Assembly: GCA_001898035.1 (NCBI GenBank)
Contig: MKRX01000006.1
Coordinates: 576,150 to 640,149 of the forward strand
Direction of reading: 5' to 3'
Length of the DNA: 64,000 nucleotides
Source: Armatimonadetes bacterium 55-13
GTDB lineage: Bacteria; Armatimonadota; Fimbriimonadia; Fimbriimonadales; Fimbriimonadaceae
The notes beneath the pieces were generated by a model. The model was not told the origin of the DNA, did not search any database, and was given only the letters and a program-made list of their open reading frames with translations. Positions 1 through 64,000 of this stretch are shown here, in pieces. Each line of letters starts with the position of its first letter. The stretch's first letter is position 1. Both the position numbers and the translations under genes were made by a program.

Positions 1-280
1 TTGTGTTAATCGCCACCGGAAAGTCGTACTTGACCGGCGAAACCGCTTCGGTCTTGTGGATGCTCCCGTGCCCAATCACCGCGCTCAGCGGATCGGGAGT
101 GCCCAATCGATGGGGACGACCGACGACGTTCTCAAAAAGAAGCGCCGGGCCATCTGCCTTCATCACCCGATCGGCCACCTCCGTGATCTCCAAATAGGGA
201 CTCAGCGGCTCCTGAATGCGCTTGAGTTCACCTTTGGATTGAAGGACGTCGAGGAAGTGCTGAAAATCGCGGTACGCCAT
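1..280 (-). CDS. UbiD family decarboxylase, N-terminal part (runs off left edge)
   Basis: The reverse strand from the ATG at 280 gives an open frame to the window edge (93 codons). It starts MAYRDFQHFLDVLQSKGELK and continues with an LEITEVADRVMK segment, PALLFENV and FPVAIN. This is the N-terminal signature of the UbiD family, prenylated-FMN-dependent decarboxylases such as 3-polyprenyl-4-hydroxybenzoate decarboxylase. The family is about 480-600 residues, so only a fifth is visible and the catalytic E-R-E residues lie outside. In a menaquinone-using bacterium such a gene may serve ubiquinone- or futalosine-type menaquinone synthesis. That role is inference; family membership is clear. The start matches the usual family start. 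No strong ribosome site is seen. Confidence 0.88.
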   Translation of the reverse strand, partial: MAYRDFQHFLDVLQSKGELKRIQEPLSPYLEITEVADRVMKADGPALLFENVVGRPHRLGTPDPLSAVIGHGSIHKTEAVSPVKYDFPVAINT

Positions 281-366
281 AGAGCCGATAGAGTCTACGC
301 GGTTCGAGCCCTTTTCGACCGCATTCCCGCATCCTTCCGCCATTGGATTCAGTACTAACTTCTGGG

Positions 367-1599
367 ATGAGGAAATGTGTCTTTGCTTCATTAGGTATTG
401 CAGTGCTTGCCGTCGGGTGTTCTCGCACAGTGAATCTCAGTGACGACTGGGAAACCGTTAAGAAGGACGCAAGGAGCGCGGGAGTCCCTCTGACGATCTC
501 AGAGTCGCTGAAGGACTTTCCGAAGGTGGCTCAAAAGGACAATGCGGCCGTGGCCTTTAAGAAGGCCATGACCCCCGCGTTGGAACCTCTCGCACCAGGA
601 AAGCTCCTTTTCCAGCAGGGCTATATGCCTGTCGTTGAGCGAGCCCACCAGAACATTTCCTCGTCCCAAGCCAGGTGGTTCATCGCGGGGACTCGCCCCA
701 ACTGGACCGCGCTACGGCAAGACTCGAAGACCCTGCGCCCAATCTTGAAGGCGGTCGCTCGAGCGTTGGATCCGCCAAAGTGGGATTTCCATCGAGACTG
801 GGCTCAGGGGCTGGCGCTTCTGTATCCCGACTTGGCGATGTCGAAGAACCTGGCGAAGTGGTATCGAGCCGAAGCCTTGCTCGCCGCTTATGAACACCGA
901 GACCAAGATGCGCTTCAAGCAGTTCAGGCCCCGTATCGACTCGCCGCTCACTTACGAACCGAACCTAGCCTCATCTGCCGCCTCGTGGCGATCGCCATCG
1001 ACGTGATCAATGACCGAACGGCGCAAGACGTTGCCCGATTACGACCTGGCAAATCGGCGCTCCTGAGTCGCCTTGAAAAACTCGTCAGCGCTTCGAGCCG
1101 TTCTGGTGAATGGCAATCGATTTGGGACTTCGAATATGCCTGCATAATCGAGGCCCTCAACCCAGCGTCTCCGGCAAACTTGACCGAGTTTGCCGGAGAC
1201 GCTCAAAAGGTAACTCCTCCCACGCCTGAACAAATTTCAAAGGGACGCACCGAAACCGTCAAGTTGTTGATCGAAGCGAAGAGGGCAATGAAAGCAAAAC
1301 CGACGGATGTCAAGGCCATGCTTGCCGTCGTTCCTTTTGACTCAAAGATTCAGCAGATGCTCGGCAGAACGATTCCCATTCTTAAAGAGCCAATGGGAGA
1401 CACCGGGCTTGAAAGCATCTATGCCCAGGCCTCTAACGCCGAACTGTCCAGCATCGCCCGTCAGCGCTTAACTCGACTGTTCTTACGGATGGTTGGAAGC
1501 GGGGGCAAGGGAGGTTGGCATCTTCCTGCGGAGGCTTCCCGACCGGAGTTTGCCGACCCCTTCACCGGCAAGCCCATGAAACTCAAGTCCGAGGGATAG
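367..1599 (+). CDS. Secreted lipoprotein LipoA, C-terminus removed by inversion
   Basis: The ATG at 367 gives MRKCVFASLGIAVLAVGC, a lipoprotein signal peptide with lipobox AVGC. An upstream in-frame TTG at 343 is less likely because it buries the signal. The mature part is a paralogue of the lipoprotein at 17447-18796: shared blocks include GVPLTI, FQQGY, PNL/SLIC and PAEASRPE..DPFT. The function is unknown. The paralogue continues about 48 residues past DPFT with a GF.IYSVG.DGKDD tail. Here the frame stops at 1597-1599, right after KLKSEG, and the following bases encode another gene. The missing tail is found at 18835-18978 on the other strand. The protein is therefore probably a truncated product of a rearrangement and may not be functional. 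Confidence 0.8.
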   Translation: MRKCVFASLGIAVLAVGCSRTVNLSDDWETVKKDARSAGVPLTISESLKDFPKVAQKDNAAVAFKKAMTPALEPLAPGKLLFQQGYMPVVERAHQNISSSQARWFIAGTRPNWTALRQDSKTLRPILKAVARALDPPKWDFHRDWAQGLALLYPDLAMSKNLAKWYRAEALLAAYEHRDQDALQAVQAPYRLAAHLRTEPSLICRLVAIAIDVINDRTAQDVARLRPGKSALLSRLEKLVSASSRSGEWQSIWDFEYACIIEALNPASPANLTEFAGDAQKVTPPTPEQISKGRTETVKLLIEAKRAMKAKPTDVKAMLAVVPFDSKIQQMLGRTIPILKEPMGDTGLESIYAQASNAELSSIARQRLTRLFLRMVGSGGKGGWHLPAEASRPEFADPFTGKPMKLKSEG

Positions 1600-2544
1600 G
1601 GGCTTCCCAAGCCGACCGACAGCGGAACAACATTTTTGGTTGAGAGCGGGGAAGGTTCTGAACAGGGACCCGCCTTCCTAACCCTCAACACGAACGCCAC
1701 TCTCAAAGGTGTGGTGATCTACTACCCCAGGCAGGATCCCGCCGAGATCCCGAAACCGTACCCTTACGCTGTGGCGATGCGCGGTAAAAACCCGGCGATC
1801 CTCGATGTCGAACTACTGAACCCATACAACGGCATCGATGCCACCCAAAACGAAAGACACCTAATTCGTAATGTACAGGGTCAGCCCCTTCGACGAGGAA
1901 TCTATGTCGACGCCATCTATGACATTGGCCGAATCGAAAACGTCCACTTCAATCCCTGGTGGAGCATGTCCCCCAAAGTCTTCAAGTGGCAGCAGGAAAA
2001 CGGTGAGGCGTTCATTTTTGCCCGTACCGACTGGCAGTACGTCCTTAACACCTTTGCCTTTGGCTATAACATCGGCTATCGTTTTATCGAATCCAAAACC
2101 GGAGCCTGCAACGGCAATTTCCTCGGCATTGGCGCAGATGACTGTTTCACCGCCGTTCAAGTCGATCAGTGCGCGGCTTTCGGACTCTTAATCACCAACG
2201 GCGAGTTCGTATCGTTCCATGGCCCCGATCCCACCATGGTCCGAGTTTCTTCGTCCAATTCTGGCTCCATCCGGTTCGTCAACTCCGCCTTCTGGGGTCC
2301 CTGTAACCAGATTGCCGAACTCGATGGCAAGGGAACGACCGGATTTAGCGATTGCACCTTCGTGCAATGGGACGGACAAAAGAAAAACCGTCCTGCCATT
2401 CACGCCAAAGCGGGAACGGTCTTTGTCCGGGGTTGTGAATTTCGTGAAGACAAAGACCATATCGTTTTGGAGAAAGGCGTTAAGAAGTCGGTTGTCACAG
2501 ACAACATCGTTCCCGGCGAAATTCGCGTCAAGAAAGGGTCGTAG
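1600..2544 (+). pseudogene. Pectate-lyase-like beta-helix protein, C-terminal half
   Basis: From 1600 the frame reads GLPKPTDSGTTFLVESGEG and continues for about 300 residues of right-handed beta-helix character. There are short repeating strands, many Asn/Gly turns, and phrases such as LKGVVIYYPRQDP, GRIENVHFNPWW and SIRFVNSAFWG. There is no start or signal peptide of its own; the first usable codon is TTG at 1636. The matching N-terminal half (signal peptide, FGAKGDGKTDD motif) lies inverted at 18976-19243. The two together give a normal secreted beta-helix protein of about 400 residues. As placed it is a severed 3' fragment, although the fragment itself has no internal stop, so the break appears recent. 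Confidence 0.8.
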
Positions 2545-2582
2545 GTCGATTGTTGAGCATCGGACACAATGAAAGCAGTCCG

Positions 2583-3209
2583 ATGAAAGCCGCGCCCGAC
2601 AAACTTCTCCTCGCGGTTGATCTTGCGGGAACTTTCGTCTTCGGCTTGGAAGGAGCGGTGGCCGGAGTCCGCGGCAACCTTGACGCCCTTGGTCTCATGG
2701 TCGTTGCTTTCGCCACTGCCCTTGGTGGTGGGCTCGTTCGAGACCTCCTCATCGGCTCCGTTCCCCCCAACGCAATCCGAGATGTTCGCTACGGCCTCTG
2801 TGCGTTTGCCGGGGCCGCCGTTGTCTTTTTCCTCCATCCTTTTGTCCAACAGGTGCCCGAACCCCTGCTCGTCCTCATCGATGCCGCGGGTCTATCCCTG
2901 TTCGCGATTGCTGGCGCTCGGAAGGCCCTGGACTATAACATCCCGCCATTCAGCGCCGTGCTCATGGGAGGGATCACGGGGGTGGGCGGCGGGACCATTC
3001 GTGACTTATTCTTGGCTCAGGTACCCGCCGTTCTTCGCACGGATATCTATGCCGTTGCCGCACTTCTGGGCGCGGCCCTCATGGTAATTGGTGTCCGGCT
3101 GAAACTCTCGCCGGCCGCGATGGCCCTAGTGGGTGGTCTTGCCTGCTTCACCCTTCGTATGGTGAGCTATCATCTCCACTGGAACCTGCCCCGACTCGCC
3201 AACAACTAG
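2583..3209 (+). CDS. TRIC/UPF0126 family membrane channel protein
   Basis: About 208 residues from the ATG at 2583 (a TTG at 2550 is also in frame). It has seven hydrophobic segments arranged as two similar halves, each with a glycine-rich kink and an IRD motif: GGGLVRDLL near residue 50 and GGGTIRDLF near 138. This repeat is the hallmark of the bacterial trimeric intracellular cation channel family (YadS/YicG, UPF0126), proposed potassium-permeable channels in the inner membrane. It follows the beta-helix fragment by a few bases in the same direction and is convergent with the S9 peptidase, only 3 bp away. The physiological substrate in this organism cannot be told. Confidence 0.88.
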   Translation: MKAAPDKLLLAVDLAGTFVFGLEGAVAGVRGNLDALGLMVVAFATALGGGLVRDLLIGSVPPNAIRDVRYGLCAFAGAAVVFFLHPFVQQVPEPLLVLIDAAGLSLFAIAGARKALDYNIPPFSAVLMGGITGVGGGTIRDLFLAQVPAVLRTDIYAVAALLGAALMVIGVRLKLSPAAMALVGGLACFTLRMVSYHLHWNLPRLANN

Positions 3210-3212
3210 CGA

Positions 3213-5363
3213 TCACTTCTTTTTATAGCCTGGACCAATCGTACGATCGAACAAATCGAGAATCCTGCGGTACTCGTCGACCCAGCTCGAAGGTCGAGTA
3301 AAGGCGTGATTCTCGACCGGGTAGGGAGCAACTTCCCAGTTCTTCTTGCCCAGATCGATTAACTTCTGAACGATGCGAACGGAATCTTGGAAATGCACGT
3401 TGGTGTCCACCATTCCGTGGCAAATGAGCAAGGACCCTTTCAGTCCTTCCACAAAATTAATAGGCGAAGATTGTGCATAGGCCTCTTTGTCGTCCTGCGG
3501 ATTGTTCAAGATCGGAGAGGTGTAGCCATGATGGTAGGAAGCCCAGTCTCCCACCGGACGCAATGCCGCTCCTGCCGTAAACACATCTCCTTCCTTAAAC
3601 ATCGCCATCAGCGTCAAGAACCCCCCGTAACTCCCGCCATAGATTCCAATGCGGTCCTTCGAGACTCCCTGGGTGGTTACCAACCACTTTGCACCATCGA
3701 CCTGATCGGTAAGATCTACTCCACCCATGTGCCGATAGATCGCCGTCCTCCAAGCCTTGCCGTAACCCGCAGAACCCCGATAGTCGATATCCAGGACGGC
3801 GTAGCCGTGATCGGCTAAGAGGTGGTGGAACATGTACTCCCGGAAGTAATGGCTCCACCCGTCATACACGTTTTGAAGGTAGCCCGCCCCGTGAGCAAAG
3901 ATGACCGCTGGCCCCCCTCTCTTCCAATTCTCGGGTTTGTAAAACCTCGCCGGAACGGGAGTACCGTCACGTGCCGGGATCATCACAATGGGAGGGTCGA
4001 TCCACGGTCCTGCCAGCCATTCTTCCGTGGGCGTGTTCGTCACCTGAACGTTATTGACATAGAGTTCGGCAGGGCGATTTGCCTTGGAGCGGACCACCGC
4101 GATGTCCTTGCCATTAGGCGCCAAGGCAAATGCTGCGTCCTCGTCTGCCGAGTAGTCCGCCAACTTTTCCTTTCCGGTCCCATCATAGGCGATTGCGTCG
4201 ATATGGCGTTTGAACGGACTGCCTTCGCTTGAAACGAAAACAAACCGATTGCGAGGAGAGTCGAGGAGCACGTCGGAAACTTCAAATTTTCCTGCGGTCA
4301 ACGCCTTGCTTTCTCCTTGAGGAGTTGAGGTCATCAAGTGGGCGTAACCGCTATTCTCGGATTCGAAATAGAAACGTGAAGAATCCGGCAGCCACCCAAG
4401 TGTTCCCGCTCCGGGGCCACCCACCCAGGCGTCGTCGTGTTCGGTCCAAAGCACGGATACTTTGTTGGAAGCCGCCTCGAATCCCAATATCCACGCATCC
4501 TTATGATCTTCTGCGTAAGCCCAGGTGATCGCATACTTTCCATCGGGGGACCAACGAAGTTGGCCCAACCTTCCCGTTCGTTGGGGCGCCAGTTCGGTCA
4601 TCTTTCCCGTTGCTAAGTCGTAAATGAGCGTCTTGCTCGTGTCTTGTGGCGTCCCCACTCGTTCATAGGTGGGAATCAGTTCGGAGTACCCACTTCGGGT
4701 GATGTAGTTGGGAACCGGCGCGCGCGTGGTTCCCTCCGGGGACTGAAAGAGATCGATGGAAGCATGCGATCCCGTCGGCGAAATCGCCAAACGACTGTTG
4801 CGATAGCCCGTCGGTATCGTAATTGCCACTGCCGTGCTGTCTCCAGAGCCAAAAGGGTTAGATCCACTCGACGCGGGCGCCTCGGTCTTGAGATTCGTCA
4901 ATTGTGTGGTCGCGCCATCGGCTAAGTTCACCCTAAAGAGATTGTCTCCCTTGGAGTAGATCACCGCTTCGCCATTTGCCACTAACTTTGGGGATTCTTC
5001 GCGATCCAGTGTGTTGGTGAGTCGAAGAGGATCGCCAGAACCCTTCCTCAAATAAATGTCTCCTCCCGATTCGTAGACCGTTTGGTCACCTAATTGATCG
5101 CCGCGATTCACAGCCCGTCCGGGACGTCCGTTGCCCGAGCCTGCCGCCAGACCTGTACCGTCCCGCTTAACCACATACTCTCGGTAACTTGGCTCTTCCT
5201 TTCCATCCGGCTTGGCCCATTGGAATCTCAATTCGCTTCCGTCTTCCGACCACCGCAAGCCACGCGGCGCCATTCCCACCAACGCCGGTCCTCGCATAAT
5301 CGATTCGATCGTCAGTTCGAATCTCGGTGTGGAAGGCGTAAACAGCAGGGCCAGAGAGAGCAT
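3213..5363 (-). CDS. Secreted S9 (prolyl oligopeptidase/DPP-IV-like) serine peptidase
   Basis: 716 residues with a short N-terminal hydrophobic segment (MLSLALLFTPS), probably a signal peptide. Residues 30-440 form a WD/TolB-like beta-propeller (repeats such as LRWSPDGKYAITW and IAVVRSKANR). This is followed by an alpha/beta hydrolase domain. The nucleophile is Ser about 578 in GGSYGG, the acid is Asp about 652 in GMVDTNV, and the base is His about 685 in ENHAF. Family S9 enzymes cleave short peptides, often after proline; this one probably processes peptides outside the cytoplasm. It is the last gene before the convergent TRIC gene and its 5' side faces the chemotaxis receptor. Confidence 0.92.
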   Translation of the reverse strand: MLSLALLFTPSTPRFELTIESIMRGPALVGMAPRGLRWSEDGSELRFQWAKPDGKEEPSYREYVVKRDGTGLAAGSGNGRPGRAVNRGDQLGDQTVYESGGDIYLRKGSGDPLRLTNTLDREESPKLVANGEAVIYSKGDNLFRVNLADGATTQLTNLKTEAPASSGSNPFGSGDSTAVAITIPTGYRNSRLAISPTGSHASIDLFQSPEGTTRAPVPNYITRSGYSELIPTYERVGTPQDTSKTLIYDLATGKMTELAPQRTGRLGQLRWSPDGKYAITWAYAEDHKDAWILGFEAASNKVSVLWTEHDDAWVGGPGAGTLGWLPDSSRFYFESENSGYAHLMTSTPQGESKALTAGKFEVSDVLLDSPRNRFVFVSSEGSPFKRHIDAIAYDGTGKEKLADYSADEDAAFALAPNGKDIAVVRSKANRPAELYVNNVQVTNTPTEEWLAGPWIDPPIVMIPARDGTPVPARFYKPENWKRGGPAVIFAHGAGYLQNVYDGWSHYFREYMFHHLLADHGYAVLDIDYRGSAGYGKAWRTAIYRHMGGVDLTDQVDGAKWLVTTQGVSKDRIGIYGGSYGGFLTLMAMFKEGDVFTAGAALRPVGDWASYHHGYTSPILNNPQDDKEAYAQSSPINFVEGLKGSLLICHGMVDTNVHFQDSVRIVQKLIDLGKKNWEVAPYPVENHAFTRPSSWVDEYRRILDLFDRTIGPGYKKK

Positions 5364-5468
5364 TCAGTAACGATACACCTTCACGTCCACCAAAGTTAAG
5401 AATTAAGGAGTCTGAAATATTGCGGTCACCACCGCAGGATTGGCCCATAGAGATGCACAAAAACACTC

Positions 5469-5494
5469 CAATGATCATTACTGAAAGATCATTG
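5469..5494. promoter_or_regulatory. 8-bp inverted repeat in divergent intergenic region
   Basis: CAATGATC (5469-5476) and GATCATTG (5487-5494) are perfect inverted arms with a 10-nt spacer. They lie between the divergent S9 peptidase (start 5363) and chemotaxis receptor (start 5622). This could be an operator for either gene or a leader hairpin. No partner regulator is visible. The rest of the 258-bp gap shows nothing else clear. Confidence 0.35.
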
Positions 5495-5621
5495 CTGTTC
5501 GGTGGAGAGGAGTCGCAATAATCACGCGTTAATGGGACATTAAGTCGCTCAAAGATGAATTAATTGGCTTAAGTACCAATGATTGGATTGGGACGCGCTT
5601 TGGCGCGAATGGATATCGTTT

Positions 5622-7571
5622 ATGCGAAAACGCTTCTTGGATTTGCGTCTGGGCGCAAAACTTGCAATTGGATTTGGGTTTTGTTTGGCTCTTAGCGTGG
5701 TCATCGCCATCGCTTCTTACGCGGGTTTTCGTGAACTCAAAAGAGACCTCGATATCCTGACCGATCAGTCGCTGGAAGGCGTTGGAATCATTAGTAACGT
5801 CGATACGGCCATCAACGAGTTCCGAACCACCCAGTTCCGATACGCGATGCATAAGGATGCCGAGGATTTCGCTCGCATGGCGAAGTTGGAACAGGAACAC
5901 GTGGCTGAAGCGCAACGACTTCTCGACAAGTACGAGGAAAACATCACCCAGCCAGAAGATCGAAAGAACTTCGATAAGCTACAGAAGACATGGGATGCCT
6001 ACGTCGAGAGCTGGAACTCGATCAAAGAAAAGGCGCATTCTCTCGACGAGACTCATATCGCCGACTTCCTGGAAGAGCAAACGACCAAGAAGTTTGAGGA
6101 AGAAGTCGTTCCGGATTTGGGCGCGGTCGTGACGTGGAATGAGAACGAGGGGCAACGAGCAAAGAAGCAAGCCGCCAGGACGCTCGCTACCTCTATCGAG
6201 GAAGTGATCACCGCGCTGCTCATCGCCATCGCATCTGGCATCGCCTTCTCCGTTGTCATAACACGCGCCATCGTTCGCCCCGTGCTTTCCATTTCAAAAG
6301 GCTTAGAGAGCCTCACCGACAATTGCGTCACTGATCTTCAGAACGGCATGAACGCGTTCGCAGAAGGTGATCTGACCGTATCAGCCAAGGCCGTCACGCA
6401 ACCAGTGATTTTGGACACGAAAGATGAGTTGGGCACGATCGCAAGGGCGTTTAACCGTACTCGGGGCATGGTCACGGACACCATTTCCTCTTACAACAAC
6501 GCCCGATTTTCTATGTCCTACTTAGTCGGACAAGTTAAGGAAGCTGCTGCGAACGTCGCACAATCCAGTGAGATTCTTGCCGCCTCGAGTGAAGAGAGCA
6601 CTGCCGCCGCCTCCGAGATCGCTAATGGCAGTGAAAAACTGGCCCGAGAAGCAACCTTGGTAGCGGAAGTTGTGGAAGGAATGTCCATGAACGTCATGGA
6701 CCTCAACCAATCGAGCGAAGAGCAACAAATCCTTGTCGTTCGGGCAAATGACTCCCTCGCCAACGCGACGAACGAGATTTCCGTCGTGAGCCAAGCCGCC
6801 GATAATATGGCTCAAATCGCGGGACGCGGCAATGCCTCGGTTGAAGAAACCGTCGATGCGATGAATCGACTTCGCAACCGATTTGAAACCTCTGCCCAAA
6901 AGGTCAAAGAGCTCGATGCTGCGGGGCAGCAGATTGGCGACATCGTCAAGTCCATCGAAGCCATCGCTGAACAAACAAACTTGTTGGCTCTAAATGCCGC
7001 CATCGAAGCTGCCCGAGCCGGAGAGCAAGGAAGAGGCTTTGCCGTCGTGGCCGAAGAGGTCCGAAAGCTCGCCGAACAAGCAGGATCTTCGACCAAAGAG
7101 ATTTCCGCGCTCATCGAAGGCGTTCGCAGGACCGTTGAAGAAACCGTCGTCGCCATCAACGGAACGAATGTCGAAGTGGAAACCGGATCGGCGCGGAGCG
7201 CTGAAGCGGGCGAAGCGCTTGCCCAAATCGTTTCCGCTGCCCAACGCGTTCTGGCTCAGTCCCGCGAAGTGAGTCAACTGACGGAAGAAGTCGGCAAAGA
7301 CGTCGAGGACGTTTCTTCCGCTTCCACTCGCGGTCGAACCATGATTCAGAATTTAACGGCCGGAACGACCTCCGTGACGGGATCGGTCCAAAGCGTCGCG
7401 GCGATCAGCGAACAATCGGCGGCTGGAGCGGAAGAGCTTGCCGCGAGTATGAATGAAATCAGTAGTGCGGCACAGAGCCTCGCCGGCACCAGTTCTGAAT
7501 TGGAAGCCTTGGTCTCAACTTTCCGAACCGAGAAAATTGACCGCGGGCCAGACTTGGCGAAAGCCGCTTAG
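5622..7571 (+). CDS. Methyl-accepting chemotaxis protein
   Basis: 649 residues from the ATG at 5622; an in-frame TTG at 5583 would only add a polar leader. Order: cytoplasmic stub, TM1 ([19 protein letters not shown]), a periplasmic four-helix-bundle ligand domain of about 150 residues, TM2 ([16 protein letters not shown]), a HAMP linker, then a long coiled-coil signalling domain. The hairpin tip [20 protein letters not shown] and [17 protein letters not shown] is the near-invariant CheA/CheW-binding region. It senses an unknown small ligand and signals to CheA, which is not in the window. The 3' end overlaps the convergent MFS gene by 4 bp. Confidence 0.95.
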
Positions 7572-8698
7572 CCTTCCGCGTTCTTTGCCAGCCCGGCAAT
7601 GACGAGGGACAAGATGGCGACCACGCCGAGCGCCCACCTCAAGGTGATCCACTCGGCAAGGAAGCCAATAAGGGGCGGGCCCACCAGAAAACCGCTATAG
7701 CCCATCGTCGCCACCGCTGCGATAGCCGTGCCGGGAGCCATTTGGCGCGACCGACCTGCCGCGCCAAATCCGATCGGCGCAACGGTTGACATGCCCAATC
7801 CCACGCACCCAAAGCCGATCAAGGCGAGTATCGGGTGACCCGAGAAGAGCGCGATCGCAAACCCAGTTCCAGAGATAGTCCCGGCTGTTCGAAGCACCCG
7901 ACTCGCTCCCCAACGTGTCATCAGCGCGTCGCCACTGAATCGCGCGACCGTCATCATAAGGGAATAGACCATAAACCCAGAAACCGCGAATTCTGCGCTG
8001 GTTTTCAGACCGTCTCGCAAGTACACCCCGCTCCAATCACCCATGGCTCCTTCACACAGAAAAGCGCACGTGACGATGGCTCCTATCGCCCAGAGCGACT
8101 TTGAAGGCATGGCAAATGTAGGATGGTTGGCATGCCCGGTTGGGTTTTCGTGCCACATTGCCGGATAGAGCAGAGCCATCATCGTGGCCAAGAACAAAGA
8201 AGCCCCGATGAGATGTGTCGTAGGTGCAATCCCCAGCTTGGCGATGAGCCATCCTGCGCTTGATCCCAATAGCCCCCCGAGACTGTACATGCCGTGCAGG
8301 GAAGACATAATCGATCGACCATAACGATGCTCCACGTCCACCCCGTTCGCGTTCATCGCCACGTCCATACCACCATAGGCGAATCCGAAACAAGCCAAGA
8401 TCGCGACGAGTCCCGAGAGTGAACCAGCAAAGGGAATCGCTCCCAAAACCAGACAGAGAAGAACACCCAGAAGAACTGTCGAGGAACGATTGCCAATGCG
8501 CGCGCACATTGCCGCTGCAACCGGGAAGCCGAGCAAAGAACCAACCGCCATGCCCAGCAAGGCAAGACCCAGCTGACCTTCCGTCAATCCATGTTCGTGA
8601 CGAATCTCCGGAATCCGGGACACCCAACTGGCGATTGCCGCGCCGTTCCCCAAAAACGCCAGCGAAATGGCCCATCGACCTCGCTTATGCGACGACAT
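7568..8698 (-). CDS. MFS transporter (YbjJ/fucose-permease-like)
   Basis: The ATG at 8698 (MSSHKRGRW) is preferred over the upstream ATG at 8836, which would add 46 mostly polar residues. About 376 residues form 12 transmembrane helices. The first half carries the Gly-rich motif [10 protein letters not shown] between TM2 and TM3 and the segment [35 protein letters not shown] typical of YbjJ/FucP-like permeases. It is a probable sugar or small-metabolite transporter of the inner membrane; the substrate is unknown. The neighbouring genes on both sides point the other way, so it is likely monocistronic. Confidence 0.87.
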
Positions 8699-8856
8699 GG
8701 GTTCAATTCGTGCCCTGGCTTCACCTATTGGCAGCGCGTCGTAATCCGGCGAGAGATCGTCCATTCGCTGCCGAAGTATGAAAGACGTTCGGTCTCGTCC
8801 CCTGGGCCATTCAAAAACCCAGGGCCAAACTGGCAATCATCTAGTAACCTCAATTC

Positions 8857-10038
8857 ATGACTCCCAAGCTGACCGCCGACGATCTCCGAAGAATCGTCGA
8901 GATCCGACACGACCTTCACGCTCACCCTGAACTCGGATATCAGGAAGTTCGCACCAGCGGCAGAGTTTCGGAAGAGTTGAGGCGCTTGGGGATAGAGCAC
9001 AAGACGAGCTTGGCTGGTGGCACTGGCGTATTGGGATATCTTCCCGCCACCACAAATTCAGAGTCTGCGCCTACCGTTGCATTGAGAGCGGACATGGATG
9101 CTCTCCCCATTTTAGAGAACACGGGGCTGGCCTACGCCTCCCAGACCCCAAATGTAATGCATGCCTGTGGTCATGACGGTCACACGTCGATTCTCCTGGG
9201 CGCGGCTAACTTGTTGAAGCATTTGCCCGAACGTCCAAATAACTTGCTGTTCCTTTTCCAGCCTGCCGAGGAAGGCGGCGCGGGCGGGATGCGCATGTGT
9301 GAGGACGGCGTTTTGGATGGCAAGGTCTTGGGCAAGCCTGCCGATCGAATATTTGGCCTTCACGGGCATCCGCAATCCACGGTCGGGCAGATTGCGACCA
9401 AGGTTGGTCCCATGATGGCGTCTGCAGACTCGTTTGCGGCTCGGGTTCAAGGCAAAGGCGGTCACGCCGCCATGCCCCAGTCAACAATCGATCCCATCGT
9501 GATAGCTAGCCAAATCGTCACCGCTTGGCAGACCATCGTTTCCCGAACCGTCAATCCACTTCAAGCTGCGGTGGTAACGGTCGGGCAGTTCCACGCGGGT
9601 GTTGCCCACAATGTCATTCCAGACACCGTTAATCTGGAGGGCACAGTTCGTGCTCTTGACGAAGATGTCCGACTGTCGGCCATCTCCAAGGTAGACCGGA
9701 TGGCCGAGGCCATTGCGGCCGCTCATGGCGCCACCTTTGAAATCGAGTGGATGCAAGGTTATCCCGTTACGTCAAACGACGCCGACGCAGAGGCCCTGTT
9801 GCGAAGGACCTTGGGAAGTTACTCCGGCGAACTCATCGACGAACCCGTTGTCCCCACCATGGGCGCGGAAGACTTCAGCTTCTATGGCGCCAAAACAAAG
9901 GCCTGTTTCTTCTGGCTTGGGCTAAACCCGTCGGAAGATAATGTCTATCCGAACTTGCACGCGCCCGAGTTCGATTTCAACGATGCCGCGATTCCCTTCG
10001 GCGTCGAAGCGATGGTTCGACTCGCCTTGGCATCGTAA
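8857..10038 (+). CDS. M20 family amidohydrolase (N-acyl-amino-acid / hippurate hydrolase type)
   Basis: 393 residues, the standard length for the M20D subfamily. Metal-binding and catalytic motifs are visible: ALRADMDALPI (catalytic Asp), MHACGHDGHTS (Cys/His/His metal site), QPAEEGGAGG (Glu-Glu) and PTMGAEDFSFY near the C-terminus. The dimerisation lid domain lies between about 180 and 290 (GKGGHAAMP). It hydrolyses N-acyl or amide bonds of amino-acid conjugates in the cytoplasm; no signal peptide is seen. The caspase-like gene starts 36 bp downstream and may be co-transcribed. Confidence 0.93.
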   Translation: MTPKLTADDLRRIVEIRHDLHAHPELGYQEVRTSGRVSEELRRLGIEHKTSLAGGTGVLGYLPATTNSESAPTVALRADMDALPILENTGLAYASQTPNVMHACGHDGHTSILLGAANLLKHLPERPNNLLFLFQPAEEGGAGGMRMCEDGVLDGKVLGKPADRIFGLHGHPQSTVGQIATKVGPMMASADSFAARVQGKGGHAAMPQSTIDPIVIASQIVTAWQTIVSRTVNPLQAAVVTVGQFHAGVAHNVIPDTVNLEGTVRALDEDVRLSAISKVDRMAEAIAAAHGATFEIEWMQGYPVTSNDADAEALLRRTLGSYSGELIDEPVVPTMGAEDFSFYGAKTKACFFWLGLNPSEDNVYPNLHAPEFDFNDAAIPFGVEAMVRLALAS

Positions 10039-10074
10039 TTGCCCGGAAGATGACCCGTCCGATGGGATTGAAAG

Positions 10075-13000
10075 ATGAATTTTCGGATTAGAATCCTTGC
10101 CTTTGCCCTTGCTGCGATGTCGATCTGGACAAGCGTGTCGGCTCTTGCCGATAATTCCATGGGGAGCAAGGTCAATGTGTTCGTTCCCCCCCGGCGCTGG
10201 GCGCTGGTCATTGGGGCCAGTCGCTATCAATCGATTGGCGCTCTCAAATATGCCTCTGCTGACGCGAAGCTCTTTGCTAACACCCTGAAAGAGACATTCC
10301 AGTATCAGCCCGAGACCGTTGAACTGCTGACCGACGACCCCGACTCTGGCAAAACCCCGGATGCCAAGTCCATCACGGCGGCTCTGGATCGTCAAATCGC
10401 CGACAAGCGCCTCGATAAGGGTGATCTCTTCATCTTCTACTTCGCGGGACATGGAGTAGGCACGCCCGAAGGAGACATGCTTCTGCCCACGGACGCAACC
10501 ACGCAGAACGCGGCGAAAGTCGGATTGCCGGTCAAAGCGGTTTTGGATCGGTTTGTCAAGGCGGGCCTCAAGAACGTCGTCGTGATTGCCGACGCCTGTC
10601 GGGCGGGTGAAAAGAACACGTTTGGTGCGGAACTCCAAGCGTTGGGAAAGCAAGCCAATATCGCGGTTCTACTGGGATGTTCGCCCGGCGCCCGCTCTTA
10701 TGAATATCCGCAGCTTGGTCACGGCGTGTTCACGAGCTTTCTTGCCAAGGCACTCAAGAGCAAAACCCTTCGCAGTCCCTTGACCGGAGCCCTTTGGACC
10801 TCAAAAGTCGCGGAGGAGGTCCAATCTAAGGTCCTCGATTACACGGCGAGAGACTATCCAGAGAGCCCCCAAAAACCGAGCATTCTCACAGAGAAATCTC
10901 AAGATGTCCTTCTGGGCGCATTTGAATCGAGCGTTGACGATCCTGCCGCCGTCCGTGCGATTCAAAAAGAGTCCGAAGGGTTGTCTCAGGACAAGAAGTG
11001 TGATGCGTTAACGCTCTTTGCGTCGGACCTTTACTCTTCGCACAAAGTCGAAGAGTCGATCGAAGTCTTCAAGGTGCTCGACCAACTGGATGCGCTTACC
11101 CCGATGAATCGCTACCTGTATTCGCTCGCACTTCGCGAACGCGGACGCTATGCGGAAGCTGTGAGGGAATACGACAAGATTCAGAAATCCGATGCCCAGC
11201 CTCTGATCCGTGAATTGGTGACTGCATTTAATCCATCGCGCCTCATCGCTCCAGACGTTCGATTGCAAGCGGCGGAAAAAGCCTGGGACATGGAACCGGC
11301 TGAGTGGGTGGGATTTGTGGTTTGGGCTTCTTGCCAAATGTATGGGTCCAAGGCAGACGCGAACGCGATACTGGAGAAGCTTTTGGCCAGCGACGTGCTG
11401 TCACCGCGCGCCCGGAAGTTCTTCGAAGGCATCCAAGCCGCAAATGCCGGAAACTGGCGGGCCGCCCTGGCCTCTTACGACTCCTGCGAGAAAATTGAGG
11501 GTGATACTCCGGGCGTTGACCTTATTGATGCTTATCGCTTTATCGGGCTCACCTTTTTGGGTGACACCGATGCCGTAGTGGCGTTGCTAAGGAAAAACGG
11601 AGAGGATCCCCAAAACGGAACGAAGAGCCTGTTGACGTTGGCTGAATACTACAAAGAGCAGGGGCAAGCCGATCTCATGATGGCCACCGTGAAGGCTGCG
11701 TTGGCGAATAACCCGGAACCTGATGACCTCTTGTGGGCACTTCGCATCGTAGCTCTTCGCTATCCCGAAATCATGCCAGTGTTGAAAGAAAAAGCGGCGC
11801 TCTATCCGTTTGCGTGGAAGGCAGCGGTGGCCAAGCTATGGGCCAATGCCGATCAAGGTTCCGGCTCCGTGCAAGCCTCCATTGACGAGGCCCTGAAATT
11901 CTGCGACGACGAGTTTACGGTCATGTTCGAATATCTCCGATTGCTCGACGAGCAGTTGGATGAGATGTTGGCAAAGGGACTCATCGCCAAAGATTTCTAC
12001 CTGCAAACTCAAGTGGCCTATTCATCGATCATGGCGGAGAATGTCGATGAGTTTGGCTACGATCCATACGCTTGGCTCCTGCTGAACAAGTTCGGTTTGA
12101 TGTCTGAGAAATACGAACAGGTGTTGGCTCTTTACAATCTCAAACTGGGAGCGTTGGCGGATCGAGGAAGCCTAGAACCCATGCTTCGCGCGCCTTACTT
12201 CTATGCCGCCGTTTGCATGGGAGATGAAAAGAGAACCGAGCAGTTATGGAAGCTGCAAGGATTTCACCCGGCGGATATTCGAGACTGCGCTCTGGTTCGG
12301 TCTATCTCTTTTGCCTTGCGCGGCCAAATCGCCGAAGCAAAAGCTGCCATGCCCGCTCAACTGCCATCGCCAGTGTTCAGACCAGCTCTCAAAGCCCTGC
12401 GTGCGTATATTGACGTAAGGGAAGGTAAGCCGGCCGACCTGGAGAGCTTGGTTGCGGGAGCGCAAAAGGAACCCGCCGCTCTCCAAATCCTTGCCCTTGC
12501 CTACGTTGCCAAAAAGGACTGGAAGCACGCCGAGCCTCTGCTGAAGAAGGTGGCATTCGAACGACAACTCATCTTCACGTTCGTCCAAGCCAGGACGGTG
12601 AAAACGCTCTTTGACCGATATGTCTCCACCAAGCGGATTAAAGAAGCCAATGAGATTGCGTACACCGTCATGACCTCGGCCTACGGAAATCCTCTGTATC
12701 GGGAGATTGGCTTCGATGGCCCACCCGATGTGAAGAAGTTTGTGGGCACGATCCAAATGGATACCGGAGCCTTCGATCTCTTGCCTGATATTGTCAGAGG
12801 GCATATTAAGCTCACTTTCACATCCGCAGGAGCCGTCTCCGGCTCAGGAGCCATGGGCGACTATCCGTTGAGTGTGACGGGAAAGATCGATGGCTACGGC
12901 AACCTGCAGGCCACGCTAAAGGCCCACGATCGAGTCTGGCGAATGACTGGAAAAGTGGCGCCGCCGCACCTTTATAAGGAGTTGCCTCAATTTCAGTCCC

Positions 13001-13104
13001 TCGGCCAGATATTCCTTCTGTTGGAGCCGAACGGCCAGGCTCTGTTCTATATGTGCCAACCCTCTAAACAAAAGACCGCGCCTCCAAAGAAGCGCGGTCT
13101 CTGA
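10075..13104 (+). CDS. Secreted caspase-like (C14) protease with long helical-repeat region
   Basis: 1009 residues with a signal peptide at 1-25 (ILAFALAAMSIWTSVSALA). Residues about 40-270 are a C14 caspase/metacaspase domain. RWALVIGASRY opens the fold, the His dyad residue is in FYFAGHG (His126), and the nucleophile is in IADACRAG (Cys175). The remaining 700 residues are TPR-like alpha-helical repeats with a small beta-rich domain at the end (SGSGAMGDYPLSVTGKIDGYG). Family members cleave after Arg/Lys or Asp. The helical region probably binds a partner or substrate outside the cytoplasm. It converges on an M48 protease that also carries helical repeats. The substrate is unknown. Confidence 0.87.
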   Translation: MNFRIRILAFALAAMSIWTSVSALADNSMGSKVNVFVPPRRWALVIGASRYQSIGALKYASADAKLFANTLKETFQYQPETVELLTDDPDSGKTPDAKSITAALDRQIADKRLDKGDLFIFYFAGHGVGTPEGDMLLPTDATTQNAAKVGLPVKAVLDRFVKAGLKNVVVIADACRAGEKNTFGAELQALGKQANIAVLLGCSPGARSYEYPQLGHGVFTSFLAKALKSKTLRSPLTGALWTSKVAEEVQSKVLDYTARDYPESPQKPSILTEKSQDVLLGAFESSVDDPAAVRAIQKESEGLSQDKKCDALTLFASDLYSSHKVEESIEVFKVLDQLDALTPMNRYLYSLALRERGRYAEAVREYDKIQKSDAQPLIRELVTAFNPSRLIAPDVRLQAAEKAWDMEPAEWVGFVVWASCQMYGSKADANAILEKLLASDVLSPRARKFFEGIQAANAGNWRAALASYDSCEKIEGDTPGVDLIDAYRFIGLTFLGDTDAVVALLRKNGEDPQNGTKSLLTLAEYYKEQGQADLMMATVKAALANNPEPDDLLWALRIVALRYPEIMPVLKEKAALYPFAWKAAVAKLWANADQGSGSVQASIDEALKFCDDEFTVMFEYLRLLDEQLDEMLAKGLIAKDFYLQTQVAYSSIMAENVDEFGYDPYAWLLLNKFGLMSEKYEQVLALYNLKLGALADRGSLEPMLRAPYFYAAVCMGDEKRTEQLWKLQGFHPADIRDCALVRSISFALRGQIAEAKAAMPAQLPSPVFRPALKALRAYIDVREGKPADLESLVAGAQKEPAALQILALAYVAKKDWKHAEPLLKKVAFERQLIFTFVQARTVKTLFDRYVSTKRIKEANEIAYTVMTSAYGNPLYREIGFDGPPDVKKFVGTIQMDTGAFDLLPDIVRGHIKLTFTSAGAVSGSGAMGDYPLSVTGKIDGYGNLQATLKAHDRVWRMTGKVAPPHLYKELPQFQSLGQIFLLLEPNGQALFYMCQPSKQKTAPPKKRGL
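13073..13100 (-). terminator. Hairpin terminator embedded in the end of the caspase-like gene
   Basis: Arms AGACCGCGC (13073-13081) and GCGCGGTCT (13092-13100) are perfect with a 10-nt loop. Read on the minus strand the stem is followed by TTTTGTTT. It would stop transcripts of the M48 gene that ends at 13111, yet it lies inside the last codons of the convergent caspase-like gene (end 13104). Confidence 0.7.
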
Positions 13105-13110
13105 AAGGCG

Positions 13111-14910
13111 TCAATCCACGTGAATCGGAGCGACGGTGATGCCAGCAATTTTCCCGTCGGCTACCCTGACTCCGAACAGCAGTCCAGGATAAAAACTCCA
13201 TTCCTCTAGGTTTCCGCTCGTTCCCACAACCTTCTTGGTTACCGCTTTGGAGAGATCCAAAACCTTGCCGAAGTCTTCCGTTGACATGCCTACCGTAACG
13301 CGGTAAGTTTGGTTTACCGTCGGATCGGAGGCTTTGAGATCGATATAAGCGCCCACGGCGGAAGAGGACACCCGGATGATCTGCCCACGCTCGGTAAGAG
13401 CCGCCAATGCGCCATCTTTCCAAACCCAGAACTGAACGTCGGGGTACTTATCGTCGATCTTCTGCTGAAGCAAAGGAGCGCCGAACGTATCCACGAACTC
13501 ATCCGAGTCGATCAAGATTCCCGCTTCCTTACCATTGAAGTTTAAAGCGACCACATTGCAAAGATAAGTTGGCTTTGGATTGACGTCGGCAGGTTTAACG
13601 CCTAGGGCTTCGCAAGACTTTACGTAGTGATCCTTCACGATCTGGAAGTAGGTGTTGGACGTCGGCGTGTTTTTTAACCACGTCAGCATAACGTCGGCCG
13701 CCAGCGCTTCGTCCTCCTTGGGGCGATTCGGAACATTGAACCGACCAAGGTTCTGACCGACGTATGGGCTAAATGCGGTGGTTGACTTTTGCGCCGCCAA
13801 AATTACGTCGTAAGCTTTCTGTACATCTCCCGCTCGGTGATATCCCACCGCCACGTTGTTGGCCAGGCGGAGCCGGTCGAAGTCCTTCGAACCCGTCATC
13901 ATTGCTTCCAGCTTTTTTGCCGCCCCCAAGATGGGAGTTTTGTCGTCGTCTGGAGCAATGATCGTAGCTAAACTCTCCAACTCGGAGACTCGAACGCTCG
14001 TCGGAAGTTTTGCTTTGGCGTTGGCGATGCGATCCATGGCCACCTTGAATCGAGCGATATCTTCCGGCCGAATACTTGGATCGATGGCACGGTCGCCTCG
14101 CGAATCCGTGAGCATTGGGCCAAAGTCAGGTCTAAACCACTTGTCTTGGACGGCTGCCGGAAGATTGTCGTAGTAGTCCATCAACGAGACCTGGGCTGCG
14201 TTAATGAGCGCGTCGGTCTGTTTCGGTTCCAGTTGATAGGCCTTTTCGAAGAGACGTGCCGCCGTCTGATAGGACCGGCACTCCCAATAGGCAAGTCCTT
14301 TCTCGAACGCCATCATGGATCTCATGACAGCCGGATTGCCTGAAACTTGTGCCGCACGATTCTTGGCGCTTGTATGGTCGTTCTTTGCCAGCTTCCACAT
14401 CCAAGTTGCATCGGACTCAAGCTCATCCAGCTTGAAGAGCATGTCCACCATGTCCTTCTTGCTGTAACCTGCTTTCTCAAGCAGAATGGCGCCTTGTGCA
14501 TCGGCGGCCATTTCTTGCTGGCGGGTCCAAAGATGCCGTATGTCTTGGGCGACGAATACGGGATTGTTGACGTGCCCGAGCATGAGGTGCGACACCTCGT
14601 GGGCGACCACGGCACGAATAATACGCCGATCCCCTTTGCAGAATTTAACGAGGCCGCTGTAGACGACCATCACCGCTTGGGGCGTTTCGCCTTCCTTGAC
14701 TTCTTTTTCGATGGAAGCGTAAGCATTGACTTCGTCGTTCGTGACAACGGAGCACTTGATGGGATAGATGTACTTGGAGTTGCGGGTCGACACGGCGTCA
14801 AGCTCACTCACCATTTTCTCGAGTTCCGCTTGCGTAAAGTCCTGAGCAAGGGAGGCCGCAACTCCGAGGGCTCCCACTGCCAGGGTCATGAATAAACGAT
14901 TCAGTTTCAA
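13111..14910 (-). CDS. Secreted M48 family metalloprotease with TPR-like C-terminal region
   Basis: The start is set at TTG 14910 because an AAGGAG box (14917-14922) lies 6 nt upstream and the product then opens with a signal peptide (MKLNRLFMTLAVGALGVAASLAQ). Longer in-frame starts up to 15051 would hide it and overlap the next gene. The M48 zinc site is AHEVSHLMLGH (HExxH at residues 104-108) with the downstream Glu in QQEMAADAQG. After about residue 180 come helical TPR-like repeats (GLAYWECRSYQTAARLFEKA) and a C-terminal beta-rich domain. It probably belongs to the periplasmic BepA/YfgC-like group that degrades or assists envelope proteins. That role is inferred from family and architecture. 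Confidence 0.86.
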   Translation of the reverse strand: MKLNRLFMTLAVGALGVAASLAQDFTQAELEKMVSELDAVSTRNSKYIYPIKCSVVTNDEVNAYASIEKEVKEGETPQAVMVVYSGLVKFCKGDRRIIRAVVAHEVSHLMLGHVNNPVFVAQDIRHLWTRQQEMAADAQGAILLEKAGYSKKDMVDMLFKLDELESDATWMWKLAKNDHTSAKNRAAQVSGNPAVMRSMMAFEKGLAYWECRSYQTAARLFEKAYQLEPKQTDALINAAQVSLMDYYDNLPAAVQDKWFRPDFGPMLTDSRGDRAIDPSIRPEDIARFKVAMDRIANAKAKLPTSVRVSELESLATIIAPDDDKTPILGAAKKLEAMMTGSKDFDRLRLANNVAVGYHRAGDVQKAYDVILAAQKSTTAFSPYVGQNLGRFNVPNRPKEDEALAADVMLTWLKNTPTSNTYFQIVKDHYVKSCEALGVKPADVNPKPTYLCNVVALNFNGKEAGILIDSDEFVDTFGAPLLQQKIDDKYPDVQFWVWKDGALAALTERGQIIRVSSSAVGAYIDLKASDPTVNQTYRVTVGMSTEDFGKVLDLSKAVTKKVVGTSGNLEEWSFYPGLLFGVRVADGKIAGITVAPIHVD

Positions 14911-14999
14911 CAAAGTCTCCTTCCGTTGAGGTCCGTTCAATAGGATGCACGACAATTTCAGAGGTTTCGTCGTTCTGCTATGAAGACTTTTTACTCTCT

Positions 15000-16217
15000 T
15001 CATAACTTGGCCGCCAGTCCTGTCAAAAGTGCTTGCACTGAAGTCTCGCATTTCTTCGTAACGGAGCTGACGGTCTCCCTTTTATGGGTGCTGTAATCGC
15101 TATGGTGCACAGCAAGAGAAATGGGGTCGCCTATGCCCACGTGAGCCTCTTGCCACCCCTGAATTTGAACCTGGCCAAACACTTCCTGCTCCATCCGCAC
15201 CAAAAGTTGCACCATTCTCTCAGGACTCGGATCGGCGGCGACGTAGCCATCGTAAACCGCGATCCAGTTTGCCAGTCGATCCAACTCATGGAGCGCTGGT
15301 TGGATATGATTTCGCGCCTCTTCCCAAAGTCTTAAGTCATAGGTCGTTTTGCCCTGGCTGGAATCGTGAGTCACTTTGTGAACAGCGTTTACCACCACCC
15401 GCATCTCTTCGGCGAGATTTCCTCCCTTGAGCTTCACTCCTGCTATCTCTGCCGCCCGTTCAAGCTGCATCCGCTTAATTCGATCCATCCGGTCGCCAAG
15501 GGCCGATGCGTCGTCTGGTTTGATCCCATACTGCCCCTCCAATTTGGCTACCATCACTTCTCCAATCCCACGGATTCGACCGTAGATCGACTCCGGTTGC
15601 GCCTCCGAAATCCCAACCGCTTTTTGGAGGCGACTGATGGAGTGGGCGATGGCGGGTTTCATGTCCTCGACAAAGCGATAACGAACTGCCACCGGCAGGA
15701 GTTTGATGTCGGCGGTCTCGTCCCCTTTGAGAGCGTCCTCCAGTCCCCAAAACGCCAACTGGACGACGCCCGATTGGAAGGGGAGAAGCGAATCGTTTTG
15801 CGAATAGACTTCTCCTTCGGGAAAGATCACTACCTTTGCCTTAGGTTGGGCCAAGAGGTTCCGAGTCATTGAGAAGGAAGCCCGATCCAGTGCGCCGCGC
15901 ACCAGGGAGTAGGCGCCAAGTCGCTGAATAAACTTTCCCCATAGTCCGCCCCCTCTATCGAAGGCCTCTCGGCAGCAAACGTAGTGAAAGGCATCTCCCG
16001 CTTGCCTCGCCAGCAAGAAAATGATGGCGGGCTCGGTATTGGTCGGGTGGTTAGGCAAGATCACCACGCGTTCATCACGAAGCTCGCGGACCCTTTCCAC
16101 ATCCTCCGGCTCAAAGCGAACCGACCGAACCCGTCGCGACTTCAGCGCCAAAGGAATAATCCCGTTCGCAATCGTCAAAGCGGTGCGACTTAGTTTTGGC
16201 GGCTTGAAATCGTGCAT
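15000..16217 (-). CDS. PlsC-like 1-acyl-glycerol-3-phosphate acyltransferase domain protein
   Basis: 405 residues. The acyltransferase motifs are NHPTNTEP (HX4E rather than the usual HX4D) at about residue 56 and FPEGEVYSQND at about 133. The second half (residues 220-405) is helical and has no recognised fold; it is longer than standard PlsC proteins (about 240 residues). It is likely a membrane-peripheral glycerolipid acyltransferase. The HX4E variant occurs in some PlsC relatives. It lies upstream of the M48 gene in the same direction, with about 90 bp between. Confidence 0.8.
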   Translation of the reverse strand: MHDFKPPKLSRTALTIANGIIPLALKSRRVRSVRFEPEDVERVRELRDERVVILPNHPTNTEPAIIFLLARQAGDAFHYVCCREAFDRGGGLWGKFIQRLGAYSLVRGALDRASFSMTRNLLAQPKAKVVIFPEGEVYSQNDSLLPFQSGVVQLAFWGLEDALKGDETADIKLLPVAVRYRFVEDMKPAIAHSISRLQKAVGISEAQPESIYGRIRGIGEVMVAKLEGQYGIKPDDASALGDRMDRIKRMQLERAAEIAGVKLKGGNLAEEMRVVVNAVHKVTHDSSQGKTTYDLRLWEEARNHIQPALHELDRLANWIAVYDGYVAADPSPERMVQLLVRMEQEVFGQVQIQGWQEAHVGIGDPISLAVHHSDYSTHKRETVSSVTKKCETSVQALLTGLAAKL

Positions 16218-16323
16218 CGCAGTTGCAATAAGTTATTCCAAGTGATCGCCCAAATACGAGAGAAACGAAAAATCTCTTCCGAGATTCGTCCACCTTTGCC
16301 GATCTAGCCCCGCCCCGAATAAT

Positions 16324-16995
16324 ATGAAGGGAATGTTTGGACTATCCGAACCGGAAGTCAAGATCGTCGTCGATGTTCTAATTAAACTCGGCGTGAGCGC
16401 GTTGCTGGGCGGATTGGTGGGTTGGGAACGAGAAGTTCATGGCCGTCCAGCGGGCATCAGGACGCATATGCTTTTGATCATCGGCGTCGTCCTTTTTACC
16501 GAGGCAAGCAAATATTTCGCCCACTCCGAAGCATCGCGAGTGGCCGCACAAGTGGTGGTTGGAGTTGGCTTTCTTGGTGCCGGCACCATTATTCGGACCG
16601 GCGGAGAGATTCGCGGACTCACTACCGCCGCCAGCATTTGGGCAACTGCGGGGATCGGAATGGCGGTCAGTCTGGGTGGTGCGTTTATGGCGATCGCGGT
16701 CCTCGCCGCCGTTTTAGCGCTTTTCACCCTAATCGTCGTCGACGTCCTCGAACATCGCTTCCTCCATACCAAACAACCCAAGGGGATGCGCCTCAAAATC
16801 GACGACCAAAACCAAGCCTTCGCGCTCTTAGAACACCTTTCGGCACAGCACGATGTCCAGATCAGGTCGGTCGAGGTCGTCCAATCCGCACCGGATGTCG
16901 TGCTGGACCTTGAAGTTCGGGGGGCAACTCAGGGCCTGCTTGAGAAAGTCCTCGCTCACCAGGGCGTCCGTTCAGCCGCCTGGCACAACCACTGA
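16324..16995 (+). CDS. MgtC/SapB family membrane protein
   Basis: 223 residues. The N-terminal 140 residues hold five hydrophobic helices with the MgtC signatures LLGGLVGWERE, RPAGIRTHMLL, GVGFLGAGTIIR and GLTTAASIWATAGIG. The soluble C-terminal domain (residues 155-223) is ACT-like. MgtC proteins act in magnesium homeostasis and acid adaptation, and inhibit F-type ATP synthase in some pathogens. In free-living bacteria the role is less certain. A second gene follows after 5 bp, so the two are probably an operon. Confidence 0.92.
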   Translation: MKGMFGLSEPEVKIVVDVLIKLGVSALLGGLVGWEREVHGRPAGIRTHMLLIIGVVLFTEASKYFAHSEASRVAAQVVVGVGFLGAGTIIRTGGEIRGLTTAASIWATAGIGMAVSLGGAFMAIAVLAAVLALFTLIVVDVLEHRFLHTKQPKGMRLKIDDQNQAFALLEHLSAQHDVQIRSVEVVQSAPDVVLDLEVRGATQGLLEKVLAHQGVRSAAWHNH

Positions 16996-17000
16996 CCCTC

Positions 17001-17450
17001 ATGAGTATTGATCCTGAAACCGAAAAATCCATCGCAAAGACCCTTTTCAACCACGTCTGGACCTTGATTCAAAGCGAGGCCCGCACCCCCGTTCAAGATG
17101 ACGAAATGGAATGGGCTGCCATGGCTTCGCTGTACCATTGGTCTAAAGTGGGAGATGCCGGAAACCTCGCCATCGGCCAGTGGCAAGTCGCCCATGTTTA
17201 CCTTCGGCTGGGAAGATTGGAAGAAGCTAAGCGGTATGCCCAAAAGGTGATCGAAACCTGTATGGGCGCCGGTCTAGGGGACTTCTACTTGGCATACGGC
17301 TACCTAGAATTGGCGCGGGCGCTTCGGAGCGAAGGCAAAGAAGGGGAGGCACACGCTTATGCGCTCAAAGCCAAAGAGACGCCCATGGCCGACCCTCACG
17401 ACCAAGAACACTTTGATCAAGATTTCAAGTCGGACGGCTGGGCGAGTTAG
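17001..17450 (+). CDS. Small helical-repeat protein of unknown function
   Basis: 149 residues, cytoplasmic, mostly alpha-helical. It has two TPR-like pairs around NLAIGQWQVAHVYLRLGRLEEAKRYA and AYGYLELARALRSEGKEGEAHAYALKA. I recognise no enzymatic motif. It sits 5 bp after the MgtC gene and its stop overlaps the stop region of the convergent lipoprotein gene. Similar small TPR proteins are common in bacteria; no specific function can be assigned. Confidence 0.72.
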   Translation: MSIDPETEKSIAKTLFNHVWTLIQSEARTPVQDDEMEWAAMASLYHWSKVGDAGNLAIGQWQVAHVYLRLGRLEEAKRYAQKVIETCMGAGLGDFYLAYGYLELARALRSEGKEGEAHAYALKAKETPMADPHDQEHFDQDFKSDGWAS

Positions 17451-18796
17451 GGCGTGGGATCTTTGACGCGTGTGGGATAGGTGACACTGACGTCGGCAGG
17501 CAGGATGCCACTCTTCTTCTCGTTACTTCCCTTATCGTCTTTACCGTCAAAGCCGACACTGTAGATCTTGAATCCGTTGGCGGTGAAGGTCATTTTGAGA
17601 GGGGCATCCGTGAATGGGTCTCGCCATTCTGGGCGACTCGCCTCGGCGGGCATGTGCCATGGCCCTTTGAGAGGTTGAGTTTCCACGATGAGAAGGGCCA
17701 TTCCGGTTACTCTTTGCCTTGCGATTCCAATGGTGAGTGACCTCATCGGCGCTCTATAAAGTTGTCCTTCCTCCGAGAACGCGAACTGCTTGTAGATGGG
17801 ACTGTAGGCTTGATAGATTGCTTCGATTCTTGGCTGAAACTTGTCGCTGACCTCCTCTAGCTTTTGTGGATTAGGGTTTTCACCTAGGGCTTTGCGGGCT
17901 TCGATGAGGATTTTTACGAGGCTGGCTTTGGCAAGGGCTAAAGCCCGGGGAGACTTCAATTGAACGTCCCCCGGCTTGACCCCAAGTTGTTTGAGACCTT
18001 CGGTCGTGGTCAACCACTCCAGGCTATCCAACATTAGGGCTTGTTCGAAGTTCCAAATCCGGCGGAGGTCGGGCGCGGGCCGAGGCGTCATGACGATCTT
18101 TCTTGTCTCGGCGAGAAAGGCCGAATCTTGGGGGCGGATGCGGGCGAAGTCAAGGGCGGTACGGGAGGCGATCGCATCGATGGATTCGGCGACGATAAGG
18201 CAAATGAGATTTGGCTCAGTCCCGATGTGTTCGGAGAACCGATACATTGATCGGAGGATTTGGTTCGCGTACTGAGTCTCGCCATTGTGGGCGGCAAGCG
18301 TGGCTTCTGCCCGCATCCATTTGGCTAAAGACTTGAGACGCGCGAGGTCTGGCAGGAGGGTTGCAACGCCCTGCCCCCACGGACGATTAAAATCCCAACC
18401 GGGCTTTTCCAGAGCCCGCATGGCATCTTTGAGAATGGGGCGCACGATGGGCAAGTACTTCTTGAGTTCGCCGTAATTGGGTTCTGCCGATCCGAGAAAC
18501 CAATCTTTCTGGGTGTCCGCTACTGCCTGATTCAGTTTTACGATCTCCGGTCGGTATCCTTGCTGAAACTGGAAGAAGCCGGGTTTCTTCGGCAGCATCG
18601 CCCTCACCAGCGCCTTCTTGAGATCAGCGGCGGCGTTCTCCTCGGGGGAAGGGCGTTTTATGCCTCGTAGAGCGTCTCCAATGGTCAGGGGAACGCCCTG
18701 GGCGACCGCCTTCTTTTCGACAGCGGCCAACTTCGACAACGGATTTGAGCAACCCGTGACGATGACGCAAGCCGAAAGAAAGATAAAGGCCTTCAT
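17447..18796 (-). CDS. Secreted lipoprotein LipoB, intact paralogue of LipoA
   Basis: The ATG at 18796 gives MKAFIFLSACVIVTGC, a lipoprotein signal peptide with lipobox VTGC. The product is 449 residues. It matches LipoA (367-1599) along the whole length, then has the complete C-terminus: PAEASRPEWRDPFTDAPLK followed by NGFKIYSVGFDGKDDKG. That tail motif also occurs at the C-terminus of many secreted proteins of Planctomycetes and Armatimonadota. The function is unknown. An open frame upstream is continuous with the beta-helix fragment at 18976-19243, so read-through could give a 600-residue fusion, but the internal signal peptide argues this ATG is the real start. Confidence 0.85.
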   Translation of the reverse strand: MKAFIFLSACVIVTGCSNPLSKLAAVEKKAVAQGVPLTIGDALRGIKRPSPEENAAADLKKALVRAMLPKKPGFFQFQQGYRPEIVKLNQAVADTQKDWFLGSAEPNYGELKKYLPIVRPILKDAMRALEKPGWDFNRPWGQGVATLLPDLARLKSLAKWMRAEATLAAHNGETQYANQILRSMYRFSEHIGTEPNLICLIVAESIDAIASRTALDFARIRPQDSAFLAETRKIVMTPRPAPDLRRIWNFEQALMLDSLEWLTTTEGLKQLGVKPGDVQLKSPRALALAKASLVKILIEARKALGENPNPQKLEEVSDKFQPRIEAIYQAYSPIYKQFAFSEEGQLYRAPMRSLTIGIARQRVTGMALLIVETQPLKGPWHMPAEASRPEWRDPFTDAPLKMTFTANGFKIYSVGFDGKDDKGSNEKKSGILPADVSVTYPTRVKDPTP

Positions 18797-18834
18797 TCCA
18801 TTCACTTTTTTAGTATCAAACAGCCTTCGGCAAA

Positions 18835-18978
18835 CTACTCCGTTTTGCCGACGGATGATTCGAAGAAGGGGTAGGTCACGACGATATCGGCGAATGGACC
18901 GCCACCTCGACGGGATTGAGATCCGTGGTCGTCCTTTCCATTCGGGCCGATGCTGTAGAGGCGAAATCCTGATGTCTC
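18835..18978 (-). pseudogene. Severed C-terminal tail of LipoA
   Basis: On the minus strand the bases from 18978 to 18835 encode ETSGFRLYSIGPNGKDDHG, then a stretch ending in GKTE and a stop at 18835-18837. This matches the last 48 residues of LipoB and begins precisely where LipoA (367-1599) stops. It has no start codon of its own apart from an ATG contributed by the adjoining beta-helix sequence (18987). It lies 38 bp upstream of LipoB in the same orientation, which is where the end of LipoA would sit if the two lipoproteins were once a tandem pair. Confidence 0.82.
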
Positions 18979-19243
18979 GAAGGCCATTGTGGGCGGGGAC
19001 GGATTCCCAAGTTCCTTTGAGGGTAACCCCTTGAGGAACATTGATTTGTCCCAGAAAAGGATAGCTTCCCGATGGAGCGTAAACCTGGACATGCTGGCTG
19101 GCAGCAGAGTCCAGAGCAGTTTGAAACGCCTTGGTGTCGTCGGTCTTACCATCACCCTTGGCGCCAAAGGAGGTGACATCGATCATGTTGGCTTGGCCAA
19201 AGGTCAGGGCGGTCGCCAAGGATGCAATCAAGGTTGGGATCAT
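18976..19243 (-). pseudogene. Pectate-lyase-like beta-helix protein, N-terminal half
   Basis: The ATG at 19243 gives MIPTLIASLATALTFGQA, a signal peptide. It is followed by DVTSFGAKGDGKTDDTKAFQ, the standard N-terminal capping motif of pectate-lyase-3/rhamnogalacturonase-type beta-helix proteins. The sequence then reads VPQGVTLKGTWESVPAHNGLR and loses the family pattern at the CGAG at 18979-18976. The C-terminal half is at 1600-2544 on the other strand. Past the breakpoint the frame stays open through the LipoA tail in a different reading frame and enters LipoB without a stop, producing a chimeric open frame. Confidence 0.82.
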
Positions 19244-19405
19244 GAGATTCGGATCGGAAGTTGGAACGCAAGGCCGGTCTTGCTTCGACTTGTCCTGCGC
19301 TTGACGGCAATTGCCGGACATTGCCCGTTTACGTACGCGGGGAAAGCGTAGCGGGGAATGTCCATCGATTACATCTTATGTTAACCAAATCAGTTTTTTA
19401 GGACG

Positions 19406-20650
19406 TTACTTCTTCCGAGGCGCCCAGATTCGATACTGACCGCTGGCGTGGAGCAATCCGAACATGTAGAGCATCCCATCGTAGTAACGCCATTGCCCGC
19501 TGGGAATAGGAGCGTTCCACAGGGCGTTGACGAAGTCGGGGGCGACTTTGTCCGTGGCGGCAAGACTTGCCGCGGCATTCATGGCGACGTGGCCCGTTGC
19601 TTGATAGTCAACCACGGGGTTGCCATCCACCGTATAGCCGGAAACGTATTTGGGTTTTTGGTTTGCGAAGAATTTGAGAAGACGATTCGTCTGCTCAACC
19701 TGCCACGGATCTTCCCCAAACCAAGCGTAATCCATAGCAATATTGCCCGCAACGCGGAAAGCATCCGATTGGAAATTATCCGACTTGTTGGTGCTGGGCC
19801 ATGGGGGCTTGGTTGGTTTGCCATCGAAAGTGCTGTAGTCAGGATAAAGCCCCGTTACAGGGTGAGCCGCCTTTTTGAAGAACTTGCGACTGGTGGCGGC
19901 GGCATCTTTCCAAAACTCTCGATCTTCCTTTGCCCACCTAGCCCAGAGTTCATAGAAGGCGGGAAGATGGTAGGAAGCATCGGTGAAAGTTGCGGCCTGA
20001 CCGTTCGGAACAAAGACAACCTGCTTCTCCTTGGAATCGAACATATTCATCGCGTTATCCACGATGCCTCCGTTGTCTTTTTCTTTTCGTAGCATGACGT
20101 GGAGAATATGATCGGCCTCGGCCCGGTAGTTTTTATAACCACTGGTTGATCCCCAACGGCCATCGGCGAAGAACAGGGCCATGGCGAAGTATTCCTCGCC
20201 ATCAGAGGCAGGAAACTTCGTGCGTTGCTTCCCGGAGTCCTCGCAAGACCATGCGAAGTAGCCTTTCCAGGGCCCCTCTTGGTGCTGCATATGGGTTTTG
20301 GCCCATTTCCAAAGGCGGTCGAACTCCGCTTGGCGGCCGTACTGCACCGCGATCATCATGCCGTAGGACATTCCCTCTGAGCGGACATCGCCATTGCCGA
20401 TGTCTTTGATGTATGCCATATCCTGGCCCACCGGATAATAAACGCGCTGGTTTTCGGTCCCTTCAAAGAGCTGTTTCCAGGCGGCGTTGAGCTTATCGCA
20501 AATCTCTTGATCCGACTTACCCTGCTCCCGGAAGAGGTTTCGGTATTGCCCAGTAGCGAACGACCGGGGACTCTTTCCCGCCGGGGCGGCTTTCGAAAGA
20601 GGCGGTTGAAAGAGGTCTTGAATGACAAGCACAGCAAGAAGGGTGAGCAT
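19406..20650 (-). CDS. GH8 family glycosidase, probable reducing-end xylose-releasing exo-oligoxylanase
   Basis: 414 residues. GH8 (alpha/alpha)6-barrel landmarks: GNGDVRSEGMSYGMMIAVQ with the proposed proton donor Glu92, then FAWSCEDSG, PASDGEEYFAMAL and a later DAFRVAGNIAMDYAWF containing the expected catalytic-base region. These match the exo-oligoxylanase (Rex) branch of GH8, which removes xylose from the reducing end of xylooligosaccharides. A short N-terminal hydrophobic segment is present (MLTLLAVLVIQ), so export is possible. The gene begins 4 bp after the GH52 xylosidase and is surely co-transcribed with it. Together the two would degrade xylooligosaccharides from both ends. Confidence 0.9.
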   Translation of the reverse strand: MLTLLAVLVIQDLFQPPLSKAAPAGKSPRSFATGQYRNLFREQGKSDQEICDKLNAAWKQLFEGTENQRVYYPVGQDMAYIKDIGNGDVRSEGMSYGMMIAVQYGRQAEFDRLWKWAKTHMQHQEGPWKGYFAWSCEDSGKQRTKFPASDGEEYFAMALFFADGRWGSTSGYKNYRAEADHILHVMLRKEKDNGGIVDNAMNMFDSKEKQVVFVPNGQAATFTDASYHLPAFYELWARWAKEDREFWKDAAATSRKFFKKAAHPVTGLYPDYSTFDGKPTKPPWPSTNKSDNFQSDAFRVAGNIAMDYAWFGEDPWQVEQTNRLLKFFANQKPKYVSGYTVDGNPVVDYQATGHVAMNAAASLAATDKVAPDFVNALWNAPIPSGQWRYYDGMLYMFGLLHASGQYRIWAPRKK

Positions 20651-20654
20651 GGTT

Positions 20655-22784
20655 CTAGGCGTTCAACTCGGTCATGGCTCCCGCAAGGAGCTTGGTTAGG
20701 TCTTGGAGGGGATCGACGGAGTGGGACTTCCACAAGGCTGCGGTCACTCCTCGTGGGTAGTAACGACTTCCGACTGCCTTCCCTTCTAACATCTGATCGC
20801 TCCACGCATAGTAAGCATTTTCAGGATCGAGAAGCCACTGAACGTGAGCTTTGTCGGCGTGCACGTCAGGAGCCTCTTTCAAGATGCGCTCGGCGACGAA
20901 CTGGCAAAGATAGATCTTACTAAGCCAAGAGTTGCGACTCGTCGAGCTGAGCCGCCAGCCTCCGTCTCCGAATCGGCAGATTCCCGAATCCATCACGGCC
21001 TTGAAGTGTCGGGTCAAAGTTCGGTTGAGTTCATGGAACGGTTCGGTCTCGATGCCAATCACGAATGGATAAACAAGGGCTTCAATCGCCGGGATGATTC
21101 TTGCATCGACTCCCTCACCGATGACGGCGGGTAGGAAGGCATCTTGGTCGGCAGAATTCGTGATGGTCTCTGACGCACGATGGGCCTGGACTCTGGCGCG
21201 ATTGGCGGCTTCTGGGTCTGAGAGATTATCAAACAAGTAGCCCAAGACGAGATAGGCGGCCCACGCCTTTACGCCTAGGTACAGATTGTTTCGGGCTTGA
21301 CCGAGACTGGCGTCTAAGCTGTCGTAAGTGGTGATTTCGGCCCCGCCCAGACAACGGTCGGCATCCAGACCGATAAGACCATTTCTCTTAGCCGGTTCGG
21401 GATGATCGCGATTCTCAAGGCTCTGGAGGCAGGCGAGGAAGGTATTGCGATGGGATTCAGCCCAATTCTGGTCACCCGTGCGTTTGAGGTAGAGACCAGC
21501 GGTAAGAACCCAATTCATCAACTCCTCTCCGCTCATGTAGGAAAAGCAGCCGTGGAGCCCAGCTTGCTCGTATCCTGAATACCCAGGCCGGGAAAAGTTG
21601 TTTGCAACCCCCATGTCATGAGTGAACGCAATACCTCCGGGCTGTGAATTGGGATTACCGGGAAATCGAACGCGATCTTGATAAGAGTATCTCTCTACAT
21701 AGAGGTCCAAGACGTTTCGGACTGTCCAAGGACTGAGTCCGAGTTCGAAAAACGCTTGGTCCACCGTAAGGTCGAAGGTGTTCATCATTCGATACTCGCC
21801 CTCATGGACAACCCATAGCGGGCGGCCATCTTCCCTCTCCAAAAGTTGGGTCGAGCCAAAGTAGCTGCGAATGGCATGAGCGAGCATGAAATGGCGTTCG
21901 GGCGTCATATCTTGAGCAAGAGCTCGATCAAAGGACTCGGCGAGAGCGATGGTCTTGTCGGCGTGAGTCAGCGCATGGATCAAGACCTCCTCGACCTGGT
22001 CAAACCATCGACGGTAGAGGTATTGCGTGGGAATGCCGGAGGTGGCAACTCCATCTCGGAAGAAGCCGATCGCGAATTGAAACGTGCGTTTCTCTCCGGG
22101 CTCGACGGTGGCAACGAGAAGGCCCAGGCTTCCCAGCATAAAGCTGAGGTTTTCGTGAAGGTGCGGAGATAGAATCGATTCCGGTTGCCAAGCCAAGCCA
22201 GCGTAAACATCAGAATCCATGGTGGCGATGGCGGTCGATGTTCCCTGACCCACCCCGATAAGGCCCAACTGATCTAGAATCCGCATTCCGGCCGACCTCT
22301 CCGAGCCCTTATAACCCAAAAAGGCACGACGAGGAAGTTTGCCCGATCGGTTATCGATGGTGAGTTCAGCGAGGACTGCCGGGGTGAGAGCACCCTTAGC
22401 ATCTTCTTGCTCCGGGTCCGGCACCGAACGAACGGGAGAAATCAAGCGAAAGGTGAGATCTCCGGCTCGCCATTCGTCGATAGAAGCGCTCATTCGGCGT
22501 TCGATTTCTTCTTCAGCGAATGGGAGAATGGCTTGAGCGACGGCTAGTTCGGACAAGTGTTCGGAATCGAAGTCATGGGCTGCGTTCTCTGCTCCACCGT
22601 AGAACGGCAAAGCATGGAACTGCCCCGATTCCTCCCTATCTTCGATGCCAATGTATACGCTTTCGTTGGCGGGGCCGTCCAATTCCAAGCCTAAGCCGCC
22701 CTTCGGTCCGCGAAATCCCAGGGTGAAACTGGCGAATGCCCCTACCGGAGAATGGTGGGCGTTGTAGAAAATGGAGCTCTTCAT
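20655..22784 (-). CDS. GH52 beta-xylosidase
   Basis: 709 residues from the ATG at 22784 (an in-frame TTG lies 9 nt earlier). The N-terminus FYNAHHSPVGAFASFTLGF and the blocks FMLAHAIRSY, EGEYRMMNTFDLTVDQ, TYDSLDASLGQARNNLYL and STSRNSWLSKIYLCQFVA are nearly diagnostic of GH52. By homology to the Geobacillus enzyme the nucleophile is Glu331 (HEGEY, in the longer-start numbering). The acid/base is the Asp in ITTYDSLD. GH52 enzymes remove xylose from the non-reducing end of xylooligosaccharides. No signal peptide is seen, so it is likely cytoplasmic. It lies between two small lipoprotein genes and GH8 in a probable lacI-headed operon. Confidence 0.95.
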   Translation of the reverse strand: MKSSIFYNAHHSPVGAFASFTLGFRGPKGGLGLELDGPANESVYIGIEDREESGQFHALPFYGGAENAAHDFDSEHLSELAVAQAILPFAEEEIERRMSASIDEWRAGDLTFRLISPVRSVPDPEQEDAKGALTPAVLAELTIDNRSGKLPRRAFLGYKGSERSAGMRILDQLGLIGVGQGTSTAIATMDSDVYAGLAWQPESILSPHLHENLSFMLGSLGLLVATVEPGEKRTFQFAIGFFRDGVATSGIPTQYLYRRWFDQVEEVLIHALTHADKTIALAESFDRALAQDMTPERHFMLAHAIRSYFGSTQLLEREDGRPLWVVHEGEYRMMNTFDLTVDQAFFELGLSPWTVRNVLDLYVERYSYQDRVRFPGNPNSQPGGIAFTHDMGVANNFSRPGYSGYEQAGLHGCFSYMSGEELMNWVLTAGLYLKRTGDQNWAESHRNTFLACLQSLENRDHPEPAKRNGLIGLDADRCLGGAEITTYDSLDASLGQARNNLYLGVKAWAAYLVLGYLFDNLSDPEAANRARVQAHRASETITNSADQDAFLPAVIGEGVDARIIPAIEALVYPFVIGIETEPFHELNRTLTRHFKAVMDSGICRFGDGGWRLSSTSRNSWLSKIYLCQFVAERILKEAPDVHADKAHVQWLLDPENAYYAWSDQMLEGKAVGSRYYPRGVTAALWKSHSVDPLQDLTKLLAGAMTELNA

Positions 22785-22857
22785 CTTTCTCAAATCAAGT
22801 GGGCAATAGCCCGACAGTCCCTTCTTGAGGGCAGATCAAGGACCGCTCCGAGGCGCA

Positions 22858-23286
22858 CTACTTGGAGCGCTTATATTCGACGTCTAACTTGGACGCCTTC
22901 TGTTTCAGATGAAGGATGTCACCTTTGAGTTCGGCCGCGTAGCGCGATACATAGGATTCCGGCCCTTCAACCTTGAACAATAAGTTCTTGTCGGAAATCT
23001 TCCATTCGCCAGCTGCCTTCGAAGTTCCTCGCCCCACGGCGACGTTCGTCATGTTGGCTTTGCCATCCTTCGAGAGTTCGAGCGTAGACGTTTTGTCCGC
23101 GGTGATCCAAATTCCCGCATAAGAGGGATCGACTTTGCCTTCGAACGCGATTTGGGGGGCAACCGGTTCCGGAGAGTTGGCTTCTGGTTCCCCGCAGCCA
23201 ACGATGATCCAAGCGCTCAGGATAGAGAGGGCGGCAGATGCGATCTTTCGACCTCCACCGCCCCACATGCGAGAACACCCAATCAT
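22858..23286 (-). CDS. Small secreted lipoprotein
   Basis: 142 residues. The ATG at 23286 overlaps the preceding stop as ATGA, which favours this start by translational coupling; a second ATG at 23268 is possible. The signal peptide ends in the lipobox IVGC near residue 31. The mature part has the pattern SYAGIWITADKTSTLELSKDGKA..AAGEWKISDKNL. This resembles small beta-rich lipoproteins in which a reference cost or effect is written as growth with TSTLEL-like strands, and has a distant feel of the lipoproteins at 39734 and 40217. The function is unknown. It is followed by GH52 after about 70 bp. Confidence 0.75.
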   Translation of the reverse strand: MIGCSRMWGGGGRKIASAALSILSAWIIVGCGEPEANSPEPVAPQIAFEGKVDPSYAGIWITADKTSTLELSKDGKANMTNVAVGRGTSKAAGEWKISDKNLLFKVEGPESYVSRYAAELKGDILHLKQKASKLDVEYKRSK

Positions 23287-23489
23287 TTGCCCTTGGCGAC
23301 TCCGTTCTGCTGGACCATCGATTCGCTTTGCCCCATCGCGCTTTGCATGGAGGCACGCGCCTCTGGGGGCATGGCGTCGATCTCAGCCTGAGTCATGGTT
23401 TTGTGGGGAGGAGGCGCCTGACCAGGGTCTCCTCCACTACAGCCAACGCTGACAACGGCAACGCCAATGAATAGGATGAGCTGCTTCAT
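23283..23489 (-). CDS. Very small lipoprotein
   Basis: 68 residues from the ATG at 23489. MKQLILFIGVAVVSVGC is a lipoprotein signal with lipobox SVGC. The mature part is Pro/Gln/Met-rich (PPPHKTMTQAEIDAMPPEARA) with no known domain. It starts 1 bp after the pseudopilin stop and overlaps the next lipoprotein by 4 bp, so the three are translationally linked. Longer in-frame starts would overlap the pseudopilin gene. Confidence 0.72.
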   Translation of the reverse strand: MKQLILFIGVAVVSVGCSGGDPGQAPPPHKTMTQAEIDAMPPEARASMQSAMGQSESMVQQNGVAKGK

Positions 23490-23490
23490 G

Positions 23491-24324
23491 TTAGTTGACG
23501 TAGGCTGCGCAAATTCCACCCGGGGTGAACATCCATGACCAGTCTTCGCCATTGATGGAGAAACCCGTGTAGATGTCTCGGCACCAGTTGAGAGCACCCT
23601 TCTTCATGGTCTTGGCGTGGCCGTCTGCCCAGGCGATATTCGCGGACTCAGTGTAACGATAGCGAGGCATCGCACAACTTGGCCCGGGTCCTGTGGGCGT
23701 CCAGTTACAACCGGCAAGATCGTTATCCCACTGAGCGCCGGAGGTCGGACCGGTCCAAGCGGGTGGGTATTGAGCGCCGCCGTGCCACCACCAGTGGTAC
23801 TCGATGAATCCTGATGACGAGTTTGACCAGTCCGGATTCACACCCACGGTCGTGATGATCATCGTTCCCGCTGGTTTTTCAAGCGAAGTTTGGGAGCGTG
23901 AAGGCTCCAGAGAAGCCGGATTCGCGTTGTGCCAGGGCAGCAGCGATACCGGGCCTGCGTAGCCATATTTGGAATTGCTGGGTTCAGTTGGGCTCCGCCA
24001 AAGATCGCCAACGGCTAGTTTCTGATTATTGGAGTAGGTTCCGTCCGATCGTCCGCCGCTCTTCACGTAGGGCTGAGTCGTTTCGCGCCACGTTACCCCG
24101 TTATCACCATAGTTGGGGTCAGGGTAGAAGCCGCGCGGGTAGAAGTCGTCGTAGTCCGACGAGTACATGATAAGGGCGGTGCCGAGCTGTTTGATATTCG
24201 ACAGGTCGGCGGATTTCTTTGCGGCTGCCTTGGCTTGGGCAAACACGGGGAACAGGATAGCGGCCAATATCGCGATGATCGCGATGACCACCAAAAGTTC
24301 AATGAGGGTAAATGCTTTTTTCAT
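23491..24324 (-). CDS. DUF1559-type pseudopilin (prepilin N-methylation signal)
   Basis: 278 residues. The start ATG 24324 gives [20 protein letters not shown], the class III (type IV pilin/T2SS) signal: cleavage falls before Phe with Glu at mature position 5. The upstream ATG at 24339 overlaps the lacI stop and only adds polar residues. The globular part ends with [15 protein letters not shown], the C-terminal motif of the large Planctomycetes/Armatimonadota pseudopilin family. These proteins are exported and processed by PilD-like peptidases; their function is largely unknown. It is the first gene after lacI and is separated by 1 bp from a lipoprotein gene. Confidence 0.9.
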
Positions 24325-24335
24325 AAGACAACTCT

Positions 24336-25361
24336 TCACTGAGTGCGTGGAGGCGCTGTGGATTCTCGGACATCGAGGCCACAGTCATAGATAGATGAGA
24401 CCGTGGGCGACGGGGGCGTACCCTCCGCCACTTCACGGATGAGAGAAAGCAAATGGAGCGTCGCCGCGTAGGCCATGCTCTCAACCGGCTGATTGACTGA
24501 TGTGAGTCGGGGCTTAGTACTCTCACAAAAACTTGAAGAGTCAAAACCGACGACCGACAAATCGTGCGGCACCGAGATGCCATAACGTTCACAAGCCTTT
24601 AGAAGGCGTCCGGCAAGGGTATCGCTGAAGCAGACCAGAGCCGTATGGGGTGGATTTGATCCTGCGTAATCTTGGACCTCCAAACACTGCTCATCCCAAA
24701 CGAGCGTATCCGGCGCCAACCCCTCTGCTAAAGCAGCGGTCACCAGCGCGTCACGACGAGCCCGTCCTTCCATCGCCTTTTCGTTGATCGGTTCGATCAC
24801 GTAAGCGATGCGACGATGCCCGAGAGATTTCAGATGCTTCACGACATGGCGCATAGCGCCATCGTTATCCGCACAAAACGATGGGATACCGGGGAGGAAG
24901 CCAGGAGGGGCGTGCATCGTCACCACCGGAACGCTGGAGGAACGGATTGCTTCGATCGAAGCGTCGTCATAATCGGGACGACACCACAAAACGCCATCAA
25001 ATCGGCCGTCTGAAATCGATCCTGCGTCACTCCCGAGTATTAGTTTTGGGCAAAGTGCGAGGGCGCAATCGGCAGGAAAAAGGGCTGCCATGACGCCATT
25101 AAGAAGCTGGGGATAATAGGGTCGCTCTTCTCCCAGTCGATCGAAGTGCTGGAAAACGACTCCCACCATATTTGTTCGCTGGCTGCGGAACGAGCGGGCA
25201 AGGTGGTTTGGGCGATAGCGTAGTTCCCGGGCTATCTTCCGGATGTGTTCGGCTTTCTCCGGGCTGACCTTTACGTTGCTCCCCGTTCCGTTGAGAACGG
25301 CGGAAACAGCCATCGCAGAGACACCGGCGGCTTCGGCAATGTCGCGAATCGTTGTTTTCAT
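24336..25361 (-). CDS. LacI family transcriptional regulator
   Basis: 341 residues. The N-terminal helix-turn-helix is [24 protein letters not shown] (residues 3-26), followed by a hinge helix with RPNHLARSF and a periplasmic-binding-protein-like effector domain (about 60-335). It heads a minus-strand run of pseudopilin, two lipoproteins, GH52 and GH8, so a xylooligosaccharide or xylose-derived effector is likely (inference from context). Two near-identical candidate operators lie upstream; one overlaps its own transcription start, suggesting autoregulation and control of the run. Confidence 0.94.
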
Positions 25362-25362
25362 A

Positions 25363-25378
25363 GATTTACAGTTAAATC
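25363..25378. promoter_or_regulatory. Candidate LacI operator O1
   Basis: GATTTACAGTTAAATC: 6-bp inverted arms GATTTA/TAAATC around a 4-bp centre. It lies 1 bp upstream of the lacI start codon and just downstream of the predicted -10 box, so binding would block initiation. A second copy (15 of 16 bases identical, same orientation) is at 25489-25504. Confidence 0.72.
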
Positions 25379-25386
25379 AACGACAC

Positions 25387-25416
25387 ACTATACAATCACT
25401 TTTTCAACTTTATCAA
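25387..25416 (-). promoter_or_regulatory. Predicted promoter of the lacI operon
   Basis: On the minus strand TTGATA (25416-25411), an 18-bp spacer and TATAGT (25392-25387) resemble a sigma-70-type promoter. O1 starts 8 bp downstream of the -10 box. Confidence 0.5.
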
Positions 25417-25488
25417 AGAAATATCTGAGACCCCGCATTGTTAACTAATCGTTCAGTCACTTTCAGATTCAAACTCTGAACACGGAGC

Positions 25489-25504
25489 GATTTACAGTTA
25501 AATT
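25489..25504. promoter_or_regulatory. Candidate LacI operator O2
   Basis: GATTTACAGTTAAATT, differing from O1 only at the last base. It lies upstream of the predicted lacI promoter and 23 bp beyond the end of the esterase pseudogene; no other promoter is near. The O1 to O2 centre distance is 126 bp, about 12 helical turns, which suits repression by DNA looping. Confidence 0.65.
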
Positions 25505-25526
25505 AAACAGGTAATTTTGCTTGCCC

Positions 25527-26638
25527 TCAGTCGAGATATCTTGAGGCAAATTCGATGAAAGTCGGCCAATTGGGGCCGTTCGAATGTCCCCCATGGTGCT
25601 GACTGAAGGCCAGATCTCCGCCGATCAACGGCGTCCCCTCGGGAGGCATCTCGGTGGTGCCCAATCCCTTATTTCCAAGTAATTCATAGACTGGCGAGGC
25701 CAAAGAAGTCGCCATAAAGGTTCCTCGCGAATCGATCCAAATGCCCTCGACGTTCGGTGAGCCCACCCCGACAAACACCGGACGAGGGGCGCATAACGCC
25801 ACCAATCCACGTGCGTCCACCGGAAAATCCTTCGGCGTCAACGGGCCTGCGTACTTCACGTAGTTGCCCGCCATCCAGCCCACCTTTTTGGCGTTCACCC
25901 TTCTATCGATCTGAAGGTAGTCCAGCACTCGACCCGCGCCCCAAGCCCACGCCTTCAGCGCTCCCCATTGATCGGGCTTTCGGGGTTGTCCCTTGTTGAC
26001 CAGGCCGATAATCCCCTTGGTCAGACCGCCGCCGTTATCCGCTTGAACGCTGGTCGGGTCCAAGACGGTATAGCCCCCTTCGCGAGCACTTGATCCTGCC
26101 AAGTCGGCCCCTGGCTATTGCGCGGCCTCCGAAATCCGGGGAATCCGAACTCGATGATCACCGGAACCGGCCCCTTCGCCTTCTCCGGCAGCGTCAGTGA
26201 GCACTTGATCTCCACGGTAACCGCCGGATAACTGGCGTTGTCCACGCGCCCAATTAACCGGCGCGTGTTCCCCTCCTCCCCCTCCACTGTCCACCTCACC
26301 TTGGGCAGCTTCGAGGGCGGTCGACCATAAATCTCTCGATCCATGTCGTCCAAAATCTCCTTCCTCCGCCGATCCCATTCCTTTCGGGATTTCACCGGCT
26401 TGCCATCCCGGAACTTCAGCGCGTCCGGAATATCCGGATAGGGATTTGCCTTCGCCCCGTCGGTGTTCGCAAAGTTCGGCGAATCAGGATTCATCCCATC
26501 CACCCCCGGACGGAGGGCATCGATTCCCAACTCCTTCAGCAGACGGGCATGGTCTTGCGCAGCGGTGAGATTAACGGGTGGTGGAACCTGCTTTACAGGG
26601 TCCATGTTAGCTGCAATAATGAGGAGACAGGGCAACAT
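25527..26638 (-). pseudogene. CE15 glucuronoyl esterase pseudogene (frameshift plus internal deletion)
   Basis: The first frame (26638-26021) carries the N-terminus of a CE15-like 4-O-methyl-glucuronoyl methylesterase with PVPVIIEFGFPGFRRP and TWQDQVLAKG. It then shifts at a run of five C on the + strand (26074-26078). One extra base would restore LAKGGYTVLDPTSVQADNG, which continues in the next frame through GLTKGIIGLVNKG and RVLDYLQIDRRVNAKKVG. At 25877/25878 the sequence jumps from AKKVG straight to WMAGNYVKYAGPLTPKD. Relatives have about 50 residues here, including the GHSR-type nucleophile serine. The gene therefore cannot make an active esterase. It would have removed glucuronate-lignin cross-links from xylan, fitting the neighbouring xylanolytic genes. 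Confidence 0.83.
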
Positions 26639-26679
26639 TTAACCGTATATTAGCTCTGTCAGTCGAAGAGGACAACCCT

Positions 26680-27936
26680 ATGTACACCCTCGCCCTTTGG
26701 TCGCTTTCGCTTCTCTCCTCCCCCCTCTATTTCGATCCGCCTACCGTCGTCCCCTATCATGCCAACGGAATCTATGAACTCAAAGAAACGGTCGGGTGGA
26801 ACGTCTCTGGCCAGGGCGGAAAGTACAAGTACACCGTCAAACTCAACAACGCCGTCCCGATCTCCAATGGCGAAATTGACCTTGCCAACGGTCCCGTCAA
26901 AATCGAAGCCAAGCCCACCGAGCCCGCCATGCTGTTCATGCAGCTCACCCCGACCGAGGGCGGAAAACCCCTAGACTTCGGCGCCGCCGTTTCCCCCACC
27001 AAGATTCCCCCCGCCAAGCCAAAACCGAAAGACTTCGACGCTTTCTGGAAGTCGAAAATCGCCGACCTCCACAAGATCCCCATGAATCCCACGCTCACGC
27101 CAGGAGTTAGCGGGAGGGAAGGTATCGACTACGGCACGATCCGTATGGATCACGTCAACGGAACCTACGTCTACGGCCAATACGCCCGCCCTAACAAGCC
27201 CGGCAAGTACCCCGCCATCCTCCAACTCCAATGGGCCAGCCCCCCTTATCCCCTCGATAAATCCTGGATCATGGGCTACGCGTCCATGGGATTCATCGCC
27301 CTCAACATCGAGCCCCACAACGTCTTGCCCACCGAGCCCAAAAGCTACTATGACGCCCTCCCCGCCGCACTGAAGAACTACGGTGCCATCAACATGGATG
27401 ATCGGGATAAGAGCTACTTCGTCGAGATGTATCTTCGCGACTACCGCGCTGTTGACTACCTTGCCAGCCTCCCTGATTGGGATGGCAAGACCCTCGTCGT
27501 GATCGGCACCAGCATGGGTGGTCAGCAAAGCCTCGCCGTCGCCGGTCTCCACCCCAAAATCACCCACCTCATCGTCAACGTCCCCGCCGGTTGCGACCTG
27601 AACGCCGGACTCCATAACCGGCAAAACGGCTACCCCTTCTTCCCGTCCAACAATCCCAAGGTGATGGAAACCGCGCAGTACGTAGACTGCGTTAACTTCG
27701 CCTCCAACATCAAAGCCACCAGCCTCGTCGCCATGGGATTCGTCGACACGGTATCTCCGCCTACCGGAATCTGGGCTGCTTATAATTTGATTAGGGGACC
27801 TAAAGAAGCCGCTGCGATGTTCGATTCCCCGCATAACCACCTCGCGACCCCCGAACAGCAACGCCCCTACACCGAGCGATCCGCCGCCTGGCTACAAGCC
27901 CTCGCCAAAGGAGAACCCGCTCCCGTCCGCAAATAG
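26680..27936 (+). CDS. CE7 acetyl xylan esterase (AXE1-like), secreted
   Basis: 418 residues. The signal peptide is 1-17 (MYTLALWSLSLLSSPLY). Residues 20-115 are a beta-rich N-terminal domain, then a CE7/AXE1 alpha/beta hydrolase. The nucleophile is Ser in GTSMGGQQSL (about residue 274), the acid is Asp in GFVDTVSPP, and the base is His in SPHNHL. The ribosome site GAAGAGGA precedes the ATG. CE7 enzymes deacetylate xylan and xylooligosaccharides. It is divergent from the CE15 pseudogene with only 41 bp between, and its 3' end nearly touches the convergent topoisomerase gene. Confidence 0.9.
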   Translation: MYTLALWSLSLLSSPLYFDPPTVVPYHANGIYELKETVGWNVSGQGGKYKYTVKLNNAVPISNGEIDLANGPVKIEAKPTEPAMLFMQLTPTEGGKPLDFGAAVSPTKIPPAKPKPKDFDAFWKSKIADLHKIPMNPTLTPGVSGREGIDYGTIRMDHVNGTYVYGQYARPNKPGKYPAILQLQWASPPYPLDKSWIMGYASMGFIALNIEPHNVLPTEPKSYYDALPAALKNYGAINMDDRDKSYFVEMYLRDYRAVDYLASLPDWDGKTLVVIGTSMGGQQSLAVAGLHPKITHLIVNVPAGCDLNAGLHNRQNGYPFFPSNNPKVMETAQYVDCVNFASNIKATSLVAMGFVDTVSPPTGIWAAYNLIRGPKEAAAMFDSPHNHLATPEQQRPYTERSAAWLQALAKGEPAPVRK

Positions 27937-27938
27937 CG

Positions 27939-28901
27939 CTATTTCAACAAATGCTGGAGCGTCAACCGCTCCAGCCCCGATTGATACTTCCGATTCCGTG
28001 GAACGGACCGGCAGGTTCGCCAACGGGACCGAGGCGTCGAATCCAAAACGCGGGGAAGAATGTAAGAACTTCGGCAAACCGCGGGCGTATTCCCAAGCGA
28101 TTCCGCCACGTTCTTCACCACCTCGTTGACCTCCCGCCGAGTCGTCGGCTGCTGTTGACGAAAGAGCTCCACCGCCCGAACCGTCGCCGCCCACGTGCGA
28201 AAATCCTTCGCCGTAAACTCGCCCCCCGAGGCCGCCCGCAGGTAATCGTTCACATCCTTAGAATCCACCTGCTGCGTCTCACCGTCCTCATCCTGATATG
28301 CAAACAGCCGCCCCCGCGAAAGCTCTCGGCACTGACTCACCACCCGCGCTAACCGGTGATCTTCCACCTCGATCTCATGCCGCTTTCCACTCTTGCCCTT
28401 GAAAGAAAAGACCAATCGCTTTCGCGAGGTCTTCGCGTGGCGATTCCTCAAAGTGGTCAACCCAAACGATCCGTTCTCCTTGGCATAACGCTCGTTCCCC
28501 ACCCGAATCAGCGAACACTCTAAGAGCTGCACCACCGCCGCTAAAACCTTCGCCTTACTCAGTCCTCGCGAGCGTAAATCCTTTTCAATTTGTCGCCGAA
28601 TCTTCGGCAATGCCTCGCCAAATTTCGCCAGCCGCGCATACTTCGTTCGCTCGCGCTTGGCCCGGAACTCGGGATGATAAATCGCTTGCTGTCGCCCCTT
28701 CGCGTCCCGCCCCGTCGCCTGAACCGGTGACGATTCGTCGATCGCAATCCAAACGTCCTTCCAAGCCGGAGGAATCGCTAATGACTTGATTCGCTGAAGA
28801 ACCTCGGCATCCGAAACTTTCTCCCCCGAAGGATCCAAATACCAAAACCCTCTTCCCGCTCGCTTTCGCTGATACCCACTCGTTTCCCTCGCCTTTTCCA
28901 T
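27939..28901 (-). CDS. DNA topoisomerase IB
   Basis: 320 residues from the ATG at 28901 (MEKARETSGY); the longer frame from 29081 would overlap the divergent thioredoxin gene. Poxvirus/bacterial type IB architecture: GFWYLDPSGEKV and IPPAWKDVWI in the N-terminal domain, AAVVQLLECSLIRVGNERYAKEN carrying the first catalytic Arg, then KDFRTWAATV and SSYILPRVLD with the nucleophile Tyr. It relaxes supercoils through a 3'-phosphotyrosine intermediate in the cytoplasm. The tail after the active Tyr is Arg-rich and longer than usual, possibly a DNA-binding extension. Confidence 0.92.
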   Translation of the reverse strand: MEKARETSGYQRKRAGRGFWYLDPSGEKVSDAEVLQRIKSLAIPPAWKDVWIAIDESSPVQATGRDAKGRQQAIYHPEFRAKRERTKYARLAKFGEALPKIRRQIEKDLRSRGLSKAKVLAAVVQLLECSLIRVGNERYAKENGSFGLTTLRNRHAKTSRKRLVFSFKGKSGKRHEIEVEDHRLARVVSQCRELSRGRLFAYQDEDGETQQVDSKDVNDYLRAASGGEFTAKDFRTWAATVRAVELFRQQQPTTRREVNEVVKNVAESLGNTPAVCRSSYILPRVLDSTPRSRWRTCRSVPRNRKYQSGLERLTLQHLLK

Positions 28902-29031
28902 GTTGTCTTTCTGTTGACTGAGCGGCTTTGAAAATCGGTTCCGAGGGGCCAAACATAAGATTTTCATCTCTCGGGCACTTGTTCGAAAGCCCGGACCGTA
29001 GTACCCTGCATCCCGGGAAGGGGAGGATTTT

Positions 29032-30294
29032 ATGAAGTCTCGAAGATGGATCGTTGGAGTAGCCCTCATCACTGCCGCCACCTTGGTCGCCGCCAGTTAC
29101 CGAGCGGATGACGTCGCCAAAGTGATGGCGGACTATGTCGTTAAGAAGGACAAGCTCTTCGAAAACGGCTCCGTGAAGGCGGACATGTTTGAAAAACTCG
29201 TCAACGAGACCATTGCTCGCATGGACATCAAAACCATGTCCGCCAATGACGTGGCTCTCGTTAATCGCCAAGGCATTTGGCCGAATGCGAAAGCCTTTCC
29301 CGACGTGCTCGCACGGCTCGATGAACTGTCCGACACCAAGGATGCTTCCGGCGCCCTCGCCCTTTCCATCAGCCTCGAACTCAGCGCGTGGCTCCCCGAG
29401 CCGCCAACCGAAAAACGCAAAGCCAACGCCCAGCGCCTCCTGAATCATCCGGCTCTCAACGAACTCCTCCACAGTGAGAACTGTGAAGCCCCCATTACGG
29501 GGCTTTCCACCCTCACCCTGCCCAACGAAGCTCATGATCGAGTCATGTCCCTCGTGGACCAATTCGATCCCAACCGCATCGAGTCCGGTTCCGCCATGTC
29601 CAGCTACTGGCGAATCGTCACCAAACTAGAAAAGGATCCGGCCAAGCGCGAACCGATCCGCCTGAAGGCTCTCAAAATTATTCAGGGCGCCACTGCCACC
29701 GCCAAGAGCAAGCCCGGCCAAGAAAAAATGGTCAGCATTCTCGAAAAGATGGCCGTCCGAATGGATGGCGCCGATGCCAAAGGTGGCCTCATCGGGCACA
29801 AGATTCCGAAAATGGACATCCTCTGGGCCAGCGATGAGAAGCTGAAATCCTTCGAGGACCTCAAAGGTAAAGTCGTCATCCTCGACTTCTGGGCAACCTG
29901 GTGCGGTCCTTGCGTAGCCTCGTTTCCAAATGTGAAGGAGCTAAAGAATCACTACGAGGGCTATGACGTCGTCATCGTCGGCATTACGAGCGTTCAAGGC
30001 AACATCATCGGCCTCGACCCCGCCGTCATCGACACCAAGGGCGATCCGAAGAAAGAGTTCGGACTCATGCCCGAATATATGAAGAAGAAAGAGATCGACT
30101 GGAAGGTCGTCTTCACCAAGCAAGACGTCTTCAATCCCGATTTCGGCGTCAGCGGCATCCCCCACGTCGCCATCATCGATCCCGCCGGCGTCGTCCGCTA
30201 CGGTGGCCTTCACCCCGGCGAGGACAACGCCAAGAAGATCAAGCTGATCGATGGCCTCCTCAAAGAATTCAACCTCAAAGTCCCGGCGAACTAA
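29032..30294 (+). CDS. Secreted thioredoxin-like protein (TlpA family) with helical N-terminal domain
   Basis: 420 residues. N-terminal signal peptide (IVGVALITAATLVAAS); a strong Shine-Dalgarno GGGGAGG precedes the ATG. Residues 30-245 are helical and not recognised. Residues 255-418 form a TlpA/ResA-like thioredoxin fold: GHKIPKMDI, then LKGKVVILDFWATWCGPC with redox Cys about 291 and 294, and the cis-Pro loop FGVSGIPHVAIID. It probably reduces or isomerises periplasmic thiols, for example in cytochrome c maturation. The partner is unknown. Confidence 0.88.
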   Translation: MKSRRWIVGVALITAATLVAASYRADDVAKVMADYVVKKDKLFENGSVKADMFEKLVNETIARMDIKTMSANDVALVNRQGIWPNAKAFPDVLARLDELSDTKDASGALALSISLELSAWLPEPPTEKRKANAQRLLNHPALNELLHSENCEAPITGLSTLTLPNEAHDRVMSLVDQFDPNRIESGSAMSSYWRIVTKLEKDPAKREPIRLKALKIIQGATATAKSKPGQEKMVSILEKMAVRMDGADAKGGLIGHKIPKMDILWASDEKLKSFEDLKGKVVILDFWATWCGPCVASFPNVKELKNHYEGYDVVIVGITSVQGNIIGLDPAVIDTKGDPKKEFGLMPEYMKKKEIDWKVVFTKQDVFNPDFGVSGIPHVAIIDPAGVVRYGGLHPGEDNAKKIKLIDGLLKEFNLKVPAN

Positions 30295-30304
30295 TTCGCC
30301 GGGA
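30281..30304. terminator. Hairpin at the end of the thioredoxin-like gene
   Basis: TCCCGGCGAA (30281-30290) and TTCGCCGGGA (30295-30304) form a perfect 10-bp stem with a 4-nt loop that contains the stop codon. There is no T-tract on either side, so termination is only possible, not certain. It lies between two convergent genes. Confidence 0.45.
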
Positions 30305-30313
30305 CTGGTTAGC

Positions 30314-31273
30314 TCACTTGGTCAGCAGCCGCGTCAAAAACTCGGAATCGTCATACTCGTCCCGCAGCCGAATCCGCGCCTGCCGGACCACCGTCAGTTC
30401 CCGAGAAGGAATGACGTAAAGCCGCTGACCACCCGCGCCCGCCGCCACCACAATGTCATCCGGCAGCGTCTTGGACCAATTCCAATGCTTCCGCCCATCC
30501 GGCTGAAGCCCGCCCTTCGTCGGCATCCACCAGCTAAGCCCATAGGAAGGGTTCGCCGAAGTGGCCACAAAGAGCTTCTTCACCGATTCCGCCTTCATCA
30601 CCCCCGCCCCCTGATGCCGAATCATCTCGCCAAACTTGGACCACTCCCGCGCCGTCATGTGCGCTCCGCTGGGCATATGGGGATTCCCATCCTCATCCTT
30701 CTTCCAAAATCCGTGCTCCATGCCCAAGGGCTTGAAGATCTTCTTCTCCATGTAGCCCAGCACCGTCTCGTTCCGAGGCATTAACTTCCGCCGCATCACC
30801 TCGCCAAAGATCATAAACGGCGCCGGTCCGTACTGAAACTTCGCCCCCGGTTTCGCCTTCGCTTGGGTCAAAATCGCCTCCGCGTAGCTGGGAACCTTCA
30901 AACTCAGCCCACGCCCCTCCCGCCCCGGAATGCCTGACGAGAGGGTCAGCAAATCCCGAATCGTAATCGTCCGCCGAGCATCGCCTTGCCACTCCGTAAT
31001 CGTTTTCGAGACCGGCTCGTCCAAGGTAAGAAGCCCCTCTTCCTGAGCGCAAAGCGCGGTCACTCCGGTGAAACTCTTGGTCCCGCTCGCCAATTCCAAC
31101 GCGTTGTTGACCGACCCTCCATTCGGATACTCCTCCGCAATCACCTTGCCCTGATACAGCACCAGATAACTGGCCCCGTTCATCGACTTGTTGTATTCCG
31201 CCGCCGAGGCGATCTGACGGGCGGAGGGAGGCTGCGAGAAAATGCCTAATGCAAAGATAACGGAAACAAACAT
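30314..31273 (-). CDS. Serine hydrolase, class C beta-lactamase/esterase fold
   Basis: 319 residues from the ATG at 31273 (MFVSVIFALGIFS, signal peptide); the upstream ATG at 31321 adds polar residues only. The SxxK catalytic motif is SGTKSFTG near residue 69. Further blocks are LLTLSSGIPG, MSMEKKIFKPLGMEHGFW-like residues around 180-190 and SYGLSWWM. These fit the beta-lactamase-related serine hydrolase family (esterases, D-amino-acid peptidases) and not a true beta-lactamase. The substrate is unknown. It is convergent with the thioredoxin-like gene. Confidence 0.85.
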   Translation of the reverse strand: MFVSVIFALGIFSQPPSARQIASAAEYNKSMNGASYLVLYQGKVIAEEYPNGGSVNNALELASGTKSFTGVTALCAQEEGLLTLDEPVSKTITEWQGDARRTITIRDLLTLSSGIPGREGRGLSLKVPSYAEAILTQAKAKPGAKFQYGPAPFMIFGEVMRRKLMPRNETVLGYMEKKIFKPLGMEHGFWKKDEDGNPHMPSGAHMTAREWSKFGEMIRHQGAGVMKAESVKKLFVATSANPSYGLSWWMPTKGGLQPDGRKHWNWSKTLPDDIVVAAGAGGQRLYVIPSRELTVVRQARIRLRDEYDDSEFLTRLLTK

Positions 31274-31422
31274 GCTTCGCTCGGACGGCTTTTCATGAAA
31301 AGGGTTCAGCCACCACCCCACCAGCTAGGACTATCCCTTTTGGACCCCACTTGTCGAATCCCCCTCGCCCCCGTTCGACGATAAGATAGAGCGGTTCCCG
31401 AGCCGCGACGAGGAGACGACAC

Positions 31423-31761
31423 ATGAAGTTCTTGGTAGCCATCCACCACCCCGACGACTACGACCCATCCATCGAAGACGAGACCATGACCCGAGACATC
31501 GATCTCCTGAATGAAGAGATGGTCGCCAAAGGCGTCCGCGTCTTCGTCGGCGGCCTCCACCCCGCCCCCCAAGCCAAATCCCTCCGCGCCAAAAACGGCA
31601 AAGTCGTCGTCACCGATGGCCCCTATCTCGAAACCAAGGAACACGTCGGAGGCTTCTGGGTCCTGGAGGCCGCCAGCATGGAAGAAGCCCTCGAATGGGG
31701 CCAAAAAGCCGTCCTCGCCTGCCGAGCCCCCGTAGAAGTCCGCCAATTCCACGGCGCTTAA
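31423..31761 (+). CDS. YciI-like / DGPF domain protein
   Basis: 112 residues. Ferredoxin-like fold motifs of the YCII/DGPF family: MKFLVAIHHPDDYDP, LHPAPQAKSLRAKNGKVVVTDGPYLETKEHVGGFWVLEAAS, and a C-terminal VEVRQF strand. The ribosome site GACGAGGAG precedes the ATG. Members are small cytoplasmic proteins, often next to ECF sigma factors; no sigma factor is adjacent here. The biochemical role is unknown. Confidence 0.9.
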   Translation: MKFLVAIHHPDDYDPSIEDETMTRDIDLLNEEMVAKGVRVFVGGLHPAPQAKSLRAKNGKVVVTDGPYLETKEHVGGFWVLEAASMEEALEWGQKAVLACRAPVEVRQFHGA

Positions 31762-31779
31762 TCAACCTATGGCGAAGGT

Positions 31780-33303
31780 CTAAACGTCTGGCGACCGGTC
31801 CCGATACTGCACCGCCTCGCTCAAATGCACCTTCGCCACCGCCTCACTCCCCGCGAGGTCCGCAATCGTCCGCGACACCTTCAAAATCCGATCAAACACC
31901 CGCGCTGAGATATTCATGCGAGCCATCACCACCCGCATAAAGTCCTCGCACTCCTTGTCCAGGACAATCAGTTCCCGAATATCCCGAGGCGTCATCTTCG
32001 CGTTGACCCGGTGATTCCCCAACCGGTCATGCTGCCGAGATCGTGCCACCAGAACCCGGTCCCGAATCGCTGAGGAACACTCCCCCGTCTGCATCCCCAA
32101 CAACTCCTCCGCCTTCAACCGAGGAACTTCCAAGTGCAGATCGATCCGGTCGAGCAACGGCCCGCTGATCTTCGACGCATACTTCCCGCAAACCGCCGGC
32201 GAGGATACGCACTTCTGTTCCGGCAACCCCTTAAACCCGCAAGGACAAGGATTCATCGCCCCGATCAAGATGCACTCCGCCGGAAACGTGATCGTGTTCT
32301 GGACTCGAGAAACCGTCACCACTCCGTCCTCCAGCGGCTGCCGAAGCGCCTCCAAGACCTGCCGCTCGAACTCCGGCATCTCGTCCAAGAAAAGGACCCC
32401 GTGGTGAGCCATGCTGATCTCACCCGGCTTCGGATTCTTGCCGCCGCCCACAATCGCCGCGTGACTCGCGCTATGGTGCGGACTTCGGAACGGCCGCTCC
32501 CATAGCAACCCCTGCTTCCCGGCCTTCTGCCCCGAAGCCGAATAGATCCGCGTGACCTGAATGGACTCTTCCAAAGAAAGTGGAGGCAAGATCGTCGGGA
32601 GTCGACGCGCCAACATCGTTTTCCCCGAGCCCGGCGGTCCCGACATCAGCACGTTATGACCGCCCGCCGCCGCAATCTCCAATGCCCGAATTGCGTGCCT
32701 CTGCCCCTTCACATCGGCAAAGTCCACGCCGTAATCCAAGGGTCCCTGATTTGTGGCCTGAGTTAGAACGTGAGGCTGATATTCCGGGGCCCCGTTGAGC
32801 AGTTCGGCACACTCGATGAGGCTGCGAACCCCGAAGACTTGGACATCCGGTGCGATAGCGGCCTCGGGTGCATTTTGAATGGGGAGAATGAGACGACGGA
32901 AACCTTTCTCGTGCGCCATCAATGCTACGCTCACCGCGCCATCGACCGGTCGAAGCATTCCGTCAAGACCAAGTTCACCAATGATCAACGTGTCCTTGAG
33001 TTCATCGAGATTGATTTGCTCATCGAGCGCGAGAATGGCGACAGCGATCGGCAAATCAAGGAAGGGTCCTTCCTTGCGGATGTCTCCGGGGGCAAGGTTG
33101 CAGATGATCTTTCGGTTGGGCATCTGCATATCGGAGTGGACCACTGCGGAGCGCACGCGGACTTGGCTCTCTTGTACAGCTTTGTCGGGGAGCCCGACGA
33201 GCTGGAAATTATTGTCGTTTCCGATGGGTCGAAAGTCGACCTCCACCACAACGGGCAGGGCTTCGATGCCGAGGAGGGTGGCTGAGTGGACCTTGGCGAT
33301 CAT
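31780..33303 (-). CDS. YifB/ComM family Mg-chelatase-like AAA+ ATPase
   Basis: 507 residues. N-terminal Lon-like domain (residues 1-170, IEALPVVVEVDF and NRKIICNLAPGDIRKEGPFLDLPIA). A AAA+ module follows with Walker A GPPGSGKTML, Walker B VLFLDEMPEF and a C-terminal magnesium-chelatase subdomain (KVSRTIADLAGSE). A Cys-rich PCPCGF..C motif sits between. ComM is a hexameric helicase that promotes branch migration during natural transformation; other relatives are poorly known. It is typical length and complete. Confidence 0.94.
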   Translation of the reverse strand: MIAKVHSATLLGIEALPVVVEVDFRPIGNDNNFQLVGLPDKAVQESQVRVRSAVVHSDMQMPNRKIICNLAPGDIRKEGPFLDLPIAVAILALDEQINLDELKDTLIIGELGLDGMLRPVDGAVSVALMAHEKGFRRLILPIQNAPEAAIAPDVQVFGVRSLIECAELLNGAPEYQPHVLTQATNQGPLDYGVDFADVKGQRHAIRALEIAAAGGHNVLMSGPPGSGKTMLARRLPTILPPLSLEESIQVTRIYSASGQKAGKQGLLWERPFRSPHHSASHAAIVGGGKNPKPGEISMAHHGVLFLDEMPEFERQVLEALRQPLEDGVVTVSRVQNTITFPAECILIGAMNPCPCGFKGLPEQKCVSSPAVCGKYASKISGPLLDRIDLHLEVPRLKAEELLGMQTGECSSAIRDRVLVARSRQHDRLGNHRVNAKMTPRDIRELIVLDKECEDFMRVVMARMNISARVFDRILKVSRTIADLAGSEAVAKVHLSEAVQYRDRSPDV

Positions 33304-33488
33304 GGTGGGCGGGTACGTAAGGCAGGCTGACGCTTGGGTTATGTTACTCCAGGATTCCTATGGGGAGATTTGGGACGTGAGGCGATGCGATGAGACGGAA
33401 GGCTTATCGATATTTCCTTTCAACTGCCAAGAAAAGTAATCTATCAATCTTCCGAGACAGCGGTTGAATTTCTTTGGAGAGATTTGTT

Positions 33489-33881
33489 ATGGGATTAGAA
33501 GAGCGACGGAAGATCAAAGAGTATCAAGACACGATCGTGCCCGAGCGATCGGCGGAGTTGGCAGAAATTTGCGGGACGGCCATTCCCTACGATATCGATT
33601 GGGATAGCTTTGCGAACGATGCCGAGGCCCTGCGATTTTTGGACAATCTGTCCTTCCACCGGATCAACATGGCGATGCGAGTCATCTGCACGGACGAGCT
33701 AGGCAGAGAGGCGATCAAGGACAGCCTCAAGGTAATCAAGTTGAAGAATGTGGCCGATAAAGCGGAGATGAAGATCAACTTTGGCGGTGGAGCGCTTGAG
33801 ATGGCCCTAAACTACGCCAAGGGCACCGAGGGCTACTACTCGGACGGAGAGATTCGCACCGTCTTGATGACTGGCCTTTAG
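33489..33881 (+). CDS. Small conserved-looking protein of unknown function
   Basis: 130 residues from the ATG at 33489. It has a GGAGA ribosome site 8 nt upstream, which decides against the in-frame start at 33474. No signal peptide or membrane segment. Mixed alpha/beta composition with a notable Gly-rich stretch (INFGGGALEMALNYAKGTEGYYSDGE). I do not recognise a domain. It stands alone between YifB and a convergent gene. Confidence 0.7.
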   Translation: MGLEERRKIKEYQDTIVPERSAELAEICGTAIPYDIDWDSFANDAEALRFLDNLSFHRINMAMRVICTDELGREAIKDSLKVIKLKNVADKAEMKINFGGGALEMALNYAKGTEGYYSDGEIRTVLMTGL

Positions 33882-33897
33882 GTCTTGGGAAGCGACC

Positions 33898-34554
33898 TCA
33901 GCCTGCTTGGGGTCGCTTTGCCAATTTGATTTCCTGAGCCTTGACCCTAATTTCTATATTCGAAGTCGTCTCGCCGCCAGGGATGGGCGCATTGGTCAAG
34001 GTCCACTTCCCATTCACCACAATGCTGGCGGTGCTCTCCAGTTCGCAATCACCCTGGCAGGTCATCGGACGATCTCCGCCGTTTTCATATCGATCGAAGG
34101 TATATCGGAAGGGGTCTTTGCTTACCACTCTTATCTCTCCGGCCACCCCCACAACTCGGACGTTAGGCGGGACGGGCCAGAAATCAGGTTGGGGACGTCC
34201 GAGGGAAATCATCCTTTCGATGCGATATCTCGCAAGTTCCGGCTCTTCCTCCGTGGGTGGCTCGTCAAGTTCGCCGGTGAGAGCGATCGACTGGATTTTG
34301 GGCTCGACGCCTTTCGGAATCGGAATGACTTCGCCATCGACCTGTGTCTCTTTGAGTCTCCAGGCGGCCGTTAAGCGTATCCCCTTGGCTCCTTTTACGA
34401 CCTTGTACTCGGTTGTTTCCACCTGAGTCATGTCGACGTCCATGGGTCCGCCATAGAAGTGGAGGGTTTTGATTTCGGTCCACTGATCACCGGGCAAGAG
34501 TCGGTAAGGAAGCGGGTTTGAGAGAAGGGTAAGGGCTAAGAGGGACGTGATCAT
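33898..34554 (-). CDS. Secreted protein of unknown function
   Basis: 218 residues. N-terminal signal-like segment (MITSLLALTLLSNPLPYRLL), then a beta-rich body with no known domain and a disulphide-candidate pair (TCQGDCELES). Its start overlaps the stop of the 85-residue gene by 4 bp, which in turn overlaps pyruvate kinase by 4 bp, so all three form a pyk-led operon. The partner role is unknown. Confidence 0.7.
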   Translation of the reverse strand: MITSLLALTLLSNPLPYRLLPGDQWTEIKTLHFYGGPMDVDMTQVETTEYKVVKGAKGIRLTAAWRLKETQVDGEVIPIPKGVEPKIQSIALTGELDEPPTEEEPELARYRIERMISLGRPQPDFWPVPPNVRVVGVAGEIRVVSKDPFRYTFDRYENGGDRPMTCQGDCELESTASIVVNGKWTLTNAPIPGGETTSNIEIRVKAQEIKLAKRPQAG

Positions 34555-34808
34555 GGCTGGTCGACAGGAGACTCATTTGGTTTACGCCAACCCTTCGCCC
34601 GAATCGCCTCTTCGCGACCGATGGAGCTGGTCAGCGCCGCTTTCTGTTCCATCAGACGCACTCGCTCCTTTTCCGCTTCACTCATATCTGCCTTGATCCC
34701 TTCTGCCTTGGCCTGCTGCTCTCGATAGACCTGCCAAGGTTTCCGAGACAAATACAGTCCCGTTGCGGTTGCCAACACTACCACTGCGACTAGCCATCCT
34801 AGCTTCAT
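34551..34808 (-). CDS. Small membrane-anchored coiled-coil protein
   Basis: 85 residues. One transmembrane helix at the N-terminus (LGWLVAVVVLATATGLYL), then a charged coiled-coil-like stretch (EQQAKAEGIKADMSEAEKERVRLMEQKAA). There is a 4-bp overlap with the pyruvate kinase gene upstream and with the secreted protein gene downstream. The function is unknown; the fold suggests a tether or dimeriser. Confidence 0.72.
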   Translation of the reverse strand: MKLGWLVAVVVLATATGLYLSRKPWQVYREQQAKAEGIKADMSEAEKERVRLMEQKAALTSSIGREEAIRAKGWRKPNESPVDQP

Positions 34809-36214
34809 CCGTTCACCACCTGCGTTAAGATCAGGTTTGTATTGCCCTCGCCGAAAGGCACTCCAGCCGTGATAACGACGAGGTCATTTTCTTTAAGACG
34901 TTTCTTTTTGCGAAAAGTGCGAATCGCGTTAATGACGCCCTCTTCCGTGGTCTTTGGCGTTGGCAATCGAATGGCCTCTACTCCCCACACGACGGCAAGA
35001 CGGCATTGAGTCCGTTCATCGTAAGTTGCGCAGAGGAGAGGCGCCTTGGGCCTGTACTTGCTCACGAGACGCGCGGTATTCCCGCTCACGGTTGTCGAGA
35101 CGACGGCAGCGGGTCGCAAAAGGGCGGCGAGATCGGCGACCGAGTGCGCAATGGCTTCTTGGTGCCCGACATGGTTTTTGGCATGATCGGTGAATCGATT
35201 TTCGATACGCGTTCGATCAAACAATGCCTCCGCCTTCTCAGCGATTCTCACCATGGTTTTCACGCATTCCACGGGATAAGCGCCGCTGGCGGTTTCGCCG
35301 CTGAGCATGATCGCGTCGGTGCCATCCAGCACGGCATTGGCCACGTCGGTTGCTTCGGCACGAGTGGGGCGGGGGTTTTCGATCATGCTTTCCAGCATCT
35401 GGGTGGCGGTGATGACGGGTTTGCCAGCCCAGGTGGATTGATCGATGATCTTCTTCTGCATGATCGGGACGTCTTCAATGTCCATTTGAAGTCCCAGATC
35501 GCCTCTTGCAACCATGACCAGATCGACCACCTTTAAGATGTTGTCGAGATCCTTGATCGCCTCCCGGGTTTCAATCTTTGCGCAGAGTCCAATACTGGGG
35601 TCGTACTTGTCCACTTCTCGACGCAGCCCCACGATGTCTTGCGCCTCTTTGACGTAGCTGAGTGCAATGTAATCGACGCCCGCAGCGCAGGCATGGCCAA
35701 TATCTTCGATGTCCTTTGAAGTCATCGGAGGCACATCGAAGACCTTATTCACCAGGGTTACCCCCTGGCGGCTCTTAACCTGACCGCTACTCATGACGCG
35801 GGCGGTGAAGTTCTCGCCCTCCTTCTTCCCAAGCTTAAGCTCGACGTTCCCATCCCCTAGGAGAAGCCGGGCGTTCGGACTCATCGCGGCAAGAATCTCG
35901 GGCTGGTGGACCGGGAGGGTGGCAGTGGGTCCACTCCCTACGGTGATCGTCTGACCTTCCTCCACCTCCATAAAATCAGCAGAGAGAAGCCCGATCCGAA
36001 ACTTGGGTCCTTGGAGGTCAGCAAGGATGGCAATCGGTGAGATATCGGAGCTCAGTTCACGGAGCCACTTGATCCATATTTTGCGGGTTTCCCAATCCCC
36101 GTGACTGCAATTGATCCGGGCAACATTCATTCCCGCATCAATCAACGCTTTGAGCTTTTCTCGGCTATCCACTGCCGGTCCAAGCGTGCAGACGATTTTT
36201 GTTCGTCGTTTCAT
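34805..36214 (-). CDS. pyk: Pyruvate kinase
   Basis: 469 residues, the standard length. TKIVCTLGPA at the N-terminus, ARINCSHGD, the metal/phosphoryl region MVARGDLGLQM, and KPVITATQMLESMIENPRPTRAEATDVANAVLDGTDAIMLSGETASG, the canonical active-site signature. The C-terminal effector domain is present (VVSTTVSGNTARLVSKYRP). It transfers the phosphoryl group of PEP to ADP, the last step of glycolysis. It is the first gene of a three-gene overlapping operon. Confidence 0.97.
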   Translation of the reverse strand: MKRRTKIVCTLGPAVDSREKLKALIDAGMNVARINCSHGDWETRKIWIKWLRELSSDISPIAILADLQGPKFRIGLLSADFMEVEEGQTITVGSGPTATLPVHQPEILAAMSPNARLLLGDGNVELKLGKKEGENFTARVMSSGQVKSRQGVTLVNKVFDVPPMTSKDIEDIGHACAAGVDYIALSYVKEAQDIVGLRREVDKYDPSIGLCAKIETREAIKDLDNILKVVDLVMVARGDLGLQMDIEDVPIMQKKIIDQSTWAGKPVITATQMLESMIENPRPTRAEATDVANAVLDGTDAIMLSGETASGAYPVECVKTMVRIAEKAEALFDRTRIENRFTDHAKNHVGHQEAIAHSVADLAALLRPAAVVSTTVSGNTARLVSKYRPKAPLLCATYDERTQCRLAVVWGVEAIRLPTPKTTEEGVINAIRTFRKKKRLKENDLVVITAGVPFGEGNTNLILTQVVNG

Positions 36215-36336
36215 ATTCCTTCCCTAGACTTTCACGGTACCCCGCATTGTAGAGTTTCGGTAAAAAACGTTCCCGAAAGCACCGTTCCTTGATCCTTCAA
36301 TAGCAATCCTTGGTAAGCCAGGGTAACTTACGCGCT

Positions 36337-36786
36337 ATGCGCTATTTCGTCGTAGGAGTCGATGGAGAGCTTTATGGGCCAGCGGACATCCCCACGCTGA
36401 ACCAATGGATCCTTGAGGGTCGATTGATGCCCACCTCCATGCTTCGCGAAGAGCTAGGAGGCGCTCAATTTGTGGCGTCTCGGCTGCCCGAATTGAACTT
36501 CCCGGCGGGTCCTCATACAGCGAACTATCCGCGCCAAGGCGGATACATGGCCGACAATGGCGCTCAAGAACTGAAAACGGCGTGGATCTTAGGGATTATC
36601 GGATTCTTGTGCTGCGCGATCTGTTCGCCGATTGGAATCGTGTTTGGATTCCAAGCGCGAAAAAAGGGCAATCCGAACGCCACGGGGGCGATCGTTTTTT
36701 GCAGCATTATCACCGTCCTGAACATCGCCTGGGTGATTTACTACACCACACACGGTGGCATTGCCGGCATCTTCAAAGGATTGTAG
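36337..36786 (+). CDS. GYF-like domain / DUF4190 membrane protein
   Basis: 149 residues from the ATG at 36337. Residues 1-50 are a GYF_2-type domain (YFVVGVDGELYGPADIPTLNQWILEGRL). A linker follows, then two transmembrane helices with a Gly/Cys-rich loop (WILGIIGFLCCAICSPIGIVFGFQARKKGNPNATG), the DUF4190 pattern. It is probably an inner-membrane adaptor that binds Pro-rich partners. The function is unknown. Confidence 0.82.
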   Translation: MRYFVVGVDGELYGPADIPTLNQWILEGRLMPTSMLREELGGAQFVASRLPELNFPAGPHTANYPRQGGYMADNGAQELKTAWILGIIGFLCCAICSPIGIVFGFQARKKGNPNATGAIVFCSIITVLNIAWVIYYTTHGGIAGIFKGL

Positions 36787-36788
36787 TT

Positions 36789-36811
36789 GAGGGGTGGCTG
36801 GACCACCCCTC
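36789..36811. terminator. Bidirectional hairpin terminator
   Basis: GAGGGGTGG (36789-36797) and CCACCCCTC (36803-36811), a perfect 9-bp stem with a 5-nt loop, followed by TTTC on the plus strand. It lies between the convergent GYF gene (stop 36786) and the large secreted protein gene (stop 36818). Confidence 0.75.
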
Positions 36812-36817
36812 TTTCAG

Positions 36818-39628
36818 TTAGTCGACACAACGGATGTTGCCCACGTTGATGTGGCCCCATCCGCCGGTTTCTCGATCGATGATCCTGATCCGGAATCGTC
36901 GGCCCTGGAATCGAGAAACATCCCACGTCACCGGGTCCATCTGCTCGCTGTTTCTTCCTCTCGCAACCATTACAACCTCGGGCTTCGTTTCGTTCTGGTT
37001 GATTGGATCGGCGATGAGTTCAACTCGTACGCCCTCTCCCGCACCTCCTCCCACGTTGAGCTTGATCTTGGACTTCGTTGTCTTAAACCATGGAGAGAGG
37101 ATCTCGCCCTGGAAGTTGTCTTCGAATCCAGCGCGACCGTCTTCGCAGGTACCGATGAAGGGGAGATTGTCGTTGTTCCAGTTGAATCGGCGCGGGTTTT
37201 TCACCGGCCAGTGGAGGAAGTCTCCGTTAAACTCCCAGCCGGGCATGCGCCAGTTCGTCATATCGAAGACCGGGTTGGTGAGGCTGGTTTGATTGAGGTC
37301 GATCTTGGGCGTCCCCCCATCCACCACTACTTTTCCGCCACCTTTGACCGTGTAGGACGGGCCGTATTTATCGAGTAGCCAGGCCATACTGGTGAGGCCG
37401 GAAAGCTCACCCCAGTCCGGGCCGGTTCTTCCCGCTTGATGATCCGATCCGCCGTGTCCGTCATTCTCAGGTTGGAGACCGAGGGGATAGTTCGGGTTTG
37501 GATAGATTCCGAACTTTTCATGCAGCGGGTGGTTGATGAGGGCCATAGACGCCCGGATGGCAGCCACGCCGCGTTCAAAGTAGTCCTGTCGTCCGAGTTC
37601 CGCGCCGAAATCGGCGAGAGTGTCGCCGAATTGGGCTTGGCGCGCATCGTTGTATTCGCCGTCTGTGTTCTGAACGCCAAATCCTCCATAGGTGTAGGCG
37701 ACCTTTCGGTAGGAGATGGGCCAGACGTTTTGGTAGAGGCTCATGATGTCCAGGGCCTTGAGCGAGGCAGTCTTGGCTCGGCCACTGAGGTCATTCAAGG
37801 CTTTGGTGTCGCCAAGGGCGAGGTGGACGGACATAAGAGCTTCCGCCGTCCAGTGCATGCACAACGTGTTTTGTGGCGGCGACATTGTGTGGGGATCGTG
37901 CATGGCTGCGTCATCGATGGTTTGGGACACTTGCATGCACTGCTTGGGAGAGCAGGAGAAGAAGGTTTCGAAATCGTAGTAGCGCTGCTGGTCCACGATG
38001 TTCTTGATGAGGAACTCGGCGGAGCGTCGCAGACTTTCCGCCATTTGATCTCGAAGAGCGGAGCCAGGCCGGTAGGATTTGAGGTCCTTGGTGTAAAGGA
38101 CACTCGCCCGAGTTTCATCGCGAAACTTCTTCATTGCCTCAGCAAAAAACCAAGCTGGAAGCGCCGATTGAGCGCTGCGATCCAAGATGGGGACCACCTT
38201 ATGATCCTTGGTCGTCCAAGTGGGGAACGAACCATCTTTGTTTTGAACGCTCATCATGTAGCGAATCATGTCGCTAACCTGCTTTTCGACCTCTTCCTTT
38301 CGAGGGCAGTCATCCAGTTCCAGCCATCTCAGGAGCCAGATTCCCTTCCAGGCCATGTTGGTGAGGTCGTAATAGCACTTGGGATCGGGCGAGATCAACG
38401 TGCCTTTCCAAGCCTTTTCCTTTGACATGTAGGTGGTAGGGCATGCGCCATTGTCCATGGGAGCGGCAAGGGCGAGGTTCAGCATCTTGTCTGCGCGCTC
38501 AACCCAGAGCTTTTCGCCGAGCTTCTTTCCCCACCAGCGGAGGCCCCAGGCGGAGCGAAGTTGGTTGAACCATGGTTGCCAACTCACCCAACCGCGATCA
38601 CGTCCCCAGCCGCTCGGCATGCCGCCACAGATTTGGCCATCGATTTCCGTCTCGAACCAACCGCCCGTTTCCTTTTCATTGAAATCGGCAGGGATACAGA
38701 CCTTGGCATACTCCTCAAAGGGCATCGCCTGCGGCAGGATCTTGTCCAGATACGAATGGCCGTAGCGATTCCATTGATGATGCGCGGCCTTTTGATAGGC
38801 GCCGAAGGGGACGGATTGGGCGTCCAACAGAATTTCTTGAGAGAGGACAAGCTCAGGTGGCGCTGGCATCGTCATCGAGGAATCGTTTGCGAAGTAGACG
38901 TGTCCCACCAACCGCGATTGGGCAAATCCGTAGGACATCAGAGGAGCATCCACCACCCCGGACTTGCAGTCCAGATCCATGATGGTGGGGATGTAGCGGT
39001 TCTCTTTGAGAACGTCCAGATCGGGCATGATGGACGCGGAAAGTTCGCCTTTTTGAACGGTCACTACGGGCGCCCGGAAGAAGTGATCGCCAATAACCCC
39101 ATCATCCCTCGGTCGAATGGCAGGGACGAAGGTGGAATCCGGTTTACCTCCTTTGCTCATCGACTTGCCGTCGGGGGCAAATGCGTAGGTATCGAGCAGA
39201 TAACGAATGACCGGACTGGCCATTTGAAACTGACATCTGACAGTCGATTGAATGTACTGGCCCACCTTTGGGATTCGCAGTTCCTTGACAATCTTATAGC
39301 CGTTCCCGTTGGCGGTGAGAACGATCGTCGCGCCGCGATCGTCCGGTTTGATGGCCACCTCCGAGAACCCAAAGGACGGTGCGGCGGAAAACAGACCCGT
39401 GCTCCCTTGCTGAAGCAAGGGATTCTTTGCCGCAACTCCGGGTACGGGAAGCCCGGGACGAGTAGGCGTTGCGAGAATCAGACGCATTTTGCCTTTGGCG
39501 TCAGCGCCATAAAGCGTTTCGAGAAGAGTCCCATCCACCGCGCGCTCAAGACGCACTCCCACATCTTTTCCAAAGAACTCCGTAGGGGGCGGCATCAGGA
39601 CGGCCGCCAGCACCATTGCATGAACCAT
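36818..39628 (-). CDS. Large secreted alpha/alpha-barrel (six-hairpin) protein, possible polysaccharide-active enzyme
   Basis: 936 residues, N-terminal signal (MVHAMVLAAVLMPPP). The N-terminal third is beta-rich. Residues about 320-760 are helical with many aromatic and Gly residues typical of an (alpha/alpha)6 glycosidase or lyase fold (WGRDRGWVSWQPWFNQLRSAWGLRWWGKKLGEKLW, DLTNMAWKGIWLLRWLELDD). The last 110 residues are a beta-sandwich with WDVSRFQGRRFRIRIIDRETGGWGHINV, like the C-terminal module of invertase/levanase-type proteins. I cannot assign a GH or PL family by eye. A 21-bp palindrome lies 39 bp upstream. Confidence 0.75.
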   Translation of the reverse strand: MVHAMVLAAVLMPPPTEFFGKDVGVRLERAVDGTLLETLYGADAKGKMRLILATPTRPGLPVPGVAAKNPLLQQGSTGLFSAAPSFGFSEVAIKPDDRGATIVLTANGNGYKIVKELRIPKVGQYIQSTVRCQFQMASPVIRYLLDTYAFAPDGKSMSKGGKPDSTFVPAIRPRDDGVIGDHFFRAPVVTVQKGELSASIMPDLDVLKENRYIPTIMDLDCKSGVVDAPLMSYGFAQSRLVGHVYFANDSSMTMPAPPELVLSQEILLDAQSVPFGAYQKAAHHQWNRYGHSYLDKILPQAMPFEEYAKVCIPADFNEKETGGWFETEIDGQICGGMPSGWGRDRGWVSWQPWFNQLRSAWGLRWWGKKLGEKLWVERADKMLNLALAAPMDNGACPTTYMSKEKAWKGTLISPDPKCYYDLTNMAWKGIWLLRWLELDDCPRKEEVEKQVSDMIRYMMSVQNKDGSFPTWTTKDHKVVPILDRSAQSALPAWFFAEAMKKFRDETRASVLYTKDLKSYRPGSALRDQMAESLRRSAEFLIKNIVDQQRYYDFETFFSCSPKQCMQVSQTIDDAAMHDPHTMSPPQNTLCMHWTAEALMSVHLALGDTKALNDLSGRAKTASLKALDIMSLYQNVWPISYRKVAYTYGGFGVQNTDGEYNDARQAQFGDTLADFGAELGRQDYFERGVAAIRASMALINHPLHEKFGIYPNPNYPLGLQPENDGHGGSDHQAGRTGPDWGELSGLTSMAWLLDKYGPSYTVKGGGKVVVDGGTPKIDLNQTSLTNPVFDMTNWRMPGWEFNGDFLHWPVKNPRRFNWNNDNLPFIGTCEDGRAGFEDNFQGEILSPWFKTTKSKIKLNVGGGAGEGVRVELIADPINQNETKPEVVMVARGRNSEQMDPVTWDVSRFQGRRFRIRIIDRETGGWGHINVGNIRCVD

Positions 39629-39666
39629 AGGAGCCTAAGTTTGGCTGGCAATCAGGCCTAACTGCA

Positions 39667-39687
39667 AGTTATTTGAATCAAATAACT
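39667..39687. promoter_or_regulatory. 21-bp palindrome upstream of the secreted alpha/alpha-barrel gene
   Basis: AGTTATTTG (39667-39675), AAT spacer, CAAATAACT (39679-39687): perfect 9-bp arms. It lies between divergent or tandem starts at 39628 (minus) and 39734. It is AT-rich and symmetric like a dimer-binding operator. The regulator is unknown. It differs from the LacI-type sites at 25363 and 25489. Confidence 0.55.
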
Positions 39688-39733
39688 ATATTCCCTATGC
39701 AAAATAGTCTTTGACGCAGGAATAACGGGATGA

Positions 39734-40141
39734 TTAGTCGGCTCTCGCCAGCACAATGGTTTCCTTGGCTTGGGGATCGAGTTCCGTAGTGGTCAACGTC
39801 TGGTCATCAGAGTTGACCTGGAAATGGAGGCTATCGCCGCTGGTATTGGCAAGGTCAGGTGAGTTGCCGGTCTTGAGAGCGAGCGTGCTTCCGCTCATGC
39901 TCCAGGTTCCGCTCAGGGGCATAGCCATCTTGAAGACGAAGGTTTTGTCTGCCTTCAGTTCAAGGGTAACGTCTTCAAACGTTTTTTCAACTACGGGGCG
40001 TTGGTCCGGAGGCAAGTTGGAGAAGTCGGGCTTGCTTCGGGACATGTCGATCCTCCATTTTCCGACCACCTTCTTTTCGAATCCTTCCCCGCAGCCGGTC
40101 AACAGTAACAGGAAGGCCGAAATGGCGCAAAGGGATCTCAT
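39734..40141 (-). CDS. Small lipoprotein, tandem paralogue 2
   Basis: 135 residues. Signal peptide with lipobox LTGC (ISAFLLLLTGC), then GFEKKVVGKWRIDMSRSKPDFSNLPP, VTLELKADKTFVFKMAMPLSGTWSMSG and a C-terminal LHFQVNSDDQTL. It is of equal length to the protein at 40217-40624 and similar to it throughout. It is probably a beta-rich lipoprotein of unknown function. The two lie in tandem with 75 bp between. Confidence 0.78.
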   Translation of the reverse strand: MRSLCAISAFLLLLTGCGEGFEKKVVGKWRIDMSRSKPDFSNLPPDQRPVVEKTFEDVTLELKADKTFVFKMAMPLSGTWSMSGSTLALKTGNSPDLANTSGDSLHFQVNSDDQTLTTTELDPQAKETIVLARAD

Positions 40142-40216
40142 GAGAGCTCCATTTTAAGGGTTCTGAGTTGGATTGCGCCCCTCATGCGGTCTCCAACTCA
40201 GACGAATCTCTTGTCC

Positions 40217-40624
40217 CTAGCTGCTTTTCACCAGAGCCAGCTTTCCGGGCATCTTGGGATCTGGGCTGGTGAAAGTCAGGACCGATCCGCTTGAATCGAC
40301 TTCAAAATCCATGGAGTCCTTTCCACCAAAGGAGGCTTTCTCACCTTCCGCGGGTTTCAGGGAGAGCTTGTTTCCGTTCAGAGACCAGGTGCCTTTCAGC
40401 GGGAACATGATGACGAGCTCAAACGATTTGTCTTCCTTCAGTTCCAAGGTCACTGTCTTCATGATTTCCTCGGCCATCTTCTTGTCGGCCTCGGTCTTTC
40501 CGGCATTACTGAAATCGGACTTGGAGATATCGGCCTTCCAACTACCCACAACCTTCTTCTCCAAACTGCCACCGCAGCCAACCAGCAGCGGGAGCAACAT
40601 CAACATAACGCATAAAACTTTCAT
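40217..40624 (-). CDS. Small lipoprotein, tandem paralogue 1
   Basis: 135 residues. Lipobox LVGC (VMLMLLPLLVGC), then SLEKKVVGSWKADISKSDFSNAGK, VTLELKEDKSFELVIMFPLKGTWSLNGNKLSLKPAEGEK. It is clearly a duplicate of the neighbour at 39734-40141: the EKKVVG(K/S)W, TLELK.DK(T/S)F and GTWS(M/L).G blocks are shared. A looser resemblance to the lipoprotein at 22858 (STLELSKDGKA, AGEWKIS) suggests a wider family. The function is unknown. Confidence 0.78.
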   Translation of the reverse strand: MKVLCVMLMLLPLLVGCGGSLEKKVVGSWKADISKSDFSNAGKTEADKKMAEEIMKTVTLELKEDKSFELVIMFPLKGTWSLNGNKLSLKPAEGEKASFGGKDSMDFEVDSSGSVLTFTSPDPKMPGKLALVKSS

Positions 40625-40662
40625 GACGACCTATTGTACGGTTCGCACACGGGTAGGTTTAC

Positions 40663-40678
40663 CGAAATAGGTATTTCG
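40663..40678. promoter_or_regulatory. Inverted repeat in divergent intergenic region
   Basis: CGAAAT (40663-40668), AGGT, ATTTCG (40673-40678): perfect 6-bp arms, 4-nt centre. It lies between the divergent lipoprotein (start 40624) and M28 peptidase (start 40699), 21 bp upstream of the latter. Possible operator. Confidence 0.35.
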
Positions 40679-40698
40679 CATAGAATGGACTACACGTT

Positions 40699-42174
40699 AT
40701 GAAATGCCTATCCTCATTCCTTGTATTAGGGCTAGGGATTGTCCTGGCTCATGGCCAAGGCGATCCTAGCGCCATTAAGAAAATCGTGGAAGAGGGCAAG
40801 TATCGGAGCCAAGTCATGGCGACGCTAAAAGAACTTACGAGTAAGTTCGGCCCTCGATTGACCAGTTCGACGAATTTGGAGCGCGCCCAAGGGTGGGCGA
40901 TGGATCAATTCAAGAAATATGGATGCACCAATGTGCATTTGGACCAGTGGGGTGAGTTCCCGGTTGGGTTTGACCGCGGCAAGAAGTCCTTCGGCCGGAT
41001 GACGTTGCCAGAGAAGGTTGATTTCGAGTTCACCTCGCCGTCTTGGACAGAGGGAACGAATGGTCCTCTCAAGGGTAAGGCGGTCAAAGCTCCGACGACG
41101 AAAGAAGAATTCGATGCAGTTAAGGGCAAGCTGAAAGGCGCCTGGGTGGTGTACACGGAAGGCAACCCACCTCGTCCTCCGATGCGTCCCGGCGCTGAAA
41201 TCACGCCCGAGCAGAAGTCTCGCATGGAGTTGGAGGAGGCGATTGGTAAGGCAGGCATTGCCGGCAAAGTGACGGCAAGCCGAAACGAGTTGACCATTAC
41301 ATCTGGCAGTTGGCGACTCGACCTGGCTAACTTGCCCACGGAGAGGCGAGCGATGGTTCGCAAGTCCGATATGGACAAGATCGCCGCAAATTTGGCGGCG
41401 GGCAAGGATGTCGAGCTTGAGTTCAACCTCGATCAGAAGTGGGTCAAGCAAGCTCGCCCTCAATACAATGTAGTTGCGGAGATCAAGGGAACGGAGAAAC
41501 CCGACGAGGTCGTGATCGTGAGTGGGCACTTCGATTCTTGGGATGGACCGGGCTCACAGGGCGCGCTGGATAACGGAACCGGTTCCTGCACGGCGTTGGA
41601 AGCGGCTCGGATTCTCTGCGCAACCGGAGTCAAGCCCAAGCGTACGATTCGTTTTATTCTCTGGTCGGGAGAAGAACAAGGGCTCTTTGGATCTCGCGGA
41701 TATGTCGCGAGGCATATGGACGAGATGGATAAGATCTCGGCCGTTCTTGTTGATGACGGTGGCACCAACTACCAAGGCGGATACGAAGGAATCGAATCTC
41801 AAAAGGCGATTATGGAGGCGGCATTTGCGCCGGTTGTGGATGCTTTTCCTGGGTTGTCTGAGGTCTTCCGAAGCCGGCCACAAATGCCCCGGGGAGGCGG
41901 AAGCGACCATGCTTCTTTCAATGCCGTGGGGGTGCCTGGCTTCTTCACGATCGAGACGGGCCGAAGCGATTATAACTACGTCCATCACACTCAGCATGAC
42001 AAGTACGAGATGGCGATTCCTGAGTATCTCGTCCAGTCTTCGACGAACCATGCCGTCGTAGCCTACAACTTGGCTTGCCTTGATGGCCTTTTGCCGCGAG
42101 GTCCCAAGCCGGAGCAAACTCCCGATCCATCGGGCGTACCTGGACTGGATAAGCTTCTTCAATCAAAGAACTAA
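40699..42174 (+). CDS. Secreted M28 family zinc aminopeptidase
   Basis: 491 residues. Signal peptide MKCLSSFLVLGLGIVLAHGQ. Residues 100-240 contain a PA-like insert, then the M28 catalytic domain. Zinc ligands and catalytic residues are visible in SGHFDSWDGPGSQGALDNGTGSC (His, Asp), WSGEEQGLFGSRGY (Glu pair), VDDGG and YVHHTQHDKYEM (His). The family removes N-terminal residues from peptides outside the cytoplasm. It is flanked by tandem hairpins at its 3' end. There is no operon partner downstream. Confidence 0.93.
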   Translation: MKCLSSFLVLGLGIVLAHGQGDPSAIKKIVEEGKYRSQVMATLKELTSKFGPRLTSSTNLERAQGWAMDQFKKYGCTNVHLDQWGEFPVGFDRGKKSFGRMTLPEKVDFEFTSPSWTEGTNGPLKGKAVKAPTTKEEFDAVKGKLKGAWVVYTEGNPPRPPMRPGAEITPEQKSRMELEEAIGKAGIAGKVTASRNELTITSGSWRLDLANLPTERRAMVRKSDMDKIAANLAAGKDVELEFNLDQKWVKQARPQYNVVAEIKGTEKPDEVVIVSGHFDSWDGPGSQGALDNGTGSCTALEAARILCATGVKPKRTIRFILWSGEEQGLFGSRGYVARHMDEMDKISAVLVDDGGTNYQGGYEGIESQKAIMEAAFAPVVDAFPGLSEVFRSRPQMPRGGGSDHASFNAVGVPGFFTIETGRSDYNYVHHTQHDKYEMAIPEYLVQSSTNHAVVAYNLACLDGLLPRGPKPEQTPDPSGVPGLDKLLQSKN

Positions 42175-42184
42175 GACCTACTTT

Positions 42185-42227
42185 CGGGGCGGGACTCCCG
42201 CCCCGTTGGTCCGAATCTTCTCGGACC
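42185..42227 (+). terminator. Tandem hairpin terminator after the M28 peptidase
   Basis: Hairpin one: CGGGGCGGGA (42185-42194) with TCCCGCCCCG (42196-42205). Hairpin two: GGTCCGA (42208-42214) with TCGGACC (42221-42227) followed by TTT. It lies between the M28 stop and purN. Confidence 0.65.
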
Positions 42228-42263
42228 TTTCGCGCCTTCGGGGCTCCAATTCCGATATAACAG

Positions 42264-42854
42264 TTGGCGGTGGCTAGGACTCAACTCGGAATTATTATCG
42301 GACCCAAGGGGCGCGGCTCAAACATGGCGGCGATTATTGCAGCTTGTTCGGAAGGGCGTTTGGAGGCCGACGTTCGAGTCGTCATTTCTCCAAGAGACGC
42401 GACTCCAGCAACGGAAGAGGCACGGGAATGGGGAGTTCCCGTCATCGTCATTCCTCCTTCTGAAGAAGGTTATGGCGTGGCATTAATGGATGCATTATCA
42501 AGTTGCTCGATCGTTTGTCTGGCCGGATTTCTCCGTTTGTTACCGACGGAAGTTCTGAACGGTTTTCCGGGAAGGATTCTAAATATCCATCCGTCGCTCC
42601 TTCCGAAATTTGGCGGGAAGGGAATGTATGGCATTCGCGTACACGAGGCGGTCTTGGCGGCGGGAGAGAACGAGTCTGGTTGCACCGTTCATTTAGTGAG
42701 TGAGCATTATGACGAGGGAGCAATTTTGCTTCAGCGCCGGTGCGCTGTTTTGCCCGACGACACGCCGGAGACATTGGCGGCGCGGGTTTTGAAGGAAGAG
42801 CACATCGCTTACATTCAGGCGATTAAGGACATGATTCATGCCCAACGAAGTTGA
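42264..42854 (+). CDS. purN: Phosphoribosylglycinamide formyltransferase
   Basis: 196 residues. Start at TTG 42264 or GTG 42270; no ATG and no clear ribosome site is present. Motifs: RGSNMAAIIAACSEG, GFLRLLP, NIHPSLLPKFGGKGMYG with the catalytic Asn-His, and HLVSEHYDEGAIL with the catalytic Asp. It transfers a formyl group from 10-formyl-THF to glycinamide ribonucleotide in purine synthesis. Its stop overlaps the following acyltransferase by 17 bp, so they are co-transcribed. Confidence 0.93.
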   Translation: MAVARTQLGIIIGPKGRGSNMAAIIAACSEGRLEADVRVVISPRDATPATEEAREWGVPVIVIPPSEEGYGVALMDALSSCSIVCLAGFLRLLPTEVLNGFPGRILNIHPSLLPKFGGKGMYGIRVHEAVLAAGENESGCTVHLVSEHYDEGAILLQRRCAVLPDDTPETLAARVLKEEHIAYIQAIKDMIHAQRS

Positions 42855-43488
42855 CGAGATCGGGCCACACACTCGATTTCACCGATGGTTTTTGTTTCCA
42901 ATTGGCCGGGTGATTGCTTGGTTGTTGTTCTTGATCTTGGGGCCGATCCGAGTTTGGAACCGATCTCGAGTGCCTCGGTCGGGTGGGTTGCTGATTTTGG
43001 CGAACCACTTAGCGGACGTGGATCCGGTGGCGGTGCAGTTGGCGTGTCGGCGTCCGATTCACTTTATGGCGAAGAGTGAGCTCTTTGAGATGAAAGTTCT
43101 GGGGAGCGTGATTCGAGCGTTCAAGGCGTTTCCTGTGAAGCGGGGAGAGCCTGATCGGGGAGCCATCAAGCGGGCGGTTCAGCTTTTGCGCATGGGCGAG
43201 GTGGTGTGTGTTTTTCCCGAGGGGCAATTGAGCGCGGACGGCAAGTTGCAGGAGTTGAAGCCAGGGATTGCCTTGTTGGCGCGCATGGCGGAATGTAACA
43301 CCATCTGTTGCGGGCTAGAAAACACCAACCGGATCATGCCCTATGGAAAGGTGACGCCGCGGATCTCTTGGCACCGGACGCACGCTCGGTGGGGGGAGGC
43401 GCGAAAGTTTGATAAAAGCGCCGAGACGGAAGAGATCGTGGGGTGGGCGGAGGCGCAGCTTCGGTCACTGACAAAGCAAGAAGGCTGA
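42838..43488 (+). CDS. plsC: 1-acyl-sn-glycerol-3-phosphate acyltransferase (PlsC family)
   Basis: 216 residues. One hydrophobic N-terminal segment (GRVIAWLLFLILGPI), then ANHLADVDPV (HX4D catalytic motif), FPVKRGEPDRGAIKRA and VFPEGQLSADGKL (acyl-acceptor site). It acylates lysophosphatidate at the membrane face. It starts 17 bp before the purN stop. It ends in a strong bidirectional terminator. Confidence 0.91.
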   Translation: MPNEVDEIGPHTRFHRWFLFPIGRVIAWLLFLILGPIRVWNRSRVPRSGGLLILANHLADVDPVAVQLACRRPIHFMAKSELFEMKVLGSVIRAFKAFPVKRGEPDRGAIKRAVQLLRMGEVVCVFPEGQLSADGKLQELKPGIALLARMAECNTICCGLENTNRIMPYGKVTPRISWHRTHARWGEARKFDKSAETEEIVGWAEAQLRSLTKQEG

Positions 43489-43509
43489 GGGAATCCCCCA
43501 GCCTTCTTG
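43477..43509. terminator. Bidirectional terminator between plsC and coxD
   Basis: CAAGAAGGCTG (43477-43487) and CAGCCTTCTTG (43499-43509): perfect 11-bp stem, with T-rich flank on the plus strand. The left arm lies in the last codons of plsC. It also sits just beyond the stop of coxD on the minus strand, so it closes the respiratory operon. Confidence 0.82.
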
Positions 43510-43527
43510 TTTACTTTCGGACTTCGC

Positions 43528-43950
43528 TTACCAGCGGGAGCGAATGAACTCTTGCGTATCCTTTGGCGGATTTTCACCCTTGCGGTCAATCTCTCGGGAG
43601 ATGGCGGCGCCCCGGTCTCCCGGGTCAAAGGCAGGGGCCGGTTCATACTTCCTTGTTCCGTAGTCCATGAGGATGAACAGCATGAGCGTGACCCACACGA
43701 AGCCGGTGAGCATCCAGAGCTTAACGAGGTTGGAGCTGAACTTCACGTGCATGAAGTAGCTGATGACCAAGTAAGCCTTGAGGACGGCGATCGTCATGGC
43801 AACAACGTTGTTCGTCACCGTTCCCCCGGGGAAGTGGACGGTCGCAGCGAAGATGGTGAGACCCATCAAGCACAAGAGTGCGATCAGGGTCTTCGCATAC
43901 ATCGATGCCGGGAAGACGTGGATGGAGTGATCTTTACCGTGGGCTGCCAT
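43528..43950 (-). CDS. coxD: Cytochrome c oxidase subunit IV (prokaryotic CoxD type)
   Basis: 140 residues from the ATG at 43950. Three transmembrane helices (LIALLCLMGLTIFAATVHF, VAMTIAVLKAYLVISYFMHVKF, LWMLTGFVWVTLMLFILMD). The YFMHVKF motif after the second helix is typical of the prokaryotic subunit IV of caa3/bo-type oxidases. It aids assembly or stability of the oxidase and carries no cofactor. It is the last gene of the operon, 4 bp after coxC. Confidence 0.88.
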   Translation of the reverse strand: MAAHGKDHSIHVFPASMYAKTLIALLCLMGLTIFAATVHFPGGTVTNNVVAMTIAVLKAYLVISYFMHVKFSSNLVKLWMLTGFVWVTLMLFILMDYGTRKYEPAPAFDPGDRGAAISREIDRKGENPPKDTQEFIRSRW

Positions 43951-43954
43951 GATC

Positions 43955-44641
43955 TTATTGCGGGATGAGATAGAAAAGCGGGAAGAGGAAGATCCAGACA
44001 AGGTCTACGAAGTGCCAATAGAGGCCGACGAGCTCAGTCGGGACGTAGTCTTCGGTAACGATGGTCTTGCCCTTGTGCCACAGGCCCGCCAGCACTCCGA
44101 TGATGAGAATGCCGATGATGATGTGGATGGCGTGGAGACCGGTCATCAGGAAGTAGAGGCTGAAGAAGATCTCGGCCGCTCGGGGGCTGGCGCCGTGGAG
44201 GTGCTCCGGCATGGTGCCGAAGGTGGGACCAGGGACGAGGTGCTCATGGAACTTAATCGGCCACTCTTGGGTGAACTTGATGATTAAGAAGCCGGTAGCG
44301 AGGACGATGGTGGCGCCGAGCGAACCAACGACCTTCATTCGATCTCGAAGCTGGGCGAAGTGAACGCCCATGACCATCGTGAACGAGCTGAGCAGGAGCA
44401 GCGTGGTGTTGATACCACCCCACAACGGGCTCAGGTTCTCGTGAACGCGGTAGAAGTCCGGTTGGTAGTTCCAGCGGTACAGGATGTACGCGAGGAACAG
44501 CGCACCGAAGAACATGACCTCAGTGACGAGGAACGTCCACATACCGACGATGTAGGACTCGTTCTGCTGTTCGATATCTTCGAACTGGTGGTGAACGTGT
44601 ACCGGAAACTCGTCCGCGTCGTGGTGGGCGATGCTAGCCAT
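43955..44641 (-). CDS. coxC: Cytochrome c oxidase subunit III
   Basis: 228 residues, six to seven transmembrane helices. Typical motifs: [39 protein letters not shown], and [17 protein letters not shown] with the conserved His pair, [17 protein letters not shown] at the C-terminus. It stabilises subunit I near the D-channel entrance. It lies 2 bp after coxA. Short caa3-type subunit III length. Confidence 0.93.
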
Positions 44642-44643
44642 TC

Positions 44644-46347
44644 TTAGTGGTTCTCCTTGCCAGCGGGAGTGAGATCACCCTTCTTCTTCTTATGGCCGTG
44701 GCTCGGGTGAGCGTACTCGACGCCGGGGAAGTCATAGACTTCATCGGTGACGATCGGAATGTGGTGGAAATTGTGCGTATCGGGTGGCGAGGCAGTCTCC
44801 CATTCGAGTCCATGAGCCCCCCACGGGTTGGCACTTGCCTTTTCACCCTTGAAGAGCGACCAGACCAGGTAGATGCCGGGGATCAAGAACGCAATCGCAA
44901 GGATGGACGCGCCGAGTGACGACGCGATGTGATACGGCTGGAATTCCGGCGCAAAGTAGTAGTAGTGGTAGCGTCGCGGCATACCCATAAAACCGAGGAT
45001 GAACTGCGGGATAAAGGTGAGGGTAAAGCCGATGAAAACGAGCAGAGCGTTTACCTGTGCGATCTTCTCCGGATACATGCGACCGGTCATCTTGGGCCAC
45101 CAGTAGTGGACTCCACCAAGGAACGCGGTGATGGCGCCACCCACCATGACATAGTGGAAGTGCGCGACGATGAAGTACGTACCCGTCAAGTGAACGTCGG
45201 TTCCCGCGCTGGCAAGGAACAGACCGGTGAGACCGCCGATGGTGAACAGTCCGAGGAAGCAGAGCGCGTAGATCATCGGCGCCTGCAATCGGATGTTGCC
45301 CTTGTAGAGCGTGGCCGTCCAGTTGAAGACCTTGATAGCGGAGGGAACCGCAACCAAGAACGAGATCAACGAGAAGACGACGCTTTGATACATCGATTGG
45401 CTGGAGATGAACATGTGGTGTCCCCAGACCAAGAAGCCCAAACCGGCGATGGCCAGCGAGGAGAACGCCACGAAGTGATAGCCGAAGATTCGCTTGCGGC
45501 TAAAGTTCGCGATGATCTCGCTGATGACTCCAAAGCCCGGGAGAATCATGATGTAAACCGCGGGGTGGGAGTAGAACCAGAACATGTGCTGGAAGAGGAC
45601 GGGGTCTCCACCCAGTTCAGGGCTGAAGATGCCGATTCCAGTGATTCGCTCGGTCATGACCAAGCCAAGGGTGATCGCAACGACGGGGGTTCCGAGAAGG
45701 ATGATGACCGAGGTTGCGTACATCGCCCATACGAAGAGCGGCAACCGGAACCAAGTCATTCCAGGAGCGCGCATCTTATGGATGGTGACGATGAAGTTGA
45801 TACCGGTAAAGATGGAACTGAAGCCGACAACGAATGCACCTAGGATGGTGATCGTGATGGTTCCATGCGAGTACATGCTGGAAAGCGGCGTGTAGAACGT
45901 CCAACCGGCTTCCGTACCACCCAAGATCATTCCGATCATGATGAGGATGCCGCCGAGCATGTAGGTGTACCAACTGAGCAGGTTTAGCCTAGGGAACGCA
46001 AGGTCCCTGGCGCCGAGCATCAGTGGTAAGACAAAGTTTCCGATCACCGCCGGAATCGACGGGATCAGGAAGAGAAAGATCATGACGATGCCGTGGGCGC
46101 TAAACGTCTTGTTATAAGTCTCGGACTCCAGCAAGACACCCGCGGGCGACGTGAGCTCCAAGCGGATCATGGAGGCGGCAAAGCCACCCACCATGAAGAA
46201 GAAGGCCGTGGAGATTAAGTAGAGGATGGCGATCCTCTTGTGGTCTCCAGTCAGCAGCCAAGACTTTAACGACTTTCCGTTCGTTAAATAGTTCAGCTGC
46301 TCCTGCTCTTCATGGAGCTCGCCAGGATTGACTACAGTTGCGCTCAT
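44644..46347 (-). CDS. coxA: Cytochrome c oxidase subunit I (A2-type heme-copper oxidase)
   Basis: 567 residues, at least 12 transmembrane helices. Heme a axial His85 ([11 protein letters not shown]) and His398; heme a3 His396 ([11 protein letters not shown]); CuB ligands His261 (YSHPAVY) and His310-311, with the crosslink Tyr265. The E of classical A1 enzymes is replaced by the YSHP arrangement, placing it in subfamily A2. It reduces oxygen and pumps protons in the inner membrane. Its start overlaps the coxB stop by 4 bp. Confidence 0.97.
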
Positions 46348-47489
46348 TGTCGATTGGCCTCTTTTTCTTCCATTGAAATTGCGCCCACAGCCAGGTTACG
46401 GCTATTCGGACCGGCTTTCTTCGGACCGGTGTATCCAATTGCATTGGCGGACGACCGCGGGGGAGCCTTATAGTTAGCTCCAGTGGTCTCCAATCCCTTA
46501 TGGATGTCATCGGTGGTTGCAGGAACCTTGGGTTCTGCGGTGGTCCCGAGGGTCTTGATGTACGCGACCAGCTCAAGAATCTGTTCTTCGTTGAGCGTGT
46601 TGTACGCGGACATGGTGTTTTGGTATCCAGCGGTGATATGGTCGTAGGGATCGATGATGGACTTTCGGATGTAGTCCTCATCGGCAACGAGCCCGCTACC
46701 GTCCGTAAACTTGCGTTGTTTGCCCATCAACCCGATCAGGCTGGGAGCGCGGTCGGTGTCCTTATCGCTGTGGCAGTTGTTACAGCCCAGTTGATTGAAG
46801 GCAGCGGCGCCTCGCTGCTCCATGGTCATCGGCTTGACGTCGTTTCCACCCGAGGCGATCCACTCCGCGTAGTCCTTGGGCTCCATCGCATAGACATAGC
46901 CCCCCATTTCCGAGTGCTGCGTTCCGCAGTACATGCCGCAGAACAGGTGATAAACGCCGGGCTTCGTCGCGGTGAACCACTGGGTGGTGTAGCGACCGGG
47001 AACAACGTGGTACTGAACTCGGAATTCTGGAATGTAGAAGGCGTGAATGACGTCTTGCGAAATCATGGTCAAGCGAACCGGCTTCCCGACCGGCACGTGA
47101 AGCGTATTGTTCTCACGGACGCCGCTGGGCGCGTGCTGCGCGTGCCACATCCACTGCTTACCAATGACGTAGATATCCATTGCGTCCTTCGGTGGCGTGC
47201 GCATGTCGATAAAGAGTCGCGTACCGAAGAAGAACACAACCAGGCCGAGGAGTAATGGAATGATTGTCCAGGTTAACTCCAGAGGAAGGTGTTCGTATAT
47301 CGGGCGGGATCGATCTACCTTGGTTCCCTCGCGGTAGCGGACGGCGAAGAAGATCACCAACCCGGCGACGAGAACCGTGAACACGATTGTCAGAATCGTG
47401 AGCGTGTAGAAGATGGCATCGTATTCGCCTGCGAAGTTCGAAGCCCGCTCCGGGGACATTGGGAAGTTGAATGCGTTCATTGAAAGCAA
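46344..47489 (-). CDS. coxB: Cytochrome c oxidase subunit II with fused cytochrome c domain
   Basis: 381 residues (an ATG four codons in is also possible). Two transmembrane helices (30-50 and 74-92). A cupredoxin domain follows with CuA ligands His149, Cys184, Cys188, His192 and Met195 ([13 protein letters not shown]). A C-terminal class I cytochrome c has CNNCH at 236-240. This fused form defines a caa3-type oxidase. It accepts electrons from ActE/ActA or soluble cytochrome c. It is downstream of the sco gene. Confidence 0.96.
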
Positions 47490-47500
47490 TCCTTTGCCAG

Positions 47501-48349
47501 TTAGGCTCGGGGTGATGATCCTCCGTTATCTTTTGGTGCTGCGGTTAGCGGCTCCCGGCGGTTTTGGAACGCCATCACACCGATCCAACTAAAAATTCCT
47601 ATTGCACAAATCCCAGCGATGAGTCGGATGACATTTTCGATCACGAGACTTCTCTCACCGGTTTTGGGGTCAATCATGATGCAACCCAGGAGTTCAACTT
47701 CAGCCTTGGTACCGAGCTTATCCTGGGAAGCGGTGTCGAGGGCGAGCTCGACCATCTTCGGCGGATAGTCCGCGCCGTAGATATATTGAGAAACTTTGCC
47801 GGAGGCGGTCAGCACCATCATTCCCGCAGGGTGATTGATGCGTCCGTCCTTCTCGTCATAGGCATAACCGAAGCCCACGGCATCGGTCACCTTTCTAATC
47901 TCTTTCAGCTCACCGGTTAGGAAGTGGAAGCCTTCTTGGGAGCCTTCCTGGTTGAAAACCTTGAGCAGCGAGACTTTCTTGTTCATCGCTAACTCAGGAG
48001 TCTCCCGAGGATCGATACTCAGAAGGATGACATCGTAATCCTTCCCAACCTTCTTATCTTTGAGAACCGCTACGTCTTTAAGCAAGCTATCGACTTCCTT
48101 TCCGCAAATTCCTCGGCAAAGGAAGAACATGGGAAGAAGGACGACGGGGCGCTTACCTAGAAGCGATGCAAATTTGATGTTCTCGCCTTTCTCGTTTCGA
48201 AGCGTGGCATCGGCGGGAACTTGAGCACCGAGCTTCTGTTCGATCTTCATCTGCTGCAAGGCTTGGTTAAAGCTTTGTTGGGCAGGTGCGAACGACACCA
48301 CGGCAAGTGCCGCGATGCCGGTCAGGATCGTTCTGAAGCGCAGATTCAT
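47501..48349 (-). CDS. SCO1/SenC-type copper chaperone with C-terminal membrane anchor
   Basis: 282 residues. Signal or anchor at the N-terminus (TILTGIAALAVVSFAPA). The thioredoxin-like SCO domain binds copper through CxxxC (FLCRGICG, Cys78 and Cys82) and a later His (RINHPAGMM). After this comes a C-terminal extension with a second transmembrane helix (VIRLIAGICAIGIFSWIGVMAF) that most SCO proteins lack. It probably loads CuA into CoxB, the adjacent gene. It follows the small membrane protein gene by 3 bp. Confidence 0.92.
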   Translation of the reverse strand: MNLRFRTILTGIAALAVVSFAPAQQSFNQALQQMKIEQKLGAQVPADATLRNEKGENIKFASLLGKRPVVLLPMFFLCRGICGKEVDSLLKDVAVLKDKKVGKDYDVILLSIDPRETPELAMNKKVSLLKVFNQEGSQEGFHFLTGELKEIRKVTDAVGFGYAYDEKDGRINHPAGMMVLTASGKVSQYIYGADYPPKMVELALDTASQDKLGTKAEVELLGCIMIDPKTGERSLVIENVIRLIAGICAIGIFSWIGVMAFQNRREPLTAAPKDNGGSSPRA

Positions 48350-48352
48350 GGC

Positions 48353-48808
48353 TTAGTGGCCACCTTCTTGAGGTTGTACCGGAGGCTTTGCCGTACCGGT
48401 CATGTCATCCGTCATATGGACGCCAATATTCGCCTTCCGCTCAGCCGAGAGTTTGATTGCTTGCTCGATCGGAATTCGCTTGAATCCCTGGGCATATTCA
48501 GAGTCTCCCGAAGTCGCCAGAACCTCGTTCTCGTGTTGCCTCAAATCTCGAATTGCGGTCTTTGCGGTGATGTTCGTTTGGAGGATTGGATTTGGTTCGG
48601 CCGGAATTTTCGACGACATCACCGTGTTGACATCAACCTCAGGCGGGTTTAGGTGCCCCAGGAAGTGCAAGCCAGCGTAAACGATGCCCCAGGCAAAGAA
48701 CGCGAAGCCAAAGAAAATCATCGTCGCCTTGAAGATGTTCTTCGGCGCAATGTCCTTTTGCTCGTAACCAAGCTCAACTAGCGGATCAACTTTGTCATCA
48801 GTGTGCAT
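48353..48808 (-). CDS. Small membrane protein of respiratory clusters, unknown function
   Basis: 151 residues from the ATG at 48808; a GGAGG ribosome site 9 nt upstream decides this start over the TTG at 48817. One transmembrane helix (ATMIFFGFAFFAWGIVYAGLHFLG). The periplasmic tail carries PNPILQTNITAKTAIRDLRQHENEVLATSG and FKRIPIEQAIKLSAERK. This layout is like a family found next to cytochrome genes in Acidobacteria (proline-led LQ, RDL..E..L and RIPI(D/E)(Q/R)A motifs). It lies between actF and sco and overlaps the end of actF by 11 bp, so it is part of the operon. An assembly role for the complex is inference. Confidence 0.8.
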   Translation of the reverse strand: MHTDDKVDPLVELGYEQKDIAPKNIFKATMIFFGFAFFAWGIVYAGLHFLGHLNPPEVDVNTVMSSKIPAEPNPILQTNITAKTAIRDLRQHENEVLATSGDSEYAQGFKRIPIEQAIKLSAERKANIGVHMTDDMTGTAKPPVQPQEGGH

Positions 48809-49991
48809 GAGCTTCAACCTCCGTCAAGCGAGGATCGTATGCAGGCAAGAGTGGAGCTTCTTTCACGGCCCCAGAGAATGCCCACGTCCAAAGTCCGCCG
48901 ATGCCGACGATAGCCACCAGATCCCAGAAACTGGGAAGCGGGAGGTCTCGCATGGCAGGCATGACCACGTAGTACATATCAAGCAACCGCATCACCAAGA
49001 TCCAACCGCAAATCTGGGCGAGCAGCTTTGACTGCGCTTTGACTCGCGGCGAAAGCAAGGCGAAGAAGGGAACGAAGAACTGCCCAAGGACCGTCGCCAT
49101 TCCGATTGCGTTCCAGTGGTTGTTGGAACGCTGAACGTAGTAGCTGATGGTCTCGCCCAAGTTGCCAGACCAGATGATCAGGTACTGGGAAAGCGAGGTG
49201 TAACCCCAGAGCATGGTAAACGTGAGAAGCAGGTTGCCCATATCTCGGGTCCAACTCGGCTTAACGATTCCCGCATAAGGCGCCTTGTCTTTGTTCAACG
49301 TGGCAATGATGGTCACGAAGGCGAACGCCATGAGCGCCATGCCAACGACCCACCAAACGCCGTAGATGGTGGACGACCAGTGAGGCTCCAGACTCATCAC
49401 CCAGTCCGTAAAAGCGAAGGTGATCGAGAGAACGAAGGCGACCAGCCCGGGAGCGGCCCAACTTGAACGCCGGTCCGTTTCTTTCATTCCGCCCGTTTCA
49501 TCTTGCTTGCGAGTGGACCGTCGGAGAAGCCCGGTCAATCCCATCCAAAGCAGGAAGAAGAGAGCGGCCCGAATCAGGAAGAACGGCAGGTTAAGATACG
49601 GTTCCTTAAACTGGATCACCTTGTCTGTGGCCTTGACCGCCGGATCCGACCACTTGTAAAGATATCCGTCTCCACGTCCAATCGAGACGATGAACGGAAT
49701 AAAAAGCGCAGCCAGGAGGCCGAAGTTCCGCTTGCTTGCGCCCGCTTCCAGAATTCGCATGACCGGCAGACCCCATTTACCGTTCACCGTGTGGAACAGC
49801 AAGAGGACGCCGAAGCATCCGAGCGAGAGTGACGCCCAGACAATGTAGCCGAATAGATAAGCCTGCCACGCAACCTTATTGCCGCCGAACATGCCGGCCA
49901 AGGTCACGATGGTTCCCAGCGCCCCGACCAGCAAACCTGCGTTAGCGTAGCGGTGAAGGCTTATCGGTTGGTGTTCGTGCGTCTCACTCAT
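48798..49991 (-). CDS. actF: Alternative complex III, quinone-binding membrane subunit ActF
   Basis: 397 residues, ten transmembrane helices of the NrfD-like fold (for example AWQAYLFGYIVWASLSLGCFGVLLLF and NLLLTFTMLWGYTSLSQYLIIWSGNLGETISYYV). This is the shorter of the two NrfD-type subunits of ACIII, without the quinol site charged residues of ActC. ACIII oxidises quinol and passes electrons to cytochrome c or directly to the oxidase. Overlaps actE by 4 bp. Order and length match other ACIII clusters. Confidence 0.92.
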   Translation of the reverse strand: MSETHEHQPISLHRYANAGLLVGALGTIVTLAGMFGGNKVAWQAYLFGYIVWASLSLGCFGVLLLFHTVNGKWGLPVMRILEAGASKRNFGLLAALFIPFIVSIGRGDGYLYKWSDPAVKATDKVIQFKEPYLNLPFFLIRAALFFLLWMGLTGLLRRSTRKQDETGGMKETDRRSSWAAPGLVAFVLSITFAFTDWVMSLEPHWSSTIYGVWWVVGMALMAFAFVTIIATLNKDKAPYAGIVKPSWTRDMGNLLLTFTMLWGYTSLSQYLIIWSGNLGETISYYVQRSNNHWNAIGMATVLGQFFVPFFALLSPRVKAQSKLLAQICGWILVMRLLDMYYVVMPAMRDLPLPSFWDLVAIVGIGGLWTWAFSGAVKEAPLLPAYDPRLTEVEAHAH

Positions 49992-50605
49992 TCGTGGTGA
50001 GCCCCCTCCTCATTTTTCGGGGCTTCAGGTTGCGGGTATTTAGCATCCGCCTCGTCCTTATCGGCCTGGGTCGCATGCTGACTCAACTGGAGCGTTCGGA
50101 TGTAAGCGACGACGGCCCAGCGATCTCGAGGTTCGATTCGAGACGCGTAGGAGTACATGGCGCCGTATCCGTTCGTGATGACATCGTAAAGGTGGCCGAC
50201 CGGGATGTTCCGGAGGCGGTCCGTATGATAATTACCGACCGGGCGGCGGAGGGTGAACCCTCTTTGTGCGATCATGCCTTTGCCGTCGCCAAGTTGACCG
50301 TGGCAGGGTGTGCAGTAGACCTTAAATCGATCTTGGCCTCGGCGGATCAGTTCCTCATCGACCGGCAGGGGGAACTCAGTTACGAGTTTGCCGTCCTTGT
50401 ATCCGGTAAAGAACGCATCGTCCAACCGAAGATGACCCCGAGCGACTGTTCCCTTGATCAGGGGTCGCGAGGCCATTCCATCCGCGTAGAAGTGGCTCTC
50501 CTGGAGTGGATCATGATGCTTGGGCTGCACCCACATATCGGTGTGACATCCAGCGACCAGAAGGCCTCCCGCGACGGCTAACCCAAGTTTGTGAGTCAGC
50601 TTCAT
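49988..50605 (-). CDS. actE: Alternative complex III, monoheme cytochrome c lipoprotein ActE
   Basis: 205 residues. Lipobox LLVAGC (Cys20) predicts lipid anchoring to the membrane. The heme site is CTPCH at 98-102; the axial Met is likely in NGYGAMYSYA. In ACIII, ActE shuttles electrons to the oxidase. The start overlaps the stop of actD by 4 bp. The C-terminus is Glu-rich (PEAPKNEEGAHHE). Confidence 0.93.
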   Translation of the reverse strand: MKLTHKLGLAVAGGLLVAGCHTDMWVQPKHHDPLQESHFYADGMASRPLIKGTVARGHLRLDDAFFTGYKDGKLVTEFPLPVDEELIRRGQDRFKVYCTPCHGQLGDGKGMIAQRGFTLRRPVGNYHTDRLRNIPVGHLYDVITNGYGAMYSYASRIEPRDRWAVVAYIRTLQLSQHATQADKDEADAKYPQPEAPKNEEGAHHE

Positions 50606-51156
50606 TCGGGGGTCTCCCTGACGAGCGAAACGTTATTTGCGTTCATTGTTTCCAGGAACTGCTGCGTTTCAACTTCATCGAACTTCTCGTCTTCAGCCTC
50701 AATGGCGAGGAAGAACTTATCTTGCGAAGCGCGTTCGAAGTTCGGTGTATTGAAAACACCGTGATAAGGCTGTGGGAGCCGATTGAGAGCGAACATCCCG
50801 AACACTGCACCAAAGGCAGCGAAAAGAATGGTCGCTTCATAAGTAACCGGGAAGAACATCGGTAGCGAGTTCAACGGTTTGCCACCCACATTGATGGGGT
50901 AGTCGATAACGGCCGTGTAGTACTGCAGAAGATATCCACCAGCCGCGCCAGTGAGAGCGCCAGCAAAGACGATCCAGGGCACCTTCTCATCTTTAAAGCC
51001 AATGGCGTCGGAAAGTCCATGGACAGGGAAAGGCGTATAAGCATCAAGTTGCTTATATCCTGCCTCTCTCGCCTTATTTGCAGCCGACATCAATTCCTCT
51101 GGGGAATCGAACTCGGCAACCACTCCGTAAGTCTTGGTACCGCTTTTCTTAAGCAT
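50602..51156 (-). CDS. actD: Alternative complex III membrane subunit ActD (DUF3341)
   Basis: 184 residues. Motifs of the DUF3341 family: GVVAEFDSPEELMSAANKAREAGY and HGLSDAIGF. Two transmembrane helices (WIVFAGALTGAAGGYLLQYY, ILFAAFGAVFGMFAL), then LPQPYHGVFNTPNFERA. ActD is a small membrane subunit that anchors the peripheral part of ACIII. It shares its start base with the end of actC. Confidence 0.93.
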   Translation of the reverse strand: MLKKSGTKTYGVVAEFDSPEELMSAANKAREAGYKQLDAYTPFPVHGLSDAIGFKDEKVPWIVFAGALTGAAGGYLLQYYTAVIDYPINVGGKPLNSLPMFFPVTYEATILFAAFGAVFGMFALNRLPQPYHGVFNTPNFERASQDKFFLAIEAEDEKFDEVETQQFLETMNANNVSLVRETPE

Positions 51157-52559
51157 TACTCAACTCCCACCGTAGCTTCCACGTGGGTCTCTTTGGGACC
51201 GTCCTTTTGCTTCATCTTGAACAAGAGGTCCTTCACTTCGAAGATGTTGATCACCGGCAAGAAGCGGATGAAGAGCCACATCAGGAAGAAGAACAGACCG
51301 ATGGTGCCGAAGAACATCGTGAAGTCAACGATTGTGGGGTAGTACATGCGATCGCTGGCGGGCAGGTAGTTCTTGGTGAGCGACATCGGGATGATGACGA
51401 AGCGCTCCAACCACATGCCGACATTAACCACCAGGGCTACCACCCAGACGGTGGGCAAGTGTCTTCTGAGCTTGGGTACCCACATCAGCTGCGGAATGAT
51501 TCCGTTGCAGAGGATGAGCATCCAGTACGCAGGAGCGTAAGGCCCACGGAAGCGCCACTGAACAAGCGATAGCTCTGCCGGGTTCGCCGAATACCAACCG
51601 TAGAAGACTTCCAGGATGTACCCGTAGAAAACGATGAGTCCGGTTGCCAACATGATCTTGCACATCCAGTCGATGTGTCGCATGGTGATCAGATCTTTTA
51701 AGCCGTACCAAGCGCGAACGGGAAGCGCGAGGAGCAACACCATCGCAAAGCCTGCGAAGACCGCACCGGCAACAAAGTACGGCGGGAAGACCGTGACGTT
51801 CCAGCCCGGCACGATCGACATCGCAAAGTCGTAGGAGACGATGGTGTGCACCGAAAGAACGAGCGGAGCAGAAAGTCCGGCGAGCAAGAGGTAAGCCTGC
51901 TCATATCGGTGCCAGTGTTTGGTTGAGCCACGCCAACCCAAAGAGAGCATTCCAAAGATGGTTTGAGGAAGTTTCTTCGTCGCCTTATCGCGAAGCGTAG
52001 CAAGGTCAGGAACGAGTCCCACAAACCAGAAGAGGATTGAAACCGTGGCGTAGGTGGAAACCGCGAATACGTCCCACATCAGCGGCGAGCGGAACTGCGG
52101 CCAGATCGCCATGATGTTGGGATACGGAAGAAGCCAGTAAGCGGCAACCCACGGTCGTCCGGTGTGCAGAAGCGGATACTGCGCAGCGCAGATAACCGCG
52201 AAGAGGGTCATCGCTTCCGCAAATCGGTTAATGGAATTACGCCACTGCTGACGAACCAGGAGCAAGATCGCCGAGATCAGCGTTCCTGCGTGGCCGATAC
52301 CGATCCACCAAACGAAGTTGATGATGTCGAAGGCCCAGCCGGTGGGGATGTTATTGCCCCAGACGCCAACTCCTTGGTAAAGCAGCCAGCCGACCGACAC
52401 CAAGAAGAAGTTGAGCAGCATGAATGCCGCCCCGAACATGATGTACCAGTTCTTCTTGTGCCGTTTGGGGTCTAAGACCATCGAGCCGATCGAGTTATCG
52501 ATCGACTGGTACGTCTGCTGCCCCGTTATCAATGCATCGTTAAGGACTTCGCGCGCCAT
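51156..52559 (-). CDS. actC: Alternative complex III, NrfD-like quinol-binding subunit ActC
   Basis: 467 residues, about ten transmembrane helices. NrfD/PsrC-like motifs: [19 protein letters not shown] (quinol-site region with His), [34 protein letters not shown] and WIVVSMLERFVII-like end ([13 protein letters not shown]). It binds menaquinol near the periplasmic face and hands electrons to the FeS subunit ActB. Starts 3 bp after actB ends. Confidence 0.94.
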
Positions 52560-52561
52560 TT

Positions 52562-55500
52562 TTATGCCGTGATCTCCGGATTCGGGTTACGAACTCGACC
52601 GAGGTACGAAGTCCGGGGTCGGGTATTCAATTCTTCGAGAAGCAGATAGCTTCTCTTGTCGGCTCGCATCTTGGAGACTCGGCTTTCCTTGTCCGCCACG
52701 TTTCCGAAGACGATGGCCTTTGTAGGACACGCCTGTTCGCACGCGGTGACGACTTCGCCATCCTTGATGTCTCGCCCTTGCTTCTTCGCTTCGATTCTTG
52801 AGTCGTTAATTCGCTGGACGCAGTAGGTGCATTTCTCCATGATGCCGCGACCTCGGACGGTGACGTCCGGGTTGTTGAGCATCTTCAGGAGTTGGATGCC
52901 GTGCGTCTTCTCCGTGGTCACGCGGCCAGGAATGGTGGCCGGGCCTTGGAGAGTCGGGTTCATGAACTGCTGTTGGTTATCCGCATAGTTCAAGTAGTTG
53001 AACCGGCGAACCTTGTAGGGGCAGTTGTTAGAGCAGTATCGGGTTCCAACGCAGCGGTTGTAAACCATCTGATTAAGACCCTCGTGACTGTGAACCGTGG
53101 CGCCGACCGGACAGACGGGCTCACAGGGAGCCTTTTCGCAGTGGACGCACATGACCGGCTGGTGAATAACCTCTTCAGGATTATCCAAGCCGCCGACGTA
53201 GTAGCGATCAACGCGAATCCAGTGAAGCTCGCGGCCTCGCTTGACTTGCTCCTTACCGACGACCGAAATGTTGTTCTCAGCTTGGCAAGCGGTAACACAG
53301 GCGTTACACCCGATACAGGTATTCAAGTCGATGGTCATTCCCCATTGCGGGCCATCGAAATCGAAGACCTTATCGGGATACATCGTCAGCTCTTCGTGTT
53401 TCTCGCCTTCCTTCAGCGAGGGATTACGCCTCCACTCAGCGAGAGTTCCAGATCGAATAATCGAGTAAGGCTCCAGGTCCCCGTGCTGCTCAATCTCGTG
53501 GTGAATTTGCACCGTGGAAAGTGGGAACCAGCCGCCCGCCTTGGTGAGACTTGCGCCGCTCACAAAGGTGAGCGCGTCCGACTTGCGGAACGGATAGGCA
53601 TCGAAGCCTACTTCTTCTGCAACCGTTCCACCCTTCTTTCGGCCATAGCCGAAGTGGACGGTGATCACATCATTCGGGTGCCCGGGCATGACCCAGACGC
53701 CGCCGGTTGCGGTTTCGCCCGAAGCAAGCTTAATTTCCATCTTCTCTTCGCCCTGGACCCCAAGTTGTTGAGCCATGGACGGACTGACATGGATGGCGTT
53801 ATCCCAAGTAATTCGACTCAACGGCTTCGGCAGTTCTTGCAGCCATCCGCTGTTGGCGTAGCGACCGTCGTGAATGGTCGGATCTTCGCGGAGAAGCAAT
53901 TCAACGCCTGAAACCGGAGGCTTCACCGTCGGCGCCCCCCCGGCAGAGATCGCAACGTTCGCTGGAGTGGAATCGGCGACAAGTCCGTTGTTAAGAGCAA
54001 CATCCCACGCCTTACCCGGAAGCTTCTGCTTGTAAGAATTTCGGAGCAAGTCAAAAGAGGGAATCGGCTTGTTTAGGAGCCCTCGAAGCACTTCTGCCTG
54101 AGATCGACTCTCAAAGAGCGGCGCAATAAGCGGCTGAATGAGCGAAACCGTTCCGTCATAGGCCCGAACATCACCCCATTCCTCCAAAAAGTGCGTCTGA
54201 GGAAGATGCCAGTGCGCGAGTTCCGCGGTTTCATCGAAATACAAGCCGTGGTGAATGGCCAATTTCGCCTTCTTCATTGACTCGCCGAAATTGAAATCAG
54301 CCGGAGCGTTGAAGACGGGGTTGCTTCCAAGAACAACTAGTACTTCAACCTTTCCACCGTCGAGAGCCGCTTTGAGTTGTCGGAGCGAATCGAGCTGGAC
54401 TTCGGGACCGAAATCAACACGAGGCCCGTGCTGAACGGTAACACCGTTGTTCCCAAGCTTTTCGTTGATCAGATGACAGAGGTGATGAACCTCGGCAGGC
54501 TGATGATCACCCGGGATCACCACACTTGCGCCCCGGTTTGCCTGGAGGTCGGCCGCGACCTTCCCAATGATGTCACCCGAAACTGACGATGCCCCCGCAT
54601 TTGACGCGATTCCCAGAACAGACGCGATTTGACCGGCAATTGTCGCGACCTCAGAACCCTTGACCGCCCAGCGGTGATCGGCGTTAGTTCCGGTTGCGGT
54701 CGGAAAGCTCTCAAACTGATAGAGGCGATTCATCACGCCACCGTTGGCTTCCAATCGACGACCATCGGCAAAGTCTCGCGCATAGCGCAGACTGCCGGGG
54801 AGATTAATCAGGAAGTCAGCATCGAGCGAAACAATGACCTTGGCTTTGCTGAAATCGTAAGTCGTATTCACGACCTTGCCGTAGGCAGCCAGTGATCCGG
54901 CTCGAACGTTGTCCCTTCCCGCGGGCTCCCATGCGTGCCAGGTGGCCGCCGGATACTCCTTCAGGAAGGCTTCAATCTGCGCGTTAACGAGAGGCGAAGC
55001 AATGGATTCGGTCAGAAGCCGTATTCCAGCCCCACCCACTTCCTTCTGCTTAGCGAGGGCGTTGCGAGCGGCCTTATTGAATTCATCCCACGTGCTGATG
55101 TCCGTGCCCTGCATCACGTTCTGTGATCGGTCCGGGTCATACATCGTCAAGATGGAGGCTTGAATCTGCGAGCTGGTAGAACCCCGACTTTCCGGATGAT
55201 CGGGGTTACCCTCGATCTTCGTCGGGCGACCTTCGTGTTGCTCGACCAGGACACCGACGCCGTAACCGTTGAGCGGGATGGCGCTTGCGTAGTAGAGCGG
55301 CTTACCGGTAACGAGCTCTTCCGGCTGCTTGACGTATGGGACGACCTTTTCCTGGTCCATGAATACGCCGCGACAACCGGCGAGTCCGGCGAGCGCGAGA
55401 GATGCACCCATGAACTTGAGGAAGCCTCGACGATCCATCTCCAGAAGAGATCGACGGTTCGGGAACTCGTCCTCTAGCCATAGTTGGAACTCCTTGGTTT

Positions 55501-55606
55501 CCGCCACTTGCTCCAAGCTGCGCCAATAGCGCTTGCCCTGCTTGCCCGAGAGCTTCTGACGGATCGCTTCGAGATCCAGTCTTTCCTTAGTTGTTTGGTT
55601 ATCCAT
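52562..55606 (-). CDS. actB: Alternative complex III, large FeS/molybdopterin-like subunit ActB
   Basis: 1014 residues. The Tat signal DRRGFLKFMGASLALAGLAGC lies at about 58-78, preceded by a long N-terminal extension. The body (80-740) is a molybdopterin-oxidoreductase fold that in ACIII lacks the Mo cofactor. The C-terminal ferredoxin domain has four cluster motifs: CIGCNACVTAC (about 760), CVHCEKAPCEPVC (818), CVGTRYCSNNC (855) and CTYCVQ...CEQAC (925-957). It is exported folded and passes electrons from ActC to ActA. Cluster types are inferred from family knowledge. Confidence 0.96.
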   Translation of the reverse strand: MDNQTTKERLDLEAIRQKLSGKQGKRYWRSLEQVAETKEFQLWLEDEFPNRRSLLEMDRRGFLKFMGASLALAGLAGCRGVFMDQEKVVPYVKQPEELVTGKPLYYASAIPLNGYGVGVLVEQHEGRPTKIEGNPDHPESRGSTSSQIQASILTMYDPDRSQNVMQGTDISTWDEFNKAARNALAKQKEVGGAGIRLLTESIASPLVNAQIEAFLKEYPAATWHAWEPAGRDNVRAGSLAAYGKVVNTTYDFSKAKVIVSLDADFLINLPGSLRYARDFADGRRLEANGGVMNRLYQFESFPTATGTNADHRWAVKGSEVATIAGQIASVLGIASNAGASSVSGDIIGKVAADLQANRGASVVIPGDHQPAEVHHLCHLINEKLGNNGVTVQHGPRVDFGPEVQLDSLRQLKAALDGGKVEVLVVLGSNPVFNAPADFNFGESMKKAKLAIHHGLYFDETAELAHWHLPQTHFLEEWGDVRAYDGTVSLIQPLIAPLFESRSQAEVLRGLLNKPIPSFDLLRNSYKQKLPGKAWDVALNNGLVADSTPANVAISAGGAPTVKPPVSGVELLLREDPTIHDGRYANSGWLQELPKPLSRITWDNAIHVSPSMAQQLGVQGEEKMEIKLASGETATGGVWVMPGHPNDVITVHFGYGRKKGGTVAEEVGFDAYPFRKSDALTFVSGASLTKAGGWFPLSTVQIHHEIEQHGDLEPYSIIRSGTLAEWRRNPSLKEGEKHEELTMYPDKVFDFDGPQWGMTIDLNTCIGCNACVTACQAENNISVVGKEQVKRGRELHWIRVDRYYVGGLDNPEEVIHQPVMCVHCEKAPCEPVCPVGATVHSHEGLNQMVYNRCVGTRYCSNNCPYKVRRFNYLNYADNQQQFMNPTLQGPATIPGRVTTEKTHGIQLLKMLNNPDVTVRGRGIMEKCTYCVQRINDSRIEAKKQGRDIKDGEVVTACEQACPTKAIVFGNVADKESRVSKMRADKRSYLLLEELNTRPRTSYLGRVRNPNPEITA

Positions 55607-55633
55607 TAATTCGAAATTCCCAAATCGAAATCA

Positions 55634-56383
55634 CTAGTGGTGACACACCGCGCAGTCAGCGAGCTGCTGAACCTTGACGCCGTACTTATCGAGGAGGGCT
55701 CGGCCCTTTTCCTTCATTTCAGCGTTGTCGGTGCCCTGATCCTCTCCCTCAAGGATCTGTCGCTCTCGCGGGCTCAGTTCTTCACCGGCCTGATACTTCC
55801 AATAGAGGTTGAAAACTTGCGAGCGACCTGTCACCTCAGGATGCGCCTCGTCTTGATAGAGGTACCGCTCTGGAGCCCGGTGACACTGAAGACACCATGC
55901 CATTTGGAAAGAATTGCCCTTAAACGTGATGTGCATGTTCTGGACAGGGCCGTGGCAAGTGTTGCAGTTGATTCCTCGGGAGATGTGAATGCTGTGGTTG
56001 AAGTAGACGAACTCAGGCGTCTTGTTCACGAGGTTCCACTTGATCGGCGTTCCCGTCTCGTAGCTCTGGCGAATCGGCTCAAGAAGCGGCGAGTTTGTCC
56101 AAATCTGCGAGTGGCAGCTCATACAGGTCTCCGTAGGAGGCAGGCCTGCGTAAGGAGACTTTTCGACCGTAGTGTGGCAGTAACGACAGTCGATACCAAG
56201 CTCCCATGCGTGGTGCTGATGGCTAAATGGAATCGGCTGGTTTAACGGCACCTGGACCTTGGTGTTCGCTGGAGAACGCGAAAGCGCGGCAATTGCGTAG
56301 CCCAGAACGAGCGGCGCGAGTAGACCCCCGATGAGGCTAGCGCGCGCCAGGTAATTGGTGGCGGGTTTAAAGATCTGCGGCAT
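55634..56383 (-). CDS. actA: Alternative complex III, pentaheme cytochrome c ActA
   Basis: 249 residues. One N-terminal transmembrane helix (ASLIGGLLAPLVLGYAIAAL) as anchor and five CXXCH heme motifs: CRYCH (66-70), CMSCH (87-91), CNTCH (140-144), CLQCH (164-168) and CAVCH (244-248). Five hemes is the usual count for ActA. It is the first act gene, 122 bp after ctaA-ctaB. The gap carries a TTGACA (56504-56499) and a TACAAT (56476-56471) separated by 22 bp, longer than a standard promoter spacer, so an internal promoter is only weakly suggested. Confidence 0.95.
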   Translation of the reverse strand: MPQIFKPATNYLARASLIGGLLAPLVLGYAIAALSRSPANTKVQVPLNQPIPFSHQHHAWELGIDCRYCHTTVEKSPYAGLPPTETCMSCHSQIWTNSPLLEPIRQSYETGTPIKWNLVNKTPEFVYFNHSIHISRGINCNTCHGPVQNMHITFKGNSFQMAWCLQCHRAPERYLYQDEAHPEVTGRSQVFNLYWKYQAGEELSPRERQILEGEDQGTDNAEMKEKGRALLDKYGVKVQQLADCAVCHH

Positions 56384-56505
56384 CGTACTGTTCCCAGTTG
56401 TCGAAAACGTTCGTGTGTTCGCTCGGCTCTTCCATGAGGCGTGCCGTTTGGTTCACCCGAACCGGGGCGGATTGTACCGAAGCTAATCTTGACTTTGCTG
56501 TCAAC

Positions 56506-58473
56506 TTAGAGCGATCCAAAAATCCACCTCTGGTCGACGGCAAACATCAAGAATAGAGCGGCAAGATAAAGCATGGAGTAATGGAAAAGCGCGCTGGCCT
56601 GGGGTCGCTCCGTGTGACGAGCCAAACGAGCACAAAACCGAACCAAAATCACATCCAAGACAATAGTGGATATGAGGAAGATGAGCCCGGCCATCCCTGC
56701 AAAAAACGGCAGCAGACTCAGGGCAACGGTGAGGGCGGTATAGAAGCTGATCTGCGCAACCGTGGCTCGCTCTCCCTTGACCACGGGAAGCATGGGAACC
56801 CCTGCCTCTTGGTAGTCATCTTTTAACAATAAGGCGAGAGCCCAAAAATGTACGGGAGTCCACAAAAAGATTAGCGCGAACATCCACCATGCCATTGCAT
56901 TGAGCGAACCGGTCACGGCGACCCAGCCCACCATCGGGGGAACGGAGCCCGCCGCTCCACCAATCACGATGTTCTGCCACGTTCTTCGCTTGAGAATGAG
57001 CGTATAGACGCACACATAAAACGTTTGGCCAAAGAGCGCGATCATCGCCGCCCAGAGGTTTGCGCCTGCCCAGAGCACCGCAAAGGAACCAAGCGTAAGC
57101 AACAATGAGAAATTCAGAGCCGCGCTGGTTGAGATCGACTGAGTGACGGTAGGTCGAGTCGAAGTGCGATTCATCCGACCGTCGATATCTCGATCCACCA
57201 CCATGTTCATGGTATTTGCGGCGCCTGCGCTAAAGTAGCCACCGACCATGACGGCTAGGAAAGGAATGAGACCGGGCCACCCAGGCTTGGCGGCAAACAT
57301 AGCCGCCCCCGCGGTAAAGATCAGCAGAGAAATAACTCTGGGTTTTGTGAGAGCAACGTACGCATCGAAACGCTCTCCCCATGTGTTGAAGCCGACGCGC
57401 TCTGCCGGATCCATATGACCTTCCCGGCGCGGTGTCGATTCCAGCAAGGCGGCGGCCGCGGCCACAACCAGAGAAACGAAGACGATATCCCCCAACACCA
57501 GATGGATCATTTGCATCCAAATGGGGGCCATTAGCTGGATATTGAGAAGACCGATCAGGAGCTGTCCACCAAACGTCACCAGCATGATCAAAAACGATTT
57601 TCTTACCAGCGACGAGGGGCGCAGATGAATCGCTAAACCCGCAACTAAAGCTAAATACAACCCGACAGCCAAAGAAAGGTAGGGATGCAGAGGCTGAAGG
57701 CGAACCATCCAGAAGGTATCGGGATTGGAAGCTACCTCAAGCACGTTTTTGACCGGCATCAGCGTATGCCCAAGTGCGGAAATAGCACCCGAGACACCCA
57801 GAACGACAATGCCAAGGAACCCGACTCCAAGAGTTGCGGCAAGACCACCCTGCCCTCTTAGCTTCAATCGGCCACTTCCCGTAGCGGCCATGGCCGCCAT
57901 CGCAATGGCGCTCAGGAGAAGGAAGGTGGAAACCACGTGGAACGACATGATTCCTGCACGCGCGGCAGAATCGTTCTCCGTGACCAACTGGAATTTAACC
58001 AGCGCCCAACCAATACCGCCTTCCAACAGAACGAATCCAAAGGCGACCCAGGACGCGATTCGAGCCTGATGGCGCTTGGGGAAATTCTTGATTGCCATCA
58101 CAAGCATCGCGATGACAAACACGCCGCACAGCGCCGTAGAAATTCGATGCGAACTCTCGATGATACGAGCGATCGGGCCATTGAGCGGATCGGAATTTCC
58201 GTCACACAGTGGCCAGTGGCTACCGCACCCATCGCCCGATTTCGACGCTCTCACAAAGACGCCCCAGGCGACTGCGGCGAGATTGTAAACCAAAACGATC
58301 CAAGCAAAGGCAGCGAATTTTGGAACCGCTTTGCGATGTGGGTCGTTTAAGTCTTGAGAAGAAATCTGGGCAACCCAGCTAGGGTCCGGCGATACTGGCG
58401 CGCCCGGCTCTGCGGCCTGCTGGGTGATAGAGTCTGGATGCTCCGTTGAATCGTGAGATGAGGCTCGTCTCAA
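56506..58473 (-). CDS. Fused heme A synthase (CtaA) / heme O synthase (CtaB)
   Basis: 655 residues. Residues about 50-345 are CtaA/Cox15-like: eight helices with the Cys pair in GCGSHWPLC (Cys83, Cys90) and heme-ligand His at 109 (SSHR), 179, 263 and 324. Residues 365-655 are CtaB/UbiA-like with the prenyl-diphosphate site NTMNMVVDRDIDGRMNRTSTRP and KDDYQEAGVPMLP. The two enzymes farnesylate heme b to heme O, then oxidise it to heme A needed by CoxA. Fusing them gives direct channelling of heme O. A TetR gene is divergent. Most bacteria keep the genes separate; Thermus-type fusions are known. Confidence 0.92.
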   Translation of the reverse strand: MRRASSHDSTEHPDSITQQAAEPGAPVSPDPSWVAQISSQDLNDPHRKAVPKFAAFAWIVLVYNLAAVAWGVFVRASKSGDGCGSHWPLCDGNSDPLNGPIARIIESSHRISTALCGVFVIAMLVMAIKNFPKRHQARIASWVAFGFVLLEGGIGWALVKFQLVTENDSAARAGIMSFHVVSTFLLLSAIAMAAMAATGSGRLKLRGQGGLAATLGVGFLGIVVLGVSGAISALGHTLMPVKNVLEVASNPDTFWMVRLQPLHPYLSLAVGLYLALVAGLAIHLRPSSLVRKSFLIMLVTFGGQLLIGLLNIQLMAPIWMQMIHLVLGDIVFVSLVVAAAAALLESTPRREGHMDPAERVGFNTWGERFDAYVALTKPRVISLLIFTAGAAMFAAKPGWPGLIPFLAVMVGGYFSAGAANTMNMVVDRDIDGRMNRTSTRPTVTQSISTSAALNFSLLLTLGSFAVLWAGANLWAAMIALFGQTFYVCVYTLILKRRTWQNIVIGGAAGSVPPMVGWVAVTGSLNAMAWWMFALIFLWTPVHFWALALLLKDDYQEAGVPMLPVVKGERATVAQISFYTALTVALSLLPFFAGMAGLIFLISTIVLDVILVRFCARLARHTERPQASALFHYSMLYLAALFLMFAVDQRWIFGSL

Positions 58474-58512
58474 AACGTTGCCTAGAGTGTGACATAACCT
58501 CTCACCCTTTAC

Positions 58513-58555
58513 GCAAGGAGGTCCCCTTTCCGAGGGGCATCCTCGTGATCCTTGC
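58513..58555. promoter_or_regulatory. Nested inverted repeat between ctaA-ctaB and the TetR gene
   Basis: Outer arms GCAAGGA (58513-58519) and TCCTTGC (58549-58555). Inside these lie CCCCT (58523-58527) and AGGGG (58533-58537) with a 5-nt loop. It lies 40 to 82 bp upstream of ctaA-ctaB in the divergent intergenic region. It could be a TetR operator or a leader structure for the respiratory operon. The evidence is the symmetry alone. Confidence 0.42.
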
Positions 58556-58573
58556 TGAAAGTTACGCTATAGG

Positions 58574-58602
58574 TTGCTTAATGTCGTTCTAGCCCGTAAA
58601 AT
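58574..58602 (+). promoter_or_regulatory. Predicted promoter of the TetR gene
   Basis: TTGCTT (58574-58579), 17-bp spacer, TAAAAT (58597-58602) on the plus strand, about 70 bp upstream of the chosen TetR start. Confidence 0.42.
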
Positions 58603-58674
58603 ACCTTCTGTTTATATTTGCGGTTGCGCATTCGATTATCGTTTGTGCATCACTTTGCTGCGGAGTATCTAAAA

Positions 58675-59268
58675 TTGGCCGGAACAAAAACAACAACCCG
58701 AGATCAGATCCTTGATGCTACTGAACGTATCATGGCTCGATACGGCTTCCGAAAGATGACGATGGACGACATCGCACGGGAGGCCCGTGTCGGGCGTCGC
58801 ACGATCTACCTATATTTCAAAAACAAAGAGGATGTAGCCCTTTCTTCGATCGGCCGTGTCGTCGAACAGGCCGAGGCGCGGATGAAGTCGATTTTGAACG
58901 ACGACATCGGCATTGAGGAGAAGTTAAGACTCATGCTCACCGAACGCGTCATGCGTCGAGTGCGTGCGGTGGCGGAGTATCACGAGAGCTTAGACGAAGT
59001 TTTCGAGATCGTCCGCCCCGCTTATATCGAGCGACGCAAGCATTACTTTCATATTGAGAAAGATATCATCGCCGACGTTCTTCAGAGCGGATACGAAGAG
59101 GGTGTGTTCGAATTTAGAAACGCCTACGCAACGGCGGAGATTGTCCTTCACGCCACTAACGCTTATTTGCCCTACAGTTTGAGTGTTCGCGAGTTGGGTC
59201 AGCCAGAACAGATCGAGGCACAACTGGGCTCGATGATCGATTTGCTGCTTCGAGGATTGCGAAAGTAA
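58675..59268 (+). CDS. TetR family transcriptional regulator
   Basis: 197 residues from the TTG at 58675, which has a GGAG box 9 nt upstream; the longer in-frame TTG at 58618 falls in sequence that looks non-coding. The TetR helix-turn-helix is TRDQILDATERIMARYGFRKMTMDDIAREARVGRRTIYLYFKNKEDV. The ligand-binding domain is divergent, as usual. It is divergent from ctaA-ctaB, so it may regulate itself and the heme A/ACIII/oxidase operon. The ligand is unknown. Confidence 0.9.
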   Translation: MAGTKTTTRDQILDATERIMARYGFRKMTMDDIAREARVGRRTIYLYFKNKEDVALSSIGRVVEQAEARMKSILNDDIGIEEKLRLMLTERVMRRVRAVAEYHESLDEVFEIVRPAYIERRKHYFHIEKDIIADVLQSGYEEGVFEFRNAYATAEIVLHATNAYLPYSLSVRELGQPEQIEAQLGSMIDLLLRGLRK

Positions 59269-59276
59269 TTCCTCGC

Positions 59277-59310
59277 AAAGCCCGGCTTCCTTCCGAGGAA
59301 GCCGGGCTTT
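59277..59310. terminator. Strong terminator between TetR gene and the isomerase gene
   Basis: AAAGCCCGGCTTCC (59277-59290), loop TTCCGA, GGAAGCCGGGCTTT (59297-59310), a perfect 14-bp stem followed by CCTTTTT on the plus strand. It ends the TetR transcript and is also positioned to end the convergent isomerase gene (stop at 59316). Confidence 0.9.
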
Positions 59311-59315
59311 CCTTT

Positions 59316-60386
59316 TTACAGAGGAACGCTGGAAAGTTCTTCTTTTAGAGTGTTGATCGAGTCGATGTTTTCAGGATCGATGCCGTTCAGGGCGGCCAGA
59401 TAGATCGACACGAAGTCGCCAAAGAAAGTCAGAGAAAGCATCTTTTCCAAAAGAGCCTCGCCCCGAGCCTGAACATGATGAAACTCGGCCGTTGAGCCTA
59501 CGAGCCGTTCCGTCACCCGGCTTCGGGTCTTCATCTTCTCGATTTCCGTCCCATCCTCAAGGGTAATCATTACCCAACTGTCAACGCCTTGCTTATTGGC
59601 GCCAACCCAACCGAGGATCTCGTTGTGATTGAGTTCTGGGTAAGTATTTGGGAACGCCAAGTTCTTCGCGTTCTCGTTGATCTGTCCCTTCCAACGGCCC
59701 GCAATCGCACCTTGCCACGGTCCGAGACCGTAGATGACCGCAAGCTTTCCGTGAAGCGCCTGAGCGAGCTGCTTTGTAGGATTTTGGTCGAACTCCGCGC
59801 CGTCGACCGTCCATTCCGCGCCGCATTTCTCGATAAGCGAGAACGCCTTTTCGTAGTCTTGCTTGGGGAGGATTCCGAGAGCCTCACAGGCGACGAGGAC
59901 GGGAATCAGCATATAACCAAGGGCTGTGCGCGGAGGGTTGCCACCCGGAATGGTGAAGACGGTGAAACCATCTGCCTTCGCTTGCTCGGCCAACTTGCCT
60001 CCGCTGGTGACGGCGATGATCTTAGCTCCGGCCTTTTTGGCGTCCGCATAGGCGCTAAGCGTCTCTTCCGTGTTGCCAGAGTAAGAAGCGCAGAAAACGT
60101 AATCACCTAGTCCGACATAGCTGGGAAGACGGTAGTCGCGGTTCACGATAAAAGGAACGGCGGCTTGGGCTTCAAAAAGACTGCGGGCAAAATCGCCACC
60201 GGCTGCTGAGCCACCCATACCGGTCAGCATCACGACGGAGGGACGCTGGGGCGCAGGCTTTAAATCGACGGCGCGGGCGATGGCCAAAGCTTCCCGGCAC
60301 TGTTTCGGAAACTCTTCAGTCAGCCGGAGCATCTCCTTTGGGTCCAGGCGGGTGACAAAAGCTCGATCGTCAAGTTGATGAGACAT
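59316..60386 (-). CDS. Bifunctional phosphoglucose/phosphomannose isomerase-like protein (SIS domains)
   Basis: 356 residues. Two SIS domains. The first has MLTGMGGSAAGGDFARSL, ASYSGNTEETLSAY and ITVTSGGKLAEQA. The second carries PELNHNEILGWV with the catalytic Glu/His typical of the archaeal/bacterial PGI/PMI subgroup. These enzymes interconvert glucose- or mannose-6-phosphate and fructose-6-phosphate. The length (about 300-360) fits. It lies alone with its own terminator; a standard PGI elsewhere in the genome cannot be excluded. Confidence 0.86.
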   Translation of the reverse strand: MSHQLDDRAFVTRLDPKEMLRLTEEFPKQCREALAIARAVDLKPAPQRPSVVMLTGMGGSAAGGDFARSLFEAQAAVPFIVNRDYRLPSYVGLGDYVFCASYSGNTEETLSAYADAKKAGAKIIAVTSGGKLAEQAKADGFTVFTIPGGNPPRTALGYMLIPVLVACEALGILPKQDYEKAFSLIEKCGAEWTVDGAEFDQNPTKQLAQALHGKLAVIYGLGPWQGAIAGRWKGQINENAKNLAFPNTYPELNHNEILGWVGANKQGVDSWVMITLEDGTEIEKMKTRSRVTERLVGSTAEFHHVQARGEALLEKMLSLTFFGDFVSIYLAALNGIDPENIDSINTLKEELSSVPL

Positions 60387-60416
60387 AACTTCTCCTCAAG
60401 GTACCTGGTCGATAGA

Positions 60417-61028
60417 TTAACCTTCGACTAAGGCTCCAAATGCTTGGACGATCTGAATCGCTTGTCCGATGTCGATGCGAGCGCCCTTCCAGCTCACTTC
60501 TCGAAGGTTTACCCCTCCGAGTTCCGCCTCACGCAAATCGGCTCCCGACAGATTGGCACCGGTCAAATTTGCGCGAGAAAGATTTGCTCCGCGAAGAACT
60601 GCACCTTTGAGATTGGCGCGAAAGAGCTCCGATTCGACGAAGGACACCTTTGATAGGTCGGCTTTGGAGAAGTCGAGCCCAGATAGGTTTGAGTGCGACC
60701 AGTCTCCTCCCTCAAATCGCGCGGCGCGGACGTCTGAGCCCTCAAACTGGCTCCCGACCATACGACATTGTTCAAATATTGCGGCAAAGAACTCCGAGTC
60801 GGTGAAGTCGCAGCCTGTGGCCACGACTCCTCTTAACTTGGCGTCTCGCCAACGACTTCGTTTGAGATCGCAATTGTCGAAATGGCAAGCGTTTAGCGTA
60901 GCGGAATCAAAGATCGTAGAGATGAACTGACACTCTACGAACTGGCAGTTTCGAAACTTGGAGCCGGAAAAGTCTTCTCCGGTGAAGGCTTGCTTCTTAA
61001 ATTCTCGGTCTTCAAATGAATCCGGCAT
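60417..61028 (-). CDS. Pentapeptide-repeat protein
   Basis: 203 residues. Most of the protein is A(D/N)LXX-type pentapeptide repeats (LRGANLSRANLTGANLSGADLREAELGGVNL and earlier variants such as SKVSFVESELFRANLKGAVL). These form a right-handed quadrilateral beta-helix of about 30 coils' worth. The first 40 residues are more degenerate. No signal peptide. The function of most such proteins is unknown; some mimic DNA or protect gyrase. Gene order gives no clue. Confidence 0.88.
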   Translation of the reverse strand: MPDSFEDREFKKQAFTGEDFSGSKFRNCQFVECQFISTIFDSATLNACHFDNCDLKRSRWRDAKLRGVVATGCDFTDSEFFAAIFEQCRMVGSQFEGSDVRAARFEGGDWSHSNLSGLDFSKADLSKVSFVESELFRANLKGAVLRGANLSRANLTGANLSGADLREAELGGVNLREVSWKGARIDIGQAIQIVQAFGALVEG

Positions 61029-61047
61029 GACTCAGTGTGAAAAAGAA

Positions 61048-61079
61048 AAATGGAGATTGGCAACTTCCAATCTCCATTT
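61048..61079 (-). terminator. Terminator after ssb
   Basis: AAATGGAGATTGG (61048-61060) and CCAATCTCCATTT (61067-61079), a perfect 13-bp stem with a 6-nt loop. On the minus strand the stem is followed by a run of T (TTTTTCTTTTT). It ends the rpsF-ssb transcript. Confidence 0.9.
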
Positions 61080-61103
61080 CATTCTTTCGTTCCAAACGAA
61101 CGC

Positions 61104-61538
61104 TTACTCGTCAGCGAACGGATCGTACTCGTCCATGCTCGCGGCCGCACTGACCGCCGCGGTTTGGCGCCCTCCAGAGGACGCGGTACCGTGATCTCCC
61201 CCGCCTGCATCGTCACGCGGTCGATCAAGGCCCTGTACGTTGCTCGCTACGATCTCGACCACTTCGCGATTGGTTCCATCGCTGGCTGTGTACTTGCGCG
61301 ACTGCAAGCGACCTTCGACAGCGACCAGCCGGCCCTTCGCCAAATAATTCGTTACGTAGTCCGCCTGGTTCCCCCATGCGACGATATTGAAGAAGTCGGC
61401 ATCGGGAGAGCCATCGGTGGGCTTGATACGCTTCGTCACCGCAAGGGAGAAGGAGCACACGCTCTTGCCCGTATTGGTGGTCCGGAGTTCCGGATCACGG
61501 GTAAGGCGACCGACGAGAACGACGCTATTGACAGACAT
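61104..61538 (-). CDS. ssb: Single-stranded DNA-binding protein
   Basis: 144 residues. OB fold: MSVNSVVLVGRLTRDPELR, SFSLAV, DFFNIVAWGNQADYVTNYLAKGRLVAVEGRLQSRKY. It is followed by a Gly-rich linker (DDAGGGDHG) and an acidic C-terminal tip EYDPFADE. The tip has DPF but with three extra residues after it, unlike the usual terminal DDDIPF that docks replication proteins. The gene directly follows rpsF, 3 bp apart, in the usual order. Confidence 0.95.
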   Translation of the reverse strand: MSVNSVVLVGRLTRDPELRTTNTGKSVCSFSLAVTKRIKPTDGSPDADFFNIVAWGNQADYVTNYLAKGRLVAVEGRLQSRKYTASDGTNREVVEIVASNVQGLDRPRDDAGGGDHGTASSGGRQTAAVSAAASMDEYDPFADE

Positions 61539-61541
61539 GTT

Positions 61542-61835
61542 TTAGTCCTCGAGCTTATAGATTCGGTGGCGGATGATGTCGTCGCTGATTCGCATCAGTC
61601 GTCCGAGTTCGGCAGGAGCGGCAGCCGGAGCTTCGAAAAGCATGAGAACGTAGTTGCCCTCTTTAAAATCGTTGATTTCGTAAGCCAGCTTTCGCTTATC
61701 CCACTTACCAGCCTTCTCTACCGTACCACCGTTATTCTCGACGACGCCCTTGAAATGATCGGCGATCTTCTGAACTTCGGAATCGGTGATATCCGGCTTG
61801 ACGATGTAAAACGCTTCGTACTTGTTGTTATCCAT
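61542..61835 (-). CDS. rpsF: Ribosomal protein bS6
   Basis: 97 residues. S6 signatures: YEAFYIVKPDI, GTVEKAGKWDKRKLAYEIN, NYVLMLFEAP. It binds 16S rRNA with S18. Usually rpsF-ssb-rpsR are together; here rpsR is absent from this position and a pentapeptide protein follows. A short hairpin lies in the leader. Confidence 0.95.
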   Translation of the reverse strand: MDNNKYEAFYIVKPDITDSEVQKIADHFKGVVENNGGTVEKAGKWDKRKLAYEINDFKEGNYVLMLFEAPAAAPAELGRLMRISDDIIRHRIYKLED

Positions 61836-61858
61836 AAATGCTCACTTTGGGCTTTTGA

Positions 61859-61874
61859 TCCCGAACGATCGGGA
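61859..61874. promoter_or_regulatory. Short hairpin in the rpsF leader
   Basis: TCCCGA (61859-61864), ACGA, TCGGGA (61869-61874): perfect 6-bp stem about 24 bases upstream of the rpsF start. It may be part of an S6:S18-type autoregulatory leader, but the characteristic CCG bulge cannot be confirmed by eye. The rest of the gap up to 62030 shows nothing else clear. Confidence 0.3.
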
Positions 61875-62029
61875 CAGCGAGCCGTGAATCGGCAGAGTGA
61901 GATGATACCAGAACCGTTCGAAGCGGTGGGTCAAGGGGCATTCCATCGCTCTTCAAAGCCTTCGATCCCTTTCAACCTCTTTAGGTAGCCAACTCAAAGG
62001 AGCGAGGTCCCAAGAGAAGCGATGGCGCG

Positions 62030-62548
62030 CTATGGCTTAGAGACAAGACCAACGCTTCCGTCCGCATAACCAACCACATTTCCCTTCTCATGCCTGGGAG
62101 TATTGGGCAGAAGTCTAGGCGATGCAACGGCGTTTTTGCCCAAGACGTTCGAATCGAAGATGAGAGGAGTTTGAAACTCCAAATCGAGCAGCCGCTTAGA
62201 ACTGGCATCCGAGTTGAAAGCATAGCCATAGGACCCGACGCCTCCTGCTTCCGAAATCTTGGGACAATGAAATCGAGCGCGGTTCGGGACATACGGAACC
62301 AGGGCATCCATCCAAGCTCTATCCGGTGGAAGACGATCGTCAAAATCGGCAGCGTACATCTGCAATGCCGTTCCGTCGATCTTAATGTTTGCAATGCAAA
62401 GTTTGCCGTATGTCTTTGGCGGGTCGCCAGCGACTACGGGAACGGTTGCAAGGCCCACCAATGTAACGATCACTACAGAAAGCAACATTTCCCACATGGT
62501 GATCGCACGTCTGTGAAGTTGAGATTGTTGAAGAACGGGCCCGACCAT
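62030..62548 (-). CDS. Degenerate pseudopilin-like protein
   Basis: 172 residues. The N-terminus RRAITMWEMLLSVVIVTLVGLATVPVVAG resembles a prepilin signal helix but has lost the FTLIELL core: Met-Trp-Glu-Met replaces Phe-Thr-Leu-Ile-Glu, with the Glu kept. The body has the pseudopilin features YAADFDDRLPPDRAWMDALVPYV and the C-terminal NVVGYADGSVGLVSKP. It is shorter than the 24-kb homologue (278 residues). It may be a divergent minor pseudopilin. Alone between rpsF and a PEP-CTERM gene. Confidence 0.75.
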   Translation of the reverse strand: MVGPVLQQSQLHRRAITMWEMLLSVVIVTLVGLATVPVVAGDPPKTYGKLCIANIKIDGTALQMYAADFDDRLPPDRAWMDALVPYVPNRARFHCPKISEAGGVGSYGYAFNSDASSKRLLDLEFQTPLIFDSNVLGKNAVASPRLLPNTPRHEKGNVVGYADGSVGLVSKP

Positions 62549-62739
62549 CAGAATTTTCGGCTTCAGTGTAAGCCACTTTTGAATTCCAGTTGACTACCAC
62601 GCACCTTGTATCCTCGTAAAATCACCTGCTTTGAGGACCATTACTCGCACCTAGCGGTGGATCGCATATAGTAAGGGGGATATCGGCAGGATTTGTCGTG
62701 ATTATTGATTCCTTCGTAGCAATACGAATTGGAGGGAGT

Positions 62740-63474
62740 ATGAGTTTTCTTAAATTACGCCGCGTTGGCTTTGCTATTGGGTTAGGAGTGATGGCATGTG
62801 CAGCCCAAGCCCAGATTAATTTCTTCGAGAACCACGATAGTGGAAGTTCGACTTTCACCCAAACCGCAATTACGGGTGGTAATCCGTGGGCTATGGAGAC
62901 AAACGCCGCCAACGCGCATACCAGCGACACCTATTGGCGACTCCGAGAACCGTCCAGCATCAGCGATAGCGTCCTGACCAGCCCTACACTCAACTACACA
63001 GCAACAACAACCGGTCCGGTAACGCTGAGTTTTTGGCACAAGTTTGGCTTTGAATTCTCCGACGATTCAGTGGGCTTCGACGGAGGAATCGTCGAACTAC
63101 AGATCAACGGAGGCGCCTGGTCGAATATCGGGGCAGGAGCCTTTACGACGAACGGCTATACCCATACGATTAGCTCGTCGTTCTCCAGCCCCATCGGTGG
63201 TCAGTCCGCATTCTCAGGCAACAGCCCCGGATTTACTACTTCCGACAGCACCACGAATTGGATCAATTCCATCGCGATGCTCAACGGCTTCGTGGCAGGA
63301 GATAGCTTTGCCATCCGATTCCGAGGAGCCAGCGATAGCTCTGTTTCGAAGAACGGATGGCTCATCGATGAGATTTCCCTTACCGCTGATGCAGCTCCCG
63401 TTCCCGAACCAATGAGCATGTTGGCACTTGGTATCGGAGCGCTGGGAGTGTTCGCCAAGAAGCGACGACGCTAA
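62740..63474 (+). CDS. PEP-CTERM sorting domain protein
   Basis: 244 residues from the ATG at 62740, with a strong ribosome site (GGAGGGAG just upstream); a longer in-frame start at 62698 lacks this. The signal peptide is GFAIGLGVMACAAQA. The body is Ser/Thr/Gly-rich with beta-strand patterns (FWHKFGFEFSDDSVGFDGGIVELQINGGAWSNIG) similar to secreted adhesive or lectin-like proteins. The C-terminus is the PEP-CTERM signal VPEPMSMLALGIGALGVFAKKRRR: PEP, a transmembrane helix and a basic tail. Such proteins are cleaved and sorted by exosortase to the cell surface. Monocistronic, ended by a strong terminator. Confidence 0.9.
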   Translation: MSFLKLRRVGFAIGLGVMACAAQAQINFFENHDSGSSTFTQTAITGGNPWAMETNAANAHTSDTYWRLREPSSISDSVLTSPTLNYTATTTGPVTLSFWHKFGFEFSDDSVGFDGGIVELQINGGAWSNIGAGAFTTNGYTHTISSSFSSPIGGQSAFSGNSPGFTTSDSTTNWINSIAMLNGFVAGDSFAIRFRGASDSSVSKNGWLIDEISLTADAAPVPEPMSMLALGIGALGVFAKKRRR

Positions 63475-63499
63475 ACCTCATCACCCCCATGAAGTCAGG

Positions 63500-63526
63500 A
63501 AATGCCGGGAAATTCTCCCGGCATTT
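63500..63526 (+). terminator. Terminator of the PEP-CTERM gene
   Basis: AAATGCCGGGA (63500-63510), loop AATTC, TCCCGGCATTT (63516-63526), followed by CTTTTT. Perfect 11-bp stem. Confidence 0.9.
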
Positions 63527-63530
63527 CTTT

Positions 63531-63559
63531 TTGGAATAATTAGTAAGTTGCATTAAAAT
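63531..63559 (+). promoter_or_regulatory. Predicted promoter of the right-edge gene
   Basis: TTGGAA (63531-63536), 17-bp spacer, TAAAAT (63554-63559), directly after the preceding terminator and about 48 bp upstream of the GTG start at 63607. Confidence 0.45.
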
Positions 63560-63606
63560 AGTGTTCTGCATTCACCGTAGATTGCGTTGAACAAGGAGGA
63601 CCTTCT

Positions 63607-64000
63607 GTGAGATTCACTTTTTCTGCATTTGCTATTGCCGCTGCGGCCCTGGGGGCTGCTCAAACCTTTTCGAACCCCTCCTCAATTGCGGTACCCGCAT
63701 CGGGTACCAGCGGACCTGCGACGCCGTCGAGCATCGCTGTCTCGGGGATCACCGATCCAGTCGTTTCGGTCACCGTCGATCTGTTAGGATTGACGCACAC
63801 TTTCCCAGACGATCTAGACATCCTGCTCGTTAATCCTTCAGGTCAGGGCGCGATCATCATGTCCGATGCGGGCTCCTCGTTCGATATCGACGGGGTTGAT
63901 CTCAGCTTCGACGATAGTTCAGCAAATGTCTTGCCCGATGCCGCCATCCTCACCTCGGGCACCTATATGCCGGCGAACTATGGCGGTTCCGACGTCTGGA
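63607..64000 (+). CDS. Secreted P-domain-like protein, N-terminal part (runs off right edge)
   Basis: GTG start at 63607 preceded by AAGGAGGA at an ideal distance. 131 codons are open to the window edge. Signal peptide RFTFSAFAIAAAALGAAQ. The sequence then has a beta-sandwich pattern close to proprotein-convertase P-domains and related PEP-CTERM proteins: VVSVTVDLLGLTHTFPDDLDILLVNPSGQGAIIMSDAGSS, then VDLSFDDSSANVLPD. It likely has more domains or a C-terminal anchor beyond the edge. It may be a second surface protein next to the PEP-CTERM gene. Confidence 0.82.
   Translation, partial: MRFTFSAFAIAAAALGAAQTFSNPSSIAVPASGTSGPATPSSIAVSGITDPVVSVTVDLLGLTHTFPDDLDILLVNPSGQGAIIMSDAGSSFDIDGVDLSFDDSSANVLPDAAILTSGTYMPANYGGSDVW

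Follow-up and report, generated by a model that had tools for sequence, protein, structure and literature searches.

An Inversion of About 17.4 kb Breaks Two Genes and Leaves a Chimeric Open Reading Frame in an Armatimonadetes Genome

Introduction

On the minus strand of the stretch of DNA analyzed here, 64,000 nucleotides from Armatimonadetes bacterium 55-13 (the window), one reading frame runs from 19243 to 17447, a total of 598 codons without a stop. The first-pass annotation had described this frame as a chimera of about 600 residues created by an inversion, in which the start of a beta-helix gene (BH) leads through the tail of a lipoprotein gene (LipoA), read in a foreign frame, and on into a second lipoprotein gene (LipoB). 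The length and the absence of stops were as described. The question raised by the locus is whether this frame is a fusion gene in its own right, or an incidental consequence of a rearrangement whose main effects lie elsewhere.

Two Broken Genes with Reciprocal Halves

The N-terminal part of LipoA (367–1597, plus strand) is 38% identical to LipoB and ends at a TAG codon (1597–1599) that was made by the join. The detached C-terminal tail, which reads SGFRLYSIGPNGKDDHG in its own frame, is found at 18835–18971 on the minus strand and is 47% identical to the C-terminus of LipoB (E = 1.4e-6). It ends 38 nt upstream of the LipoB ATG, in a region through which the fused frame passes in a different phase. 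When the two parts were rejoined in silico (367–1597 followed by 18971–18835), the resulting LipoA had 455 residues, including the C-terminal SGFRLYSIGPNGKDDHG motif, and shared 39% identity with LipoB across 443 positions. A motif similar to this one ends many of the relatives.

The N-terminal 90 codons of BH (18973–19243, minus strand) encode a hydrophobic start, which we take to be a signal peptide, as we do for the N-terminus of LipoB, followed by the first rungs of the helix. The C-terminal part (1598–2544, plus strand), parted from the start and signal peptide, was assigned by homology to the intact proteins in L007 and L008. The N-part is 60% identical to the protein in L007 and 51–55% to that in L008; for the C-part, the corresponding identities are 65% and 54–56%. 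Intact BH homologues are present as frames of 428–429 residues in two distant relatives (G033 and G029), in which the homologue of the N-part continues unbroken into that of the C-part, via GLRDASEAKPTD or GLRDAGEAKPTD. BH resembles the PF12708 pectate-lyase-like beta-helix proteins in its N-terminal part, which scored above the Pfam cut-off (Pect-lyase_RHGA_epim, 2.8e-14), but differs from them in that it lies in two pieces 17 kb apart, with a C-part that alone matched no Pfam family. Comparison of the C-part with solved structures and NCBIfam gave no matches, or matches at chance level only. The rejoined BH (19243–18973 followed by 1598–2544) is a full open frame.

Both broken genes have complementary halves, in inverted orientation, at the opposite ends of a segment of about 17,375 bp (1598–18972), as in an inversion scar; the segment is defined by these reciprocal half-genes and by the gene order in relatives, described below. 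On the basis of the sequence, we regard the 17.4-kb inversion, which joined the two broken genes reciprocally, as confirmed. It cost LipoA its conserved tail and BH its signal peptide. The breakpoint had been placed at 18976, close to the join found here between BH and the linker, at about 18972/18973. If the flip is taken to be strictly conservative, the two frames cannot both be recovered: by coordinate arithmetic on the working pair of joins given above, one base is left over, and a join with one added base hinges on an inferred ancestral codon. The left junction (1594–1640, plus strand) is likewise in frame, and only the TAG at 1597–1599 parts the LipoA frame from the BH C-part.

The genome is a 27-contig assembly and the relatives carry another order, as would be the case if both junctions were chimeric and the real chromosome were uninverted. 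Such an artefact would, however, require two independent and exactly complementary mistakes, and both reciprocal junctions lie within one 956-kb contig, with no match longer than 10 bp between the junction regions that could have misled the assembler. We consider this explanation very unlikely.

Gene Order in Related Genomes

The order predicted before the flip is UbiD(−) LipoA LipoB TPR(−) MgtC(−) PlsC(+) M48(+) casp(−) M20(−), where MgtC and TPR were matched in Pfam, and UbiD, casp, M20, M48 and PlsC are named provisionally from inspection of the sequences. The comparison with relatives covered the flanking genes. A single 8.9-kb contig of the congener G002 carries UbiD−, TPR−, PlsC+, M48+, casp− and M20−, with no match to MgtC, and a single 6.4-kb contig of the congener G001 carries PlsC−, MgtC+ and UbiD+, which is the same order on the other strand, with no match to TPR. 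In the source genome, 16 kb separate MgtC from UbiD, which lies on the other strand. UbiD lies less than 3 kb downstream of MgtC, on the same strand, in four of the 22 other MgtC-bearing genomes of the family (G001, G018, G013 and G067); it is elsewhere, on a different contig or far away, in 16 and without a match at the cut-off in two. Judging by these sequences, the MgtC–UbiD order is conserved only in part. The uninverted flanking order is kept in the two congeners and in three genomes of other genera (G018, G013 and G067). Since these relatives keep the predicted uninverted order, the arrangement in the window is, on the evidence of gene order, the derived state. Together with the reciprocal half-genes and the intact BH homologues, this order bears out the earlier proposal that an inversion linked the BH N-part to LipoB in one open frame by way of the LipoA tail, read in a foreign frame.

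In the stretches that were read from G001, G002 and G018, neither LipoA nor LipoB had a match at the corresponding site. The MgtC–UbiD interval looks like a variable site. In G001, three other ORFs are found between MgtC and UbiD (L053:2212–4504), at the predicted ancestral spot of LipoA and LipoB, and in G002 the distance from UbiD to TPR is about 60 bases. In the stretches around the BH homologues of G033 and G029, only BH matched, besides the N-terminus of g23491 in L037. The glycine-transporter gene and GH8 were discarded as synteny markers, being confined to the source genome (1 of the 85 genomes searched for the former and 1 of 12 for the latter); PlsC, which occurred in 4 of 12 genomes, pointed to the G002 contig.

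Relatives of LipoB are present in 37 of the 85 family genomes searched, including the source genome. Head-to-tail pairs of LipoB-type genes were seen in five (L041, L042, L045, L046 and L047) of the ten neighborhoods L038–L047, which were picked as good hits and not randomly. Because of these pairs and of the rejoining described above, we infer that LipoA and LipoB were paired, and that LipoB originally lay just downstream of LipoA. In many LipoB-type proteins, the C-terminus carries a G-F-x-x-Y/W-S-x-G motif and, after it, acidic residues. LipoB itself matched no Pfam family and gave no match, or chance-level matches only, to solved structures and NCBIfam.

Outside the window, about 6.4–9.0 kb upstream of it, a protein of 854 aa is encoded next to Cas1, Cas2 and Cas4 (L032:11034–13598, minus strand), beside an array of at least 36 repeats. 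The protein matches Cas12l (9tq4, 1156.6 bits) and CasPi (7yoj, 673.1 bits); Pfam and PADLOC gave no match, and NCBIfam gave just a weak one to Cas12e.

Joining of the Ends

Inverted matches between the two junction regions do not exceed 10 bp, and the longest lies away from the join. On either side of the join, a CGAG tetranucleotide lies 4–5 nt away. Genes for Ku, for a LigD ligase with a phosphoesterase domain and for a separate LigD polymerase are clustered elsewhere in the genome (G000:C6, about 87603–90683; L066:5604–8684). Because Ku and LigD genes are present and no long repeats occur at the joins, end joining by these proteins is the likely route. The likeness to bacterial non-homologous end joining consists in the presence of Ku and a split LigD, in joins without extensive homology and in about one added base. 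The difference is that the mechanism is read here from the scar alone, and the CGAG near the join makes microhomology-aided joining possible as well.

All of the gene fragments retain open frames, as they would in a recent flip or in a reversible one produced by a site-specific or phase-variable switch. Reversibility is nevertheless extremely improbable, since the longest inverted match has only 10 bp and does not lie at the join, none of the 10 proteins scanned around both ends is a recombinase, and a precise recombinase would not leave one base over. A phase-variable switch was rejected on account of the lack of inverted repeats at the joins and of frames that do not close exactly.

The Fused Frame and LipoB

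The fused frame is made up of 90 BH residues (1–90, up to GLRD), 59 foreign residues (91–149) and the 449 residues of LipoB (150–598). The mechanical ORF over it starts further upstream, at ATG 19321, and has 624 aa. The linker (18797–18972, minus strand) had been put at roughly 85 residues; it has 59, of which 15 are Arg, with a net charge of +15. The strongest hydrophobic segment of the fused chain starts at residues 149–153, directly after the linker.

The 176 nt that comprise the LipoA tail and the spacer are open in one of three frames. For 59-codon stretches read out of frame in 20 ORFs of the window, 1454 of 9958 were open with a shift of 1 and 1098 of 9958 with a shift of 2, or 11–15%. 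In the uninverted locus, there were already 112 open codons upstream of LipoB in its frame, so that any break there in the right phase would have led to a fusion. The open frame is unremarkable per se; it is the inversion that exceeds chance. In the part of the linker that derives from the LipoA tail, the fused frame has the lowest codon score of all three frames (−0.28 bits per codon), compared to +0.24 in the LipoA frame and −0.11 in the remaining frame. The codon use of the linker is like that of non-coding DNA.

LipoB is intact (17447–18796, minus strand, 449 aa). It starts with an ATG of its own at 18796 and has a VTGC sequence (MKAFIFLSACVIVTGC) that is presumably its lipobox, in agreement with the internal lipoprotein signal proposed in the first-pass annotation. 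Shine-Dalgarno-like pairing is weak for LipoB (−3.9 kcal/mol, rank 20 of 32 starts) and weaker still for BH (−0.5, rank 28 of 32). Scans of 17400–19500 revealed no sigma-70-like promoter and no minus-strand terminator-like site. Upstream of the BH start, on the same strand, lie the Pfam-matched GH8 and GH52 genes, with 162 bases between GH8 and the BH ATG.

If the frame were a true fusion gene, the 598-aa chimera would be the main product, with the BH signal exporting the linker and LipoB fixed to the membrane by its internal signal. The frame from 19243 to 17447 without a stop and the weak pairing of the sequence upstream of the LipoB ATG with the anti-Shine-Dalgarno are in line with this, as is a deletion-born fusion, yjcO–lysU, which is reported to be transcribed and translated in the LTEE (PMC12803068). 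However, a linker with a charge of +15 would need to cross the membrane, and the LipoB hydrophobic segment would then face in the opposite direction to a normal lipoprotein signal. Moreover, the chain would contain two export signals, the LipoB start is intact, the BH start lacks Shine-Dalgarno-like pairing, and the fused frame is the least gene-like of the three in the linker. As far as sequence can tell, the charged linker, the two export signals, the intact LipoB start and the non-coding-like codons argue against the fused secreted product, which the first-pass annotation had called possible, as the main product, and we consider a true fusion gene unlikely.

No relative of LipoB close enough for a comparison of selection was present among the genome contigs, where a pattern scan for close strains gave 77 pattern matches and no relatives, and in other family genomes no match exceeded 35% identity. 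Nothing in the sequence appears to support the usefulness of the chimera. The in-frame fusion of BH to LipoB is probably an incidental open frame, and any fused protein probably a by-product.

Discussion

The locus is probably best explained by a single inversion that broke two genes, with LipoB made mainly from its own start and the fusion incidental. Most likely, LipoA suffered a double-strand break close to its 3' end and BH another close to its 5' end, and Ku/LigD end joining would have religated the ends the wrong way round, with about one base added. LipoB was thereby moved from the side of LipoA to its present place downstream of the BH start and the GH52–GH8 genes. It would now probably be transcribed from the BH/GH52–GH8 side, which is likely to be the lasting effect of the inversion, and translated mainly from the ATG at 18796. 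Some fused protein may arise, and would probably be mislocalized or degraded. The description of the locus as a snapshot of gene fusion holds for the origin of the frame, but the breakage of two genes and the move of LipoB from LipoA to BH are better supported.

The closest published kind that we found is the deletion-born fusion, in which a rearrangement connects the beginning of one ORF with a second one (Kaul et al., bioRxiv 2026, PMC12803068). The window fusion likewise joins the BH start to another ORF, and in the mlaE–htpX fusion of that report, too, the open frame continues into a fragment that is itself out of frame. In contrast to those cases, the fusion in the window arose by inversion, without a large deletion, so that the other gene halves survive, and the fused frame keeps a third gene, LipoB, whole. 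The fusions described in PMC12803068 do not appear immediately functional, and its sole mention of inversion concerns partial inversions that shift k-mer distances. Our searches of the open PMC literature brought up no report of an inversion-born gene fusion in bacteria, which is no proof that there is none.

It is rather improbable that the locus represents a young inversion-born fusion, with a translated chimera and with LipoB in the course of recruitment to a new export and regulatory setting downstream of the glycosidase cluster. If it did, gene birth and promoter capture would have come from one end-joining event, with no loss of DNA.

Inversions are usually treated as movers of genes. 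Here, one event broke two genes, re-sited a third beside a new upstream region and left a long chimeric open frame, and the gene order before the flip can be read from congeners. Although the inversion-born frame shows no new function, inversion is added to deletion among the sources of candidate bacterial fusion genes, which suggests genomes that carry Ku and LigD as a place to look for others.

Follow-up and report, generated by a model that had tools for sequence, protein, structure and literature searches.

A LacI-family regulator and its probable operators in a local xylan gene cluster of Armatimonadetes bacterium 55-13

A short palindromic sequence is repeated 126 bp apart upstream of a lacI-type gene in Armatimonadetes bacterium 55-13. 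This arrangement raises the question of whether the two copies, here termed O1 and O2, are operators of the regulator encoded next to them, which genes would be controlled in this way and whether the layout serves DNA looping as had been proposed in an initial annotation of the locus. We analyzed the surrounding stretch of 64,000 nucleotides (the window, to which all coordinates in Table 1 refer) along with the complete set of contigs and related genomes. On comparative sequence evidence, the LacI-family regulator encoded alongside almost certainly binds to both repeats. We assign a probability of roughly 0.88 to the reading that O1, O2 and a third site, O3, are operators through which this protein runs a small local xylan regulon.

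Table 1. Features around lacI in the window, ordered by position
Feature	Position	Strand	Basis or remarks
GH8	19406-20650	-	Pfam; solved Rex8A-type enzymes, E 1e-107 to 1e-112
GH52 beta-xylosidase	20655-22793	-	Pfam; solved beta-xylosidases, E about 1e-237
Small conserved ORF	22858-23280	-	Between DUF1559 and GH52; homologues in the same place in L090 and L077
Prepilin-like DUF1559 protein	23491-24339	-	Pfam N_methyl above cut-off, DUF1559 below its cut-off
LacI-family regulator, 341 aa	24336-25361	-	Pfam, alignment, AlphaFold2 model
O1, putative operator of the LacI-family regulator	25363-25378	-	GATTTACAGTTAAATC
Predicted sigma-70-like lacI promoter	25387-25416	-	Consensus scan, 10/12 matches
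O2, putative second operator	25489-25504	-	GATTTACAGTTAAATT; 126 bp upstream of O1
CE15 glucuronoyl esterase pseudogene	25527-26638	-	Frameshift and internal deletion
O3, putative third operator	26636-26651	.	CATTTAACCGTATATT; matrix score 18.8
AXE1 acetyl xylan esterase-like protein	26680-27936	+	Pfam AXE1 2.5e-33; divergent from CE15 pseudogene

The regulator and the sites upstream of its gene

The lacI product exhibits the domain combination of the LacI/GalR family, i.e. an N-terminal LacI helix-turn-helix domain (Pfam, 1.2e-12) and a periplasmic-binding-protein-like sensor domain (Peripla_BP_3, 1.2e-27), and matches LacI-family structures in the PDB. In an alignment with 13 homologues, the protein ends shortly after the conserved core segment LDVRESTAP. 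The AlphaFold2 model (pLDDT 84.7) places the last strand at residues 328-330 and contains no helix after it, with the chain terminating 11 residues past this last core strand. Model and alignment end therefore both indicate that the regulator is devoid of a LacI-type C-terminal tetramerisation helix. About 26 LacI-like matches are present in the genome, among them a paralogue (G000:C10:135955-136992, L079) that is 62% identical to the regulator, carries CATATATCGATAAATG over its start codon and is followed by a DUF1559 gene. Given this number of matches and the similar operator of the paralogue, another paralogue could also bind, and cross-talk of L079 with the operators in the window is possible.

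The sequence GATTTACAGTTAAAT is present in two copies in the same orientation, starting at 25363 and 25489, just as the initial annotation had reported, and O1 and O2 agree in 15 of 16 letters. Both are palindromic. O1 is a perfect 6-4-6 palindrome (GATTTA-CAGT-TAAATC) and, at 16 bp, conforms to the even palindromes of 16-22 bp (here GATTTA-N4-TAAATC) recognized by LacI-family proteins. The central CG pair, typical but not universal in such operators, is absent, with the centre of O1 and O2 reading A-G; the operator centre is also variable among homologues. The identity between the two sites stops at the operator edges and the flanks differ.

O1 lies a single base from the ATG of lacI (25361) and covers approximately positions +3 to +18 of the predicted transcript. 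The predicted promoter comprises a -35 box TTGATA (25416-25411), an 18-nt spacer and a -10 box TATAGT (25392-25387), with transcription starting near 25380. This agrees with the previous description, in which O1 separates the -10 box from the start codon and O2 lies upstream of the promoter. In the window, O2 is flanked by the lacI promoter on one side and by the 3' end of the CE15 pseudogene on the other. A simple scan revealed no terminator between CE15 and lacI. The spacing is likewise correct, as 126 bp correspond to 12.0 turns at 10.5 bp per turn.

A whole-genome search for the motif had been recommended in the initial annotation, with a common repeat at unrelated loci as the result that would speak against operators. 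When the 15-mer was run against the genome (4,525,422 bp in 27 contigs) with at most one mismatch, O1 and O2 were the only sites, both at the lacI promoter, and the motif is thus no common repeat; the reversed control pattern yielded no match in the same genome. A looser palindrome search (ATTTANNNNTAAAT, one mismatch) resulted in 48 sites compared to 39 in the control and was too unspecific for defining a regulon. Near-matches at other places in the genome were inspected in fifteen stretches. Most of these contain unrelated genes, and we discounted the near-matches as sites that arose by chance or belong to paralogues. One near-match precedes a gene for a solute-binding protein (L094).

Conservation of the motif and linkage to xylan genes

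In most close homologues, a GATWTA-N4-TAWATC site either coincides with the start codon of lacI or immediately precedes it. Examples close to the start codon are AATTTAACCGTAAATT in G072 (LacI 74% identical), AATTTAACCGTAAATC in G067 (70%), GATTTAACATTAAATC in G029 (57%) and GATTTACCCATAAATC in an uncultured Fimbriimonas (L033), while more distant LacI homologues feature GATATA-type sites. The palindrome footprint is therefore kept upstream of lacI homologues from other species and genera, and an operator at the regulator's own promoter is conserved in the manner expected for autoregulation. Upstream of two lacI homologues (L069 and L085), operators occur in pairs about 23-24 bp apart, which is near the 22-bp spacing linked to cooperative binding (PMC4052901).

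We built a matrix from 16 homologue sites, none of them from the genome under study; a scan of the genome contigs added one LacI homologue. In the 64-kb window, O1 scores 22.9, O2 21.0 and a third site, O3, reaches the value given in Table 1, followed by the next best site at 10.3. None of 60 simulated 64-kb windows reached a score of 17. O3 had not appeared among the repeats listed previously and is not part of the matrix training set. It overlaps the start codon of the CE15 pseudogene (read leftward), lies 28 bp before AXE1 (read rightward) and is letter-identical to the AXE1 operator of the relative G067. The group pattern ATTTAACYGTAWAT, allowing one mismatch, matches exactly three sites in the genome: O1, O2 and O3.

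The genes around lacI point at xylan degradation. The start of the DUF1559 gene overlaps the lacI stop, and the two genes are probably co-transcribed; a DUF1559 homologue also adjoins lacI in several relatives. The small ORF that follows has no assigned Pfam family. The GH8 protein is close to reducing-end xylose-releasing exo-oligoxylanases, and ten of the examined loci have a GH52 gene beside lacI or in its vicinity. In G072 the GH52 gene beside lacI (L080:2103-2767) consists of two overlapping fragments and may thus be broken there. On the other side of lacI, two overlapping ORFs in the window match different parts of CE15 structures. The frameshift is located near 26021-26102, and the pseudogene has also lost the part that aligns with VGIEGVSRYGKAAL in an intact homologue. 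Intact CE15 copies are present in relatives, and the broken gene points to a past rearrangement.

In relatives the motif precedes several genes with a role in xylan breakdown. In G067, lacI and AXE1 (66% identical to the protein from the window) are divergent neighbours with operators 136 bp apart. CE15 genes located elsewhere in G067 and G072 carry the motif just before their start, and it is also found before a divergent arabinofuranosidase gene in G063, G070 and G074 and before an MFS transporter gene in G065. G072 contains a further strong site, GATTTACAGGTAAATC (L113:1500, score 23.4), between GH31 and GH26 genes. Operators before, or linkage of lacI to, genes for xylan enzymes (GH52, GH8, AXE1, CE15 and arabinofuranosidase) are thus a recurring feature in several genomes. 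The presence of the motif before xylan genes in relatives and the lacI-GH52 linkage make a local xylan regulon with autorepression a well-supported prediction. Together with the phylogenetic footprint, they also lend strong support to the earlier proposal that the regulator itself and xylan genes are under common control. No operator is situated directly before GH52 or GH8 in the window, and their control would therefore depend on read-through from the lacI promoter.

From these findings we infer the following model, which extends to binding and repression, the effector, the transcription unit and a role for O2. In the sugar-free state the regulator, probably a dimer, would occupy O1 at the predicted transcript start and thereby block its own gene together with the downstream genes for DUF1559, GH52 beta-xylosidase and GH8 oligoxylanase, while binding to O3 would repress the esterase genes. 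Release of the regulator would be brought about by a sugar from xylan, probably a xylo-oligosaccharide or xylose. O2 would be either an auxiliary operator of the lacI promoter or the relict of an earlier divergent promoter, and it may raise the occupancy of O1 by looping or simply through a higher local concentration.

The role of O2 and alternative explanations

O2 is best called a putative auxiliary or relict operator. A relict could have arisen from the operator of a divergent gene when CE15 came between lacI and AXE1. In line with this, lacI and AXE1 of G067 are divergent with operators 136 bp apart, the intervening CE15 gene is broken in the window, and divergent layouts are common in relatives. 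A relict should decay, however, whereas O2 shows no damage and differs from O1 in a single letter amid dissimilar flanks, which speaks for selection. Furthermore, the AXE1 operator of G067 is identical to O3 and not to O2. We consider a relict origin somewhat unlikely.

Looping is a stronger form of the operator reading and compatible with it. In such a loop, two dimers or a tetramer would connect O1 and O2, which share one side of the helix, and the promoter would be trapped in between, following the example of lac or gal. The whole number of turns between the sites and the position of the promoter between them fit this idea, and the spacings in G067 (136 bp) and G069 (157 bp) are also close to whole turns. 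In addition, GalR loops over a similar distance of 113 bp without a LacI-type tail (PMC4693257; PMC3877293), so that a loop between O1 and O2 is possible, though nothing here demands it. On the other hand, the regulator is devoid of the tetramerisation helix on which LacI-type looping relies, and the closest homologue, G072, has O1 only and no O2. In the seven relatives with a second site, this is located at distances of 136, 157, 151, 163, 71, 228 and 129 bp. Taking the window into account, spacings range from 71 to 228 bp over eight loci without a common helical phase (Rayleigh p about 0.8), and a single in-phase pair has a substantial probability of arising by chance. The second site adjoins a divergent gene in five of the seven two-site relatives (G067, G070, G063, G065 and G061). 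G029 and G069 resemble the window, with an upstream gene in the same direction as lacI and a solitary second site. Of the looping layout proposed in the initial annotation, the in-phase spacing of 126 bp thus holds, while the missing helix, the lack of phasing and the divergent second sites in relatives speak against it. Looping between O1 and O2 is possible but not supported by the related genomes, and we judge it rather improbable.

It is very improbable that the palindrome at the start codon acts in the RNA as a hairpin hiding the start codon. The beginning of the transcript in the window can adopt a structure in which the palindrome pairs (-6.6 kcal/mol, z -1.8), but transcripts of the paralogue and of G067 do not form a palindrome hairpin and we rejected this explanation on these grounds. 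Moreover, O2 and O3 are located outside the lacI leader and the motif tracks the recognition helix of the regulator (see below). Least probable of all, and close to negligible, is the idea that the repeat arose by chance or is mobile and has nothing to do with the regulator: short two-copy repeats can arise by chance, but here both copies reside at the lacI promoter, the identity is confined to the operator and the motif is conserved at homologous loci in other genera.

Recognition helix and comparison with known systems

Operators of the GATWTA type co-occur with a methionine at position 17 of the regulator, which, according to the helix-turn-helix alignment, is the equivalent of Gln18 in LacI and the second position of the recognition helix. 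Of the 35 homologues with Met17, 25 carry the motif no more than 120 bp from the start, compared with none of the 46 that have another residue there; a duplicate fragment of the window's gene is left out here (26 of 36 with it). Sixteen of the sites served for training the matrix, and the independent part of the association thus amounts to about 9 of 19 versus 0 of 46, in counts that ignore kinship. Three Met proteins with near-identical upstream DNA (L005, L064 and L066) are without a site. In L005 another gene ends just upstream, indicating that lacI is probably a distal operon gene without an operator of its own. A literature search on LacI recognition-helix position 18 yielded nothing relevant. 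With this association, operators of many uncharacterized LacI-family proteins in these genomes could be predicted in a simple way. Four homologues (L035, L072, L008 and L038) carry Ala or Thr in place of Met and have GATWAA-type palindromes (e.g. GATTAAACCGTTAATC) about 200-330 bp upstream. These sites, perhaps at operon heads, possibly constitute a second operator class.

The type of regulation proposed here is ordinary biology and already known from the LacI family, and the locus makes up a concrete, testable xylan regulon with three predicted operators. Among the LacI-family regulators studied earlier, 72% are autoregulated, the operators are even palindromes, more than one site occurs in about 20% of operons and the central CG is missing for 49 of 1,303 regulators (PMC4052901). 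Local regulators from that study share with the one described here an even palindromic 16-bp operator, autoregulation, a small local carbohydrate regulon and two sites before the regulator gene. They differ in that the half-site here is GATWTA with a centre of ACTG or ACCG instead of CG and in that O1 abuts the start codon, whereas their operators are located 30-140 bp upstream. As in the lac system of E. coli (LacI with O1, O2 and O3), the main operator lies just past the predicted transcription start, more operators are found nearby and the spacing is in phase; unlike LacI, the regulator lacks the C-terminal tetramerisation helix and looping is only a candidate. The E. coli gal system is similar in that GalR has no LacI-type tail and its operators OE and OI, 113 bp apart (PMC4693257), also flank the promoter at a distance of about 11-12 turns. 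In contrast to gal, relatives do not preserve the helical phase of the second site.

In the library searched, no paper dealt with a LacI-type regulon in the Fimbriimonas group of Armatimonadota. It is conceivable, though doubtful, that the bacterial family of the window (relatives of Fimbriimonas) harbors a distinct LacI subgroup combining methionine at the Gln18 position, the GATWTA half-site with a free centre, a main operator on the start codon and, in the species studied here, a loop formed by a tail-less regulator. The window also encodes a 1009-aa protein (10075-13104, plus strand) with a caspase-like domain (Peptidase_C14) and TPR-like repeats.
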